A stretch of DNA of 46,713 nt from Bacteroidota bacterium (GTDB lineage: Bacteria; Bacteroidota; Bacteroidia; Bacteroidales; Prolixibacteraceae). Below, one piece after another: positions 1 through 46,713 of this stretch. Each line of letters begins with the position of its first letter. The first letter of the stretch is position 1. Position numbers and translations under genes: made by a program. Under the pieces are notes generated by a model. It was given only the letters and a program-made list of their open reading frames with translations. It was not told the origin of the DNA and ran no database searches. The DNA is taken from contig JAUXUF010000206.1 of NCBI GenBank assembly GCA_030684645.1, forward strand, positions 1 through 46,713. The letters run 5' to 3'.

Positions 1-276
1 CGTTTTCAATTCAGGACAGGAAACCACCAATTTGACACCGACCTTTGCAGCAACATCCAGCGCTTTTTGCACCTCATCCATGTTGGAGAAAAAGCTGAGC
101 GAATGGGTTATACCGGCATCTTTCATTTCCTGGTATCGGGCCACGGTTGTTTCACTGGCAGGAATGCTGTACCAGGCCAAAATGGGAATCTTTCCATTCG
201 ACTGCAATCTTTCCTGAGCATTTACATATCCAGCGAAAAGGAACAAAAGCATAAGTAATGAGTAATATTTCTTCAT
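1..276 (-). CDS. Secreted TIM-barrel-like protein, N-terminal part (cut by window edge)
   Basis: An open frame of 92 codons starts at the ATG at 276 and runs off the left edge without a stop. It begins with a clear signal peptide (MKKYYSLLMLLFLFAGYVNA, then QE). The mature part has ILAWYSIPASETTVARYQEM, then GITHSLSFFSNMDEV and GVKLVVSCPEL. That reads as the first beta-alpha units of a secreted TIM barrel of the glycoside-hydrolase type, with alternating hydrophobic strands and helices. The catalytic region lies outside the window, so no family is claimed. The start lies 10 bp after the stop of the amidohydrolase gene, so the two are probably co-transcribed at the far end of the locus. Confidence 0.7.
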   Translation of the reverse strand, partial: MKKYYSLLMLLFLFAGYVNAQERLQSNGKIPILAWYSIPASETTVARYQEMKDAGITHSLSFFSNMDEVQKALDVAAKVGVKLVVSCPELKT

Positions 277-286
277 CGGTATTCCT

Positions 287-1651
287 TTAAAATTTCAGAT
301 TATATATGCTGATCGCATTTTCCCGGAGAATCTTTTTCGCCACATCCAAAGCTTCAGCCTCGGTCAGATAGCCATCTTTCACCATGCCGGTCAGAGCCTT
401 TTCAACGGTTTCCCTTGCCAAAACCGATGCGCCATAAGCGCCTTCAACAGTCTGACTATCTCCTCCGTACGCCATAATTTTATTGTTCGGAACGGTTTCA
501 ATAAATTCCTGAAGATAGCGCACTGTAAAGGATTGTGAGATTAATGCAGACCAGGCCATGTCGATATAAACATTGGGAAAATTCTTGGCCAGGGTTGCCA
601 TTTCGCCCCCATAAGGATAGCCGGCATGGAGCAAACAGAATTTCAGGTTTGGAAACTTGAAAAAAGCTTTAACAAGACCCACCGGATTAGCGTTTGAAAT
701 GTCGTTGCCACTGCCTGTTTGCAGTCCGGTATGAATCTGAACCGGAAGTTTATATTTATCGCAAAGACTCAACAATTTAAAGAACATAAAATCCTGAAGT
801 GGCTTCGCCTCCTCAAACAAAAAAAGGTGATCCGGATCGGCCTTCATTTTCTCAAAAACGGCATTGGCTGTTTCCCGCGGAACATCATCAAACTTCAAAG
901 TGCGGTAGTAGGCCACTCCAAACTTAGCGCCCTGAATTCCCTTTTTTACATCTTGTTCAAACACACTGTCTATCAGCAATTCCAATTCCGGAAGAGAGGT
1001 GAAGTCTTTGCCGTAATTGCTCAACCTTGTTCTCATCTTATTATAGCCGAAGAAACTGCAATACTTATCGTAAACGAAAAACCTCCTGAAGTTGCAGTTT
1101 CCTTCGTTCACGACATCTCTCGGACTGGTCGTATTGTATTCCATGATGATGCTAGCATCAATTTTGGCCTTTTTCTTCAGAATATCTTCATAATATCCTT
1201 GTTTATGTGCCTCTTTGATCCGTTTTGAAAGCTCAATGTAAGTTTTCTCATTCAGGTCGTCGATGCCATAAAGATCTTTGGCGCCGATCAACACAGACCT
1301 TCCGTAAGCTGTGGTTCGCACATTTGCCCAGGCATCCTTAATCACAGACCATTTTTCTTCCAAACTGACATCTTTTCCTTTAAACGTATTATAAATCTTA
1401 TCCGGCACTACTCCGGAAGAGATTAAGTCTGACAACTGGTAGTTAGTAAAAAGACAGGTAAAATCCGAAGTACTTTCAAGCGCTTCCTTTTCACTCATGA
1501 TATGCTCATGCGTATCGATTAACCGGACAGCATAAACAGCATTATGAATTCGTTGCTCAAAACCGGCCTTTGGTTGAGTACGAGCCTGTGCATATAAAAT
1601 TTGCACCAGCAAAAAACACAGAAGAATAAGAATTGATTTGAAATGATTCAT
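287..1651 (-). CDS. Secreted amidohydrolase-superfamily protein
   Basis: 454 residues with an N-terminal signal peptide ending near YAQA (residue 23). The mature protein has the amidohydrolase metal motif IDTHEHI (H48 and H50). Further along are VQIHTG and CLLHAGYPYGG, which carry later metal-binding or substrate His residues, and YGGDSQTVEGAYG near the C terminus, where the family has its catalytic Asp. This order fits the amidohydrolase_2/uronate-isomerase-like branch, a metal-dependent TIM barrel. Export is notable because many relatives are cytoplasmic. The substrate cannot be read from the sequence; in this setting a lactone, sugar acid or ester released from a glycan is plausible. It is the second-last gene of the minus-strand locus and is separated from the MFS carrier by a 228-bp repeat-rich gap. 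Confidence 0.8.
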   Translation of the reverse strand: MNHFKSILILLCFLLVQILYAQARTQPKAGFEQRIHNAVYAVRLIDTHEHIMSEKEALESTSDFTCLFTNYQLSDLISSGVVPDKIYNTFKGKDVSLEEKWSVIKDAWANVRTTAYGRSVLIGAKDLYGIDDLNEKTYIELSKRIKEAHKQGYYEDILKKKAKIDASIIMEYNTTSPRDVVNEGNCNFRRFFVYDKYCSFFGYNKMRTRLSNYGKDFTSLPELELLIDSVFEQDVKKGIQGAKFGVAYYRTLKFDDVPRETANAVFEKMKADPDHLFLFEEAKPLQDFMFFKLLSLCDKYKLPVQIHTGLQTGSGNDISNANPVGLVKAFFKFPNLKFCLLHAGYPYGGEMATLAKNFPNVYIDMAWSALISQSFTVRYLQEFIETVPNNKIMAYGGDSQTVEGAYGASVLARETVEKALTGMVKDGYLTEAEALDVAKKILRENAISIYNLKF

Positions 1652-1710
1652 TAAAGCATTAGTTTACTGACTTTTAGAAATTAATTCATTTAGTTTAAAG
1701 ATCGTTTTAA

Positions 1711-1862
1711 TTTTCCCGTAGGGAAAACAGGTCGGTAGAAAGTTTGATCTTTGTGACTTGTTTGTCCCGTACGCCCGCCTGCCAAGCCAATGGCGGGCAG
1801 AGGACAAAAGATTGGTAATTTTGTCATTTTTCTACCAACATTAGGTTCCTGACGGAACCTAA
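1711..1862. repeat. Composite palindromic intergenic repeat (two facing hairpin units)
   Basis: The gap between the amidohydrolase and MFS genes is full of symmetry. A hairpin TTTTCCC/GGGAAAA (1711-1717, 1721-1727) is followed by the box GGTAGAAA (1734-1741). A central palindrome GCCCGCC/GGCGGGC lies at 1773-1779 and 1792-1798. Then come the inverted box TTTCTACC (1829-1836) and a hairpin TTAGGTTCC/GGAACCTAA (1841-1849, 1854-1862). The two outer units face each other like the arms of a BIME or MITE-like element. There is no U-tract after the stem nearest the MFS stop, so it is not a classical terminator, although the RNA would still fold strongly. Confidence 0.7.
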
Positions 1863-1879
1863 AGAAATCAAACAGCTTC

Positions 1880-3031
1880 TTAACTCCTTCTCACATAAAA
1901 TGATACCCAAAGAATATAAAGCATACATGCCCCAATCACTGACATACTCACCAGCGGCCCGAAAGTAGTGCTTACAAATCCCATGACCAGCGGCATCACC
2001 GCACCACCTGAAACAGCCATGATCAGCAATCCGGAAATCTCATTGGCACGTTCCGGCATTTTATTCAATGCCATTGAAAAAATGATCGGGAACATATTGC
2101 CAATTCCTAAACCGGTCACAAAAATGGAAGCAAAAGCAATGGAATTTATCGGCGAGAAGAATACACCCAACACGCCAGCCAGTGCAATCAGTGTTGTCAG
2201 TAAAAGAAAGACGCGTGGTTTTATCCAGTTTAAAATGATGGCGCCCAGAAAACGTGAGATAGTTTCACCGGCAAAAAAGGCGCTGATTCCGAGAGCTGCC
2301 TCACCGAGTGTAATGCCATATTTGGCAATTAAAACATTCGCGATGTTGGTATTGATAGCAACTTCAGCCCCTACAATCAGGAAGATTGACAAAGCCATAA
2401 ATGCGACAAAACGATTTTTAAGAAGTCCGAAACATGATGAAAATGATGCCGGTTTACGATCAGGTTTCGATTCCACAATTGGTGTCATTGAAAGCCAGAA
2501 TGCCGCCAGCAAGGAAGTAATGCCATAAACAGCGAAAACAAGTTTCCAGTCGCCAAAATATTTAGCCATGGCTGTAGCAATAATTGGTCCGGAGAAGGAA
2601 ATAATTGCCTTCACAAACTGGGAAGTACTCATGTAACTGGAAAGTTTTTCAGCAGGAGAAACATCCTGCAATAAAGGGTTCGCCGAAACCTGAATCACGG
2701 TATTTCCAATTCCGAGAAGAATGAACGATGCGAACATCATACCGAATGAGTAATGGACAAATGGTAATCCCAGACCGACCGCCTGAATCACCATACCAAT
2801 ATTCAACATATTCCGCTTGCCTAATTTATCCTGCAAAACACCTACAGGAACTGAAAGGACAAAAAACCAAAGCAGAACCATCATGGGTAAAAACTGTGCC
2901 ACAAAATCTGTCAGTTGAAAGTCTTGCTTAACATACCCTGTGGCAACTCCGATGATATCCACAAACCCCATTACGATAAATGACAGAAATACAGGAAGTA
3001 ATTTCTGAAGTCCGATTTTTGAATTATTCAC
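1880..3031 (-). CDS. MFS sugar transporter, FucP/glucose-galactose permease-like
   Basis: 383 residues with about 12 hydrophobic membrane spans, including GFVDIIGVATGYV in the first and GLGIGNMFPIIFSMALN in the second half. The inter-helix loop DKLGKRN after span 2 is the MFS signature. The second-half GLGIGNMFPIIFS segment resembles fucose/glucose/galactose:proton symporters of the FHS branch, which are common importers in Bacteroidota glycan loci. The start codon is GTG (3029-3031 on the reverse strand), with no in-frame ATG before the first span. The likely role is moving a monosaccharide released in the periplasm into the cytoplasm for the ROK kinase encoded nearby. It lies 41 bp after the GH38 gene in the same direction, consistent with one transcript. 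Confidence 0.87.
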   Translation of the reverse strand: MNNSKIGLQKLLPVFLSFIVMGFVDIIGVATGYVKQDFQLTDFVAQFLPMMVLLWFFVLSVPVGVLQDKLGKRNMLNIGMVIQAVGLGLPFVHYSFGMMFASFILLGIGNTVIQVSANPLLQDVSPAEKLSSYMSTSQFVKAIISFSGPIIATAMAKYFGDWKLVFAVYGITSLLAAFWLSMTPIVESKPDRKPASFSSCFGLLKNRFVAFMALSIFLIVGAEVAINTNIANVLIAKYGITLGEAALGISAFFAGETISRFLGAIILNWIKPRVFLLLTTLIALAGVLGVFFSPINSIAFASIFVTGLGIGNMFPIIFSMALNKMPERANEISGLLIMAVSGGAVMPLVMGFVSTTFGPLVSMSVIGACMLYILWVSFYVRRS

Positions 3032-3072
3032 AAGTTTTGATTTTAGTTATTAGTATGAATTAAGATTATATT

Positions 3073-5640
3073 TTATTCCTCCAGAAGGTTGACCTCTTTT
3101 ATTGCCCCTGATTTCTTATTCACCCGAAGGGTTTTTATTTCGAATGCCTTGAAATTTCCGGTCCATTTCTGCTTGGCTAAACGCAAATCGAGTGTTGCAG
3201 AAGTGGGTATGCCGTTCGTTTCAACACATCGGATAATCAGATCTTCTCCCTCTTCCGATTGTTTAATGGAAGTTACATCAATGTTTTGAGCATCAACCGA
3301 AAGGAAAGAACCTGATTTAGGCATCGATCCGCCATGAATTCCCTGGTAAATAGTTGCCGCAGGTGAAATAAATTCCTCTGAAATTCGTGGAATATTGTTT
3401 TTTTTCCAGGAATCCTGATGAGGAACCAGTACCATACGGAAGGTTTGTATTCCCTGATCCATCCAGTAATGTTCAGCACTCATATCCAAAACCTTCGGAT
3501 TGTGATGTGCAAACGGCGCTGAACGGACAATTGAAATCCTCATATCATTCTCCAGCACATTGTACCCGTATTTTGCATCGTTGATCACGGTGAGTCCATA
3601 CGATTCTCCTTTACTTTTTCCGGTCACATCAATCCATCGCTGACCCGGATTTTCTTCGCCGTTGGTCTCTCTGACAATGTGTCCATAAGGAGTTTCATAG
3701 GTAGCGCCTGGTGATTCAACATCAACCGGGAAAGAAAATTTCAGCATCTTCAACTGTTCATGCCAATCCAGTTTGACTTTGGCTTCCAGATTCCGTGAAC
3801 CGGCATAAAGAGTCCAGTCAATGGTAAGTATAGAGGCTCCGTATGTCGTTTTCACCCGGATAGTTGCCCTCAAAGGACCATTTTCAAGAACTTTGAATGT
3901 CGCATTTCCAAAAGTTCCGATCTCATCGGCGAAGGTGACTATATCGTGGCTCCAGGTATCGCTGGTGTCGTTGATGACCACAGCCCTGCATCCGCTTTTA
4001 CCTCCGGAAAAGACTTCCTTACCGGTTTCCTTATCGAAAATTCCCAGGGCGCCGTATCCTGAAATTTGTACGCGAAGGAATTCATTTTCAAGTTTGTTTC
4101 CTTCAGCAGTTGCAGCAGTTTTTGGCACGAGTTGCTCTCCGTCGTGCAGGCGGATCTGACGGTATCCCATGGGCGGAAGAGTCGTCTGAATAATCAGCTT
4201 TCTACGGCTGCCTGCCTCACTCGAACCTGCGGTCCATTGATGAAGGAGTGAATTTCCCTTTTCATCGTCAACTTGCGAACCTTTGTACTGGGCTCCCCAG
4301 TTAAAATCATATTCCAGGTTGGACTTGACTTCCCAGGCATGTGGATTGAAAACCATCAGGTATTGTGAATCCGGATCTTCCGAAGGTATTTGAAGTTCGA
4401 GTTTCTGCAAGGCCATTACTGAAGTTTGATTGGCGATGTCGAGCGCAAAACCGTACCCTTCAGCTGCTGTCTGGGAATGGTCAAACAGTGAACTCCCGGC
4501 CAGACTGTCGTGAAACTGTAAGAATAGCACTCGTTGCCATGCTGTGGTTAATTCCTTCTTCGGATAATTGGCGCCCCATGCCGATAAGCCGATGGCTGCT
4601 ATTTTTTCGGCTGTAATCAGAGACGCCTCCGAAACGCGGTTTCCTTTTTTGATCGCTGATTCAGCCGTATAACAACCTCTGGCATGATGCTGAAGATCAT
4701 CTTTCACAACAGAAAGGCTTATTTTTTTATCTTCCCGGATCTCTTTAAAATAGCGGTCGTGTGTGCTGAACAGGAGTTTTGGAGCATCCTTTTCACCCTG
4801 TATCTCTTTTATCGAACGGATATTTTCTTTAGTTGGCCCACCACCATGATCACCAGCACCAAAATATTGTATGTAGCTCTTCATGGGTTGATTTTTAAAC
4901 CGATCGAGTGTCTGTATCAGCCGATTACGAACTGTTCCTCCATCGCCATAACTGAATGGGATGCGGTAAGTTAAGACGCGGGTTCCATCCACACCCTCCC
5001 ACCAGAAGAGATCAGCCGGAAGTGTTTTTTCGTGTGGTCCCGGGCGCATGAACACGTAATTGTCCATCCCCTGCAAATGGATGATCTGAGGCAAGGCGCT
5101 GGTATGACCAAATGAATCGGGATTAAATGCAACTTTTGCACGATGACCCAGCAAACGTTGCAGAGTTAATTGTCCGTACAAACCCTGCCTGGCCATGGCT
5201 TCACCGCCTGGAATATTTACATCGGGTTCAACCCACCATCCTCCAACTACGCTCCAGCGGCCTTCATCGACCCGTTTACGGATCTGATCCATCATTTTTG
5301 GATCGTTTTCAGCAACCCACTGGTAAAACTGCGCTGAGCTGGATGTGAATTTAAAGTCGGGCGTTTCGTTCATCCGGTCCAGAGCTGAACGAAAAGTACT
5401 GTAAACAATGGCGACCCCTTCGGACCATGGCCAAAGCCAAACCGGGTCAATATGTCCGTGACCGATCATGTGAACCGTAAATTTTGATGCATCTTCGGGC
5501 CAGGGTACTACTTGCTGCAAATCACCGGCAAGCAGTTTGGATACCGGGCCAAGCGCAATAAAAGCAGTTCCTGCTGCAGTCCGGTTTATAAAGGTCCTGC
5601 GGGAAATCTGATTCTTTTCGGTCTGGATTTTATTTTTCAT
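3073..5640 (-). CDS. GH38 alpha-mannosidase with Tat-type signal
   Basis: 855 residues. The N terminus has a twin-arginine motif, SRRTFINRTAAG, before a hydrophobic stretch, suggesting export in folded form. The GH38 catalytic domain (about residues 53-330) opens with GHGHIDPVWLW, whose H63 and D65 match the zinc ligands of the family. NPDSFGH supplies D175, the expected nucleophile and zinc ligand, and LFLQFHDSLAG supplies H377, the last zinc ligand. A three-helix middle domain and a large beta-sandwich C-terminal region follow, giving normal family length. GH38 enzymes remove alpha-linked mannose. All key residues are present, so the enzyme should be active. It lies between the SIS/ROK catabolic genes and the MFS carrier, which fits a mannose-release, import and phosphorylation chain (inference). 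Confidence 0.92.
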   Translation of the reverse strand: MKNKIQTEKNQISRRTFINRTAAGTAFIALGPVSKLLAGDLQQVVPWPEDASKFTVHMIGHGHIDPVWLWPWSEGVAIVYSTFRSALDRMNETPDFKFTSSSAQFYQWVAENDPKMMDQIRKRVDEGRWSVVGGWWVEPDVNIPGGEAMARQGLYGQLTLQRLLGHRAKVAFNPDSFGHTSALPQIIHLQGMDNYVFMRPGPHEKTLPADLFWWEGVDGTRVLTYRIPFSYGDGGTVRNRLIQTLDRFKNQPMKSYIQYFGAGDHGGGPTKENIRSIKEIQGEKDAPKLLFSTHDRYFKEIREDKKISLSVVKDDLQHHARGCYTAESAIKKGNRVSEASLITAEKIAAIGLSAWGANYPKKELTTAWQRVLFLQFHDSLAGSSLFDHSQTAAEGYGFALDIANQTSVMALQKLELQIPSEDPDSQYLMVFNPHAWEVKSNLEYDFNWGAQYKGSQVDDEKGNSLLHQWTAGSSEAGSRRKLIIQTTLPPMGYRQIRLHDGEQLVPKTAATAEGNKLENEFLRVQISGYGALGIFDKETGKEVFSGGKSGCRAVVINDTSDTWSHDIVTFADEIGTFGNATFKVLENGPLRATIRVKTTYGASILTIDWTLYAGSRNLEAKVKLDWHEQLKMLKFSFPVDVESPGATYETPYGHIVRETNGEENPGQRWIDVTGKSKGESYGLTVINDAKYGYNVLENDMRISIVRSAPFAHHNPKVLDMSAEHYWMDQGIQTFRMVLVPHQDSWKKNNIPRISEEFISPAATIYQGIHGGSMPKSGSFLSVDAQNIDVTSIKQSEEGEDLIIRCVETNGIPTSATLDLRLAKQKWTGNFKAFEIKTLRVNKKSGAIKEVNLLEE

Positions 5641-5760
5641 TTCAATAAGTATAATTCGAAGTTTTGTGTCTTTTTATTAAGTTATTCCATTGCGCCGGAT
5701 TCAATACTTACACTCTGTTCCACCTGCACTGTCCGGCGCTAAAACTACTTTCACTATTAT

Positions 5761-5810
5761 CCCCCGGCTTAAAAGCCGGGGCTACCAATATGCCGTCCCG
5801 AAGGGACTTT
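5761..5810. repeat. Interspersed palindromic repeat with terminator-like hairpin
   Basis: In the 181-bp gap between the SIS and GH38 genes there is a strong stem, CCCCGGCTT (5762-5770) with AAGCCGGGG (5773-5781). It is followed by CTACCAATATG and a second hairpin, GTCCC-GAA-GGGAC (5795-5807), running into TTTTATT. The plan CTACCAA(T/C)AT plus hairpin is the same as in the right half of the repeat at 1829-1862, so the two are probably members of one repeat family with diverged, self-complementary arms. The T-run follows the hairpin on the plus strand, opposite to the neighbouring genes, so it is probably not their terminator. Confidence 0.65.
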
Positions 5811-5821
5811 TATTCAGAAAG

Positions 5822-6472
5822 TCAACCAGTCTGATTTCCAAAGAAATGATTCTCGATCATGAGGCAAAGGGTATGATAAACCGGCAAATGCAATTCCTGA
5901 ACAAACGCGGTGCGTCTGCCGGAAACATTAATCAGAATATCGCAAAATGCCTTCATTTTACCTCCTGTTTCGCCGGTTAAACCAATAACAATCAAGCCTT
6001 TTGCTTTAGCTGTAATAATGGCATCCACCACATTCTGTGAATTTCCCGAACTGCTTATAGCCAATAAAACATCTCCGGGAGTTCCGTATCCAACCACCTG
6101 CTGGGCAAAAATCAGGTTAGCATCGGTATCGTTGGCAACGGCAGTAATCAGTCCACTATGAGCCGTCAACGAAATGGCGGGCAATCCGTGCTGAAGTTTT
6201 TCGGCCAGATATTTTCCGCGTTCTTCATCTATCTCAGACAACTGTTTTTTTAAGAATTCGGCAATCGGGCGACTGTGCTCAAAACCTTTCATTAATTCGC
6301 CTACAATGTGATCCGAATCTGAACAACTCCCGCCATTGCCGCAAACCAACAGCTTTTTGCCTTGTTGATAGCAGTCAATCAGGTATTCACCAGCTTTTTG
6401 TATTTCATTTTTAACCGGAGCTAATTGAGGATATCTCCCGATTAATTCGTCTAAAAAAAAGTTATTTTCCAC
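5822..6472 (-). CDS. SIS-domain sugar-phosphate isomerase, GmhA-like
   Basis: 216 residues forming a single SIS domain. LLVCGNGGSCSDSDHIVGEL is the phosphosugar-binding loop and ISSSGNSQNVVDA the second SIS Ser/Thr loop. Compared with E. coli sedoheptulose-7-phosphate isomerase GmhA, the catalytic Glu corresponds to E59 (GELMKGF) and the catalytic His to H195 (ELHLPVYH), so the isomerase active site looks intact. GmhA proper serves ADP-heptose synthesis, but this gene lies 11 bp after a sugar kinase within a glycan locus. A catabolic aldose/ketose-phosphate isomerase role is therefore an alternative. The substrate is not decided by sequence alone. Cytoplasmic; no signal peptide. Confidence 0.8.
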   Translation of the reverse strand: MENNFFLDELIGRYPQLAPVKNEIQKAGEYLIDCYQQGKKLLVCGNGGSCSDSDHIVGELMKGFEHSRPIAEFLKKQLSEIDEERGKYLAEKLQHGLPAISLTAHSGLITAVANDTDANLIFAQQVVGYGTPGDVLLAISSSGNSQNVVDAIITAKAKGLIVIGLTGETGGKMKAFCDILINVSGRRTAFVQELHLPVYHTLCLMIENHFFGNQTG

Positions 6473-6483
6473 GACAAAATATT

Positions 6484-7473
6484 TTAAAATTTCGTTTCAT
6501 AAATGGCTACACACAAGGCAGCATAATCTCCAATCGAATCACCCAATTCAGCAGGTTTAATCCGGCAGACTTCAACCGCTGAAGGTATTGCTTCACGTTG
6601 CAAAACCTGCTCAACAAACGGTTTAAAGAACATTTCATTGCGGGCATAAATACTTCCGATGACAATACATTCCGGATTCAGAATATCAATTAAAATGGAA
6701 AGTCCCTGACCAAGGTAATCAGCTGATATTCCGAGTATTTCATTGGCAACCGGATCGCCGGCCTGGGCGGCCAACGCTACCATTTTGGTATCAATCTCAT
6801 TCACGAGTTCCAGCGAAGTACAAAACCCAACGGACTGATTATTTTTCAGTCTTTCCGTCACCATCGATTTTGCAAGTTGAGCAATTCCGCCACCACTGCA
6901 AAAACCTTCAAACGAACCGGCTTTTCCAAAGCCAACCGGACCGTCAGGAGCTAAACGAATATGTCCTACTTCGCCACCCAGATCATTGGTCCCGGCATAA
7001 AGCTGTCCGTTTAGAATCAGTCCGGCTCCCATGCCAGTACCAAAAGTAAGGAATATCATGTTTCGGGTACCTTTTCCGGCTCCCATCATCCATTCGGCCA
7101 GAGCACAGGCATTGGCATCGTTCTGCACTGCTGTTTCAACTCCGTATTTTTTACTAAAAATAGCAACAATGGGTACGGCATCCCAACCCGGAAGATTGGG
7201 CGGCGAATAAATTACTCCTGTTTTGGAATCCAGCGGACCTCCGCAACTAATTCCAATCCGTTTCAATTTGCTATCCGGAAAGTCAGATAATACGGTATCA
7301 ATATGATTTTGAAATTCAGAAATAATGACCTCCCATCCTCGCTCCACGCGGGTTTCGAAAGTGATCTTCCGTTTTATTGAAAAATTTGCATCCCCAACCA
7401 CAACGGCACATTTGGTTCCGCCGATATCCAAACCTAAATAGATATCTTCTCTATTGCGCTTAAACTCAGTCAT
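6484..7473 (-). CDS. ROK-family sugar kinase lacking the zinc cysteines
   Basis: 329 residues. The N-terminal phosphate-binding loop is LGLDIGGTKCA (residues 13-23) and the catalytic base is D119 in VQNDANA, followed by LTFGTGMGAGL. These identify an actin-fold ROK kinase that phosphorylates a hexose or related sugar with ATP. The family usually has a zinc site, His plus CxCGxxGCxE. Here the His context GGEVGH (H171) and the glycines are kept, but the three cysteines are V180, F182 and S187 (VGFGKAGSFE). It has normal length and no repressor HTH, so it is an enzyme and not an NagC/XylR-type regulator. It has a LacI-type operator just upstream and a SIS isomerase just downstream, forming a phosphorylate-then-isomerise pair. 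Confidence 0.87.
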   Translation of the reverse strand: MTEFKRNREDIYLGLDIGGTKCAVVVGDANFSIKRKITFETRVERGWEVIISEFQNHIDTVLSDFPDSKLKRIGISCGGPLDSKTGVIYSPPNLPGWDAVPIVAIFSKKYGVETAVQNDANACALAEWMMGAGKGTRNMIFLTFGTGMGAGLILNGQLYAGTNDLGGEVGHIRLAPDGPVGFGKAGSFEGFCSGGGIAQLAKSMVTERLKNNQSVGFCTSLELVNEIDTKMVALAAQAGDPVANEILGISADYLGQGLSILIDILNPECIVIGSIYARNEMFFKPFVEQVLQREAIPSAVEVCRIKPAELGDSIGDYAALCVAIYETKF

Positions 7474-7494
7474 ATAAGTCAGTTTGTATTGCTA

Positions 7495-7508
7495 CTAAAT
7501 CGATTTAG
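7495..7508. promoter_or_regulatory. Perfect palindromic LacI-type operator
   Basis: CTAAATCGATTTAG is a perfect 14-bp palindrome with a central CG, the typical form of LacI-family operators. It lies in the 51-bp gap between the LacI-type regulator stop and the ROK kinase start, 21 bp upstream of the kinase ATG. A 13/14 match occurs at 36229-36242 upstream of susC. I infer that the adjacent regulator binds both. Confidence 0.72.
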
Positions 7509-7524
7509 CTAAAGTATAAAAAAA

Positions 7525-8553
7525 TTACGATCCGCAAGATTTTCGGATAATAAAATTTGTTTTCAGGGTGATTTTTTGAATCTTAAGAAGTGTTTTCTGA
7601 TTTTTAATTTCATTCAAAACTATTTGAACAGCAGTTTTCCCGATTTCTTTCAGAGGCTGAGCAACAACAGTAACGGGACTTACACAGATGGTATAGGCGT
7701 CGGCATTATCAAAACTGACAATTGCAACATCATCCGGAACTTTTAGTCCTAAATCAGAAATACATTCAATACCCATAACTCCAATTTTACTTGTTGAAAA
7801 AAGTATGGCATCGGCTAACATATTATCCTTTTTACCAACCAGCTCTTTAATTGAGCGGGCAACATCCTTATTGTCATGCGAAAAGGGTAAAATTTTGACC
7901 AGGTTTTCATCAATTTCAATTGAAGCGTCCCGGAGCGCCTGCTTGTATCCTTCTGTCCGGGCTTTCATATTTTGCAGATCAACATTCAGGGTGATATTGG
8001 CAATCCGTTTCCGCCCCAAAGCCAGCAAATGGTTTGTGGCCTTGTAAGCAGCATCGAAGTTATCAACCACGATGTAATTGCATTCAATTTCAGGAAAATA
8101 CCTGTCAATCAAGACAAATGGGATATTACGTTTCGCAAGAGTCCGGATTTGATCCTCACTATTCATCGGGGGCGAGATAATGTAACCATCCACCTGACTT
8201 TGCTGCAGCATGGCTATTTGTTGTTCCGATTTCTCGGGATTTTCGTCTGAGCTGCAGAAAATTACATGATATCCGTGACGGGCAGCCTCCTGTTCAATTT
8301 CCCTTCCCAGTTTTCCGAAGAACGGATTGGCAATGTCGGCAATAATAAGACCAATGGTCTTTGTTTTCCCGGTCCGTAATCCCTGTGCAATCCGGTTGGG
8401 ATGATAATTAAGTTCCTGAGCAACATCCTGAACCTTTTTGCAAATTTCTTCACTAATCCGGTATTCTTTTGCCTTGCCATTGAGCACGAAAGAGACCAGC
8501 GTTTTGGATACTCCCAGGTGTTTCGCGATGTCGTTAAGTGATGTTTTTTTCAT
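7525..8553 (-). CDS. LacI-family transcriptional regulator
   Basis: 342 residues, the normal LacI/GalR length. The N-terminal helix-turn-helix is SLNDIAKHLGVSKTLVSFVL (about residues 5-24), followed by the hinge region NYHPNRIAQGLRTGKTKTIG. The ligand-binding part starts at GLIIADIANPFFGKL and resembles a periplasmic sugar-binding fold, with VSFDNADAY near the end as in the family. It probably senses a sugar or sugar phosphate from the locus. Its gene is followed at 7495-7508 by a palindromic operator before the ROK-SIS pair, and a near-identical site precedes susC. This makes it the best candidate regulator of the whole locus, since no hybrid two-component system, SusR-type activator or ECF sigma/anti-sigma pair is visible in the window. 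Confidence 0.92.
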   Translation of the reverse strand: MKKTSLNDIAKHLGVSKTLVSFVLNGKAKEYRISEEICKKVQDVAQELNYHPNRIAQGLRTGKTKTIGLIIADIANPFFGKLGREIEQEAARHGYHVIFCSSDENPEKSEQQIAMLQQSQVDGYIISPPMNSEDQIRTLAKRNIPFVLIDRYFPEIECNYIVVDNFDAAYKATNHLLALGRKRIANITLNVDLQNMKARTEGYKQALRDASIEIDENLVKILPFSHDNKDVARSIKELVGKKDNMLADAILFSTSKIGVMGIECISDLGLKVPDDVAIVSFDNADAYTICVSPVTVVAQPLKEIGKTAVQIVLNEIKNQKTLLKIQKITLKTNFIIRKSCGS

Positions 8554-8730
8554 AACTGTTAACTAATAACTGCCAGACTGCCGGCAAATATTTAAAATCC
8601 ATAATGATACTCCATTTAATGCAGATCAAACTTAAAAATTAACCTTCAAGAACAACGAGTTGCCAAAAATAAAAATAAACTCATACCAAACCAATCAGAA
8701 GAAACCTTCGGCTATTAATTAGTCACTTCT

Positions 8731-10050
8731 TCACAAACTCTTCAGTATGTTGGACAGGGCATCTTCTCCGGATATGATCCGGTCAGGTTCGACGCCAATC
8801 TTATTCAGGCTTTTACCTTCGCAGTTATAAAAATCAGCAACCGGTAAAACAAGGCCATATTCACCATTAATCATCAGATTCTCAACCATGGCCGAAGCCC
8901 CGGCTGTCTTCTGACCAACAACAACGGCAATTTTCTCCCTCTTAAGCACATAAGCCAGGACTTCCGATATTTTTGACGTTTTCGAATCGGTTAAAACAAA
9001 GACTTTCCCTTTAAACGTTTTTGCCCGCGGGATGCAATTCAAGACACGGCCCGTTTCTTTGTAAAGTTCACCATCTTTTAAACCGGCATCCGAAAAACTC
9101 CTGAATAATTTCGTGTAATCCTGGACACTGGGGATTGAAACATTACTATCAAACCATTTCCGCGTCAGGAAAACTCCGGCAACGAATGCTTTATCCGAAA
9201 GAAAATTGATCCATTCATTCGCTACCTGAGGATTTAAACTTCTTCTGCCCCGCAGGTCAATGATCAGGTTGTTATAGCCTTTTTTAGCAATGATTAAACT
9301 GATACTGTCGATTTCTTTTTTCGTTGATGGCATTGAATTCACATCAACCAGTGCTGTATTCGATTTCAGTTCACGTATGACTGCAACATTTTTCCTGATG
9401 GATAATTTGCCTTGTGGTCGGGTTTTATTGATTTCATAAGAGGAAAATGGTAGTTTTTTCCCCAGCCAAACAAAAGATGCTGCGAGCTCATAATCGTCAG
9501 TCATCTTCGGCTTCAATTCATTTATGTTTTTTCTGAAATCCAGCCATTCATCCGATTTGAGCCAAGTCCGGTTCAAAATGTTTTTTTCCGTCAGCGCAAA
9601 AGCTGAGTTAATGATAGCTGAATAGTCTCTAATCGGCAAACTAGTTGGCATTTTAACACCTGCCAACCGACGTGGTTTGTTCCGGTCGATATAGTTTCCT
9701 TTAAAAGCAGTTCCTGAAATCGCAGCCATAAACGGATATTGCTTATCGAAATAGGTAAAAGTTCCGGTTAACATCAAGCTGTCCTTTACCTGCCGTGTTT
9801 TTCCTTCAATGAAAACGATCTCGGGATATTTTAATTTTCCGGCGGTCTTTGCCAAAGTATAGGTAAAAGTTCCGGCAATGTCCTTAAGTGCATCTTTCCG
9901 GGTATAAGCTTCAAACGTGTTTTTCACCGTATTGACCTCAATCGTGAGCAGGATTTCATCGCCATACTCATTTTCAATTTTCCAGAAGGTCTGAGAAAAT
10001 GAATTGAAAGACAACACCAACAAAATATTAAATATCAGAATCTTACTCAT
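8731..10050 (-). CDS. S41-peptidase-like secreted protein with degenerate active site
   Basis: 439 residues with a signal peptide ending near SFNSFSQ (residue 20). Residues 21-125 form a beta-rich domain seen in many Bacteroidota secreted proteins. The C-terminal half carries the S41 (C-terminal processing protease) core: LIIDLRGRR (262-270), GKVFVLTDS, and TSKISEVLAYVLKREK with VVGQKTAGAS. Aligned without gaps to the D1-processing-protease motif TASASE...TYGKG, the nucleophile Ser becomes K360 and the catalytic Lys becomes A385. The protein is therefore probably not a Ser/Lys protease and may bind rather than cut. It starts 11 bp after the GH78 gene stop, so it belongs to the same transcript. 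Its role in the locus is unknown. Confidence 0.7.
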   Translation of the reverse strand: MSKILIFNILLVLSFNSFSQTFWKIENEYGDEILLTIEVNTVKNTFEAYTRKDALKDIAGTFTYTLAKTAGKLKYPEIVFIEGKTRQVKDSLMLTGTFTYFDKQYPFMAAISGTAFKGNYIDRNKPRRLAGVKMPTSLPIRDYSAIINSAFALTEKNILNRTWLKSDEWLDFRKNINELKPKMTDDYELAASFVWLGKKLPFSSYEINKTRPQGKLSIRKNVAVIRELKSNTALVDVNSMPSTKKEIDSISLIIAKKGYNNLIIDLRGRRSLNPQVANEWINFLSDKAFVAGVFLTRKWFDSNVSIPSVQDYTKLFRSFSDAGLKDGELYKETGRVLNCIPRAKTFKGKVFVLTDSKTSKISEVLAYVLKREKIAVVVGQKTAGASAMVENLMINGEYGLVLPVADFYNCEGKSLNKIGVEPDRIISGEDALSNILKSL

Positions 10051-10061
10051 AAATACTTATC

Positions 10062-13000
10062 TTATTTCTGAAACAAAACCGCCGCCGGAACGACCTGCTT
10101 TTCAATATCCGGGCCTGAATACTGCACGCTCAGGTACATTCCGCCTCCAGCCTGAAAATAATCCAGCCTGATCGGATGCATTCCTTTGGACAAGCTAATT
10201 TTGCCGGTTGCCTCGATATCCGCTCCATGCGGACCATCATGATCGATCACCATTTTATCAGCAATCAGCAAACGGCTTCCATCATTGGACTTAATAAAAA
10301 ATTCATAAACCCCATCATTCTTGATTTCGATCTTCCCTTCAAAAGCCAGGGCATATTCATCCTTGGTTGCAATAATTTTATCCAACCCGAATTCATAAAC
10401 TATCCCCGATTTTATAACCGGAAACTTTTGAAAATCCGGAAGTTTCATCCATTTTCCCTCGTAATAGTTATATTTTAAACCATTCACTTCAGGATCGACA
10501 AAATCGATGTAGTTGGTTTTTACGAAACTGGATTCATATCCTTTTAGTACAGCTTTTGCTTTGATAACTGTCGGGTTCGAAACATAAAAGGGATTTTTAT
10601 ACCGAATAGAAGTGCTGTCGGGTTCCGATCTGTCAGTTGTATAATAAATGCCTGCTTCCGCAACATCGGAAGTTATACTCACAAGTACGGAGTCGTTCAC
10701 CTGAGCCAGAGTGTCTGTGGGATGAATAATCGGATTCGAAAGAATAGTGTTTTTCAATAAATTCCTGGAGCCAACCGACAGGAACTGATAGTCACCTGAA
10801 CCGATTTCATAAACAACATATTTGCCATCATTTTTTAAGAATTTCACATGGCGATTTCCTGAAATTGACTGGCCACTTTCGGTGACCTTTTTATCACTGA
10901 CAGCCAAAACAGATAAAGTGGCTGAAGTATTTGCAGGAAGGGACACATTCAATAAAAAATCTTCTCCCTCAAATTTCCATTGGGTTTTTATCTCGCCATA
11001 CATCGATTGGTAAGATGTATTGGCAAACGACAAACTGCTTACCGGAATTGGTTTAATCAACGCATGTTTGAATCCGGGACTCAACGGATCAGGCGAAATT
11101 CCTCCGAGACTTTGATAAAACCAGGCGCAAACACTTCCGAACATGGGGTGGCTGTGCGAAACATCGCCCTGGAATGTTTCCCAGATGGTAGTGGCTCCCT
11201 TTTCGATCATATAACCAAAACCGGGAAAATCACGCTGGTTCATCAAGGTATAGGCCAGATCAGGCCGGTCCATTTCTGTCAGGACTTCCAGCAGAAGCGG
11301 AGTACCCAGAATTCCGGTATCAAAATGCGCCTTATTTGGACCGGTAATATTCTTTACGAGATTGGCAAACACTGCACCAACGTTTTGATTTTCTGCAATT
11401 CCAAAACCCAGCGGATAGACATTGGAACCCTGTCGCCCAATCGAATAATTGGAATTTGCCGCATCAAAATAGACTTTATTAATCGCCGACTTCGCCTTTT
11501 CTGCCAGCCCGGCAAAATATGCCTGATCGGCAGTATTGGCAAGCACTCCTGAAATCTGAGACATCAAGTGACAACAATGATAATAATAGCAGCTATTTAC
11601 AAAATCGGCAGGAATATCGACAATATCGGGCGGAACCCACTCTCCCAGCCCTTGATTGGCTAGAATTCCATCTTTATTCAGGGAATTTTTCATGTATTCA
11701 ATCCAGTGTTTCATTCCGGAATAATGGTTTTGCAGAATACGGGCGTCGCCATAATACTGGTACATGTACCACGGAATGATGACAGCTGCCGAGCCCCAGG
11801 CCGTTCCTCCGCCACCATCCTGGTATGGAGTGGTGTTGGGAACATAACCGGTCTGTTGATTTTGTGCATCGCTGATGTCACCGAGCCATTTGGTATAAAA
11901 CTGCGACATGTCGAAATTCAAAATTGCCGCTTTCGCCGAAATCTGGCCATCGCCGGTATATCCCCGACGCTCACGGTGCGGACAATCACTTGGGATACCC
12001 CCATGAACGTTACCCAGCTGAGTCCACTGGTAGTTATCCAGGATTTTATTTAGCAAGGAATTGGAACATTCGAAACTTCCGGCGCGTTGAATGTCCGTAT
12101 TCACAACCCTTCCATCCAAATTTTCAATCGTTAATCCGGTTGGCGATCCATACACATCAACATACCGGAAAGCATGCCAGGTAAAGCGCGGCTCCCAAAC
12201 TTCGGTTCCTTCGCCTTTTAAAATGTAGGTGTCAGTCTGTCCGTAAGTCGGGCCAAATTCTTCGATAAACCGAAGTTTCAGCTCAGTTCCTTTGGCTCCG
12301 GAAATTTTCAGCCTTGCCCAACCTGAGAAGAGTCGTCCCATGTCGAAGCGGTAAACACCTTCGCCACGTTTGCTGACAGAAATTGGCTTGATCGTTTTGG
12401 TTACCCTATCAGGTGGCGAAACCTGTGCTTTCAATGTTCCTGTTGGCGGACGCACAGTTACAGCATTCATCCATTTTGAATCATCAAAATCCCCTTCGTT
12501 CCAGCCTTTTTGTTCCAGTCGTGCATCATAAATTTCTCCGGAATGTAATCCATTGTATAAAATCGGACTCAATGAGCTTTTCCAGCTTTCATCACTGCTT
12601 ACTAATTCCTGAGTTCCATCTTCGTATTCCAGTACAATTTGAGCAATCAGGCGTGGAGTGTCATACCAAAGCATTGTATCATCGGGGCGGTCGGCCTGGA
12701 TGTACCAGCCATTTCCGAGGATAACGCCAAACACATTTGCTCCGGATTTCAGGACTGAAGTAATATCGAAAGTTTCATACAAAACGGTCGTATTCATATT
12801 TCCAATCCGCGATTCACCCCATTGCCCCACTTTCCGGCGATCGTAATTGGTTTGGTTGGGCGACAAAACATGATCGCCGATTTTACCGCCGTTGATGTAC
12901 AATTCGTAATAACCAAGTCCGCTGATGTAAGCACGTGCTTTTTTGATTTTTTTGGAAATACTCACCTCTTTTCGGAAAAGAGGTGAAGCAAGTTTATGCT

Positions 13001-13466
13001 CTCCGGAAATGATCGATGCAGGTGTACCAATCCATTTAGCCTGCCAGTCGGCTTTATCCAGCAATCCCATTTCCCAGTTCGAGATTGTGCTCCAGGAAGA
13101 TTCATTCTTTTCTTCGTCCCAAATCTTCACCTTCCAACTGACTTTCATGCCTGATTTTAAAGGCTTTCCTTTATATTCCAACTGAATCGATTGATCCGAA
13201 TCAATTTTACCCGAATCCCACAAATCAGGAGTTTCACTTAACAACAAATCATCAGTGGTGGCTACCATGATCCGGTAGGCAGTCTGTTGGGCGCCCCGAA
13301 CAGCTTTTTTCATTTGCCAGGAAAGACGAGGTGCCGGAACATCCAGTCCGATAGGATTTGAAAGATATTCACAGCGAAGATCCGACACTTCAGGTTTAAT
13401 TTCCGGAGGTGAACAAGCAGTAATTGTTGCGATGATCAGAAAAATTAAGAAGAATTGATTTTTCAT
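10062..13466 (-). CDS. GH78 alpha-L-rhamnosidase with C-terminal CHB_HEX-like and PA14 domains
   Basis: 1134 residues, probably a lipoprotein (ATITAC, C18). After N-terminal beta domains (about 25-360) comes the (alpha/alpha)6 catalytic domain. It contains DCPHRERRGYTGDGQ, with E499 as the likely general acid, and GATTIWETFQGD with E763 plus HSHPMFGS (H773), the expected base region. A C-terminal beta domain ends near YEIGSGDYQF (about 895). Two extra modules follow: a chitobiase C-terminal-like domain (about 912-990, AGIYYTTDRSEPD) and a PA14 domain (about 995-1134, KSNDGSRLLIADKMVIDHDG), both likely glycan-binding. Family members release terminal alpha-L-rhamnose. It follows the GH3 gene by 26 bp and precedes the S41-like gene by 11 bp, so the three are co-transcribed. 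Confidence 0.92.
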   Translation of the reverse strand: MKNQFFLIFLIIATITACSPPEIKPEVSDLRCEYLSNPIGLDVPAPRLSWQMKKAVRGAQQTAYRIMVATTDDLLLSETPDLWDSGKIDSDQSIQLEYKGKPLKSGMKVSWKVKIWDEEKNESSWSTISNWEMGLLDKADWQAKWIGTPASIISGEHKLASPLFRKEVSISKKIKKARAYISGLGYYELYINGGKIGDHVLSPNQTNYDRRKVGQWGESRIGNMNTTVLYETFDITSVLKSGANVFGVILGNGWYIQADRPDDTMLWYDTPRLIAQIVLEYEDGTQELVSSDESWKSSLSPILYNGLHSGEIYDARLEQKGWNEGDFDDSKWMNAVTVRPPTGTLKAQVSPPDRVTKTIKPISVSKRGEGVYRFDMGRLFSGWARLKISGAKGTELKLRFIEEFGPTYGQTDTYILKGEGTEVWEPRFTWHAFRYVDVYGSPTGLTIENLDGRVVNTDIQRAGSFECSNSLLNKILDNYQWTQLGNVHGGIPSDCPHRERRGYTGDGQISAKAAILNFDMSQFYTKWLGDISDAQNQQTGYVPNTTPYQDGGGGTAWGSAAVIIPWYMYQYYGDARILQNHYSGMKHWIEYMKNSLNKDGILANQGLGEWVPPDIVDIPADFVNSCYYYHCCHLMSQISGVLANTADQAYFAGLAEKAKSAINKVYFDAANSNYSIGRQGSNVYPLGFGIAENQNVGAVFANLVKNITGPNKAHFDTGILGTPLLLEVLTEMDRPDLAYTLMNQRDFPGFGYMIEKGATTIWETFQGDVSHSHPMFGSVCAWFYQSLGGISPDPLSPGFKHALIKPIPVSSLSFANTSYQSMYGEIKTQWKFEGEDFLLNVSLPANTSATLSVLAVSDKKVTESGQSISGNRHVKFLKNDGKYVVYEIGSGDYQFLSVGSRNLLKNTILSNPIIHPTDTLAQVNDSVLVSITSDVAEAGIYYTTDRSEPDSTSIRYKNPFYVSNPTVIKAKAVLKGYESSFVKTNYIDFVDPEVNGLKYNYYEGKWMKLPDFQKFPVIKSGIVYEFGLDKIIATKDEYALAFEGKIEIKNDGVYEFFIKSNDGSRLLIADKMVIDHDGPHGADIEATGKISLSKGMHPIRLDYFQAGGGMYLSVQYSGPDIEKQVVPAAVLFQK

Positions 13467-13492
13467 GAGTGCCAGGTTATTAGTAGTTTAAA

Positions 13493-16057
13493 TTACTTCA
13501 GCAGAAACTGTTGTTTCAAACGGATGTCCCGCGAAGAACTTCCAAGCAGTACATCAAATTGACCGGGTTCAGCAAGCCATTTATTTGATTTTTCATCGTA
13601 AAATGAAAGTGCTGTTTTGTTAATTTTGAACGCGACCTCTTTACTTTCACCAGCTTTCAGATTGACCCGTTTAAAACCTTTCAGCGATTTCACTTCCCGT
13701 TCGACGCTGGCTTCGTCATCGTGAATATAGAGTTGGACAATTTCATCCCCATCCATTTGACCCGTGTTTTTAACTGTCATGCTGATGGTAAGTGTATCGT
13801 TTTGTTCCATGACCGGTTTGTCCAGTTTCATTCCGGAATATTCAAAGGTGGTATAAGATAAACCGAATCCGAACGGGAACTGTGGTTCAATATTTTCTTT
13901 GTCGAAATGGCGGTATCCCACAAAAATACCTTCCTTGTAATCGGCTATTGTTTTTGTACCGGGATAGGTACCGAATGCCGATGAATCTTCCCATCGCTTC
14001 ATCAGGGTGATTGGCAATTTACCCGAAGGATTGACATCACCGAAAAGGATATCTGCCAATGCATTTCCACCTTCCTGGCCCGGATAAAATGCCTCGATGA
14101 CTGCCGGAACTTTATCGATCCAATCTGCCATTAAAATGGGAGTGGCATTATTCAGGACTACCATCGTATTTGGATTGGCTTTTACTATTTCATTCAAAAG
14201 CTCCAATTGTTTTGCCGGAAGTGCAAGCTCTTCCCGGTCGGTAGATTCACCTTCCAACTCCTTGTTTAATCCCAGACAAAGCACAACTAAATCATTTTTC
14301 TTTGCCAGTTCAACGGCACTTTCGAGTTTGTTCCCTTTGTCAAAAGGTGCTATACCGAGTTTGCAGAGGCAACTTCCCATATTTTCATAAAATTCGACTT
14401 TCAGATCGTACAACTGCCCGGCTTTCAATTCAACCTGGGCCATTTTAAATTTACTCGGGCGCGAATCTACCCAACAATCGAGGATCATTTTTCCGTTCAG
14501 GTACAACCTTACTCCATTATCTGCAGCCACCCCGATTTCATACCAACCATCTCCGGGAGATTTGAATTTGCCGGTCCAGCGTGCCGACCATTGATTCAAT
14601 TTTACAATTTTCGGATCGGGCGAACCTAATTTCCCGGGATCACTACCATCTCCAAAACCCCAATCATAATCAATTAACTTTTCAGTCCGGCTTAAGACGG
14701 GCTTCCCTTGCAGATCACGATTGTTAAAATATTCCGCTTTTATTCCGGGATTTCCGTCAGGCAGATAATAACATTCAGGCCCGGCTACCGGAAGAACTGT
14801 TCGCTCCAATGTAATTCCACGTTCAAAAATCACGCTGGCATTTCCTTTTGTTCTTGCTGTAATTCCATCGAATGGTGAAATCCAGTAATTTCCCTCCAGG
14901 AAACCACTGCCACCTCCCGACATTTGAGCCACATCGCCGTTGGGGCCAATAACCGCAACCGATTTGAAATTTTCTTTTTTCAGGGGCAGGAAATTATTTT
15001 TGTTTTTCAGCAATACAATGCTTTTCTGTGCGGTTTCGAGCGCCAATGCCCGTCTTTCCGGAGTATCGGACGGACCGTAATCGATGTTTGTTTTTTCAAA
15101 CATTTTGGCTTTAAACATGATTCGAAGCAAGCGCCTGACTTTATCATCCAAAACTTTTTCGTCCACCTGATTTTCTTTGATCGCGTTTAAAAGTTTGTCG
15201 CCGTAGAACAAAGCCATCGGCATTTCAAGATCAAGACCGGAGTTGGCCATTTTTACCGTTGAGTGTGCACCACCCCAGTCGGAAACAACAGCCCCGGTAA
15301 ATCCCCATTCATTTTTTAAAATATCGGTCAGAAGATGTTTGTTTTCGCAACCATAATCACCATTGATCGAATTGTATGCTGCCATAACTGACCAGGTATC
15401 TGCTTCCTGAACCGCAGCTTTTATGGCCGGCAAATAAATTTCCTGCAAAGCACGTTCACTCACTTTGACATCCACATCAAACCGGTTCCATTCCTGGTTA
15501 TTGACCGCAATGACCTTGGTGCAGGTCATGATATTTTTACTCTGAACTCCTTTTACAAATTCAACACACATCCGGGAAGTCAGGTAAGGATCTTCGCTAA
15601 ACAATTCGAACGCCCTGCCGCCAAAAGGTGTGCGGATAATATTGACCATGGGCGCCAAAAGCATGCCGCTCTTGGCAATGTGTGTCTCTTCACCCATATT
15701 TTCAGCCACCTGGCGCATCAACCTGGTGTCAAAAGTTGCTGCAAGATTAATGGTTGCCGAATAATTGGTAGATTTTCCAGCCCGGTTGGGGCCGATTCCC
15801 CCATCGGACATAACTATTTCAGGAATTCCGAGCCTTTTGTTTTCTTTGGTTTTAAAGCCAAGCCCACCCACCAGATCTACTTTTTCTTCCAAAGTCATTT
15901 GAGACAGCAGATTGTTAACTTTTGCTTCAACTGTATCCTCCTTTCCGGATGGTGATTTGCAGGATTGAAACGAAAATAAAGTCAGGATAATAAGAGTTAA
16001 TACTCCGGGAGAAGACCAATTACTGTTATCAATCCTCCATTTCGTTTTGGTTTCCAT
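13493..16057 (-). CDS. GH3 beta-glycosidase with inserted PA14 domain
   Basis: 854 residues with a likely lipoprotein signal (SFQSC, C33; the lipobox is loose). The catalytic (beta/alpha)8 domain includes VMSDGGIGPNR and the nucleophile motif GAVVSDWGGAHS, with D260. The second alpha/beta-sandwich domain is interrupted by a PA14 domain (about 437-570, EIGVAADNGVRLYLNGKMI), the arrangement of beta-glucosidases that use PA14 to shape the pocket. A fibronectin-III-like domain closes the protein (FGFGLSYTTFEYS onward). One oddity: the nearly invariant KH pair before the NNQE motif reads KV here (TKVIAVNNQE, V182), so sugar recognition may differ. The sugar specificity, for example beta-glucoside, beta-xyloside or beta-galactoside, cannot be told. 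It is co-transcribed with GH78. Confidence 0.9.
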   Translation of the reverse strand: METKTKWRIDNSNWSSPGVLTLIILTLFSFQSCKSPSGKEDTVEAKVNNLLSQMTLEEKVDLVGGLGFKTKENKRLGIPEIVMSDGGIGPNRAGKSTNYSATINLAATFDTRLMRQVAENMGEETHIAKSGMLLAPMVNIIRTPFGGRAFELFSEDPYLTSRMCVEFVKGVQSKNIMTCTKVIAVNNQEWNRFDVDVKVSERALQEIYLPAIKAAVQEADTWSVMAAYNSINGDYGCENKHLLTDILKNEWGFTGAVVSDWGGAHSTVKMANSGLDLEMPMALFYGDKLLNAIKENQVDEKVLDDKVRRLLRIMFKAKMFEKTNIDYGPSDTPERRALALETAQKSIVLLKNKNNFLPLKKENFKSVAVIGPNGDVAQMSGGGSGFLEGNYWISPFDGITARTKGNASVIFERGITLERTVLPVAGPECYYLPDGNPGIKAEYFNNRDLQGKPVLSRTEKLIDYDWGFGDGSDPGKLGSPDPKIVKLNQWSARWTGKFKSPGDGWYEIGVAADNGVRLYLNGKMILDCWVDSRPSKFKMAQVELKAGQLYDLKVEFYENMGSCLCKLGIAPFDKGNKLESAVELAKKNDLVVLCLGLNKELEGESTDREELALPAKQLELLNEIVKANPNTMVVLNNATPILMADWIDKVPAVIEAFYPGQEGGNALADILFGDVNPSGKLPITLMKRWEDSSAFGTYPGTKTIADYKEGIFVGYRHFDKENIEPQFPFGFGLSYTTFEYSGMKLDKPVMEQNDTLTISMTVKNTGQMDGDEIVQLYIHDDEASVEREVKSLKGFKRVNLKAGESKEVAFKINKTALSFYDEKSNKWLAEPGQFDVLLGSSSRDIRLKQQFLLK

Positions 16058-16111
16058 ACAGCCTATTTTGTCAGTTAATAATTGGTGGATTTTTAAAATT
16101 AAGGTTGCAAC

Positions 16112-17281
16112 TTATTTCAAATTCAAGTACTTCAAAACTGCCTCATCTCCTTTTAAAGAACCAGCCGGAATAGGATTCTTTTCAGAAAAAATCATCAGAT
16201 CTTCTTTCGGCAGAATGGACACAAAGCTTTCATCGAACTTATCTTTATATATGCGACCAGCATCTAAACCAAGGTATTGGTCGAAAAAATTATAGACCGG
16301 ATACCGTTTTGTTGCTTCATACCCATGTCGTTCGCCCGGGAAATGGGCATTATCCAGTTTACTTTCGGCATCGTACAGTGCATATACTTTCTGAATGTAG
16401 GGAAATTCGATCCGGGGAGTATTTTTGGTCCAATCACCGCCATCCGAAATCAGCAACATGGGCCGAGGAGCGCATAAGGCAGCAATCTCAACATTGTTGG
16501 TCTGATGGGTTTCGCTTTTATGCACCGGCATTCCGCTTTCGCAGGTGCATCCGCCAAAAAAGTAGGATGAAACCATAACCACCGGTACCGAGACTTTAAT
16601 TCGCATATCGAGAGCTGTAATCATGATGGTCTGGGTTCCGCCACCTGATTCACCGGTAATACCAATCCGTTCAGGATCAACATCAGGACGGGAAACCAGG
16701 TAATCGAGAACCCGTTTACTGTTGAAGGTCTGTAACAACAAGGCAATCGGAATTTTATGGGTTACCTGTTTTGAATCGCCATAACCAACCATATCGTATG
16801 CGAATACCACCGCTCCCATTCGCGCAAAACAGGCGCTGCGGATCTGAACATCAGGACTCATTCGCCGGTCGGACCAATGTCCGTGAGGAGTTAAAATTGC
16901 CGGACATTTTTTGTCAGCTTTAATTGGCCGGTAAATATTTCCGGTGATGTAAAAGCCCGGGAAACTCTCAATGGCAATATTTTCAACAATATAGCCATCC
17001 ATCGTACGGGTATTCCGGATGATGGCCTTAAACTCGTTGCCCACTTTCGGCATTTGATCGAATTTCATCCCTTTGAGAATCCCCTGTCGGATAACTTCTG
17101 CGCGTTTCTCCCAGTCAGCCTTTGTTTCCCATTCCGAAGCCCATTTTTTCATGATCACGTTTGCCTGATCCTCAGTCCAGTAGGCATCATGGCACAACAT
17201 ATTTTCCTGGGCAGAAACTCCAAGTTGAGAAATCAGCAAGAACAAAATAATGACCTGTTTTATCCAACTATTTGCTTTCAT
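16112..17281 (-). CDS. Secreted alpha/beta hydrolase, acetyl-xylan-esterase-like
   Basis: 389 residues with a signal peptide ending at SQLGVSAQ (residue 25). The fold markers run in order: CPAILTPHGHWSDRR (oxyanion region, HGHW), GAVVFAYDMVGYGDS, then the nucleophile elbow GITGESGGGTQ with S212. After it come PMLLISDGGDWT (D280 region, possible acid) and FPGERHGYE with H319 as the catalytic His. This pattern fits the secreted Abhydrolase_7/acetyl-esterase group common in polysaccharide loci, which removes acyl groups from glycans or side chains. It sits 33 bp after the third propeller protein and 54 bp before GH3 in transcription order, which supports a role on the same substrate. A cysteine-rich patch, GGCTCESG, lies just after the elbow. 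Confidence 0.85.
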   Translation of the reverse strand: MKANSWIKQVIILFLLISQLGVSAQENMLCHDAYWTEDQANVIMKKWASEWETKADWEKRAEVIRQGILKGMKFDQMPKVGNEFKAIIRNTRTMDGYIVENIAIESFPGFYITGNIYRPIKADKKCPAILTPHGHWSDRRMSPDVQIRSACFARMGAVVFAYDMVGYGDSKQVTHKIPIALLLQTFNSKRVLDYLVSRPDVDPERIGITGESGGGTQTIMITALDMRIKVSVPVVMVSSYFFGGCTCESGMPVHKSETHQTNNVEIAALCAPRPMLLISDGGDWTKNTPRIEFPYIQKVYALYDAESKLDNAHFPGERHGYEATKRYPVYNFFDQYLGLDAGRIYKDKFDESFVSILPKEDLMIFSEKNPIPAGSLKGDEAVLKYLNLK

Positions 17282-17314
17282 AGGTTTTATTTTTAATTGT
17301 TGCCTGAATATACT

Positions 17315-19573
17315 TTACTTCTGAATAATTCCCAGATAGCGGGCTTCCCAGTATGGCCAAAGCCAAAATACAGGTTCCCGAACCTGAGTCAGATTGCCTT
17401 GTACTGCCGACCATGGATTTTTATCCCAACGCACGGTTGCCCGCATACTTGCCGGTGGAAGTTCCGAAATCTGTATTTCTTCCAGAATTGGACTCCTCAC
17501 AATCTGAACATCTTCGCGCAGGGTATGATTGATGGGCCAATCAACTAAATCAAGCGGAGCATCACGCAGAAAACCGATTGTTTGCGGAACATTTACTGTT
17601 TTTCCGGTTGCATAGGCATAGCTCAGATTATTAATCAGGTTTTCACCAAACGGCTGATTCTTCATCCATTCGTCCATCAATTTCTGATAGAATTCCTTCA
17701 GTTTTGGATCCTTTTCGTATTTCAGAATAATAGGGAAAAGGTAGCCTTCCAGGGTACGGTCGAAATAAATCTGCCAGGCCGGATTTTTCTGATTCAAATG
17801 AGAAACATTATCCAGATAACCTTCCTTGTCAATCAGGCGGCGATATTCCTTTTCATATTTTTCATCACCAGTCAGGTGACCAACAAATTTCAGATAGGTC
17901 AGCAGTTCGAAGGAATTGATACTGCGTTCCGAAGCCCAGTCGGGATCGTGGTTGAGCTGTTCGGGCGACCAGATGGCCCAGTGTGTTGGGGTTCCATCGA
18001 GATCAAGCAGATTATACCCGGTTTCAATCAGGTGATCGATGATCTTTTTCACATGATCACGAACGAGTATTTTCTCTGTTGAATCGGCTGCCAACTCATA
18101 AAAGTAAAAATAGCCCATCATGTGCCCATCCATTTCGTCGGTGCTGGTATCTCCTTTCCAGAGCCACTTTCCGTCGGCCGATTTTCTCCACCTGATTTCG
18201 ACAGGCTTATACCTTGGATCTTTTACCAGTTCCTCTGCAAGTTGTTTCGGAGTGTAAGTTCTGTTTAGGTCATGCACATAAGTCCAGTCTGGCGGTACAA
18301 TTGAGCGGGCAAAAAAACCTTCAGTACCGGTAACTGTCTGTAAATACTTCAGGAATTCAAAAGCTTTCCGGGCTTTGATCTTTGCATCGGGATCTTTGGT
18401 TGCGGCATACCTGAAACTCTCCATGGCCAGATAACCTCCGGTATATTCACCATCATTATCATCATCCGAATTGACCCAGCTGGAAGTATCTCCCGGAACC
18501 TGAAGGCGTAAACTTCCACAGGTCCAGGGTGCACGGATGTATTTTTTCATCAGTTGGCTGTAGAAATTTTTCTCCTTATCAGCCAGGGTCATTAAATTCC
18601 GTTTGATGTTACTCACCCCATGATCGGTTGCAACCCAGGCATTTCCCTCCCGGTCAAATGCCACATCATTGACTTTATTATTGGTCAGCCAACGGCGGCT
18701 GAAACGCAATGAGTGTGAATAATCTTTGTCAAAACGAACCACACCGACATCGGTACCAACCCACATTAAACCATCGGGAGACTGGCTGATGCAATTCACA
18801 TTTGCTGATGAGATACCTTCTTCCGGAGTTAAATTCTTAATCAATCTTTCGTCCCGGCGAACAGAAACACCACCCAGAACACCGGCCCATAAATCACCTT
18901 TTGGCGAAAATGAAATCGCCTTCACATAGCAACTAATCAGTTCTTCAGTATTCTGAAATAAAGTTGTTTTGCCGTTCTGACAGATATATAAACCGGCATC
19001 GGTACCCACCCATAAATTTCCTTTTCCATCAACGGCAGCATCGCGGACAGAACGCGCAAGGGCATATTCCTCTTCCACCCATTTATTGCCTTTCGAATGC
19101 CAGATACCGTTTGGGCCCATCGCATAATTACCTTCGTCGTCGTTGCAAACAATCGAAATTGGCGGATTGGCGCCCTCTTCCTTCTGAAGCTGAGTATTGA
19201 AAAACCGATAGATGCCATTCCATGTTCCTATTAAAACTGCTCCATCCGGATTTACAACTATTGAATAAGCCGGGCCTCTGTCTTCTCCTGAAATAATGGG
19301 CTCCCATTTCCGGGAATCAGCAGTTTTCCTGAAGATTCCTGAAGCAGTGGCAATCCATACATTTGCTGCCTGATCAACTGCGATACTCCTGACCTGATTG
19401 TCTTCATTGTCTGGACTGACCATATAGGCATCGTGAGTCTCCTGAACAAAAGCAGTATCGGGATAGACTTCCGGTTTTACTGAATTCCGTGTGTGCTTTG
19501 CCTGCGGATTACATGAAATAAATCCAAGAGCCAAAATGCAGGGAATGACAAAGAATAATTTTAGGTTTCTCAT
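17315..19573 (-). CDS. Propeller plus alpha-helical-barrel lipoprotein, paralogue A
   Basis: 752 residues from the ATG at 19573. The frame is open further upstream to 19804 but would overlap the DUF1349 gene, and only the internal start gives a lipoprotein signal (ILALGFISC, C21). The N-terminal half holds two-component-regulator-type propeller repeats such as NVWIATASGIFR, NLWVGTDAGLY and NAWVATDHGVSN. The C-terminal half is all helical, with DDDNDGEYTGGYLAMESFRY, STDEMDGHMMGY and LDLDGTPTHWAIWSPEQLNH. It ends in WLWPYWEARYLGII. It is a distant relative of the proteins at 26139 and 28555. The helical half resembles (alpha/alpha)n-barrel glycosidases, epimerases or lyases, and the acidic and His residues in the shared motifs are catalytic candidates, but I do not recognise a characterised family. 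Confidence 0.75.
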   Translation of the reverse strand: MRNLKLFFVIPCILALGFISCNPQAKHTRNSVKPEVYPDTAFVQETHDAYMVSPDNEDNQVRSIAVDQAANVWIATASGIFRKTADSRKWEPIISGEDRGPAYSIVVNPDGAVLIGTWNGIYRFFNTQLQKEEGANPPISIVCNDDEGNYAMGPNGIWHSKGNKWVEEEYALARSVRDAAVDGKGNLWVGTDAGLYICQNGKTTLFQNTEELISCYVKAISFSPKGDLWAGVLGGVSVRRDERLIKNLTPEEGISSANVNCISQSPDGLMWVGTDVGVVRFDKDYSHSLRFSRRWLTNNKVNDVAFDREGNAWVATDHGVSNIKRNLMTLADKEKNFYSQLMKKYIRAPWTCGSLRLQVPGDTSSWVNSDDDNDGEYTGGYLAMESFRYAATKDPDAKIKARKAFEFLKYLQTVTGTEGFFARSIVPPDWTYVHDLNRTYTPKQLAEELVKDPRYKPVEIRWRKSADGKWLWKGDTSTDEMDGHMMGYFYFYELAADSTEKILVRDHVKKIIDHLIETGYNLLDLDGTPTHWAIWSPEQLNHDPDWASERSINSFELLTYLKFVGHLTGDEKYEKEYRRLIDKEGYLDNVSHLNQKNPAWQIYFDRTLEGYLFPIILKYEKDPKLKEFYQKLMDEWMKNQPFGENLINNLSYAYATGKTVNVPQTIGFLRDAPLDLVDWPINHTLREDVQIVRSPILEEIQISELPPASMRATVRWDKNPWSAVQGNLTQVREPVFWLWPYWEARYLGIIQK

Positions 19574-19706
19574 ATTTAGCCAGTTAATATCATTCGTTTT
19601 ATTAATTTTTGTGCAACTGCGCCGAAATAGCTGATTCGTTTCGATCAAGTTATTCACGTAGGCGCCAAAACACTTGCCTTTTCTATACCCCAACTTGAAA
19701 GCCTTT

Positions 19707-20300
19707 TTATTCGATGTGATCCTGCCATTTGCATTCGCCCAATTCAAAATTTGAAAAGACAGCTTTAAAGCTTGATTGCAGCGGACTGCACGCATAAACA
19801 CCAATCCGGACAGATTTTAAAGGTTTATGCATATGCAGCATTCGCATCTGGTTATAATCGATACTGTTGATTGAATTCTCAATATAAAAATCCTGTCCAA
19901 TACGACTTAAGCGATACCACATTTTGTCTGTAATAGCCGGAATATCGGTTGTAGCCCAGTCGGAATAACCCAAATTGGTTACCACAGAGCCCAGGCGAGC
20001 AAACTTTTCATTTTCATATTCAACTGATGCTTTTATCCAATTGGCACTGTCCTGATAAAGGATGATGCCACATTGATCATATTGGGTTTTAGTTTCAAAT
20101 TCAGTTTTTACGGCAAAGGTAAAATCGCCCGAAACCTCTTTCAGGAAGGCAGGCGCATTGTCATTTCGGAAATCGTAATAGGTGCGTTGCCAAAAATCAG
20201 TTTCCGGATCAGTTAGAATAGTCAGCCGATCATTTTCAAGAGAAAAATCCCTGGGTTTATTGATCCACCTGAATTCTGAAAGTTGCAATAGATTTTCCAT
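19707..20300 (-). CDS. DUF1349 concanavalin-like protein
   Basis: 197 residues, no signal peptide. The sequence is beta-rich and matches the DUF1349 family (related to Bacillus YesU): FRWINKPRDFSLEND near the start, FWQRTYYDFRNDNAPAFL, DFTFAVKTEFETKTQYDQCG, and ENEKFARLGSVVTNLGYSDW. These proteins have a concanavalin/LamG-like jelly roll expected to bind sugar; a catalytic role is not established. It starts 14 bp after the stop of the GH78/GH92 chimera and is followed 133 bp later by propeller paralogue A. The absence of a signal means it acts in the cytoplasm unless the true start is elsewhere; no upstream in-frame signal peptide was seen. Confidence 0.8.
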   Translation of the reverse strand: MENLLQLSEFRWINKPRDFSLENDRLTILTDPETDFWQRTYYDFRNDNAPAFLKEVSGDFTFAVKTEFETKTQYDQCGIILYQDSANWIKASVEYENEKFARLGSVVTNLGYSDWATTDIPAITDKMWYRLSRIGQDFYIENSINSIDYNQMRMLHMHKPLKSVRIGVYACSPLQSSFKAVFSNFELGECKWQDHIE

Positions 20301-20314
20301 TGTTTATATTTTAT

Positions 20315-21490
20315 TTATTCCATTAACCATTTCATATTCAAGTTCTCCACCATTTTGACATACCATGCCGACATCTGGCCGCAGTCTTCGTTCCCGCATA
20401 ATCCTTCCGGTAAATTCTGACAAAGTGTGTTGATGATCTGATTGGTATAAACTACTGAGACTTTGATTTCCCTGGGTTTAACCGTTTCGTTTACTTTGAT
20501 TGCTGGCATCCTTTGTGAAACAAGCCGGACCTTTTCAGTTCGATAAAGGGTCACAGCTTTCCATCCGGAACCATCAAAATCAATGGTATTCCAGCCTTGC
20601 TGATCCAGATTTGCGTCATAGATTTCACCATCGTAAACACAATTAGATATTTCAGGCCCGTCGGCCCATTTCCAGTTTTCGTCAGTTTTAACAATCTGAC
20701 TGGAGCCGTCTTCGTTGGTAATTTCAATCTGGGCGATTGCTTTTTTGAAACCAAACCACTGCATGCGATACTGATTCCACCATTTTTTATACGGATTGTA
20801 CCAACCATTTCCCAAATGAATGCCGAGCGTATTTTTACCATCTTTCAAAAGTTGGGCGATATCGTACGAATCGTACAAAACGTATTTGTGATAGGGAGTT
20901 TTTGCCGATTTGATTTTCTTTGGAAGATCAATTTCATTGCGAAGTAAAATGGAATTGCCGTGATGTGGAATGGAATCCTTCATTAAAGTCTCGTCTTTTC
21001 TGCTTCCGATAAATCCCTTTTCAGGCAAGACTTCCGGCTCAGTCCCCTCACCTATCCAGCTGGCCTGCCATTCTCCGGCATTCAGGATGGCAGTTTCGAA
21101 AACCGAAACCGGACTTTCGAATTCCTTTCCGGCGCCATCCCAGACCATAACTTTCCAGAAATATTTTTGATTTGATTTTAAGCTTATTCCTTCCGGTTCA
21201 TGCTGAATTGTTACCGAGGAAATTACTTTACCTGAATTCCAGATATCACCTGAATTCTCCGCCAGTTTTAGTGTTGAGGATGCCACCAAAATCCGGTAGG
21301 CCGATTGGATTTGATTCCGTTCATCAATTGAAATAATCCATGAAAACCGAGGATGCCCTTCGTCAATATTGATCGGATTTTCAGCATATTCAACCAGCAT
21401 CTTCCTGAATTTGATTTCAGAATGATTATTCATTGAACAATTCATGATCAATATTCCTGATGTGACAAGAAGCAGTATTCGATGTATCAT
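20315..21490 (-). pseudogene. Chimeric pseudogene: GH78 N-terminal part fused to a GH92 fragment
   Basis: 391 codons are open, with a lipoprotein signal (LIMNC, C18). Residues 25-345 match the N-terminal beta domains of GH78 rhamnosidases (compare residues 28-363 of the intact enzyme at 10062), including LGNGWYNP and YDGEIYDANLDQQGW. About 25 residues are missing at residue 197 (KSAKTPYHKY), where the strand pair around YISGLGYYELYING should be. At about residue 346 GH78 stops. The next 33 residues, 346-378 (20357-20455), read as a GH92 alpha-1,2-mannosidase: GLCGNEDCGQMSAWYV is the family's hallmark loop. After WYV the GH92 match also stops. No catalytic domain of either family is left, so the product is almost certainly non-enzymatic. 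Confidence 0.82.
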
Positions 21491-21552
21491 TTCTTCAGTG
21501 TAAACTGATATGAACTTCCTATTCCAAAAAAGAATTCATTTCCGTCGGTAAG
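21487..21552 (-). pseudogene. C-terminal tail of a lost GH78 gene
   Basis: The last 21 codons before a TGA read LTDGNEFFFGIGSSYQFTLK plus a final K. That resembles the end of the GH78 C-terminal beta domain; the intact enzyme has NDGKYVVYEIGSGDYQF at 879-894. The stop overlaps the start of the chimera as ATGA, an old operon junction. Between this tail and the oxidoreductase stop at 21626 lie about 70 bp with no recognisable coding sense. Confidence 0.55.
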
Positions 21553-21625
21553 CATGAAAAGCCTTGTGCCGCAAACGATGTCGCAACACAAAGCATCTAA
21601 TTGTGAAATATTATTTCCACAAATC

Positions 21626-22969
21626 TTAACCATACGACCAGCCTTTACGTGCCGGAACGTTGATGAAGGCATCTGCCTCCGGATTGTTGGCCACTTTCAT
21701 ATTTGCAGCATCATATTCTAGTTTTGTTGCGAATTTTTGAGCCAAAACTCCAATGAGAGCCATTTCAGATAATTCAGCAGAGTATTCGAAATTCGAACCG
21801 GGAAGGGTACCATTTTTAATGCAATCGATCCACTCCTGCTGAGGTTGCTCTTCACCAATTCTTTTAAAGGTTTGAGCAGGTGGATTTTTCAGGAATTCGT
21901 TCCATTCTTCTTCCGAAACCATTAACCTGGGTTCATTTGGCCGTCCACCTGTAATTAAGGTTTTCTTCTCGCCAATCATCACCATTCCTGAGCCTGGTAA
22001 TTTATCAACTCCCCACTCCGGACGGATTTCAGGTTTCGATCCACCTTCGTGCCAGAATAAATCAACCGGTGATTTATCTCCGCGTGCTCCAAACTTAAAG
22101 GCGATTACCGATTCATCCGGAATAAAACTATGATCCGGAACCGGATTAGGTACGGTTGCTTCAATGGTTTGAGGCATCCCGAGATCCAATGACCAGAATG
22201 GGGCATCCAATGTATGACACGACCAATCGCCTAACAAGCCATTTCCAAAATCGTAAAATCCCCTCCATGCTTTGGGAACATATACGCTATTGTATGGGCG
22301 CTCTGTTGCCTGTCCCAACCACAAATCCCAGTCGAGACCTGCAGGCACTGGCTGTGCAGATGGAGGAAAGCTGTCGGGTTTAGTCCAGTATCCGCCTGGG
22401 TTAAAATCATACGGTCCAAACCATGCATGAACCTCTTTCACCTGTCCAAGTACACCGGCTTCGTACCACTCTCTGATCTGCCTGATTCCGTTGGTTGTGT
22501 GCCCCTGGTTTCCCATCTGAGAAACAATTCCGTAATGTTTGGCCGCTTTTTTCATGGTACGAAGTTGCCAGATATTGTGAGCCAAAGGTTTCTCAACATA
22601 GACATGTTTACCCAGTTGCATGGCTACCATGGTTGCAGCAAAATGCGAATGGTCGGGTGTCGAAATAACTACCGCATCAATCTGGTTGGCCATTTCGTCG
22701 AACATGACCCGGTAATCCTTGTATCGCTTAGCCTGAGGAAATGTTTTAAAACCATCGGCGGCACGATTATCGTCCACATCGCACAAGGCCACGATATGCT
22801 CTTTGGTGAGTTTACTCCAGTTATCCCGGCCCCGTCCGCCAACTCCGATGATTGCAATATTTAACCTGTCGCTTTTCTTAGCACAGCTAATCAGGTTTGG
22901 AATGATTACGGCTCCTGCCGCAGCTACTGAGGCTGATTTCAGGAATGTTCTGCGTGAAAAATCTTTCAT
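21626..22969 (-). CDS. Gfo/Idh/MocA-family oxidoreductase with Tat-type signal
   Basis: 447 residues. The N terminus has SRRTFLKSASVAAAGA (twin-arginine motif, possible lipobox at LISC, C29), so the protein is probably exported folded with its cofactor. The Rossmann fold shows IAIIGVGGRGRDNW (38-51) and the family motif EKPLAHN (126-132), with Lys127 as the usual catalytic-site Lys. GLLGDWSCHTLDAPFW lies in the substrate domain. Members oxidise, reduce or (GH109-like) hydrolyse glycosides through a bound NAD. Exported relatives in Bacteroidota are known in keto-glycoside routes. Here it leads a block with GH78 relics and DUF1349, so action on a released glycoside is plausible but not shown. 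Confidence 0.88.
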   Translation of the reverse strand: MKDFSRRTFLKSASVAAAGAVIIPNLISCAKKSDRLNIAIIGVGGRGRDNWSKLTKEHIVALCDVDDNRAADGFKTFPQAKRYKDYRVMFDEMANQIDAVVISTPDHSHFAATMVAMQLGKHVYVEKPLAHNIWQLRTMKKAAKHYGIVSQMGNQGHTTNGIRQIREWYEAGVLGQVKEVHAWFGPYDFNPGGYWTKPDSFPPSAQPVPAGLDWDLWLGQATERPYNSVYVPKAWRGFYDFGNGLLGDWSCHTLDAPFWSLDLGMPQTIEATVPNPVPDHSFIPDESVIAFKFGARGDKSPVDLFWHEGGSKPEIRPEWGVDKLPGSGMVMIGEKKTLITGGRPNEPRLMVSEEEWNEFLKNPPAQTFKRIGEEQPQQEWIDCIKNGTLPGSNFEYSAELSEMALIGVLAQKFATKLEYDAANMKVANNPEADAFINVPARKGWSYG

Positions 22970-23006
22970 TTTTATTAATTTATTTTTGTTTGTATTTTTT
23001 GATATT

Positions 23007-23118
23007 CAACCCCTTCAGGGTTGTTGACTTTTGACACTCATTTTTCCGTGGGTTATCACCGTTCGACTGAGCTCAGGCCGAAGCCCACGGTTATTCAAAT
23101 TAAACCCTTTCAGGGTTT
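23007..23118. repeat. Nested palindromic intergenic repeat
   Basis: Three hairpins fill the gap between the oxidoreductase and metallophosphoesterase genes: CAACCC/GGGTTG (23007-23012, 23018-23023), CCGTGGG/CCCACGG (23046-23052, 23084-23090) and AAACCC/GGGTTT (23102-23107, 23113-23118). The outer two are the same element (AACCCYTTCAGGGTT). The loop of the middle one contains TTCGACTGAGCTCAGG (23062-23077), part of an imperfect palindrome reaching 23082 that looks like a separate repeat inserted inside the first. Confidence 0.7.
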
Positions 23119-23123
23119 TCAAC

Positions 23124-24116
23124 CTATTTTTTGAACGAATCGGGCCACCGGCATTCCAAAACTTTTTTGCCACCTTTTTCCCGAATCCAGGTATCGAACT
23201 GACGCTTACCTTCAGTTAAAACAATGACCCGTCCTCCGGCCATAGGATCCTTTTCCGGATCCTTCATGATTTTGGTAACCCTTCCGTAGGCCAGTGCCAT
23301 ACCGTAATATACACCGATGTAATCATTAATATGGTCGTGACCTACAAAAGTTCCCATCACATCGCCACTTTCAAGCATAGCCGTAAACATTCCTGAATTA
23401 ACCGGAGGGCTACATTCAGCCTCATTTTTAACACCAATAGCCTTGGCATTCTGATTATTCCAGGCAGCAACATACTCAGGCAGTGGAATATGAAAGAAAG
23501 CGAGTGCGGGAATTGGATTCCCCTTGTTTTCACGGGTGTATTCACTGCTTCTTTTCCGGTACCATTCAATCTGTGAAAAATCGAACCAGCCGTAGCCGTC
23601 AACAGTTGGTTGAAGCGTACTGTAATCATTTGAATCCATGCAATATAACAAAGCTTTTGGATTCTTATCTTTCCCGTAAACAGGCAGTATAAAATTCGAA
23701 TTGCCTTTAATCTTGCCCTTATCATCATTCAAACAAAGCGGAAGTCGATGAAGATAGTTCGCGAGCCGTTTCCGGTCATATCCGCGCTCCGATTCATGAT
23801 TACCAAAAACCACTACCCACGGAACTTTTGCTTTACTGAAAATAGCTGTAAAGCGCCGGTAACCTTCTTCCGGATTTTCCTCTGTAACAATATCTCCGGT
23901 AAGAATTACCAGATCAGGCTTCTCAATTTCAAGTATTTCCTGAACGGTCTCATAAATATTCAAATTATCTCCATCAACCAGATGTACATGCGTATCGGTA
24001 AACTGAACGATTTTAAATTCGCCATTCGGTTTAAATTTTAATTGGCCGGCAGGTTTCGCACCGACGGAAACGATGAAAGCAACAGATAATAACAGCGTAA
24101 TTAAAATTTTCTTCAT
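23124..24116 (-). CDS. Secreted calcineurin-like metallophosphoesterase
   Basis: 330 residues from the ATG at 24116; the frame extends to a TTG at 24140, but the internal ATG directly gives a signal peptide (MKKILITLLLSVAFIVSVGA). All blocks of the calcineurin-like dimetal site are present in order: FTDTHVH, LTGDIVTEEN, FGNHES, ALAFFHIPL and GHDHIND. The family hydrolyses phosphomono- or diesters; the substrate is not given by sequence. It is similar in type to, but not a duplicate of, the phosphoesterase just upstream (24173-25948), 56 bp away. Two exported phosphoesterases in one glycan locus suggest removal of phosphate or phosphodiester groups, or phosphate scavenging. Confidence 0.87.
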   Translation of the reverse strand: MKKILITLLLSVAFIVSVGAKPAGQLKFKPNGEFKIVQFTDTHVHLVDGDNLNIYETVQEILEIEKPDLVILTGDIVTEENPEEGYRRFTAIFSKAKVPWVVVFGNHESERGYDRKRLANYLHRLPLCLNDDKGKIKGNSNFILPVYGKDKNPKALLYCMDSNDYSTLQPTVDGYGWFDFSQIEWYRKRSSEYTRENKGNPIPALAFFHIPLPEYVAAWNNQNAKAIGVKNEAECSPPVNSGMFTAMLESGDVMGTFVGHDHINDYIGVYYGMALAYGRVTKIMKDPEKDPMAGGRVIVLTEGKRQFDTWIREKGGKKVLECRWPDSFKK

Positions 24117-24172
24117 TTTTTTTGTGTTTCGCCCTTTCAAGGTTCTGAATCCTGAATGGCTAATTGTATCTT

Positions 24173-25948
24173 TTATTTTTTAATATTGAATGAATCGATG
24201 ACCTCATTCTGAAAATTGACCGCTTCAAAAGTCATTTTGTTGCCGTCAATCTTCATGTACTGATAAAGCTGACCTTTGAGATCGCGTTTTGCAGCGTAGG
24301 GTTCATCTGAAATATGATCATAATTAGTAGGTATCGCAATAGAAATGACATAAGCGGTTCCATCGTTGTAGGATGAAACGACCTTTCCGCCTTTCATCGG
24401 ATTTGATCGCATGTAATAATGAATATGACCCCCAATAACCATATCGACATGGTATTTATCGAAGATGGGCGCCCATGCTTTTTGAATATTGAAATAAGGT
24501 CCTTCCCAGTTGTATGGAGGAAAATGAAACATGGCGATTTTCCAGGTAGCGTCGGTTTTTGCAAGCTGTTCTTCAATCCAGGCATTCTGGACTTCAATGG
24601 GCGAAGTGCAATCAATCATCAGGAACAGGGCGTTTTTATACCGGAATGAATAAGTGTGTTCTTCCGGAACTCCGGCAGGCGCATTCTTTGGATAACTGAA
24701 AAGTTCGCGGTACATGAGGGCGCCCAAACCACTTCGGTTATCGTGATTTCCAAGTACATTCATCATCGGTTTACGGCTGATCATGTTTTTGGGGAACTCA
24801 AAAAACCGATCCCACTGATCGCGATGCAAACCATCGCTGACCATGTCTCCGGCGACCGAATAAAATGCGGCATCCGGATGATCCTGTTCGGCCTTATTGA
24901 TGATCTCTCCATATTTTTCGGAATAGTGCGTATCTCCTAACCAGACAAATGAGAATGAATCATCATTATCAGCGGTTGAGAACGTATGATTTTCAGTCCA
25001 ATCAGTTTGCGGAATAATCTGATATTCATAGGTAGTTCCGGGTTTTAAATTCCTGAGCTGGGCCGTAAAACGGTTGATGTAACGATCATTCATCAAAACA
25101 CGGTCTTCCATTCGATATCTTTCAGCCGGGGCAGTCAACTCCTGTGTGCTGCCTTTTATACGGTACTTTACTTCTCCTGAAGTAACAGTAGTATCGGTCC
25201 GCCATTGAATATCCATTCCGGTTGAAGCATCCGAACTCCAGGTTAACATGACCTGATCAGGAGTTTTTGAAGACGGGAAAGAGGTTGTCCGGAAAGCGCC
25301 CAGAATATGTGTTTCAGTTCCTCTACCCCGGATGGTAGTCAGGTATTGTTGTCCTTTCATGGCGTCAGGCACATTCCTTAAAACCAATTCATCCCAGTCG
25401 TGATATACAAAAGCGCTGTCCTGTAAAACTCCGACATACTGATTTTCAGGAAAGAAATTGCTCAGTACCAACTTATCATTCTTATTCTGAGGAGCCACCG
25501 ATACAAAGTAATGAAGCGAGTAATTTTCGATGCCATTTATTCCTAAACCGATTTGGCCTGCAACAAACGATTTCTGCCATACTTCGTAAGTAACCTGCTC
25601 GTTGTTCATCGTCAAATCCGTCTTTTTGAATCCGCTTTCGCTCAGCCAGAAAGGCACAATTTTTTGCTCAGTACTGCGCATGACGGATACTGTAACAGGA
25701 ACATTTACGGTAAACATCCAATGCCTGGTAGAAAGCACCTGCTTTTCGTTTTCAGAAAACAGAGCCATTGCCTTATCATTATCCAATCCTGACAATTGTT
25801 TTTCATCCATGGCCTTATACAACCGGGCAATGGTTTGGTCCATGACACTTTTTACCGTTTGCTCTTTCGGAGTGCAGGAAACCAGCATTGTTACCAAAAA
25901 GTAAAGCACCAGATATCCGAACAATTTTGACAAGTGATTTTCCTTCAT
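24173..25948 (-). CDS. Purple-acid-phosphatase-like lipoprotein
   Basis: 591 residues from the ATG at 25948; a TTG seven codons upstream opens the same frame, but the ATG gives the better lipoprotein signal (VTMLVSC, then TPKEQ). Residues about 50-215 are unassigned and beta-rich. Then comes an N-terminal purple-acid-phosphatase fibronectin-like domain (PDQVMLTWSSDAS to LKPGTTYEYQIIP) and a dimetal phosphoesterase domain with WLGDTHYSE, VAGDMVSDG, LGNHDNRSG, MFHFPPYNWEG and GGHIHYYMRS. Metal ligands are complete, so it should be active at the cell surface or in the periplasm. The long N-terminal extension is unusual. It follows propeller paralogue B across a 190-bp repeat-containing gap. Confidence 0.85.
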   Translation of the reverse strand: MKENHLSKLFGYLVLYFLVTMLVSCTPKEQTVKSVMDQTIARLYKAMDEKQLSGLDNDKAMALFSENEKQVLSTRHWMFTVNVPVTVSVMRSTEQKIVPFWLSESGFKKTDLTMNNEQVTYEVWQKSFVAGQIGLGINGIENYSLHYFVSVAPQNKNDKLVLSNFFPENQYVGVLQDSAFVYHDWDELVLRNVPDAMKGQQYLTTIRGRGTETHILGAFRTTSFPSSKTPDQVMLTWSSDASTGMDIQWRTDTTVTSGEVKYRIKGSTQELTAPAERYRMEDRVLMNDRYINRFTAQLRNLKPGTTYEYQIIPQTDWTENHTFSTADNDDSFSFVWLGDTHYSEKYGEIINKAEQDHPDAAFYSVAGDMVSDGLHRDQWDRFFEFPKNMISRKPMMNVLGNHDNRSGLGALMYRELFSYPKNAPAGVPEEHTYSFRYKNALFLMIDCTSPIEVQNAWIEEQLAKTDATWKIAMFHFPPYNWEGPYFNIQKAWAPIFDKYHVDMVIGGHIHYYMRSNPMKGGKVVSSYNDGTAYVISIAIPTNYDHISDEPYAAKRDLKGQLYQYMKIDGNKMTFEAVNFQNEVIDSFNIKK

Positions 25949-26013
25949 CCTAATTCGTGTTTTAAACAATAGGTATCCATTTTCTCAGCGGCTCTTAGCG
26001 TTTACTTTGCAAG

Positions 26014-26078
26014 TTCTGCGGTAAAAAAAAATTAACCGCAAAGAACCGCAGAGCTTTTTAAAAAGAGAACCGCAGAGA
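26014..26078. repeat. CTCTGCGGTT-type interspersed repeat
   Basis: Between the phosphatase and propeller paralogue B: TCTGCGGT (26015-26022) pairs with ACCGCAGA (26045-26052) around an A-rich loop, and AACCGCAGAG recurs at 26044-26053 and 26068-26077. A more decayed relative lies at 28458-28497. This looks like a mobile or amplified non-coding repeat, not a regulatory site. Confidence 0.6.
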
Positions 26079-26138
26079 CAAAATCCATAAACTCACCATT
26101 TAATTCATTTCACCACCAGAAAATCTGGCAGCACACTT

Positions 26139-28364
26139 TTATTTCTTTTCAGGAGCGGAGATCACATCAAGGTACCGGCCAATCCAATAAGGTAAAAGCC
26201 AAATATCACCGGCGCTGTTTTCCGACCGGCCGGCATCATGCCCATCCAATGTAAACAGATTTGAATTATGACGGGCAATTCTCGTTTCATCCGGAGGCAA
26301 CACCTCAGTAATGGTTTGTTGCCTGAAATTAGGTTCAACCGGAGTGATATCTTTACGCTGGCTGTTTGAAACCGACCAGTTAATCAAATCCAGCGGATAC
26401 TCCTGCAAATACCAGACAGCCTCGTTAAGATCAATATTTTTGGCGCCTGAAATAGCTGTCATTATATTCCATAGTCCTTCTTTTTCTGACCGTTCATATT
26501 CAAAATGATCGATAATTGCAGCCTTATACTTCGCTTTCAACGTATCGTTCAGAGCATACCGGTATAAACCCCAGTAGCCGCAGAAATACATCTCGTCATC
26601 CGAATGGTTCCATTCGCTTGATAAGTCTTTACTCAACTCATCGGCATCATCAGGAGCCATCCCGATTTCTTTCATGGGCTTCATCAGATTTTCGAGATAT
26701 CCATATTTTTTCATCAGGGTTAATGCAGCTTCTTTATATTTCTCTTTGTGAGTAAAGTGATAAGCTGTCTGCAACATGGCAATAATATTGGATGAATTAA
26801 TCTTGCGGTCGCCTACCATTTTAGGCCGGGCATTCACATATTCCGGATTCCAGCGGCCCCAACGGGTAGGTTCGCCATTCCAGTCGATCATATAAAAATT
26901 ATTCCTGACAACATGCGACATCAGAGTATCGATGAGCAAAACAGCTTTATTCTTTAATTCCGGCACATCGACCAATTCAGCAATTGCACCAAAGGCAAAA
27001 ATATGCCCAATCGCTTCATCACTACTGGTTGTGGATTTCCAGTCCCATTCCGGATCGTCAGCACGGCGCCATGGCTCACTGTCGAATTTATAACCGCGTC
27101 TTTCAAACGACCGGGAAGGAAATCCGGAGTTGAGACCATTAATCGAATATAAGCGCTCCATGGCATCCAACGATTCGCGTACATTTTGCAAGGCTTCTTC
27201 GGATTTGGTAACTGAATAGCGAAATGTTTCAGCAGCCAGGTACATGGAAGTCCACAAACCATCGTTATCCGAGTCTTCCATAATTCCGGAGGTCACATCG
27301 CCAGGTATAGTGAGTATCGTATTCGCATTAAATCCGGTACGGATATGACGCTCGCGAACCTGTTTTTCGAAAAACAAGGCTTTATCATTTAAAGTCATTT
27401 CCTGAAAACAGATTTTACCCAAACCCTTGGTAGTCAGAACCAGCACTGAGCTTTCAGTACCTTTTGCAATGTCAACAATTGTATCTGAAGGTATCCAGCG
27501 TTCGCCTGAATAATAATTAAACTTTCCATCTTTACGCAACATCATGGCTCCCCAGGTAGAACCGAACCAGATATTTCCATCAATTTCGGTAACTGATGTT
27601 AAATCTGTCCAGGGCATTATTTTATGAATATCGCCAAGTTGTTTTTTTGTTTTCTGATCTATTTCGTAATAACCGTCTGTTGTTCCTGCAATCAGTTTAT
27701 CTCCGGAAATTCCAATACAGCTGAGGCTATTGTTTTTAAGTACACTTTCGAGTTCCTTTTTTTCCGTAGAAAACACACTGATTGATTCTTTCCCCAAAAT
27801 CCAGAATTGATTATTCGCTTCATCAAATTTGATGTCTTTCACTTCATCTCCCGGAAGTGAGCTTTCCCAAACAAGCTTCGAATCTTTCAAAAGACCAAGT
27901 TTTGTTCCGTCAGAAATCAGGAATACAAAATCTTTTCCTCCGGATAATAATTTCACACCAGGCATCGAATGTCTGGAATATAATTTACCCGCCCAGGCAT
28001 TGCTAAAAATGGCTTTGTCGTCGGCATAAACCAATTGATCCTGGTAAGTACCGATGGCAGCAATTTTTTTATCCGAAGTTTGCTTATCCTGAACATCGGT
28101 AACTAATGTACCCGGAAACAGGAACTGACCGGCGCGGGTACGCAACAATCCTTTTGAAGAGTAGATCTGGATATAACCGTTCCGGTCTGAGACTACTTTA
28201 TTTAGTTTAATTTTTTCGTCAGCAAGATTGAACTTGATGCTGAAATCCTGGGTAAAAGATTGGTCCTGATGCTGTGGTACATCCTTCTTGTCATTATTAG
28301 TTGTACAGGAAACAACGGTGAATGCATACAGAAAAAGGGCAATTCGGTACAGGGTTATTTTCAT
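26139..28364 (-). CDS. Propeller plus alpha-helical-barrel lipoprotein, paralogue B
   Basis: 741 residues, lipoprotein signal TVVSC (C20). Residues about 40-320 are propeller blades (YIQIYSSKGLLR, NIWFGSTWGAMMLRKDG). Residues about 335-741 are helical and strongly conserved with the protein at 28555: DSDNDGLWTSMYLAAETFRY (364-383), GFPSRSFERRGY, TTSSDEAIGHIFAFG (445-459), DWNGEPTRWGRWNPEYVNAR (494-513), and the end DIWLLPYWIGRYLDVIS. The invariant Asp/Glu pair and His in SSDEAIGH and the D...PT.W..W.PE motif are candidates for an active site. Each protein is separately preceded by a repeat-bearing gap. No function is known to me; an (alpha/alpha)-barrel glycosidase or lyase is the best guess. 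Confidence 0.75.
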   Translation of the reverse strand: MKITLYRIALFLYAFTVVSCTTNNDKKDVPQHQDQSFTQDFSIKFNLADEKIKLNKVVSDRNGYIQIYSSKGLLRTRAGQFLFPGTLVTDVQDKQTSDKKIAAIGTYQDQLVYADDKAIFSNAWAGKLYSRHSMPGVKLLSGGKDFVFLISDGTKLGLLKDSKLVWESSLPGDEVKDIKFDEANNQFWILGKESISVFSTEKKELESVLKNNSLSCIGISGDKLIAGTTDGYYEIDQKTKKQLGDIHKIMPWTDLTSVTEIDGNIWFGSTWGAMMLRKDGKFNYYSGERWIPSDTIVDIAKGTESSVLVLTTKGLGKICFQEMTLNDKALFFEKQVRERHIRTGFNANTILTIPGDVTSGIMEDSDNDGLWTSMYLAAETFRYSVTKSEEALQNVRESLDAMERLYSINGLNSGFPSRSFERRGYKFDSEPWRRADDPEWDWKSTTSSDEAIGHIFAFGAIAELVDVPELKNKAVLLIDTLMSHVVRNNFYMIDWNGEPTRWGRWNPEYVNARPKMVGDRKINSSNIIAMLQTAYHFTHKEKYKEAALTLMKKYGYLENLMKPMKEIGMAPDDADELSKDLSSEWNHSDDEMYFCGYWGLYRYALNDTLKAKYKAAIIDHFEYERSEKEGLWNIMTAISGAKNIDLNEAVWYLQEYPLDLINWSVSNSQRKDITPVEPNFRQQTITEVLPPDETRIARHNSNLFTLDGHDAGRSENSAGDIWLLPYWIGRYLDVISAPEKK

Positions 28365-28457
28365 GATCGTTAGTTTATGTTTAAATTTAATTTACAGATT
28401 TTGTGTACAACTAATAGCTTTTGATTTTCTCTATAACTCTTTACGTTAAAAAATCCT

Positions 28458-28497
28458 ACCCGCAAAGATAATTTGCAGAGAACGCCAGAGGCAAAAG
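28458..28497. repeat. Decayed copy of the CTCTGCGGTT-type repeat
   Basis: In the 190-bp gap between propeller paralogues B and C, ACCCGCAAAGATAATTTGCA followed by GAGAACGCCAGAGG resembles the repeat at 26014-26078 with several changes and little remaining symmetry. Its place in the same relative position, upstream of a paralogue, could reflect duplication of gene plus gap. Confidence 0.4.
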
Positions 28498-28554
28498 TTA
28501 TTAGGATATTATTTTCAAAATTTTCCTCATTGGGTACGCAACCGGAAATTCAGT

Positions 28555-30789
28555 TTATTTTTTTTCCGGCTCACTGATCACGCCCAAATACCGACCCATC
28601 CAATAAGGTAATAACCAGATATCACCGGCGCTTTCCTCCGAAGTCCCGTTAGCGCCCACCCGATCCATGTTAAACATGTTTCCGTTGTGGCGTTGAACAG
28701 GCCGTTCATCAGGAGGCAAAACTTCAGCAGTGGTCTGCTGTCTGAAATTGGGTGCAATCAACTGAATGTCTCTCCTTTGGCTATTCCGGATGTCCCAGTT
28801 AATCAAATCCATAGGATGTTCCTTCAGGTACCAGACCGCTTCGTTCAGGTCAAATTCAGGAGTAACCATTGCGGTAAAAATATTCCAGGCGCCTTCCTTT
28901 TCAGGCCTTTCAATTTCCCAATGGTCAATAATCGCATCTTTAAACTTAGCTTTTAATTCGTTATTCAACGCATACCGGTATAAACCCCAGTACCCAATGA
29001 AATACATTTCATCATCGGAATGGTTCCATCCATCAGACAATTCTCTGCTTAACTGATCAGCATCGGCAGGCGCCTGTCTGAGAGACTTCATAGGTCTCAT
29101 CAGGTTTTCGAGGTATCCATATTGATCCATCAATTCGAAAGCTTTCTTTTTAAAAATCTCTTTTTTAGTAAAATGATAAGCGGTCTGCAGCATGGAAATA
29201 ATGTTGGACGAACAGATTTTACGGTCTCCTACCATAACCGGCCTGGCATTGACGTATTCCGGATTCCATCGCCCCCAGGTGGTAGGCTTTCCGTCGAAAT
29301 CGACCAGGTACATGTTGTGATCAACAATGTGCTGCATCAAAATATCAATCAAGTGGATAGCTCTTGTTTTCATATCAGGCACATCCATCAGTTCGGCCAT
29401 CGCACCCAAAGCAAAAATGTGGCCGATGGCTTCATCACTGCTTGTGGTGGCTTTCCAGTCCCATTCCGTGTCTTTTGAATGACGCCAACGGTCGGGATCC
29501 GATAATTTGGCAATATTTCCACTGCGCTCAAATGACCGGGAAGGAAACCCGATTTCATTGGAGTTGATCGTATATAAGCGTTCCATCGCGTCGAGTGATT
29601 CCCTACAGTTTTGCAAAGCATCGGCTGATTTGGTGACTGCATATCTGAATATTTCGCCACCCAGGTACATGGATGTCCATAAGCCATCATTGTCTGAATC
29701 ACTTAAATATCCGGTTGAAAGGTTGCCATTTTTCAATCCGTCCCAAGATGCATTAAATCCATTCCGGATATGGCGTTGCCGGACCTGGGTTTCGTAATAC
29801 ATCGCTTTCTCTTCCAACGTCATGTTTTTAAAACAGATTTGACCGAGTCCTTTGTCCGTCAAAATCAAAACAGAGTGATCAGGCCCTTCAGAAATATGTT
29901 TGACCTGATTTCCGGGCAACCAACGCTCGCCATTGTAATAATTATATTTCCCATCTTCACGAAGCATGAAAGCGCCTGATGTCGAACCGAACCATACTTT
30001 TCCATTTATGTCATTCACACAGGTGATATCAGTAGAGGGAAGTTTCCGTCGAATTTCACCGTTTTGTTTCTTAGTGATCGTATTGAATTCGATGTAGCCG
30101 TTTTTAGTACCAATAAAAATGGTATTGCCTTTTCCGGTCAGATCGAAGGATGTAAAATCAGTTCCGTCCAGAACCTTGGTCAGTTTCTTTTCGGCCAATG
30201 AAAACGTGTTCAGTGATTGATTTCCTAAAATCCAGAACAGTCCATTTTCTGCTGAATAACGGATATCAATAATTTCATCGGTCAGTTTTCCTGACCAAAG
30301 TGATTTCGAATCTTTGATGCATTGAAGGACAGTACCGTCAGAAACCAGGAAGGTGAAATCAGGACCTACGGCGAACAGTTTAGCATCGGGCAATTCATGC
30401 TTCGCAAACAGGCTTCCGGCCCAGGCATTGCTCAAAACTGCAACATTATCGAGGTAAATGAATTGATTCTCGTACAAAACCATGTTGGTAAGCTTTTTAT
30501 TTGCCATACCACGATAGCTCTTGTCGGGAACGACTTTTCCGGGATAAAGGAATTCAGCCGAGAGTGGCTTCAGTAAATCCTCGCCCGATAAGATTTGAAT
30601 GTTTCCATTCCGGTCGGCAAAGACTTTTTTTAGATCTAAAGAAGCATCAGTTGTATAGTATTTAATGCTGTAATCCTGAGAAAATGGAACATCTTTATAA
30701 ACAGGTTTTACTGATTTTTGAGCAGATGTCAATTCGGAGTTAATCAACTGAAGTAAAAGGAGGAAAATAAAAAGGTTTATTGTTTTCAT
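28555..30789 (-). CDS. Propeller plus alpha-helical-barrel secreted protein, paralogue C
   Basis: 744 residues with a cleavable signal (INSELTSAQ), not a lipoprotein signal, so this copy is probably periplasmic or released while copies A and B are membrane-anchored. Propeller blades include NIQILSGEDLL, KVWFGSTSGAFML and SVLILTDKGLGQI. The helical half repeats the motifs of paralogue B almost word for word: SDSDNDGLWTSMYLGGEIFRY, TTSSDEAIGHIFALG, DFDGKPTTWGRWNPEYVNAR, and the end DIWLLPYWMGRYLGVISEPEKK. B and C are a tandem duplication that has diverged mostly in the propeller. It is the first gene after the SusD terminator, so its expression depends on read-through or a promoter in the 146-bp gap. 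Confidence 0.75.
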   Translation of the reverse strand: MKTINLFIFLLLLQLINSELTSAQKSVKPVYKDVPFSQDYSIKYYTTDASLDLKKVFADRNGNIQILSGEDLLKPLSAEFLYPGKVVPDKSYRGMANKKLTNMVLYENQFIYLDNVAVLSNAWAGSLFAKHELPDAKLFAVGPDFTFLVSDGTVLQCIKDSKSLWSGKLTDEIIDIRYSAENGLFWILGNQSLNTFSLAEKKLTKVLDGTDFTSFDLTGKGNTIFIGTKNGYIEFNTITKKQNGEIRRKLPSTDITCVNDINGKVWFGSTSGAFMLREDGKYNYYNGERWLPGNQVKHISEGPDHSVLILTDKGLGQICFKNMTLEEKAMYYETQVRQRHIRNGFNASWDGLKNGNLSTGYLSDSDNDGLWTSMYLGGEIFRYAVTKSADALQNCRESLDAMERLYTINSNEIGFPSRSFERSGNIAKLSDPDRWRHSKDTEWDWKATTSSDEAIGHIFALGAMAELMDVPDMKTRAIHLIDILMQHIVDHNMYLVDFDGKPTTWGRWNPEYVNARPVMVGDRKICSSNIISMLQTAYHFTKKEIFKKKAFELMDQYGYLENLMRPMKSLRQAPADADQLSRELSDGWNHSDDEMYFIGYWGLYRYALNNELKAKFKDAIIDHWEIERPEKEGAWNIFTAMVTPEFDLNEAVWYLKEHPMDLINWDIRNSQRRDIQLIAPNFRQQTTAEVLPPDERPVQRHNGNMFNMDRVGANGTSEESAGDIWLLPYWMGRYLGVISEPEKK

Positions 30790-30862
30790 TATGGCTTATT
30801 AGGTTTCTTTCAAAAAAAGGGTGATGTCAATAAAATAAACAACACCCTTCCTTTCAGCACAA

Positions 30863-30901
30863 TTAAAAAAAGAGTGCCACCTCCAATAGGTGGTGGCACT
30901 C
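30863..30901 (-). terminator. Intrinsic terminator after susD
   Basis: A 10-bp perfect stem, GAGTGCCACC (30872-30881) with GGTGGCACTC (30892-30901), has a 10-nt loop. Read on the minus strand it is followed at once by seven T's (the complement of AAAAAAA just below 30872). It lies 35 bp after the susD stop and should end much of the SusCD transcript, giving more SusC/SusD than downstream enzymes. Confidence 0.88.
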
Positions 30902-30935
30902 CTGACTTACTAGGTTTAAAATTGGTATGTATTGT

Positions 30936-32621
30936 TCATTGCAGTAACCACATTTTTGACCATGAACTATCTTTACCATCCTGAGCGGTAAATGCAGTTT
31001 CAACCAAACCAGTAACTGCGGCAGCGTAATTCGTAGAATTTCTGTTTTTCTCATTGGCATCGTACCGGTAACGCAATGGCATTGCATCACGTTTTCCTTT
31101 TGCACCAAATTTAAGAGCAGGAAGACCTGTTCTTCTCCAGTCGCACCACGATTCAGTTGCATTATTCCAGTTAGCAATCCATTTCTGGGTCATAATCTGA
31201 TCTAATCCACCATTGTAGGCTACGCCTGCACCAGCAATATAAGAAGTATAATTACCACCTACACCCCAAGTTTCGAGCGATGCTTTCACACCCTTTTCAT
31301 ACCACGATTGTTGTCCACCAACTGACCAGCCTTTTTTGGCAGCTTCAGCCAAAATAAAACAAACTTCAGAATATGAAATTAACCTTGATTTTTGCATATT
31401 ACCTTTGGCATTCTTATACTTATCAGCAAGTGCTGAAATATGATCATTGTATCCTCCTTGTGTTGGATTCGGGTTCAGGTTATAATTGTATGGTTCATAT
31501 CCAACCACAGCAGTTGGAATAGCTGCGTAATCCATCGTATCAATGATTGTTTGACTTGCAGCTGAAGCAGCTTGCCAGGTATTTTTGTTATACACAATAT
31601 ATCCCTGAGCAGCCACATAAGATGGAAGAAGATATCTTACACCATCCACTTTTGTATCCTCAACAGGAGCAAATTTGGTTGAAATTTTAATTGGCACCTT
31701 GGTTTTATTAAACCAAACTGCGATCCGGGGATCTTTAAAGGCAACCAGTACATCTCTGAAACCTGCACAAAGCTGGATTCTGCTAAAATTACTTTGACTT
31801 TGATCGTACGTGGTATTCGCAGGCCATGAATCGTTATTGGAGGTACCAATGTAATCCATCGTTGCATCATCATCATTTGCAGTAAAAATCGGGTAGCTAT
31901 TTGCATTGGAAGTAATCGCTTCAATACCCGCTTTAGCATAATCAGGCAGCTTGGTAGAAACCCGCATATAATATCTCAGCATCAACGAATTGGCCAATTT
32001 TCTCCATTTTAACGGATTTCCATTATAAATGACATCAGCATCCTGATTGATACCACTATAAGCATCAATCGGTTTTGACAACAAGGTATTCGCCATTTTA
32101 AGGTCTTCGATCATCCCTTTGTATATTGTCTCTTGTTTATCAAATACAGGGAACAAATCTTCCTGGCCACCAGCCGGTGCATTTAATGCAGCCGTATAAG
32201 GTGCATCGCCCCAGCCATCAGTAATAATACCGAAGTTGAAAGCCCTTAAAACCAAAGCCATTCCCTGCTGGAATTCCATGCCTTCGGCTACCGACCTATC
32301 GTATAGCTGTTTAATATTCCGAAGGTTGCCATAATAGCCTTCCCATGAACTTTCACTGGTCCATTCAAAATTGTTTGTACCAGAACTCCAACCACTTTGC
32401 TGGATGTATTGCATCACACCAGCTACGTTTCCATTGTATCCGTTACTCAAATAGGGTTGTGCTGTTGCAGTAATCACTGTCGTTACCAAAAGGTTCGGAT
32501 TGACAGTTGATGGATCGACGCCATTCGGGTTCACATTCAATGTGGTAAGGTCTTTACATGATGCAAATCCTACCATTATTAGAACCAGAAACAATTTATA
32601 ATGTGTTTTCATAAATTTCAT
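30936..32621 (-). CDS. SusD/RagB-like surface glycan-binding lipoprotein
   Basis: 561 residues with a lipoprotein signal (MVGFASC, C22) followed by KDLTTLNVNPNGVDPSTVNP, typical of the SusD_2 subgroup. Helical TPR-like stretches run through the protein (GMALVLRAFNFGIITDGWGD, RKLANSLMLRYYMRVSTKLP). The C terminus QKWIANWNNATESWCDWRRT to WSKMWLLQ is the standard SusD end. SusD proteins sit over SusC and hold the oligosaccharide before import. Its gene follows susC by 28 bp and is followed by the terminator at 30863-30901. A second SusD tail with the same closing WLLQ sequence lies upstream of susC. Confidence 0.93.
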   Translation of the reverse strand: MKFMKTHYKLFLVLIMVGFASCKDLTTLNVNPNGVDPSTVNPNLLVTTVITATAQPYLSNGYNGNVAGVMQYIQQSGWSSGTNNFEWTSESSWEGYYGNLRNIKQLYDRSVAEGMEFQQGMALVLRAFNFGIITDGWGDAPYTAALNAPAGGQEDLFPVFDKQETIYKGMIEDLKMANTLLSKPIDAYSGINQDADVIYNGNPLKWRKLANSLMLRYYMRVSTKLPDYAKAGIEAITSNANSYPIFTANDDDATMDYIGTSNNDSWPANTTYDQSQSNFSRIQLCAGFRDVLVAFKDPRIAVWFNKTKVPIKISTKFAPVEDTKVDGVRYLLPSYVAAQGYIVYNKNTWQAASAASQTIIDTMDYAAIPTAVVGYEPYNYNLNPNPTQGGYNDHISALADKYKNAKGNMQKSRLISYSEVCFILAEAAKKGWSVGGQQSWYEKGVKASLETWGVGGNYTSYIAGAGVAYNGGLDQIMTQKWIANWNNATESWCDWRRTGLPALKFGAKGKRDAMPLRYRYDANEKNRNSTNYAAAVTGLVETAFTAQDGKDSSWSKMWLLQ

Positions 32622-32649
32622 AATTATTTTTGTTTTTAATGTTATAATG

Positions 32650-35600
32650 TTAGAAACTTACATTTAGTTTAAAACCTACTGGGATAGTCCACGGGGAAAC
32701 GTTGAAACGTTCAATACCTTGTTTAAACTGAATACCGCTGCTTCCCTGCACACCACTTTCAGGCTGGAAGGCCATTTCCGGATCTATTCCAACTTTGGCT
32801 TTGGTCCATAGAATGATATTACGGCTGTATAGAGAAAGAGAAGCATTCTGAATTCCGATTGACTTCAGTGAAGGAAGTTGATAGGAAAGTGAAATTTCTC
32901 TTAGTTTCACAAAATCAGCATCAAAAGTTGCATTGCGGGTATAATCCCAACCGTAGAAATCCTGATACCTGATTAATGGAGTTCCGGCATCACCGAGGTG
33001 TTCAGCAACAGCAACAAATTTTCCATTGTCATCATAGTCTCCCTCAACACCCGGCATAAACACACCATCATTTAAGGTAATACCACCTTCAGTATGAGAA
33101 AGACCACCTGTGCCTTGTGTTGGTCCACCAACAACTACAAAGAAGTCACCGCCCGGAGAAAGATACTGATCGGCATGGTCTTTCAGGTATTGTGCCATCT
33201 GAGGTCCACTTAAATTATTAATTTTAACGGTACGATCGATCCATCTTTGTGAATGCAAATCGGATTCACCATAACGTAAGGTTTGAGAAACGAACTGTCC
33301 GCCTTTTCTCCAATCTAAACTGGCGCTCAATGTCCATTTTTTATATTTAACTGATGTTTGTACTCCCACAGTAAAGTCAGGGTTGAAGTTACCAATAACC
33401 GGGGCAACTCGCTTACCATCTTTTTCCCATGTTCCGCTAGAACTATCCCATCCTTCATTGTCAACAATAGGCCATCCGTAATAAGGTGAAGATTTATCTT
33501 CAACACGTAAAAGTTGTTTATCGATGATTTGTCCGATCTCTTCACCAACCCAAGTCACAGCGCCACCTTTAGCATCTGTCCATAATGTAATGTAATTGAA
33601 GCCTTTAGACAATTCTTCAACTTTGGTTCGGTTCTTTGAATACACCAAGTTAATATCCCAGGTCAGGTCGTTGGTTTTAATAGGAGTACCACCAACAGAA
33701 AGTTCGAGACCTTTACTTGAAATTAAGCCGGCATTAATTTGCTTGGCACTACTACCTGAAGAAGGTGGAAGACCAATACTTAATACCTGATTTTTATTTT
33801 CAGCGGTATAATAGGTTCCTTCCATTTTTAAACGGTTGTCAAAAAATCCAAGGTCAGCACCAATTTCCCATGAAGTTTGAATTTCAGGTTTTAAATCAGG
33901 GAGTAATAAAGTACCTGAAGTTGACAAACGTGTTTGGTCGCCCCATGATCCAACATTACCCATTGAAGCTAATAAGCGGTAAGGATCGGTATCATTACCT
34001 ACCATGGCTATACCACCTCTTAATTTAGCCAAAGAAACTTTATCGCCCAAATCAACCATGTTATTCACCAATAAACTTAATGAGGCTGATGGGTAAAAAT
34101 AAGAACGGTTTTGTTCAGGCAGCGTACTTGACCAGTCATTTCTGACAGTCAAATCAAGATATGCATAGTCCTTATAACCCAATGAAGCTAATGCATAAGT
34201 ACTGTAAATAGCCTTTTGACTCCATGCAGAACCATATTGGATATTACTTAAAGCAATATTACTGAGTGAATAAATGCCCGGAATTACTAAACCAGAACCA
34301 CCGTCTTTTGCCTTTGTTGTGTTATTGGCCGCATACTGATACATATAGTTAGCTCCTGCAGAAGCATTGATACTTAAATCACTGATTTTTTTATTAAATG
34401 TCAGGAGGAAATCAGCATTTTGCTCTCTTCTGTACATATTTGCTAAACCATAAAATCCTTTAGGCTCTTTACTATAACTAGGAGCAATTTTAGTTTCAAT
34501 GAATTCATGAAATTGGTCGTGCGTATAACGAACCATCAGGGCAAAATCAGAATTAATTTTCCAATCCACTTTAGCATTACCGTAAACCCTGTCTCTTTTG
34601 AAACCATTATTTACTTCATTTGCAAGGAAGTATGGGTTATTGGCAAAATCTCCCGTCCTTTCATAGCTGCCGTCAGGATTAATATCAAGCGTATAAGGTC
34701 CGTTCTGTTGAATACCTTCTTTTCCTGGTTCCCAGTAATTTTTCATCAAAAGAACATCAATCGAAGGGTTTGTTTCATAAAGGGCCTGTATCGGGTTTGC
34801 CCCGCGGTTTCCGGCCGGACGGTTGCCAGCTCCTGAAGATGTAAAGTTAATGCTTGAACTAATTTTAATTTTATCAGTAATCTTAACCAAAGAATTCAAA
34901 GAAATTGAATTCTTATGCAAATCACTGTTTGGAATAACACCTTTATTCTGCATGTCGCTATATGACAACCTGTAATCAATTTTATCAGTCGCATCAGTAA
35001 TAGAAACTGTGTTATCAGTAGTAAATCCCGTTTCAAAGAAATTTTTATAGTTATCAGGGTGCGATACCAACGGGGTTGCCTGAAGAGCGCCATTGGCATC
35101 AAAATAAGGCCACTGGTAAGCCAACATCCCTTTGTCAAGTTCCGGACCAACCCATGCAGATTCAGTTGGATCAGCAACATAGTATGGCAATCCGTTATTT
35201 GGCCGGTTATCCTGTGTATAAGGACGTGTTCCGTAACCCATCAGGTTGTGCATGGGCAGATACTTATATGGATTTTCAGCAACGGTATTTGAGCTGATTG
35301 AGATACCCAATCCTTTCTTTTTCTTTCCGGTTTTGGTCGTAATCAAAACCACCCCGTTACCGGCTCTTGAACCATAAAGTGCTGCGGCGCTAGGTCCTTT
35401 CAACACAGAAACGCTTTCAATATCTTCCGCGTTAATGTCGGAGATCGCGTTACCGTAGTCAGCTTTATTATCGCCTCCCATTTGAACTACGTTGTTCAGG
35501 GTGTTGTTCATCGGAATTCCGTCAACAACAAATAAAGGCTGATTATCACTGGTTAACGACGATGCACCACGTATAACCATACTAACTGAAGATCCAGCTG

Positions 35601-36069
35601 TACCGGTAGAGCTAATCTGTACACCGGCAACTTTTCCAGAAAGGGCATTCAGTACATTATCCTGAGCTACAGTCTGAAGACTTTCTCCACTAACCTCTGC
35701 AACTGAGTATCCCAGAGATTTCTTTTGACGTGAAATACCTAAAGCTGTAACAACTACCTCATCAACGCCAATGCTTACCGAAGCTAAAGTGACATTAATT
35801 ACAGATTTACCATTCACAACCACTTCCTGACTTTGCATTCCAACGAAGGAAAAAACAAGAACCGATTGAGCAGTTGGGGCAGTAATGTTGTATTTGCCAT
35901 CCATATCGCTAAGAACACCATTGGTGGTGCCTTTAACTACGATGGTCGCCCCAGGAAGAACTTCTCCATCGGAACTAACAACACCACTCACTTTAAACTG
36001 GGCAAATGCATTGCTTGTCAGAAAAGCAAACATTCCCAATAGGAGCATTTGTAAGACTTTCTTTTTCAT
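32650..36069 (-). CDS. SusC/RagA-like TonB-dependent outer-membrane transporter
   Basis: 1139 residues from the ATG at 36069; a TTG two codons earlier is in frame, but the ATG directly opens the signal peptide MKKKVLQMLLLGMFAFLTSN, which ends near NAFAQ. A carboxypeptidase-regulatory-like domain follows (about 25-105, FKVSGVVSSDGEVLPGATIV), then the TonB-plug region with GVDEVVVTALGISRQKK and the SusC signature NAEDIESVSVLKGPSAAALY and GSRAGNGVVLITTK. A long 22-strand-type barrel follows and ends in a terminal aromatic (FKLNVSF). There is no N-terminal FecR/sigma-interaction extension, so it does not signal to an ECF sigma factor. It imports oligosaccharide with the SusD lid. A LacI-type operator lies 160 bp upstream. 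Confidence 0.95.
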   Translation of the reverse strand: MKKKVLQMLLLGMFAFLTSNAFAQFKVSGVVSSDGEVLPGATIVVKGTTNGVLSDMDGKYNITAPTAQSVLVFSFVGMQSQEVVVNGKSVINVTLASVSIGVDEVVVTALGISRQKKSLGYSVAEVSGESLQTVAQDNVLNALSGKVAGVQISSTGTAGSSVSMVIRGASSLTSDNQPLFVVDGIPMNNTLNNVVQMGGDNKADYGNAISDINAEDIESVSVLKGPSAAALYGSRAGNGVVLITTKTGKKKKGLGISISSNTVAENPYKYLPMHNLMGYGTRPYTQDNRPNNGLPYYVADPTESAWVGPELDKGMLAYQWPYFDANGALQATPLVSHPDNYKNFFETGFTTDNTVSITDATDKIDYRLSYSDMQNKGVIPNSDLHKNSISLNSLVKITDKIKISSSINFTSSGAGNRPAGNRGANPIQALYETNPSIDVLLMKNYWEPGKEGIQQNGPYTLDINPDGSYERTGDFANNPYFLANEVNNGFKRDRVYGNAKVDWKINSDFALMVRYTHDQFHEFIETKIAPSYSKEPKGFYGLANMYRREQNADFLLTFNKKISDLSINASAGANYMYQYAANNTTKAKDGGSGLVIPGIYSLSNIALSNIQYGSAWSQKAIYSTYALASLGYKDYAYLDLTVRNDWSSTLPEQNRSYFYPSASLSLLVNNMVDLGDKVSLAKLRGGIAMVGNDTDPYRLLASMGNVGSWGDQTRLSTSGTLLLPDLKPEIQTSWEIGADLGFFDNRLKMEGTYYTAENKNQVLSIGLPPSSGSSAKQINAGLISSKGLELSVGGTPIKTNDLTWDINLVYSKNRTKVEELSKGFNYITLWTDAKGGAVTWVGEEIGQIIDKQLLRVEDKSSPYYGWPIVDNEGWDSSSGTWEKDGKRVAPVIGNFNPDFTVGVQTSVKYKKWTLSASLDWRKGGQFVSQTLRYGESDLHSQRWIDRTVKINNLSGPQMAQYLKDHADQYLSPGGDFFVVVGGPTQGTGGLSHTEGGITLNDGVFMPGVEGDYDDNGKFVAVAEHLGDAGTPLIRYQDFYGWDYTRNATFDADFVKLREISLSYQLPSLKSIGIQNASLSLYSRNIILWTKAKVGIDPEMAFQPESGVQGSSGIQFKQGIERFNVSPWTIPVGFKLNVSF

Positions 36070-36452
36070 AAACAAATAGTTTAGTTATTAATAAAGAATT
36101 AATTTTTAGTACCTCATCCTTGCGGAAGTATCATTTGTCTTTTAATCTTCACAAATTTCGGAACAAATTTTAACAAAACTTACGGAATATTATTCTTGTT
36201 ACGTTATATTTTAACATTAACATTTTAACTAAATCGATTCAGTAGTAAATAAATGTTAATATCTAACCATAAAAGAAATAATATTATATTACAATGCATA
36301 ACGTTTCCTGTGATAAAAAATAGTTGGCTCTTCTAATAAATATAAACCATTTGAAGCAAAATTCAAAAGATCTGTCCTCGCTGGTGAGAGAACAGATTTC
36401 CTGTAAAATCACTTTCAAATAGGTAGTCAGCACTTACCTAAGCCACTCTTAA
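36070..36452. other. AT-rich susC upstream region
   Basis: 383 bp between the SusD tail and the susC start, strongly AT-rich, with the operator at 36229-36242. I looked for the Bacteroidota -7/-33 promoter elements (TAnnTTTG and TTTG) on the minus strand and found only weak matches, so no promoter is called. The 160 bp between operator and ATG could form a long 5' leader. No other gene is seen. Confidence 0.6.
36229..36242. promoter_or_regulatory. Second LacI-type operator, upstream of susC
   Basis: CTAAATCGATTCAG differs at one base from the perfect palindrome CTAAATCGATTTAG at 7495-7508. It lies in the AT-rich susC upstream region, 160 bp before the susC ATG. The match across 29 kb, in the two gaps where a sugar-responsive regulator would be expected to act, supports a shared LacI-family regulator (inference). 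Confidence 0.68.
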
Positions 36453-36755
36453 TTAAGGTAAACCTGTACCTTGCAACAACCACATTTTAGAATATGTATG
36501 ATCTTTACTTTGACCACTGGAAACATAATAGGTAGTTTCCAGTTTGGAAACCGCCTCATTGTAATTAACCAGATATTTTGGATCCTGGCTTGGAACCGGG
36601 TACAAAAAGCGTAACGGCAATGCCTTGCCATATTGTGTAACCGGACCGACGACAAGAGCTGGGTATCCTGTACGCCGATAATCAAACCAGGATTCCACAT
36701 TCAGCCACAAGGAGATCCATTTCTGTTCAATAATCCGTTCCAACTTATTGGTTGC
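36453..36755 (-). pseudogene. C-terminal tail of a second SusD
   Basis: About 100 codons with no start other than TTG read as the last fifth of a SusD_2 protein: KLERIIEQKWISLWLNVESW, FDYRRTGYP, ALPLRFLYPVPSQDP, YSKMWLLQGTGLP. It aligns with QKWIANW...DWRRTGLPAL...WSKMWLLQ at the end of the intact SusD at 30936. The rest of the gene is missing. Its first codon directly follows, in the same frame, the stop codon of the membrane-protein gene at 36756, which marks the breakpoint exactly. Confidence 0.85.
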
Positions 36756-38033
36756 TTAATTGGATGGAAATCGCATATGTGCGCCACCCATTTCTCCATG
36801 AATATTTATGGCAATGAGCGCCAATAAAAGAATGACAGTCACCAAAACAATCAAATAAAGCATCCCTGTTTTACTGCGGAAATCCGAAACCGTGTCTTCA
36901 AAGCAAGCCGGAAAGCGTTTCCACAGCAATATCAGTACGACAATAAAATTAACGACATAAAGATGGTGATTCAGCATGAACAATCCTTTAAAGACACCGG
37001 TAACGCAATAACTACTGATGATATAGGCTGAAAGGTAAAGCACAAAAAGTAACCACACTTCCTTTCTGCCAATTGACTTTTTTGATTTCATAGTCTTAAC
37101 CCAGCTTATCAGCGCAACCGCAATCCATGCAATTAATGACGTTAAACTGCCAATCAGCGAAATATTATCAGGATTCTGAAGATCACCTGCCTTACCTAAC
37201 AGAGTCTGATAAAGCCGTGGAGATTCAATATAAACGGTTAAAGGAATTAAAACAAAAACGATTAAAAACGCGGTCTTGTTCTCCCATCGCTTCGGCACTG
37301 CTATTTCTTCCGGCCATTTGGAACTGAATACGCCATAAGCCATGGAGCTGCCACTAAAAAATCCGATGCTGTATTCCATCACATTCCACATGTTGAAATC
37401 GATCTCCAGAACATTTCCAAGTATTTGAAGAAAGTTACCAAAGGCAAATCCAAAACCTGCTCCCATCGAGGAAAAAAGAGCAACCCTCAAAGCCGGATGA
37501 TAGTTGTTTCGGGCCATGTACCAGATCATTGCAAGCCCCGCTCCCAAACAGATGGCCCAGGCTTCGGAACGTGGCGGAGTCATCAGCCAGCCCAGTTGTT
37601 CAATTAAGAAATAATAAATAATCAATCCGCCAGCCACCATTTCGGCAATCAAAACGCTCCACTTTACCCTTTTTTGTTTGGATGATTCCAGCGTTAACCC
37701 GACAAGTCCTCCTCCCAACAATCCGAACAAGCCACCAATTACGAAAAGCATTAACAATCCATAAAAAGCATTGAAGAGATCAACGCTTCTGCCATATCCA
37801 ACAACCACGCCATAACTGATCATACCTCCCGCACCCCAGCCTATGGCAGAACTGAGAGCGATCAACATTATTTTTGAATACCAATCTTTCCTTTTTGATA
37901 CCAGTATCAAAGACAAAGCGCCAATTCCCCCGGCCCATGCAGCCCCCTGTTCGTGACCAAACTGCCCTCTGATGGCCCAGGAAGTACCCATAGCCATTCC
38001 GACAATTAATATACTAATCCATTGTTTTTTCAT
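36756..38033 (-). CDS. Polytopic inner-membrane protein of unknown function
   Basis: 425 residues with about 12 hydrophobic segments and short loops. The first loop carries a striking polar motif after the first span, TSWAIRGQFGHEQGAAWAGG, and a glycine-rich segment GGLFGLLGGGLVGL follows span 4. Such proteins occur in Bacteroidota glycan loci and may be carriers, but I do not recognise a characterised family. The start overlaps the stop of the 75-codon upstream frame as ATGA, so translation was coupled. Its C-terminal end HGEMGGAHMRFPSN meets the SusD tail with no spacer. Whether these last residues are native cannot be told without homologues. Confidence 0.7.
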   Translation of the reverse strand: MKKQWISILIVGMAMGTSWAIRGQFGHEQGAAWAGGIGALSLILVSKRKDWYSKIMLIALSSAIGWGAGGMISYGVVVGYGRSVDLFNAFYGLLMLFVIGGLFGLLGGGLVGLTLESSKQKRVKWSVLIAEMVAGGLIIYYFLIEQLGWLMTPPRSEAWAICLGAGLAMIWYMARNNYHPALRVALFSSMGAGFGFAFGNFLQILGNVLEIDFNMWNVMEYSIGFFSGSSMAYGVFSSKWPEEIAVPKRWENKTAFLIVFVLIPLTVYIESPRLYQTLLGKAGDLQNPDNISLIGSLTSLIAWIAVALISWVKTMKSKKSIGRKEVWLLFVLYLSAYIISSYCVTGVFKGLFMLNHHLYVVNFIVVLILLWKRFPACFEDTVSDFRSKTGMLYLIVLVTVILLLALIAINIHGEMGGAHMRFPSN

Positions 38034-38257
38034 AAATAGGATTCTTTATTGGTATTGACTGTTAAAGCTTTTCCGGCCATTCTTCTTTCGCTGAAGGGTA
38101 AACCATCAAACAGTTGACCACTTGCTGTATTTGTATTTCCGACCCTGTAAATGTACTTCTCTCCGGATTTCAGTCCTGTTATTATACAAGAGTGTTGATT
38201 GGCATGAGTTGCGGGCTCATTTTCATACACATAGTTTAACGGAATTGTTAATAACAT
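38030..38257 (-). pseudogene. Short Fn3-like frame, probable gene tail
   Basis: 75 codons from an ATG directly preceded by a stop. NYVYENEPATHANQHSC followed by ITGLKSGEKYIYRVG looks like the last strands of a fibronectin-III or purple-acid-phosphatase N-terminal domain. The rest (LFDGLPFSERRMAGKALTVN) fits no domain I know. There is no signal peptide and the stop overlaps the membrane-protein start as ATGA. I read it as the remaining end of a former upstream gene; a small functional protein is less likely. Confidence 0.4.
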
Positions 38258-38686
38258 TCAAAGCAAATACGATAAAACACAGCAATGAATTGAATGGTCT
38301 ATTCATAATCAAATCTCTTTTTCTTGGCACAAGTCATTACATGAATAACCAGTGGCAGTTTGAACTACCTAAAATAACAAAGAATGACCTTCAGTTGCTG
38401 CTGACATTTTACTAAATTTACATAGTTTATTAACCTTTAGGCCAAACAGCAAAATCCAGGCTGTATAATTATTGCTTTTTATTTTTTGTTCGTTTGAAAG
38501 CAAATCTATCTGATTTATAATCTCAACTCTTAGTTCAAGAATCGAAATGGCCGGAAAAGTTCGTGGGTTAATTTACTATCTGATTTGATTAAAAAAGAAG
38601 AAGTTCTGATTTTTCAAATAGCCTTTCTTTGTTTAGATCGGTAATTTTAAACCAATTGGAAAATTCTGATTCGTCCGTCGAATTGA
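38258..38686. other. Divergent gap without recognisable genes
   Basis: 429 bp between the minus-strand locus and the plus-strand relics, AT-rich. I checked both strands and found only short frames with stops, no palindrome comparable to the repeats elsewhere and no tRNA-like fold. It should hold promoters for both directions if the flanking genes are transcribed from here, but none can be called. Confidence 0.5.
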
Positions 38687-38764
38687 AAAACCTTAATCAA
38701 CGTCGGAGAGGTCTGGCTTTTGCCCTACTGGATGGGCAGGCATCTGGGTGTAATCAGCAAACCT
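38687..38764 (+). pseudogene. C-terminal relic of a fourth propeller/alpha-helical paralogue
   Basis: On the plus strand the frame from 38687, just after a stop, reads GEVWLLPYWMGRHLGVISKP. This matches the ends of paralogues B (GDIWLLPYWIGRYLDVISAP) and C (GDIWLLPYWMGRYLGVISEP) nearly residue for residue. No further family sequence is seen upstream, so only the extreme C terminus survives. The frame then drifts on for about 38 codons without family similarity. Confidence 0.75.
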
Positions 38765-38828
38765 TTTCAAAATGAATTCAAGAATAAAAAAAGAATAAAT
38801 CGATATTCAAGCCAAAACCTAAAAATAA

Positions 38829-38984
38829 ATAAAGATTGCCCCATTGAGCGCTATGTCGCTGAACAACCGTTCCAATTTGGTTGATGTACCCGATTTTACC
38901 AACGGCGCCTGGAAAACCAATGCTCCCGTGGAATTGACGCTGAAAGGAGGCGGTACAACCGGGGTAAAAGTTATCAGGAAATAA
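38829..38984 (+). pseudogene. C-terminal beta-sandwich relic of an unknown secreted protein
   Basis: The frame from 38829 to the TAA at 38982 reads APLSAMSLNNRSNLVDVPDF, then TNGAWKTNAPVELTLKGGG and TTGVKVIRK. The alternation and the NGAW...VELTLKG...GVKVIR pattern is typical of the last strands of accessory beta-sandwich domains in secreted glycan enzymes. It has no signal peptide or full domain. It sits 71 bp before the intact gene at 39056. Confidence 0.5.
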
Positions 38985-39055
38985 AATCATGACCTGACCG
39001 ATTTTGAAAACCTGTCAGGTCAAACAACGAACAAACTGTGCTAAACTAACTGACA

Positions 39056-41494
39056 ATGAACTACAAAAAGCTACTCACCATAGTGATGGTTTGTGTTACT
39101 TTCGCCTTTACAGGCGCTGCTCAAACAACCGACTTCTCCAAAGCTTCCATCCTTTTCCCGGATAAGAAAAATACCCAACTGGCTAAAGCAGTACAGGTTT
39201 TGCAGGAAGAAATTCAGAAACGAACCGAAATTCAACTGCCGGTTTCCAGCAAAATCGCCAAAGCCGGAAATCTTGTAATTGCAGTCGGGATTGAAGGCCA
39301 GCTGGATCAAATTTCGCCTAATTTCAGGAATACATTGACTAATCTACCGGAAACCGGAAAAGATGGCTACAAGATTGTGCAGGTTGACCAAAAAACAATA
39401 GTAATTGCCGGTCACGACGAGCGGGGAACTCTATACGGAGTTGGCTATTTGCTCCGAAAAATGGAATTAAGAAACAGGCAAATTCTTATTCCGGAACAAT
39501 TAAACACCTCTTCCACGCCTGTTTATCCGATCCGTGGCCATCAGTTGGGTTACCGGCCAAAGACCAATGCCTATGATGCCTGGACAGTTGCCCAATACGA
39601 CCGGTACATCCGCGACCTGACTATTTTCGGGGCCAACAGCATCGAGATCATGCCACCGCGCACCGACGATGACGCCACCAGTGTGAACATGAAATTGCCT
39701 GCCATCAGGATGATTGCGGAGCAGTCGCGTATTTGCAAAGAATATGGTCTGGATGTGTGGATGTGGTATCCCAACATGGGAAAAGATTATTCTTCGGCTG
39801 ATTCCATTAAAAAAGAACTCGAAGAACGTGAAAAAGTATTCAGTGTCCTGCCTGAATTGGATGCACTTTTTGTTCCGGCTGGTGATCCTGGTGAACTTGA
39901 ACCGGATGTACTTTTTAGCTGGCTCGAAAAAGAAGCTGTCGTTCTGCACAAATATCATCCCAATGCCAAAATATGGGTTTCACCACAGGTTTTCAAACCG
40001 AACAAAGAATGGTATGCCAAATTCTACCGGCACGTCAATAAACAGTACGATTGGTTTGGTGGAATCGTCTATGGCCCCTGGATAAAAACTCCGCTTCCGG
40101 AGGTGAAAAATTTAATCAAACCGTCGGTACAAATCCGATTATATCCCGACATTACCCACAGCTACAGTTGCCAGTACCCGGTTCCCGACTGGGACATCGC
40201 TTTGGCCATGACACTGGGCCGCGAGTGCATCAATCCCCGTCCTCAGGACGAAAAATACATCCATAACTTTTATGCTCCCCTGGCTAGCGGAAGCATCAGC
40301 TATTCGGAAGGGACCAACGACGATGTGAATAAAATGGTTTGGAGCGATCAGGACTGGAACCCTTCGACTCCGGTTCTGGAAACATTGCGCGATTATGCCC
40401 GCTATTTTATTGGGCCCGATTACACCGAAGGAGTCGCTCAGGGATTGATGTCACTTGAGCAGAATTTCAAAGGGCCACTCCTTTCCAACGATCAGGTACA
40501 GCGTACCTTTCAGCAATGGCAGGACATGGAAAAAACGGCTCCGGCCAGCGTTTTAAGCAACCCGCGTTTCCAAAGCGGATTGATCAGGGCATATTTCGAC
40601 GCATATATTCAAAGGAGGCTGATTCATGAAACTTCGCTCGAACGTCAGGCCCGGAATATTCTGGAACGTGCAAAAATTACCGGTTCAAAAACATCTGTCA
40701 CCGATGCTCAAAACACATTGGCTCTAGCCTACGAAAAACCGGTTTCCCCTGAATTAAAACAGCGCTGTTATGCACTTGCCGATTCACTTTTCCGGAGTTT
40801 TGGAGCCCAGCTGACCATCGAAAAGCACCATGCAATGGGTGGCAGGGGAAATTTCATCGATAACATTGACATCCCGCTCAACGATGCCTTGTGGATTCTT
40901 GACCAACTGAACCGGATTGAAAAGCTAAACAGCGAGCCGGAACGTCTGGCTGCCATCGATCAAATCCTCCATCGGACCGACCCGGGACCGGGTGGATTCT
41001 ATGACAATTTTGGAAGTCCATCGTCGTGGAAACGGATTAAAGCAAAGAAGAGCTGGGCCGAGGATCCCGGAAGCCTGGAATCGCCCCGCGAAAGTTTTGG
41101 TGTTGGATTATCCGGAGTGGATTGGGTGCACGAAATTGTAGCCAAAGGTTTTGAGGGACAAACTACACCTTTGGCCTGGATGAACCAGATTAACACGCTG
41201 TATGATACACCGCTGGAAATGGAGTACGACAACCTGGATTCACAGGCAGAATATACCCTGAAAATTGCCTATACCGGACGGTTCCGTTCGAACATGAAAC
41301 TCGTGGCCGACGGGATAATCATTCATGATTTTATCCGGATGGGGACACAACCGCTATTTGAATTTAAGCTTCCCAGGGAAATAACAAAGGATGGCAAAGT
41401 TCACCTCGCCTGGACCTGTGGCGATGATAATAAAGGTGAGGGCGAACGTGGCTCACAGGTTGCCGAACTCTGGCTGATCAGAAACAAAAAGTAA
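39056..41494 (+). CDS. Secreted GH20/GH67-like TIM-barrel protein
   Basis: 812 residues with a signal peptide ending at FAFTGAAQ. Residues about 28-150 are the small alpha/beta domain found before GH20 and GH67 barrels (KTIVIAGHDERGTLYGVGYL). The barrel then runs from about 155 (YPIRGHQLGYRP) to 480, with FGANSIEIMPPRTDDD, GLDVWMWYPNMGKDY, ALFVPAGDPGELEPDVL and IWVSPQVF. A helical region and a C-terminal beta domain follow. D/E-rich strand ends such as PAGDPGELEP are catalytic candidates, but the GH20 DE pair and GH67 residues are not clearly placed, so I do not assign a family number. First intact gene of the plus-strand group; two gene relics lie upstream. Confidence 0.72.
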   Translation: MNYKKLLTIVMVCVTFAFTGAAQTTDFSKASILFPDKKNTQLAKAVQVLQEEIQKRTEIQLPVSSKIAKAGNLVIAVGIEGQLDQISPNFRNTLTNLPETGKDGYKIVQVDQKTIVIAGHDERGTLYGVGYLLRKMELRNRQILIPEQLNTSSTPVYPIRGHQLGYRPKTNAYDAWTVAQYDRYIRDLTIFGANSIEIMPPRTDDDATSVNMKLPAIRMIAEQSRICKEYGLDVWMWYPNMGKDYSSADSIKKELEEREKVFSVLPELDALFVPAGDPGELEPDVLFSWLEKEAVVLHKYHPNAKIWVSPQVFKPNKEWYAKFYRHVNKQYDWFGGIVYGPWIKTPLPEVKNLIKPSVQIRLYPDITHSYSCQYPVPDWDIALAMTLGRECINPRPQDEKYIHNFYAPLASGSISYSEGTNDDVNKMVWSDQDWNPSTPVLETLRDYARYFIGPDYTEGVAQGLMSLEQNFKGPLLSNDQVQRTFQQWQDMEKTAPASVLSNPRFQSGLIRAYFDAYIQRRLIHETSLERQARNILERAKITGSKTSVTDAQNTLALAYEKPVSPELKQRCYALADSLFRSFGAQLTIEKHHAMGGRGNFIDNIDIPLNDALWILDQLNRIEKLNSEPERLAAIDQILHRTDPGPGGFYDNFGSPSSWKRIKAKKSWAEDPGSLESPRESFGVGLSGVDWVHEIVAKGFEGQTTPLAWMNQINTLYDTPLEMEYDNLDSQAEYTLKIAYTGRFRSNMKLVADGIIIHDFIRMGTQPLFEFKLPREITKDGKVHLAWTCGDDNKGEGERGSQVAELWLIRNKK

Positions 41495-41529
41495 TTTTAA
41501 CCGATCATGACACACTGAATAAAACTTAA

Positions 41530-41736
41530 TTTCCTTCCATCGGTGGAAAAGTCGTGGTGGATGAAAATACCAAAATCAAAGGAGAAAATATTGGCGCTAT
41601 CGCTCTTAAAAAAGGATTGCATCCGGTACGGATTGAATATCTGGAAGTAAAAGGAAACCAGCGTCTTCGGATTTATCTGAAGAAAAACGGAGCCGAAGAT
41701 TTTGAACAGGTGGAATCCGGACCGTTTTTTCATTAA
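41530..41736 (+). pseudogene. Orphan half PA14 domain (gene tail)
   Basis: About 68 codons after a stop and without a good start read as the second half of a PA14 domain: GGKVVVDENTKIKGENIGAI, then ALKKGLHPVRIEYLEVKG and QRLRIYLKKNG. Compare KGMHPIRLDYFQAGGGMYL in the GH78 PA14 domain at 10062. The first half and any catalytic part are missing. It is not in frame with the gene ending at 41494 and lies 57 bp before the DUF4838 gene. Confidence 0.75.
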
Positions 41737-41793
41737 AAAAGGCTGGTGAAATGCATACTTATAATAGAATTATCACATCTAAAAAACACAAAA

Positions 41794-44370
41794 ATGAGCA
41801 GAACATTAATCTTCAGTATTTTGATCGCTATGATCTATTCCGGAACTGTTAATGCGCAGCAACTCCCTGCCCAACCGGTTATTTCCGGAGAATGGATTAA
41901 AACCTGGTTAATCTGCGGTCCAATTCCGCTTCAGGATTCCAAAGATGCCTCTGAATCCTTGGACCATTTGCAAGGATTCGATACTGATTATCTCAAAAAA
42001 GCCGGAGGTGAGCAGAATCTACAAGTCAAGGCCGGCGATGGGATAAAATTCAGCAAAGGTTCTGCCCAATGGAAATTCATTCATTCAAACGATTCCAACA
42101 TCGATCTGGCCAGATTGGTTTCTAAGGAATCGCCTGTTTTTTCCTACGCCTATACTGAAATTCAGGCCGACGAAAGCAAGGTTTGGTTCGTCGGTTTAGG
42201 AACCAACGATGGCGGAAAACTTTGGGTGAACGGACTGAATGTTTGGGATTACCAACCGGCTCGCGGACTTGTGCCAGACGATGATCTGATTCCGGTACTC
42301 CTGAAAAAGGGAACCAATACTTTACTGTTGAAAATTGAACAACGTGGAAACCGCTGGGGATTCTGTGCCCGGCCATTGTCCTTTTCAACTGCCAGTCTGG
42401 CCGATCGGGGCGAACTTTTCACCATTACTGCCGGTAAAAACGAGACTGCCGGAATCACTTCAACATATTCGGCAACTGTTCTGGATCAACTGATTCAAAA
42501 TCTAAGCATTGAAATCTTCAATTCCCAAAATCAACCGGTTCTGAAAGAGCAGCGTACTTCAGGCTTCTGCGGAAATCTAAACCTGAAATCAGATGCCTAT
42601 CAACCTTATCGGGCAACCATTGATATCCAATTAAAAAGCGGCGAAAATATCAAGCAGAAAGTTTCATTTGCTGCGGGAAAACGCATTAACTACACGTTGT
42701 TTTCAGGATTAAAATCAGCATACCGGATTTCCCTCAGTCCACAGGCTTCCGAATCGGAACAGTGGGCTGCGAAAGAACTTCAGCACTGGATCAACGAAAT
42801 TAGCGGTGTGGAATTACCCATTCAGAATTTAAATCCGGCATCCACGGAACCTCAGATTATCATTGGATACAATTCAGAAATAAAAGAAAAAACAGGCGCC
42901 AATGCTCCGGAAGATTTAGATGAATCGTTTCGGTACTGCAATTCGGGAGCCGACATCCTGATTTATGGCGGGAAAATGCGGGGAACCATGTACGGAGTAA
43001 TGGCTTTTCTTGAAAATGAATTGGGATGCCGGTGGTACACCCCTACAGTTAGTGTAATTCCGAAGAAGAAAGAATTTAATTTCACCTGGCTCGATCATTC
43101 TGAAAAACCCGGGATACGGGTAAGAAACGATTTTTATTTTGAAGCATTCGATCCCATTTGGGCTGCCCGCAACCGGATGAACGGAACTCTTGGATTTGCA
43201 GAATCCAGAAAGCAGCCCGGAGGAATGGAGAGTTACTGGGCCGTGCATACCTTTTATCCGTTGATGCCTCCAGAAGAATTTTTCGGCAAACATCCGGAAT
43301 ATTACAGCCTTATTGATGGCAAACGGATTTTCGATCATGCACAGTTGTGCCTTACCAATCCCGACGTACTGAAAATAATCACCGAACGGATTAAAAAGCG
43401 GATGAGTGAAAGTCCGGAATACCTGATTTATGATGTGTCGCAAAACGACTGGTACAATCCCTGCCAGTGTGAAAAATGTCAGGCCATCGTGAGTAAAGAG
43501 GGCAGCGAATCGGGACTGATTATCTGGTTTGTCAATCAGGTGGCTGAATCAGTCGAAAAAGAATTTCCTGACAAATTTATCGGCACTTTGGCCTACCAAT
43601 ATACCCGTACTCCGCCAAAGACAATCCGGCCACGAGACAATGTCGTTGTCAGATTGTGCAGCATCGAATGTTGTTTTTCGCACGATTTCAAAACCTGTCC
43701 CGAAAACCAGTCCTTCCTTTCTGATCTGCAGAAATGGTCAGCCCTGGCGCCTCATCTGTACATCTGGGATTACGTGGTCAATTTCAGTCACTACGTAATG
43801 CCCTACCCCAATTTCAAAGTCCTTCAATCCAACATTCAAACCTTCAGGGAAAATAATTCCATTGGTATCATGGAGCAGGCCTCCTATCAGAGCCGGGGCG
43901 GTGAATTTTCAGAACTCAGGGCCTATCTGATTTCACGGCTGCTCTGGAATCCGGATGGTGATGTTGAAAAGGTAATCAATGATTTTATGTACGGATACTA
44001 CGGTAGGGCTGGTCAACTGATACGACGGTATTTCGATATCCTGCAAAACCGTGTCACTCCGGTAACGCATATTCATTTGGGACTGGCTCCTGACGATCCT
44101 GTTTTTTCGGACGAATTCGTGACTAAATCCTGTGAGATTTTTGAAGAGGCCGCAAAAGTGGCGGATAACGAGGAGATCCTGCACCGCGTTGAAATGGCGT
44201 CCCTTCCTGTTTTGTACCTGAAATGCAAACGAACACCGGTACTCGCCAAATACGATGGTTCGTATGCAAAATTCTGTGCCATAGCCAAGCGGGAAGGAGT
44301 GACCCATTATGCCGAAGCTGGCGAACCACACCGCAAAGCCTTTCACAAAAGTGTGGAAAGCGCCAAATAA
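41794..44370 (+). CDS. Secreted DUF4838 protein with GH67/GH20-type N-domain
   Basis: 858 residues from the ATG at 41794; a GTG at 41746 opens the same frame, but the ATG directly begins a signal peptide (SRTLIFSILIAMIYSGTVNA). Residues about 30-200 form a beta domain (IKTWLICGPIP, KLWVNGLNVWDY). A GH20/GH67-like small domain follows at about 310-430 (SEQWAAKELQHWINEISGV, GGKMRGTMYGVMAFLENELG). The DUF4838 region then has SQNDWYNPCQCEKCQAIVSK, with C557, C559 and C562. The close Cys cluster suggests metal binding. The reaction is not known to me. With the gene at 39056 it makes a pair of related, uncharacterised barrel enzymes acting outside the inner membrane. Confidence 0.8.
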   Translation: MSRTLIFSILIAMIYSGTVNAQQLPAQPVISGEWIKTWLICGPIPLQDSKDASESLDHLQGFDTDYLKKAGGEQNLQVKAGDGIKFSKGSAQWKFIHSNDSNIDLARLVSKESPVFSYAYTEIQADESKVWFVGLGTNDGGKLWVNGLNVWDYQPARGLVPDDDLIPVLLKKGTNTLLLKIEQRGNRWGFCARPLSFSTASLADRGELFTITAGKNETAGITSTYSATVLDQLIQNLSIEIFNSQNQPVLKEQRTSGFCGNLNLKSDAYQPYRATIDIQLKSGENIKQKVSFAAGKRINYTLFSGLKSAYRISLSPQASESEQWAAKELQHWINEISGVELPIQNLNPASTEPQIIIGYNSEIKEKTGANAPEDLDESFRYCNSGADILIYGGKMRGTMYGVMAFLENELGCRWYTPTVSVIPKKKEFNFTWLDHSEKPGIRVRNDFYFEAFDPIWAARNRMNGTLGFAESRKQPGGMESYWAVHTFYPLMPPEEFFGKHPEYYSLIDGKRIFDHAQLCLTNPDVLKIITERIKKRMSESPEYLIYDVSQNDWYNPCQCEKCQAIVSKEGSESGLIIWFVNQVAESVEKEFPDKFIGTLAYQYTRTPPKTIRPRDNVVVRLCSIECCFSHDFKTCPENQSFLSDLQKWSALAPHLYIWDYVVNFSHYVMPYPNFKVLQSNIQTFRENNSIGIMEQASYQSRGGEFSELRAYLISRLLWNPDGDVEKVINDFMYGYYGRAGQLIRRYFDILQNRVTPVTHIHLGLAPDDPVFSDEFVTKSCEIFEEAAKVADNEEILHRVEMASLPVLYLKCKRTPVLAKYDGSYAKFCAIAKREGVTHYAEAGEPHRKAFHKSVESAK

Positions 44371-44464
44371 ATGACACGGAAAGATTCCTTCTCTAAAAAA
44401 AAGATGGAATCCCTTTGGTTCATTACTTTATCATTTATCTTTAAAAGCAAAAAAATACATCACT

Positions 44465-46102
44465 ATGAGCAATTTAATCAAAAAGACAGCCTCGGCGTAT
44501 GAATATCCCTTACTGATCAAACAGCTGTTCTTAGCTCCTTTGGCGAATAATCCCAACCAGGAGATCGTTTATCGCGATCAGCTAACCTTAACTTATAGCG
44601 CCTGGAAGGAACGGGTTCACCGGCTGGCCAATGCTTTGACTTCTGTAGGAGTCAAAAAGGGCAGTACTGTAGCGGTAATGGATTGGGATTCGCACCGGTA
44701 TCTCGAGGCCTATTATGCTGTGCCCATGATGGGTGCAGTGCTTCATACCATCAATGTGCGATTGTCGCCCGAGCAATTGGCCTACACGATTGAACATGCC
44801 GAAGATGATGTAATTATTTGTCATGCTGAGTTTATTCCTTTATTGGAAGCCATTAAAGGGCGTATTTCTGAAGGAAAAAAATTTATTTTGATCGATGAGG
44901 GTGGCGAAATACCTCTCCATCATATTCACTTTGAAGGAGAATATGAGCAAATGCTTTCCGAAGCAAGTCCTGAATTTGATTTTCCGGAGTTTAATGAGAA
45001 TACCAGGGCAACCACATTTTACACCACCGGAACAACAGGTCTTCCAAAAGGTGTCTATTTTTCGCACCGGCAATTGGTTCTTCATACGCTTACCGCCGGA
45101 ATTGCCTTAGCTTCTCCTTCCGTACAGGGTCGTTTCCACCGTGAATCGATATACATGCCGCTTACTCCGATGTTCCATGTTCATGCCTGGGGAATTCCAT
45201 ACGTGGCCACCTTTTTGGGAGTTAAACAAGTGTATCCCGGGAAATATGTTCCATCCATGTTGCTTCAGCTTTTAGTCTCACACAAGGTGACATTCAGCCA
45301 TTGCGTTCCAACCATCTTATACATGCTTCTGAAAGACCCGTGCTCTGCTCAATTCGATCTTTCATCCTGGACTGTCGTTATTGGCGGGGCTGCCCTCCCA
45401 AAAACTCTGGCTATTGAAGCATTAAAACGAGGCATTGATGTTTGTATGGGATACGGAATGTCGGAAACCTGCCCGTTTGTTTCCATATCCCAACTCACAG
45501 AAAAAGAGCTGGAACTTTCGATTGAAGAGCAGGCTCAGTTAAGATGCCGGACAGGCCTGCCAATCGGAATGGTTCAAATCCGTGTTATTGATGATGAAGG
45601 CAGCGATGTTCTGAATGACGATAAAACGCCGGGCGAAATCGTTGTCCGTGCACCATTTTTAACTCAGGGTTATCTGAAAGACCATGTGCATTCGGAAAAA
45701 TTGTGGGAAGGCGGATGGCTTCACACCCATGATGTAGCTTGCATCGATCAAAACGGAAGCATCCGGATTACCGACCGCACCAAAGATGTAATTAAAGTGG
45801 GAGGCGAATGGCTCAGTTCGCTCGAAATTGAAGATGTAATTGCCAAACACGAAGGGGTTGCTGAAGTAGCTGTGATCGGATTTCCGGATACCAATTGGGG
45901 TGAAGTTCCTTTGGCTATTGTGGTTCCAAATGCGAATGCACATTTTGAAGACCGCGAAATCATTCAACTTGTAAAAACAAATGTAGATTACGGGATCCTT
46001 CCGCGCGAGGCGATCACATTGAAAGTCCGGAGAGCTGAAGCTATTGATAAAACCAGTGTCGGAAAAGTAAACAAGGTTGCCCTTCGTTCTAAATTTGTTT
46101 AG
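44465..46102 (+). CDS. AMP-forming acyl-CoA ligase
   Basis: 545 residues, cytoplasmic. The ATP-binding loop is TFYTTGTTGLPKGV (residues 184-197), the adenylate motif is GYGMSETCP, and the hinge region is ITDRTKDVIKVGGEW, with catalytic K534 in DKTSVGKVNK. The length and LSSLEIED/AEVAVIGFPDTNWGE blocks are those of medium/long-chain fatty-acid or AlkK-like ligases, which make an acyl-CoA via an acyl-AMP. It follows the DUF4838 gene by 94 bp on the same strand. It does not obviously belong in a glycan locus; it could activate an aliphatic or aromatic acid released from a decorated glycan, or be unrelated. The acyl substrate cannot be read from the sequence. Confidence 0.93.
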   Translation: MSNLIKKTASAYEYPLLIKQLFLAPLANNPNQEIVYRDQLTLTYSAWKERVHRLANALTSVGVKKGSTVAVMDWDSHRYLEAYYAVPMMGAVLHTINVRLSPEQLAYTIEHAEDDVIICHAEFIPLLEAIKGRISEGKKFILIDEGGEIPLHHIHFEGEYEQMLSEASPEFDFPEFNENTRATTFYTTGTTGLPKGVYFSHRQLVLHTLTAGIALASPSVQGRFHRESIYMPLTPMFHVHAWGIPYVATFLGVKQVYPGKYVPSMLLQLLVSHKVTFSHCVPTILYMLLKDPCSAQFDLSSWTVVIGGAALPKTLAIEALKRGIDVCMGYGMSETCPFVSISQLTEKELELSIEEQAQLRCRTGLPIGMVQIRVIDDEGSDVLNDDKTPGEIVVRAPFLTQGYLKDHVHSEKLWEGGWLHTHDVACIDQNGSIRITDRTKDVIKVGGEWLSSLEIEDVIAKHEGVAEVAVIGFPDTNWGEVPLAIVVPNANAHFEDREIIQLVKTNVDYGILPREAITLKVRRAEAIDKTSVGKVNKVALRSKFV

Positions 46103-46163
46103 CTGATAAACTTAGATTTTACCGCTCAATGATGACAGAATAATCTTAAACACCTGAAATTCC

Positions 46164-46713
46164 ATGAAACAAATTCTGAGTCTTATTCTAGTTTTAATCT
46201 CACTTATCCAGTTTTCCAACTGCCAGACTCCCAGGTCTGAAATTCAGGACATTGATCCGGTAATCGGCAACGGTATTCTGACCCTCAAACTGGATTTGAC
46301 ACGCGGAGGTGCCATCTCCTGGCTTTCCTTGTCGGGTTCAATCCGAAGCGTGGTCAACATTGCCGATGAAGGCCGGTACATCCAGCAATCGTATTATGCC
46401 GGAAAAAGCCTCGACCGCAAAGCTGATGGTCAGTCGCCCAGTTGGTCGCCCTGGAGCTGGAACCCCATCCAGGTAGGTGATGCGTTCCGTAACCGGGCAA
46501 AAATCCTGGATTTCAGGAAGAATGGAAATGAGCTCTATGTAAAATGTATTCCGATGCAATGGGATATGAATAACCGTCCGGCAGAAGCTGAAATGGAGCA
46601 ATGGACTACGCTGGAAGGTTCTGTTTTGAAAGTCCGCAACCGGCTTACCTGTCACCGGACCGACCAGATCTATGGCGACAGCATCCTCAACGATCAGGAA
46701 TTACCGGCCGTTT
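46164..46713 (+). CDS. Secreted lipoprotein of unknown function (cut by window edge)
   Basis: 183 codons from the ATG at 46164 to the right edge, open throughout. It has a lipoprotein signal (LIQFSNC, C20). The mature part is beta-rich: DIDPVIGNGILTLKLDLTRG, GGAISWLSLSGS, YIQQSYYAGKSL, WNPIQVGDAF. The IQQSYYAG and WNPIQ.GD pattern recurs in secreted beta-sandwich proteins of Bacteroidota that I cannot tie to a reaction; a sugar-binding or epimerase-like fold is possible. It is 61 bp after the acyl-CoA ligase and may be co-transcribed. Confidence 0.7.
   Translation, partial: MKQILSLILVLISLIQFSNCQTPRSEIQDIDPVIGNGILTLKLDLTRGGAISWLSLSGSIRSVVNIADEGRYIQQSYYAGKSLDRKADGQSPSWSPWSWNPIQVGDAFRNRAKILDFRKNGNELYVKCIPMQWDMNNRPAEAEMEQWTTLEGSVLKVRNRLTCHRTDQIYGDSILNDQELPAV

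Follow-up and report, generated by a model that had tools for sequence, protein, structure and literature searches.

The window analyzed here, i.e., a 46,713-nucleotide stretch (contig JAUXUF010000206.1) from a Bacteroidota bacterium of the Prolixibacteraceae, contains three intact paralogous open reading frames (ORFs), A, B, and C, all on the minus strand and located where a sequence-only reading of the same DNA had placed them (Table 1). In A, the ATG at 19573 yields 752 residues; the longest ORF begins at a TTG further upstream. That reading had also taken A and B for lipoproteins and C for a secreted protein; lipobox-like Cys residues are present in A and B (FISC, VVSC) and missing from C, as judged by eye rather than with a signal-peptide predictor. 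The SusC/SusD pair adjoins C, as had likewise been proposed.

Table 1. Features of the propeller-barrel locus (window coordinates).
Feature	Position	Strand	Remarks
Paralogue A	17315..19573	-	752 aa; N-terminus lipobox-like; Reg_prop propeller then barrel; 26% identity with C
Barrel domain of A	17321..18580	-	match to profile A2, E 1.3e-169 (A is one of the 14 A2 rows)
Calcineurin-like phosphoesterase	23124..24140	-	one of two metallophosphatases of the locus
Purple-acid-phosphatase-like metallophosphatase	24173..25969	-	recurrent neighbour; similar gene in 10/78 loci
Paralogue B	26139..28364	-	741 aa; N-terminus lipobox-like; 57% identity with C
Barrel domain of B	26157..27386	-	match to profile A2, E 1.9e-185 (B is one of its rows)
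Paralogue C	28555..30789	-	744 aa; signal sequence of cleavable type, by eye
(alpha/alpha)6 barrel of C, residues 325-734	28588..29817	-	AF2 prediction; Foldseek and VIA matches
Propeller of C, seven blades, residues 36-323	29821..30684	-	AF2 prediction
SusD-like lipoprotein adjoining C	30936..32621	-	PF12771, 1.5e-77
SusC-like TonB-dependent transporter	32650..36075	-	Plug, CarboxypepD_reg
Short family remnant reduced to the final barrel helix, WLLPYWMGRHLGVIS	38666..38764	+	adjoins gene 36756-38033

The window further encodes a Gfo/Idh protein, an esterase-like protein, GH3, GH78, GH38, SIS, ROK, LacI, and MFS genes. A chimeric ORF at 20315-21490 (minus strand) runs from a GH78 first part (21487-20453) straight into a GH92 piece (20452-20357); since genome G317 carries adjacent GH78 and GH92 genes that retain their catalytic domains, the chimera probably arose by deletion. 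The product of the gene at 39056-41494 (plus strand) matches GH20b/GH67N weakly at its N-terminus and matches no catalytic domain, and genes related to it recur near family genes (a cluster in 6/78 loci). The gene beside the family remnant, 36756-38033, has no clear Pfam family and looks membrane-type by eye; its relatives lie near family members in L139, L108, L007, L223, L118, L115, and L129. A fourth, broken family copy occurs elsewhere in the same genome (L104 4008-5891, contig C56), with propeller and barrel in different frames and stops cutting its end.

Structure prediction of the helical half (mean pLDDT 94.1, pTM 0.93) gives an (alpha/alpha)6 barrel of alternating outer and inner helices that matches solved six-hairpin enzymes, in line with the helical barrel first envisaged. 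Among the best 50 Foldseek matches listed, those at the top for the barrel are cellobiose 2-epimerase and GlcNAc 2-epimerase, and those for the propeller of C are the sensors BT4673/BT4663 (E 8e-12). In its AF2 model, C ends with its barrel and has no β-sandwich domain after it. The description of A, B, and C as a propeller plus an (alpha/alpha) barrel in a glycan context is thus supported; the fold itself is ordinary for glycan enzymes.

The regulator type ascribed to the propeller is borne out for A, whose first half matches Pfam Reg_prop (PF07494; E 7e-17, 59.8 bits against a cut-off of 20.4), with SGL and PorZ-type propeller models below their cut-offs. For B and C, the Pfam rows (E 0.24 and 0.11) do not rise above chance and NCBIfam gave none; the propeller of C is a predicted one. 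The second halves of all three proteins gave nothing significant in the Pfam and NCBIfam libraries. In a 70-member set (A, B, and C plus 67 relatives) the barrel had no solid Pfam match; the best glycosidase match was GH127 (PF07944; 2/70 members, best E 0.002, none for C), and Glyco_hydro_76, PF07221 (AGE), and Glyco_hydro_88 (GH88/GH105) each matched 0/70. PDB sequences included no solved structure that was significantly related, the purine nucleoside phosphorylase (E 1) and catalase (E 0.77) matches being chance. The match to G354 (L127; 5e-4) spans part of the barrel only and is GH76 by eye, so that it was not counted as a family member.

Profile-profile comparison (hhalign) used comparison profiles of 7 to 20 sequences each (7 for GH76) from relatives of the window's genome. 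The 70-row family profile scored 3, 34, 3, and 45% against GH88/105, AGE, GH76, and GH127, respectively, and a more diverse 20-row profile scored 3% for GH88/105, 25% for AGE, 2% for GH76, 68% for GH127, 1.5% for GH144, and 0.2% for DUF2264, which we take to be GH154. Scores ranged over 0.2-1.5% against 18 GH144 (Pfam Glycoamylase) proteins and 0.2-0.7% against 14 DUF2264 proteins; GH78, compared as one sequence only, gave 0.1%. As a yardstick, GH88, AGE, GH76, and GH127 score 36-96% against one another, but pairs with GH144 or DUF2264 on one side reach only 0.1-8.5%, so a low score is compatible with common descent. Within the family, the 49 rows close to C score 100% against the remaining 21, and the most distant member, L133, scores 99.5%. 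By these scores the family fits none of GH88/105, AGE, GH76, GH127, GH144, and DUF2264 by sequence, GH127 being the nearest; membership in any of them is unsupported by Pfam or profile-profile comparison. The earlier observation that no known glycosidase family is matched therefore holds for the families searched by these two routes. Word matching of titles and abstract starts in the open-licence PMC literature found no paper on the propeller-barrel family.

The motifs singled out beforehand, SDNDG/DDNDG, TS(S/T)DE..GH, and D.(D/N)G.PT.W..W.PE, are present in A, B, and C. The W(L/I)(L/W)PYW ending reads WLLPYW, WLLPYW, and WLWPYW, i.e., with the L/W variation and without the "WI" form. The supposed invariance of the Glu and His of TSSDEAIGH does not survive comparison across the 70 members, of which 57 have DE..GH, 11 have DQ..GQ, and 2 have DE..AY: E453 and H457 (C numbering) are Gln in 11/70, and H457 is Tyr in 2 more. 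Because both residues are replaced throughout one subfamily, the active-site proposal needs revision. Positions invariant across 20 divergent members include R342, D366, D368, R418, S450, D452, T503, W505, Y559, D592, D661, R672, and D674. Across all 70, 14 columns are invariant, D366 and Y559 not among them; Y559 is Tyr in 69/70, and the residue following D592, D593, is Asp in 53/70. No His column is invariant (97% for H340, i.e., 68/70, with Tyr in A; then 81% and 80%), and no column has Cys in ≥80% of members. The most conserved positions favour loops before inner helices (18/24) over outer helices and back loops (1/24; p 0.010); against everything else, inner helices included, the same lean has p 0.09 only.

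The DNDG and DxDG motifs resemble calcium-binding loops, so the conserved Asp residues need not all be catalytic; that SDNDG and DxDG could be calcium sites likewise bears on the active-site proposal. Neither DNDG nor SSDE is kept in L133, by eye. The 11 rows with SSDQ..GQ replacing SSDE..GH form a third subfamily, including genes of L040, L024, L044, and L061 that lie downstream of a C-type gene; the substitution may mean that the activity has changed or that these proteins are partners without catalysis.

A scan of genome contigs returned at least 428 related stretches. Of the best 80 of these, which were kept, 79 are labelled Bacteroidota and one (L062, in a MAG) Thalassobius. Whole-genome searches, which covered the phylum Bacteroidota only, found matches in 14/61 genomes of relatives with the window's own genome counted (13 without the weak GH76-type G354), 6/22 other genomes at the genus level, and, own genome counted, 8/395 of the class and 6/296 of the phylum; plasmids and viral contigs yielded no relatives, and, the label of L062 apart, none outside Bacteroidota were found among the best 80 of the at least 428 stretches. 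Occurrence of the family is thus patchy and accessory.

Among 162 barrel matches covering ≥300 profile positions, 159 have ≥240 residues before the barrel in open frame; in this count some genes appear twice where loci overlap, each frame is taken from stop to stop, and matches that are shorter or truncated by the locus edge are dropped. The other three are L003, which is broken, L061, with an open frame of 477 aa, and L133. In L133 (5910-8531, plus strand) the barrel comes first, and a BNR-type propeller is inserted before the last barrel helix. Next to L133 lie two GH28 genes, one BNR_2 gene, and one GH92 gene; a GH78 assignment for these neighbours was rejected, as the Pfam scan gives two GH28 and one GH92, and the likeness reflects shared C-terminal modules. 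In L071, L076, and L079, single ORFs of 1531-1536 aa hold two propeller-barrel units each.

The family had been described as expanded within one locus. In a quick tree (51 rows, 75% non-redundant, SH-aLRT support only, with very long branches for L133, L060, and L091), A clusters with the A-type genes from Larkinella, Dyadobacter, Runella, and Emticicia (support 100), and B and C fall in a separate 19-row group (support 98). An A+B+C clade is rejected (p-AU 2.4e-42), which argues against local duplication for A; a B+C clade is not rejected (p 0.16). Among the best 80 of the at least 428 stretches, A-type genes occur in 26 loci, and 38 hold at least two family ORFs within the flanks retrieved. 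Together, the tree, topology tests, and multi-ORF loci indicate that the locus gathers old subfamilies rather than freshly duplicating one gene.

Across 78 loci, neighbour clusters, whose names rest on one or two members scanned or matched to window proteins, comprise BNR_2 (33 loci), YdjC (24), DUF3748 (23), SusC (20), SusD (15), purple acid phosphatase (10), UxuA (10), GH92 (7), and GH20, HGSNAT, GntP, GDPD, and GKRP-type SIS (6 each); since many loci come from Dyadobacter, Spirosoma, and Runella, they are not independent. From 32 loci hand-picked across genera, with three further loci left out, 119 neighbours (the five nearest ORFs, ≤720 aa, within 4 kb) included 16 BNR_2, 8 DUF3748, 7 Metallophos, and 6 YdjC. 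YdjC is rare, numbering 44 in 20 genomes (133.6 Mb), yet lies inside 12/20 family loci by coordinates; those 20 were picked once the clusters had been seen, and YdjC is commoner among them than overall. The fairer comparison is that for the whole set, 24/78 loci where ~0.4 would be expected. A single open frame joins BNR_2 to a YdjC deacetylase domain (genome G317; L134 15712-17871, plus strand). The recurrent operon is A, BNR_2, YdjC, C, DUF3748. As substrate hints, the deacetylase, GH20, HGSNAT, and SIS genes point to amino sugars, the phosphatases and GDPD to phosphate, genes of the UxuA, GntP, and DHDPS types to acidic sugars, and GH92 and GH38 to mannose; a substrate read from neighbours in this way is held with low confidence.

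With middling confidence, we propose that A, B, and C are carbohydrate-active enzymes exported, probably to the periplasm, and are most likely glycoside hydrolases acting through an Asp pair, with the subfamilies splitting one glycan. In such an enzyme, a seven-bladed regulator-type propeller would be joined to a six-hairpin (alpha/alpha)6 barrel whose active site would lie on the face with the N-termini of the inner helices. The foremost candidates for the pair are D452 in SSDE and D592 in NHSDDE/WDDN, since both are invariant and each begins an inner helix. The invariant R342, R418, and R672 may grip an acidic substrate group, and DNDG and DxDG may serve as calcium sites. Each subfamily (A, B/C, the DQ type, and others) would cleave linkages of its own in a single glycan that would be acidic, contain amino sugars, possibly carry phosphate, and enter through the neighbouring SusC/SusD. 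The original suggestion of a new (alpha/alpha)-barrel hydrolase or lyase family gains from the fold, from absence from the families searched, and from the glycan context; the enzyme type, hydrolase or lyase, is itself an inference.

Lyase or dehydratase chemistry is the main rival to the hydrolase reading, albeit an unlikely one: a polysaccharide lyase or uronate dehydratase with a six-hairpin barrel would abstract a proton beside a uronic acid carboxylate held by conserved Arg. The three invariant Arg residues and the near-invariant Y559 would suit this chemistry, as would the uronate-type genes flanking some loci (UxuA-type in 10/78, GntP-type in 6/78, and DHDPS-type too). There is also a precedent in GH154, which one report argues to be a glucuronate dehydratase and not a hydrolase (PMC12269599); given this case, the barrel fold alone cannot tell hydrolase from dehydratase. 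The absence of a β-sandwich after the barrel, unlike PL8/12/15/17/21/23/35/39 (as listed in the same report; PMC12269599), speaks against a lyase, as do the lack of an invariant His (H340 coming closest) and the profile link to DUF2264 of 0.2-0.7%.

A non-catalytic role, in which propeller and barrel form a binding surface for glycan binding or assembly and the conserved Asp residues bind calcium, would fit the likeness of DNDG/DxDG to calcium loops and the sensor domains heading the propeller's Foldseek matches. We nevertheless consider it improbable: conservation extends beyond DxDG to D452, S450, T503, W505, D592, and R418, several subfamilies that differ in motif (DE..GH or DQ..GQ) persist together in one locus, and one ORF holds two units in three cases. 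Less probable still is an epimerase or isomerase of sugars, akin to cellobiose 2-epimerase or GlcNAc 2-epimerase, that works outside the cytoplasm on free oligosaccharides. The mechanism of these enzymes uses several His residues, whereas the present family has a single His conserved above 90%, and that one is Tyr in A; to our knowledge their known members are cytosolic, and A, B, and C carry export-type N-termini.

Returning to the hydrolase reading, we regard A, B, and C as members of a real, unnamed family across many Bacteroidota genera, most likely of glycoside hydrolases. A broader and more tentative proposal is that they belong to a new exported glycan-enzyme family, outside the families tested, in which propeller and six-hairpin barrel act as one catalytic unit that is kept when permuted (L133) or doubled (L071, L076, L079) and has split into at least five subfamilies; several of these sit together and would act one after another on a single acidic glycan bearing amino sugars and phosphate. 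New here are (i) the unnamed sequence family, (ii) its permuted and doubled forms, and (iii) the retained set of subfamilies. As far as tested, the libraries searched give the at least 428 related stretches no name more specific than "propeller", and the stretches examined lie in loci for glycan use; one assigned activity would help to name them, and would show whether a propeller known from sensors can serve within an enzyme. The recurrent operon offers a ready set of partner enzymes together with a substrate hint.

Among known systems, the GH76 endo-α-1,6-mannanases BT2949 and BT3792 show 8-11% identity and a profile probability of 2-3%, and their adjacent Asp pair does not appear to be kept in the family, given the variable D593. 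Cellobiose 2-epimerase/AGE proteins show 9-12% identity to the barrel, and their set of invariant His residues is absent. GH127 β-L-arabinofuranosidases, nearest by profile (45-68%), have the six-hairpin barrel in common; their mechanism needs a Cys nucleophile and Zn ligands, whereas the family has no conserved Cys. The hybrid two-component regulators BT4673 and BT4663 share the propeller fold (and Reg_prop, in A), but have two propellers and a signalling half where A, B, and C have one propeller joined to a barrel. PgSGL4 of Photobacterium gaetbulicola (SGL clan Group 4) is described as having a signal peptide, a propeller (43-344), and an (alpha/alpha)6 barrel (345-739), as inactive on β-1,2-glucan, and as of unknown function (PMC12102758). 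Its six-bladed propeller, extra C-terminal domains, and relationship to GH144 are its own features in that account; the family scores 0.2-1.5% against GH144 in a comparison made with GH144 proteins rather than with PgSGL4. Residues characteristic of this clan (GH-S) are a Glu, a Phe, and a Tyr, at E239, F286, and Y367 in XcSGL. A, B, and C resemble PgSGL4, as described there, in the signal peptide and in an N-terminal propeller placed directly before an (alpha/alpha)6 barrel, so this architecture is not unique to the present family.
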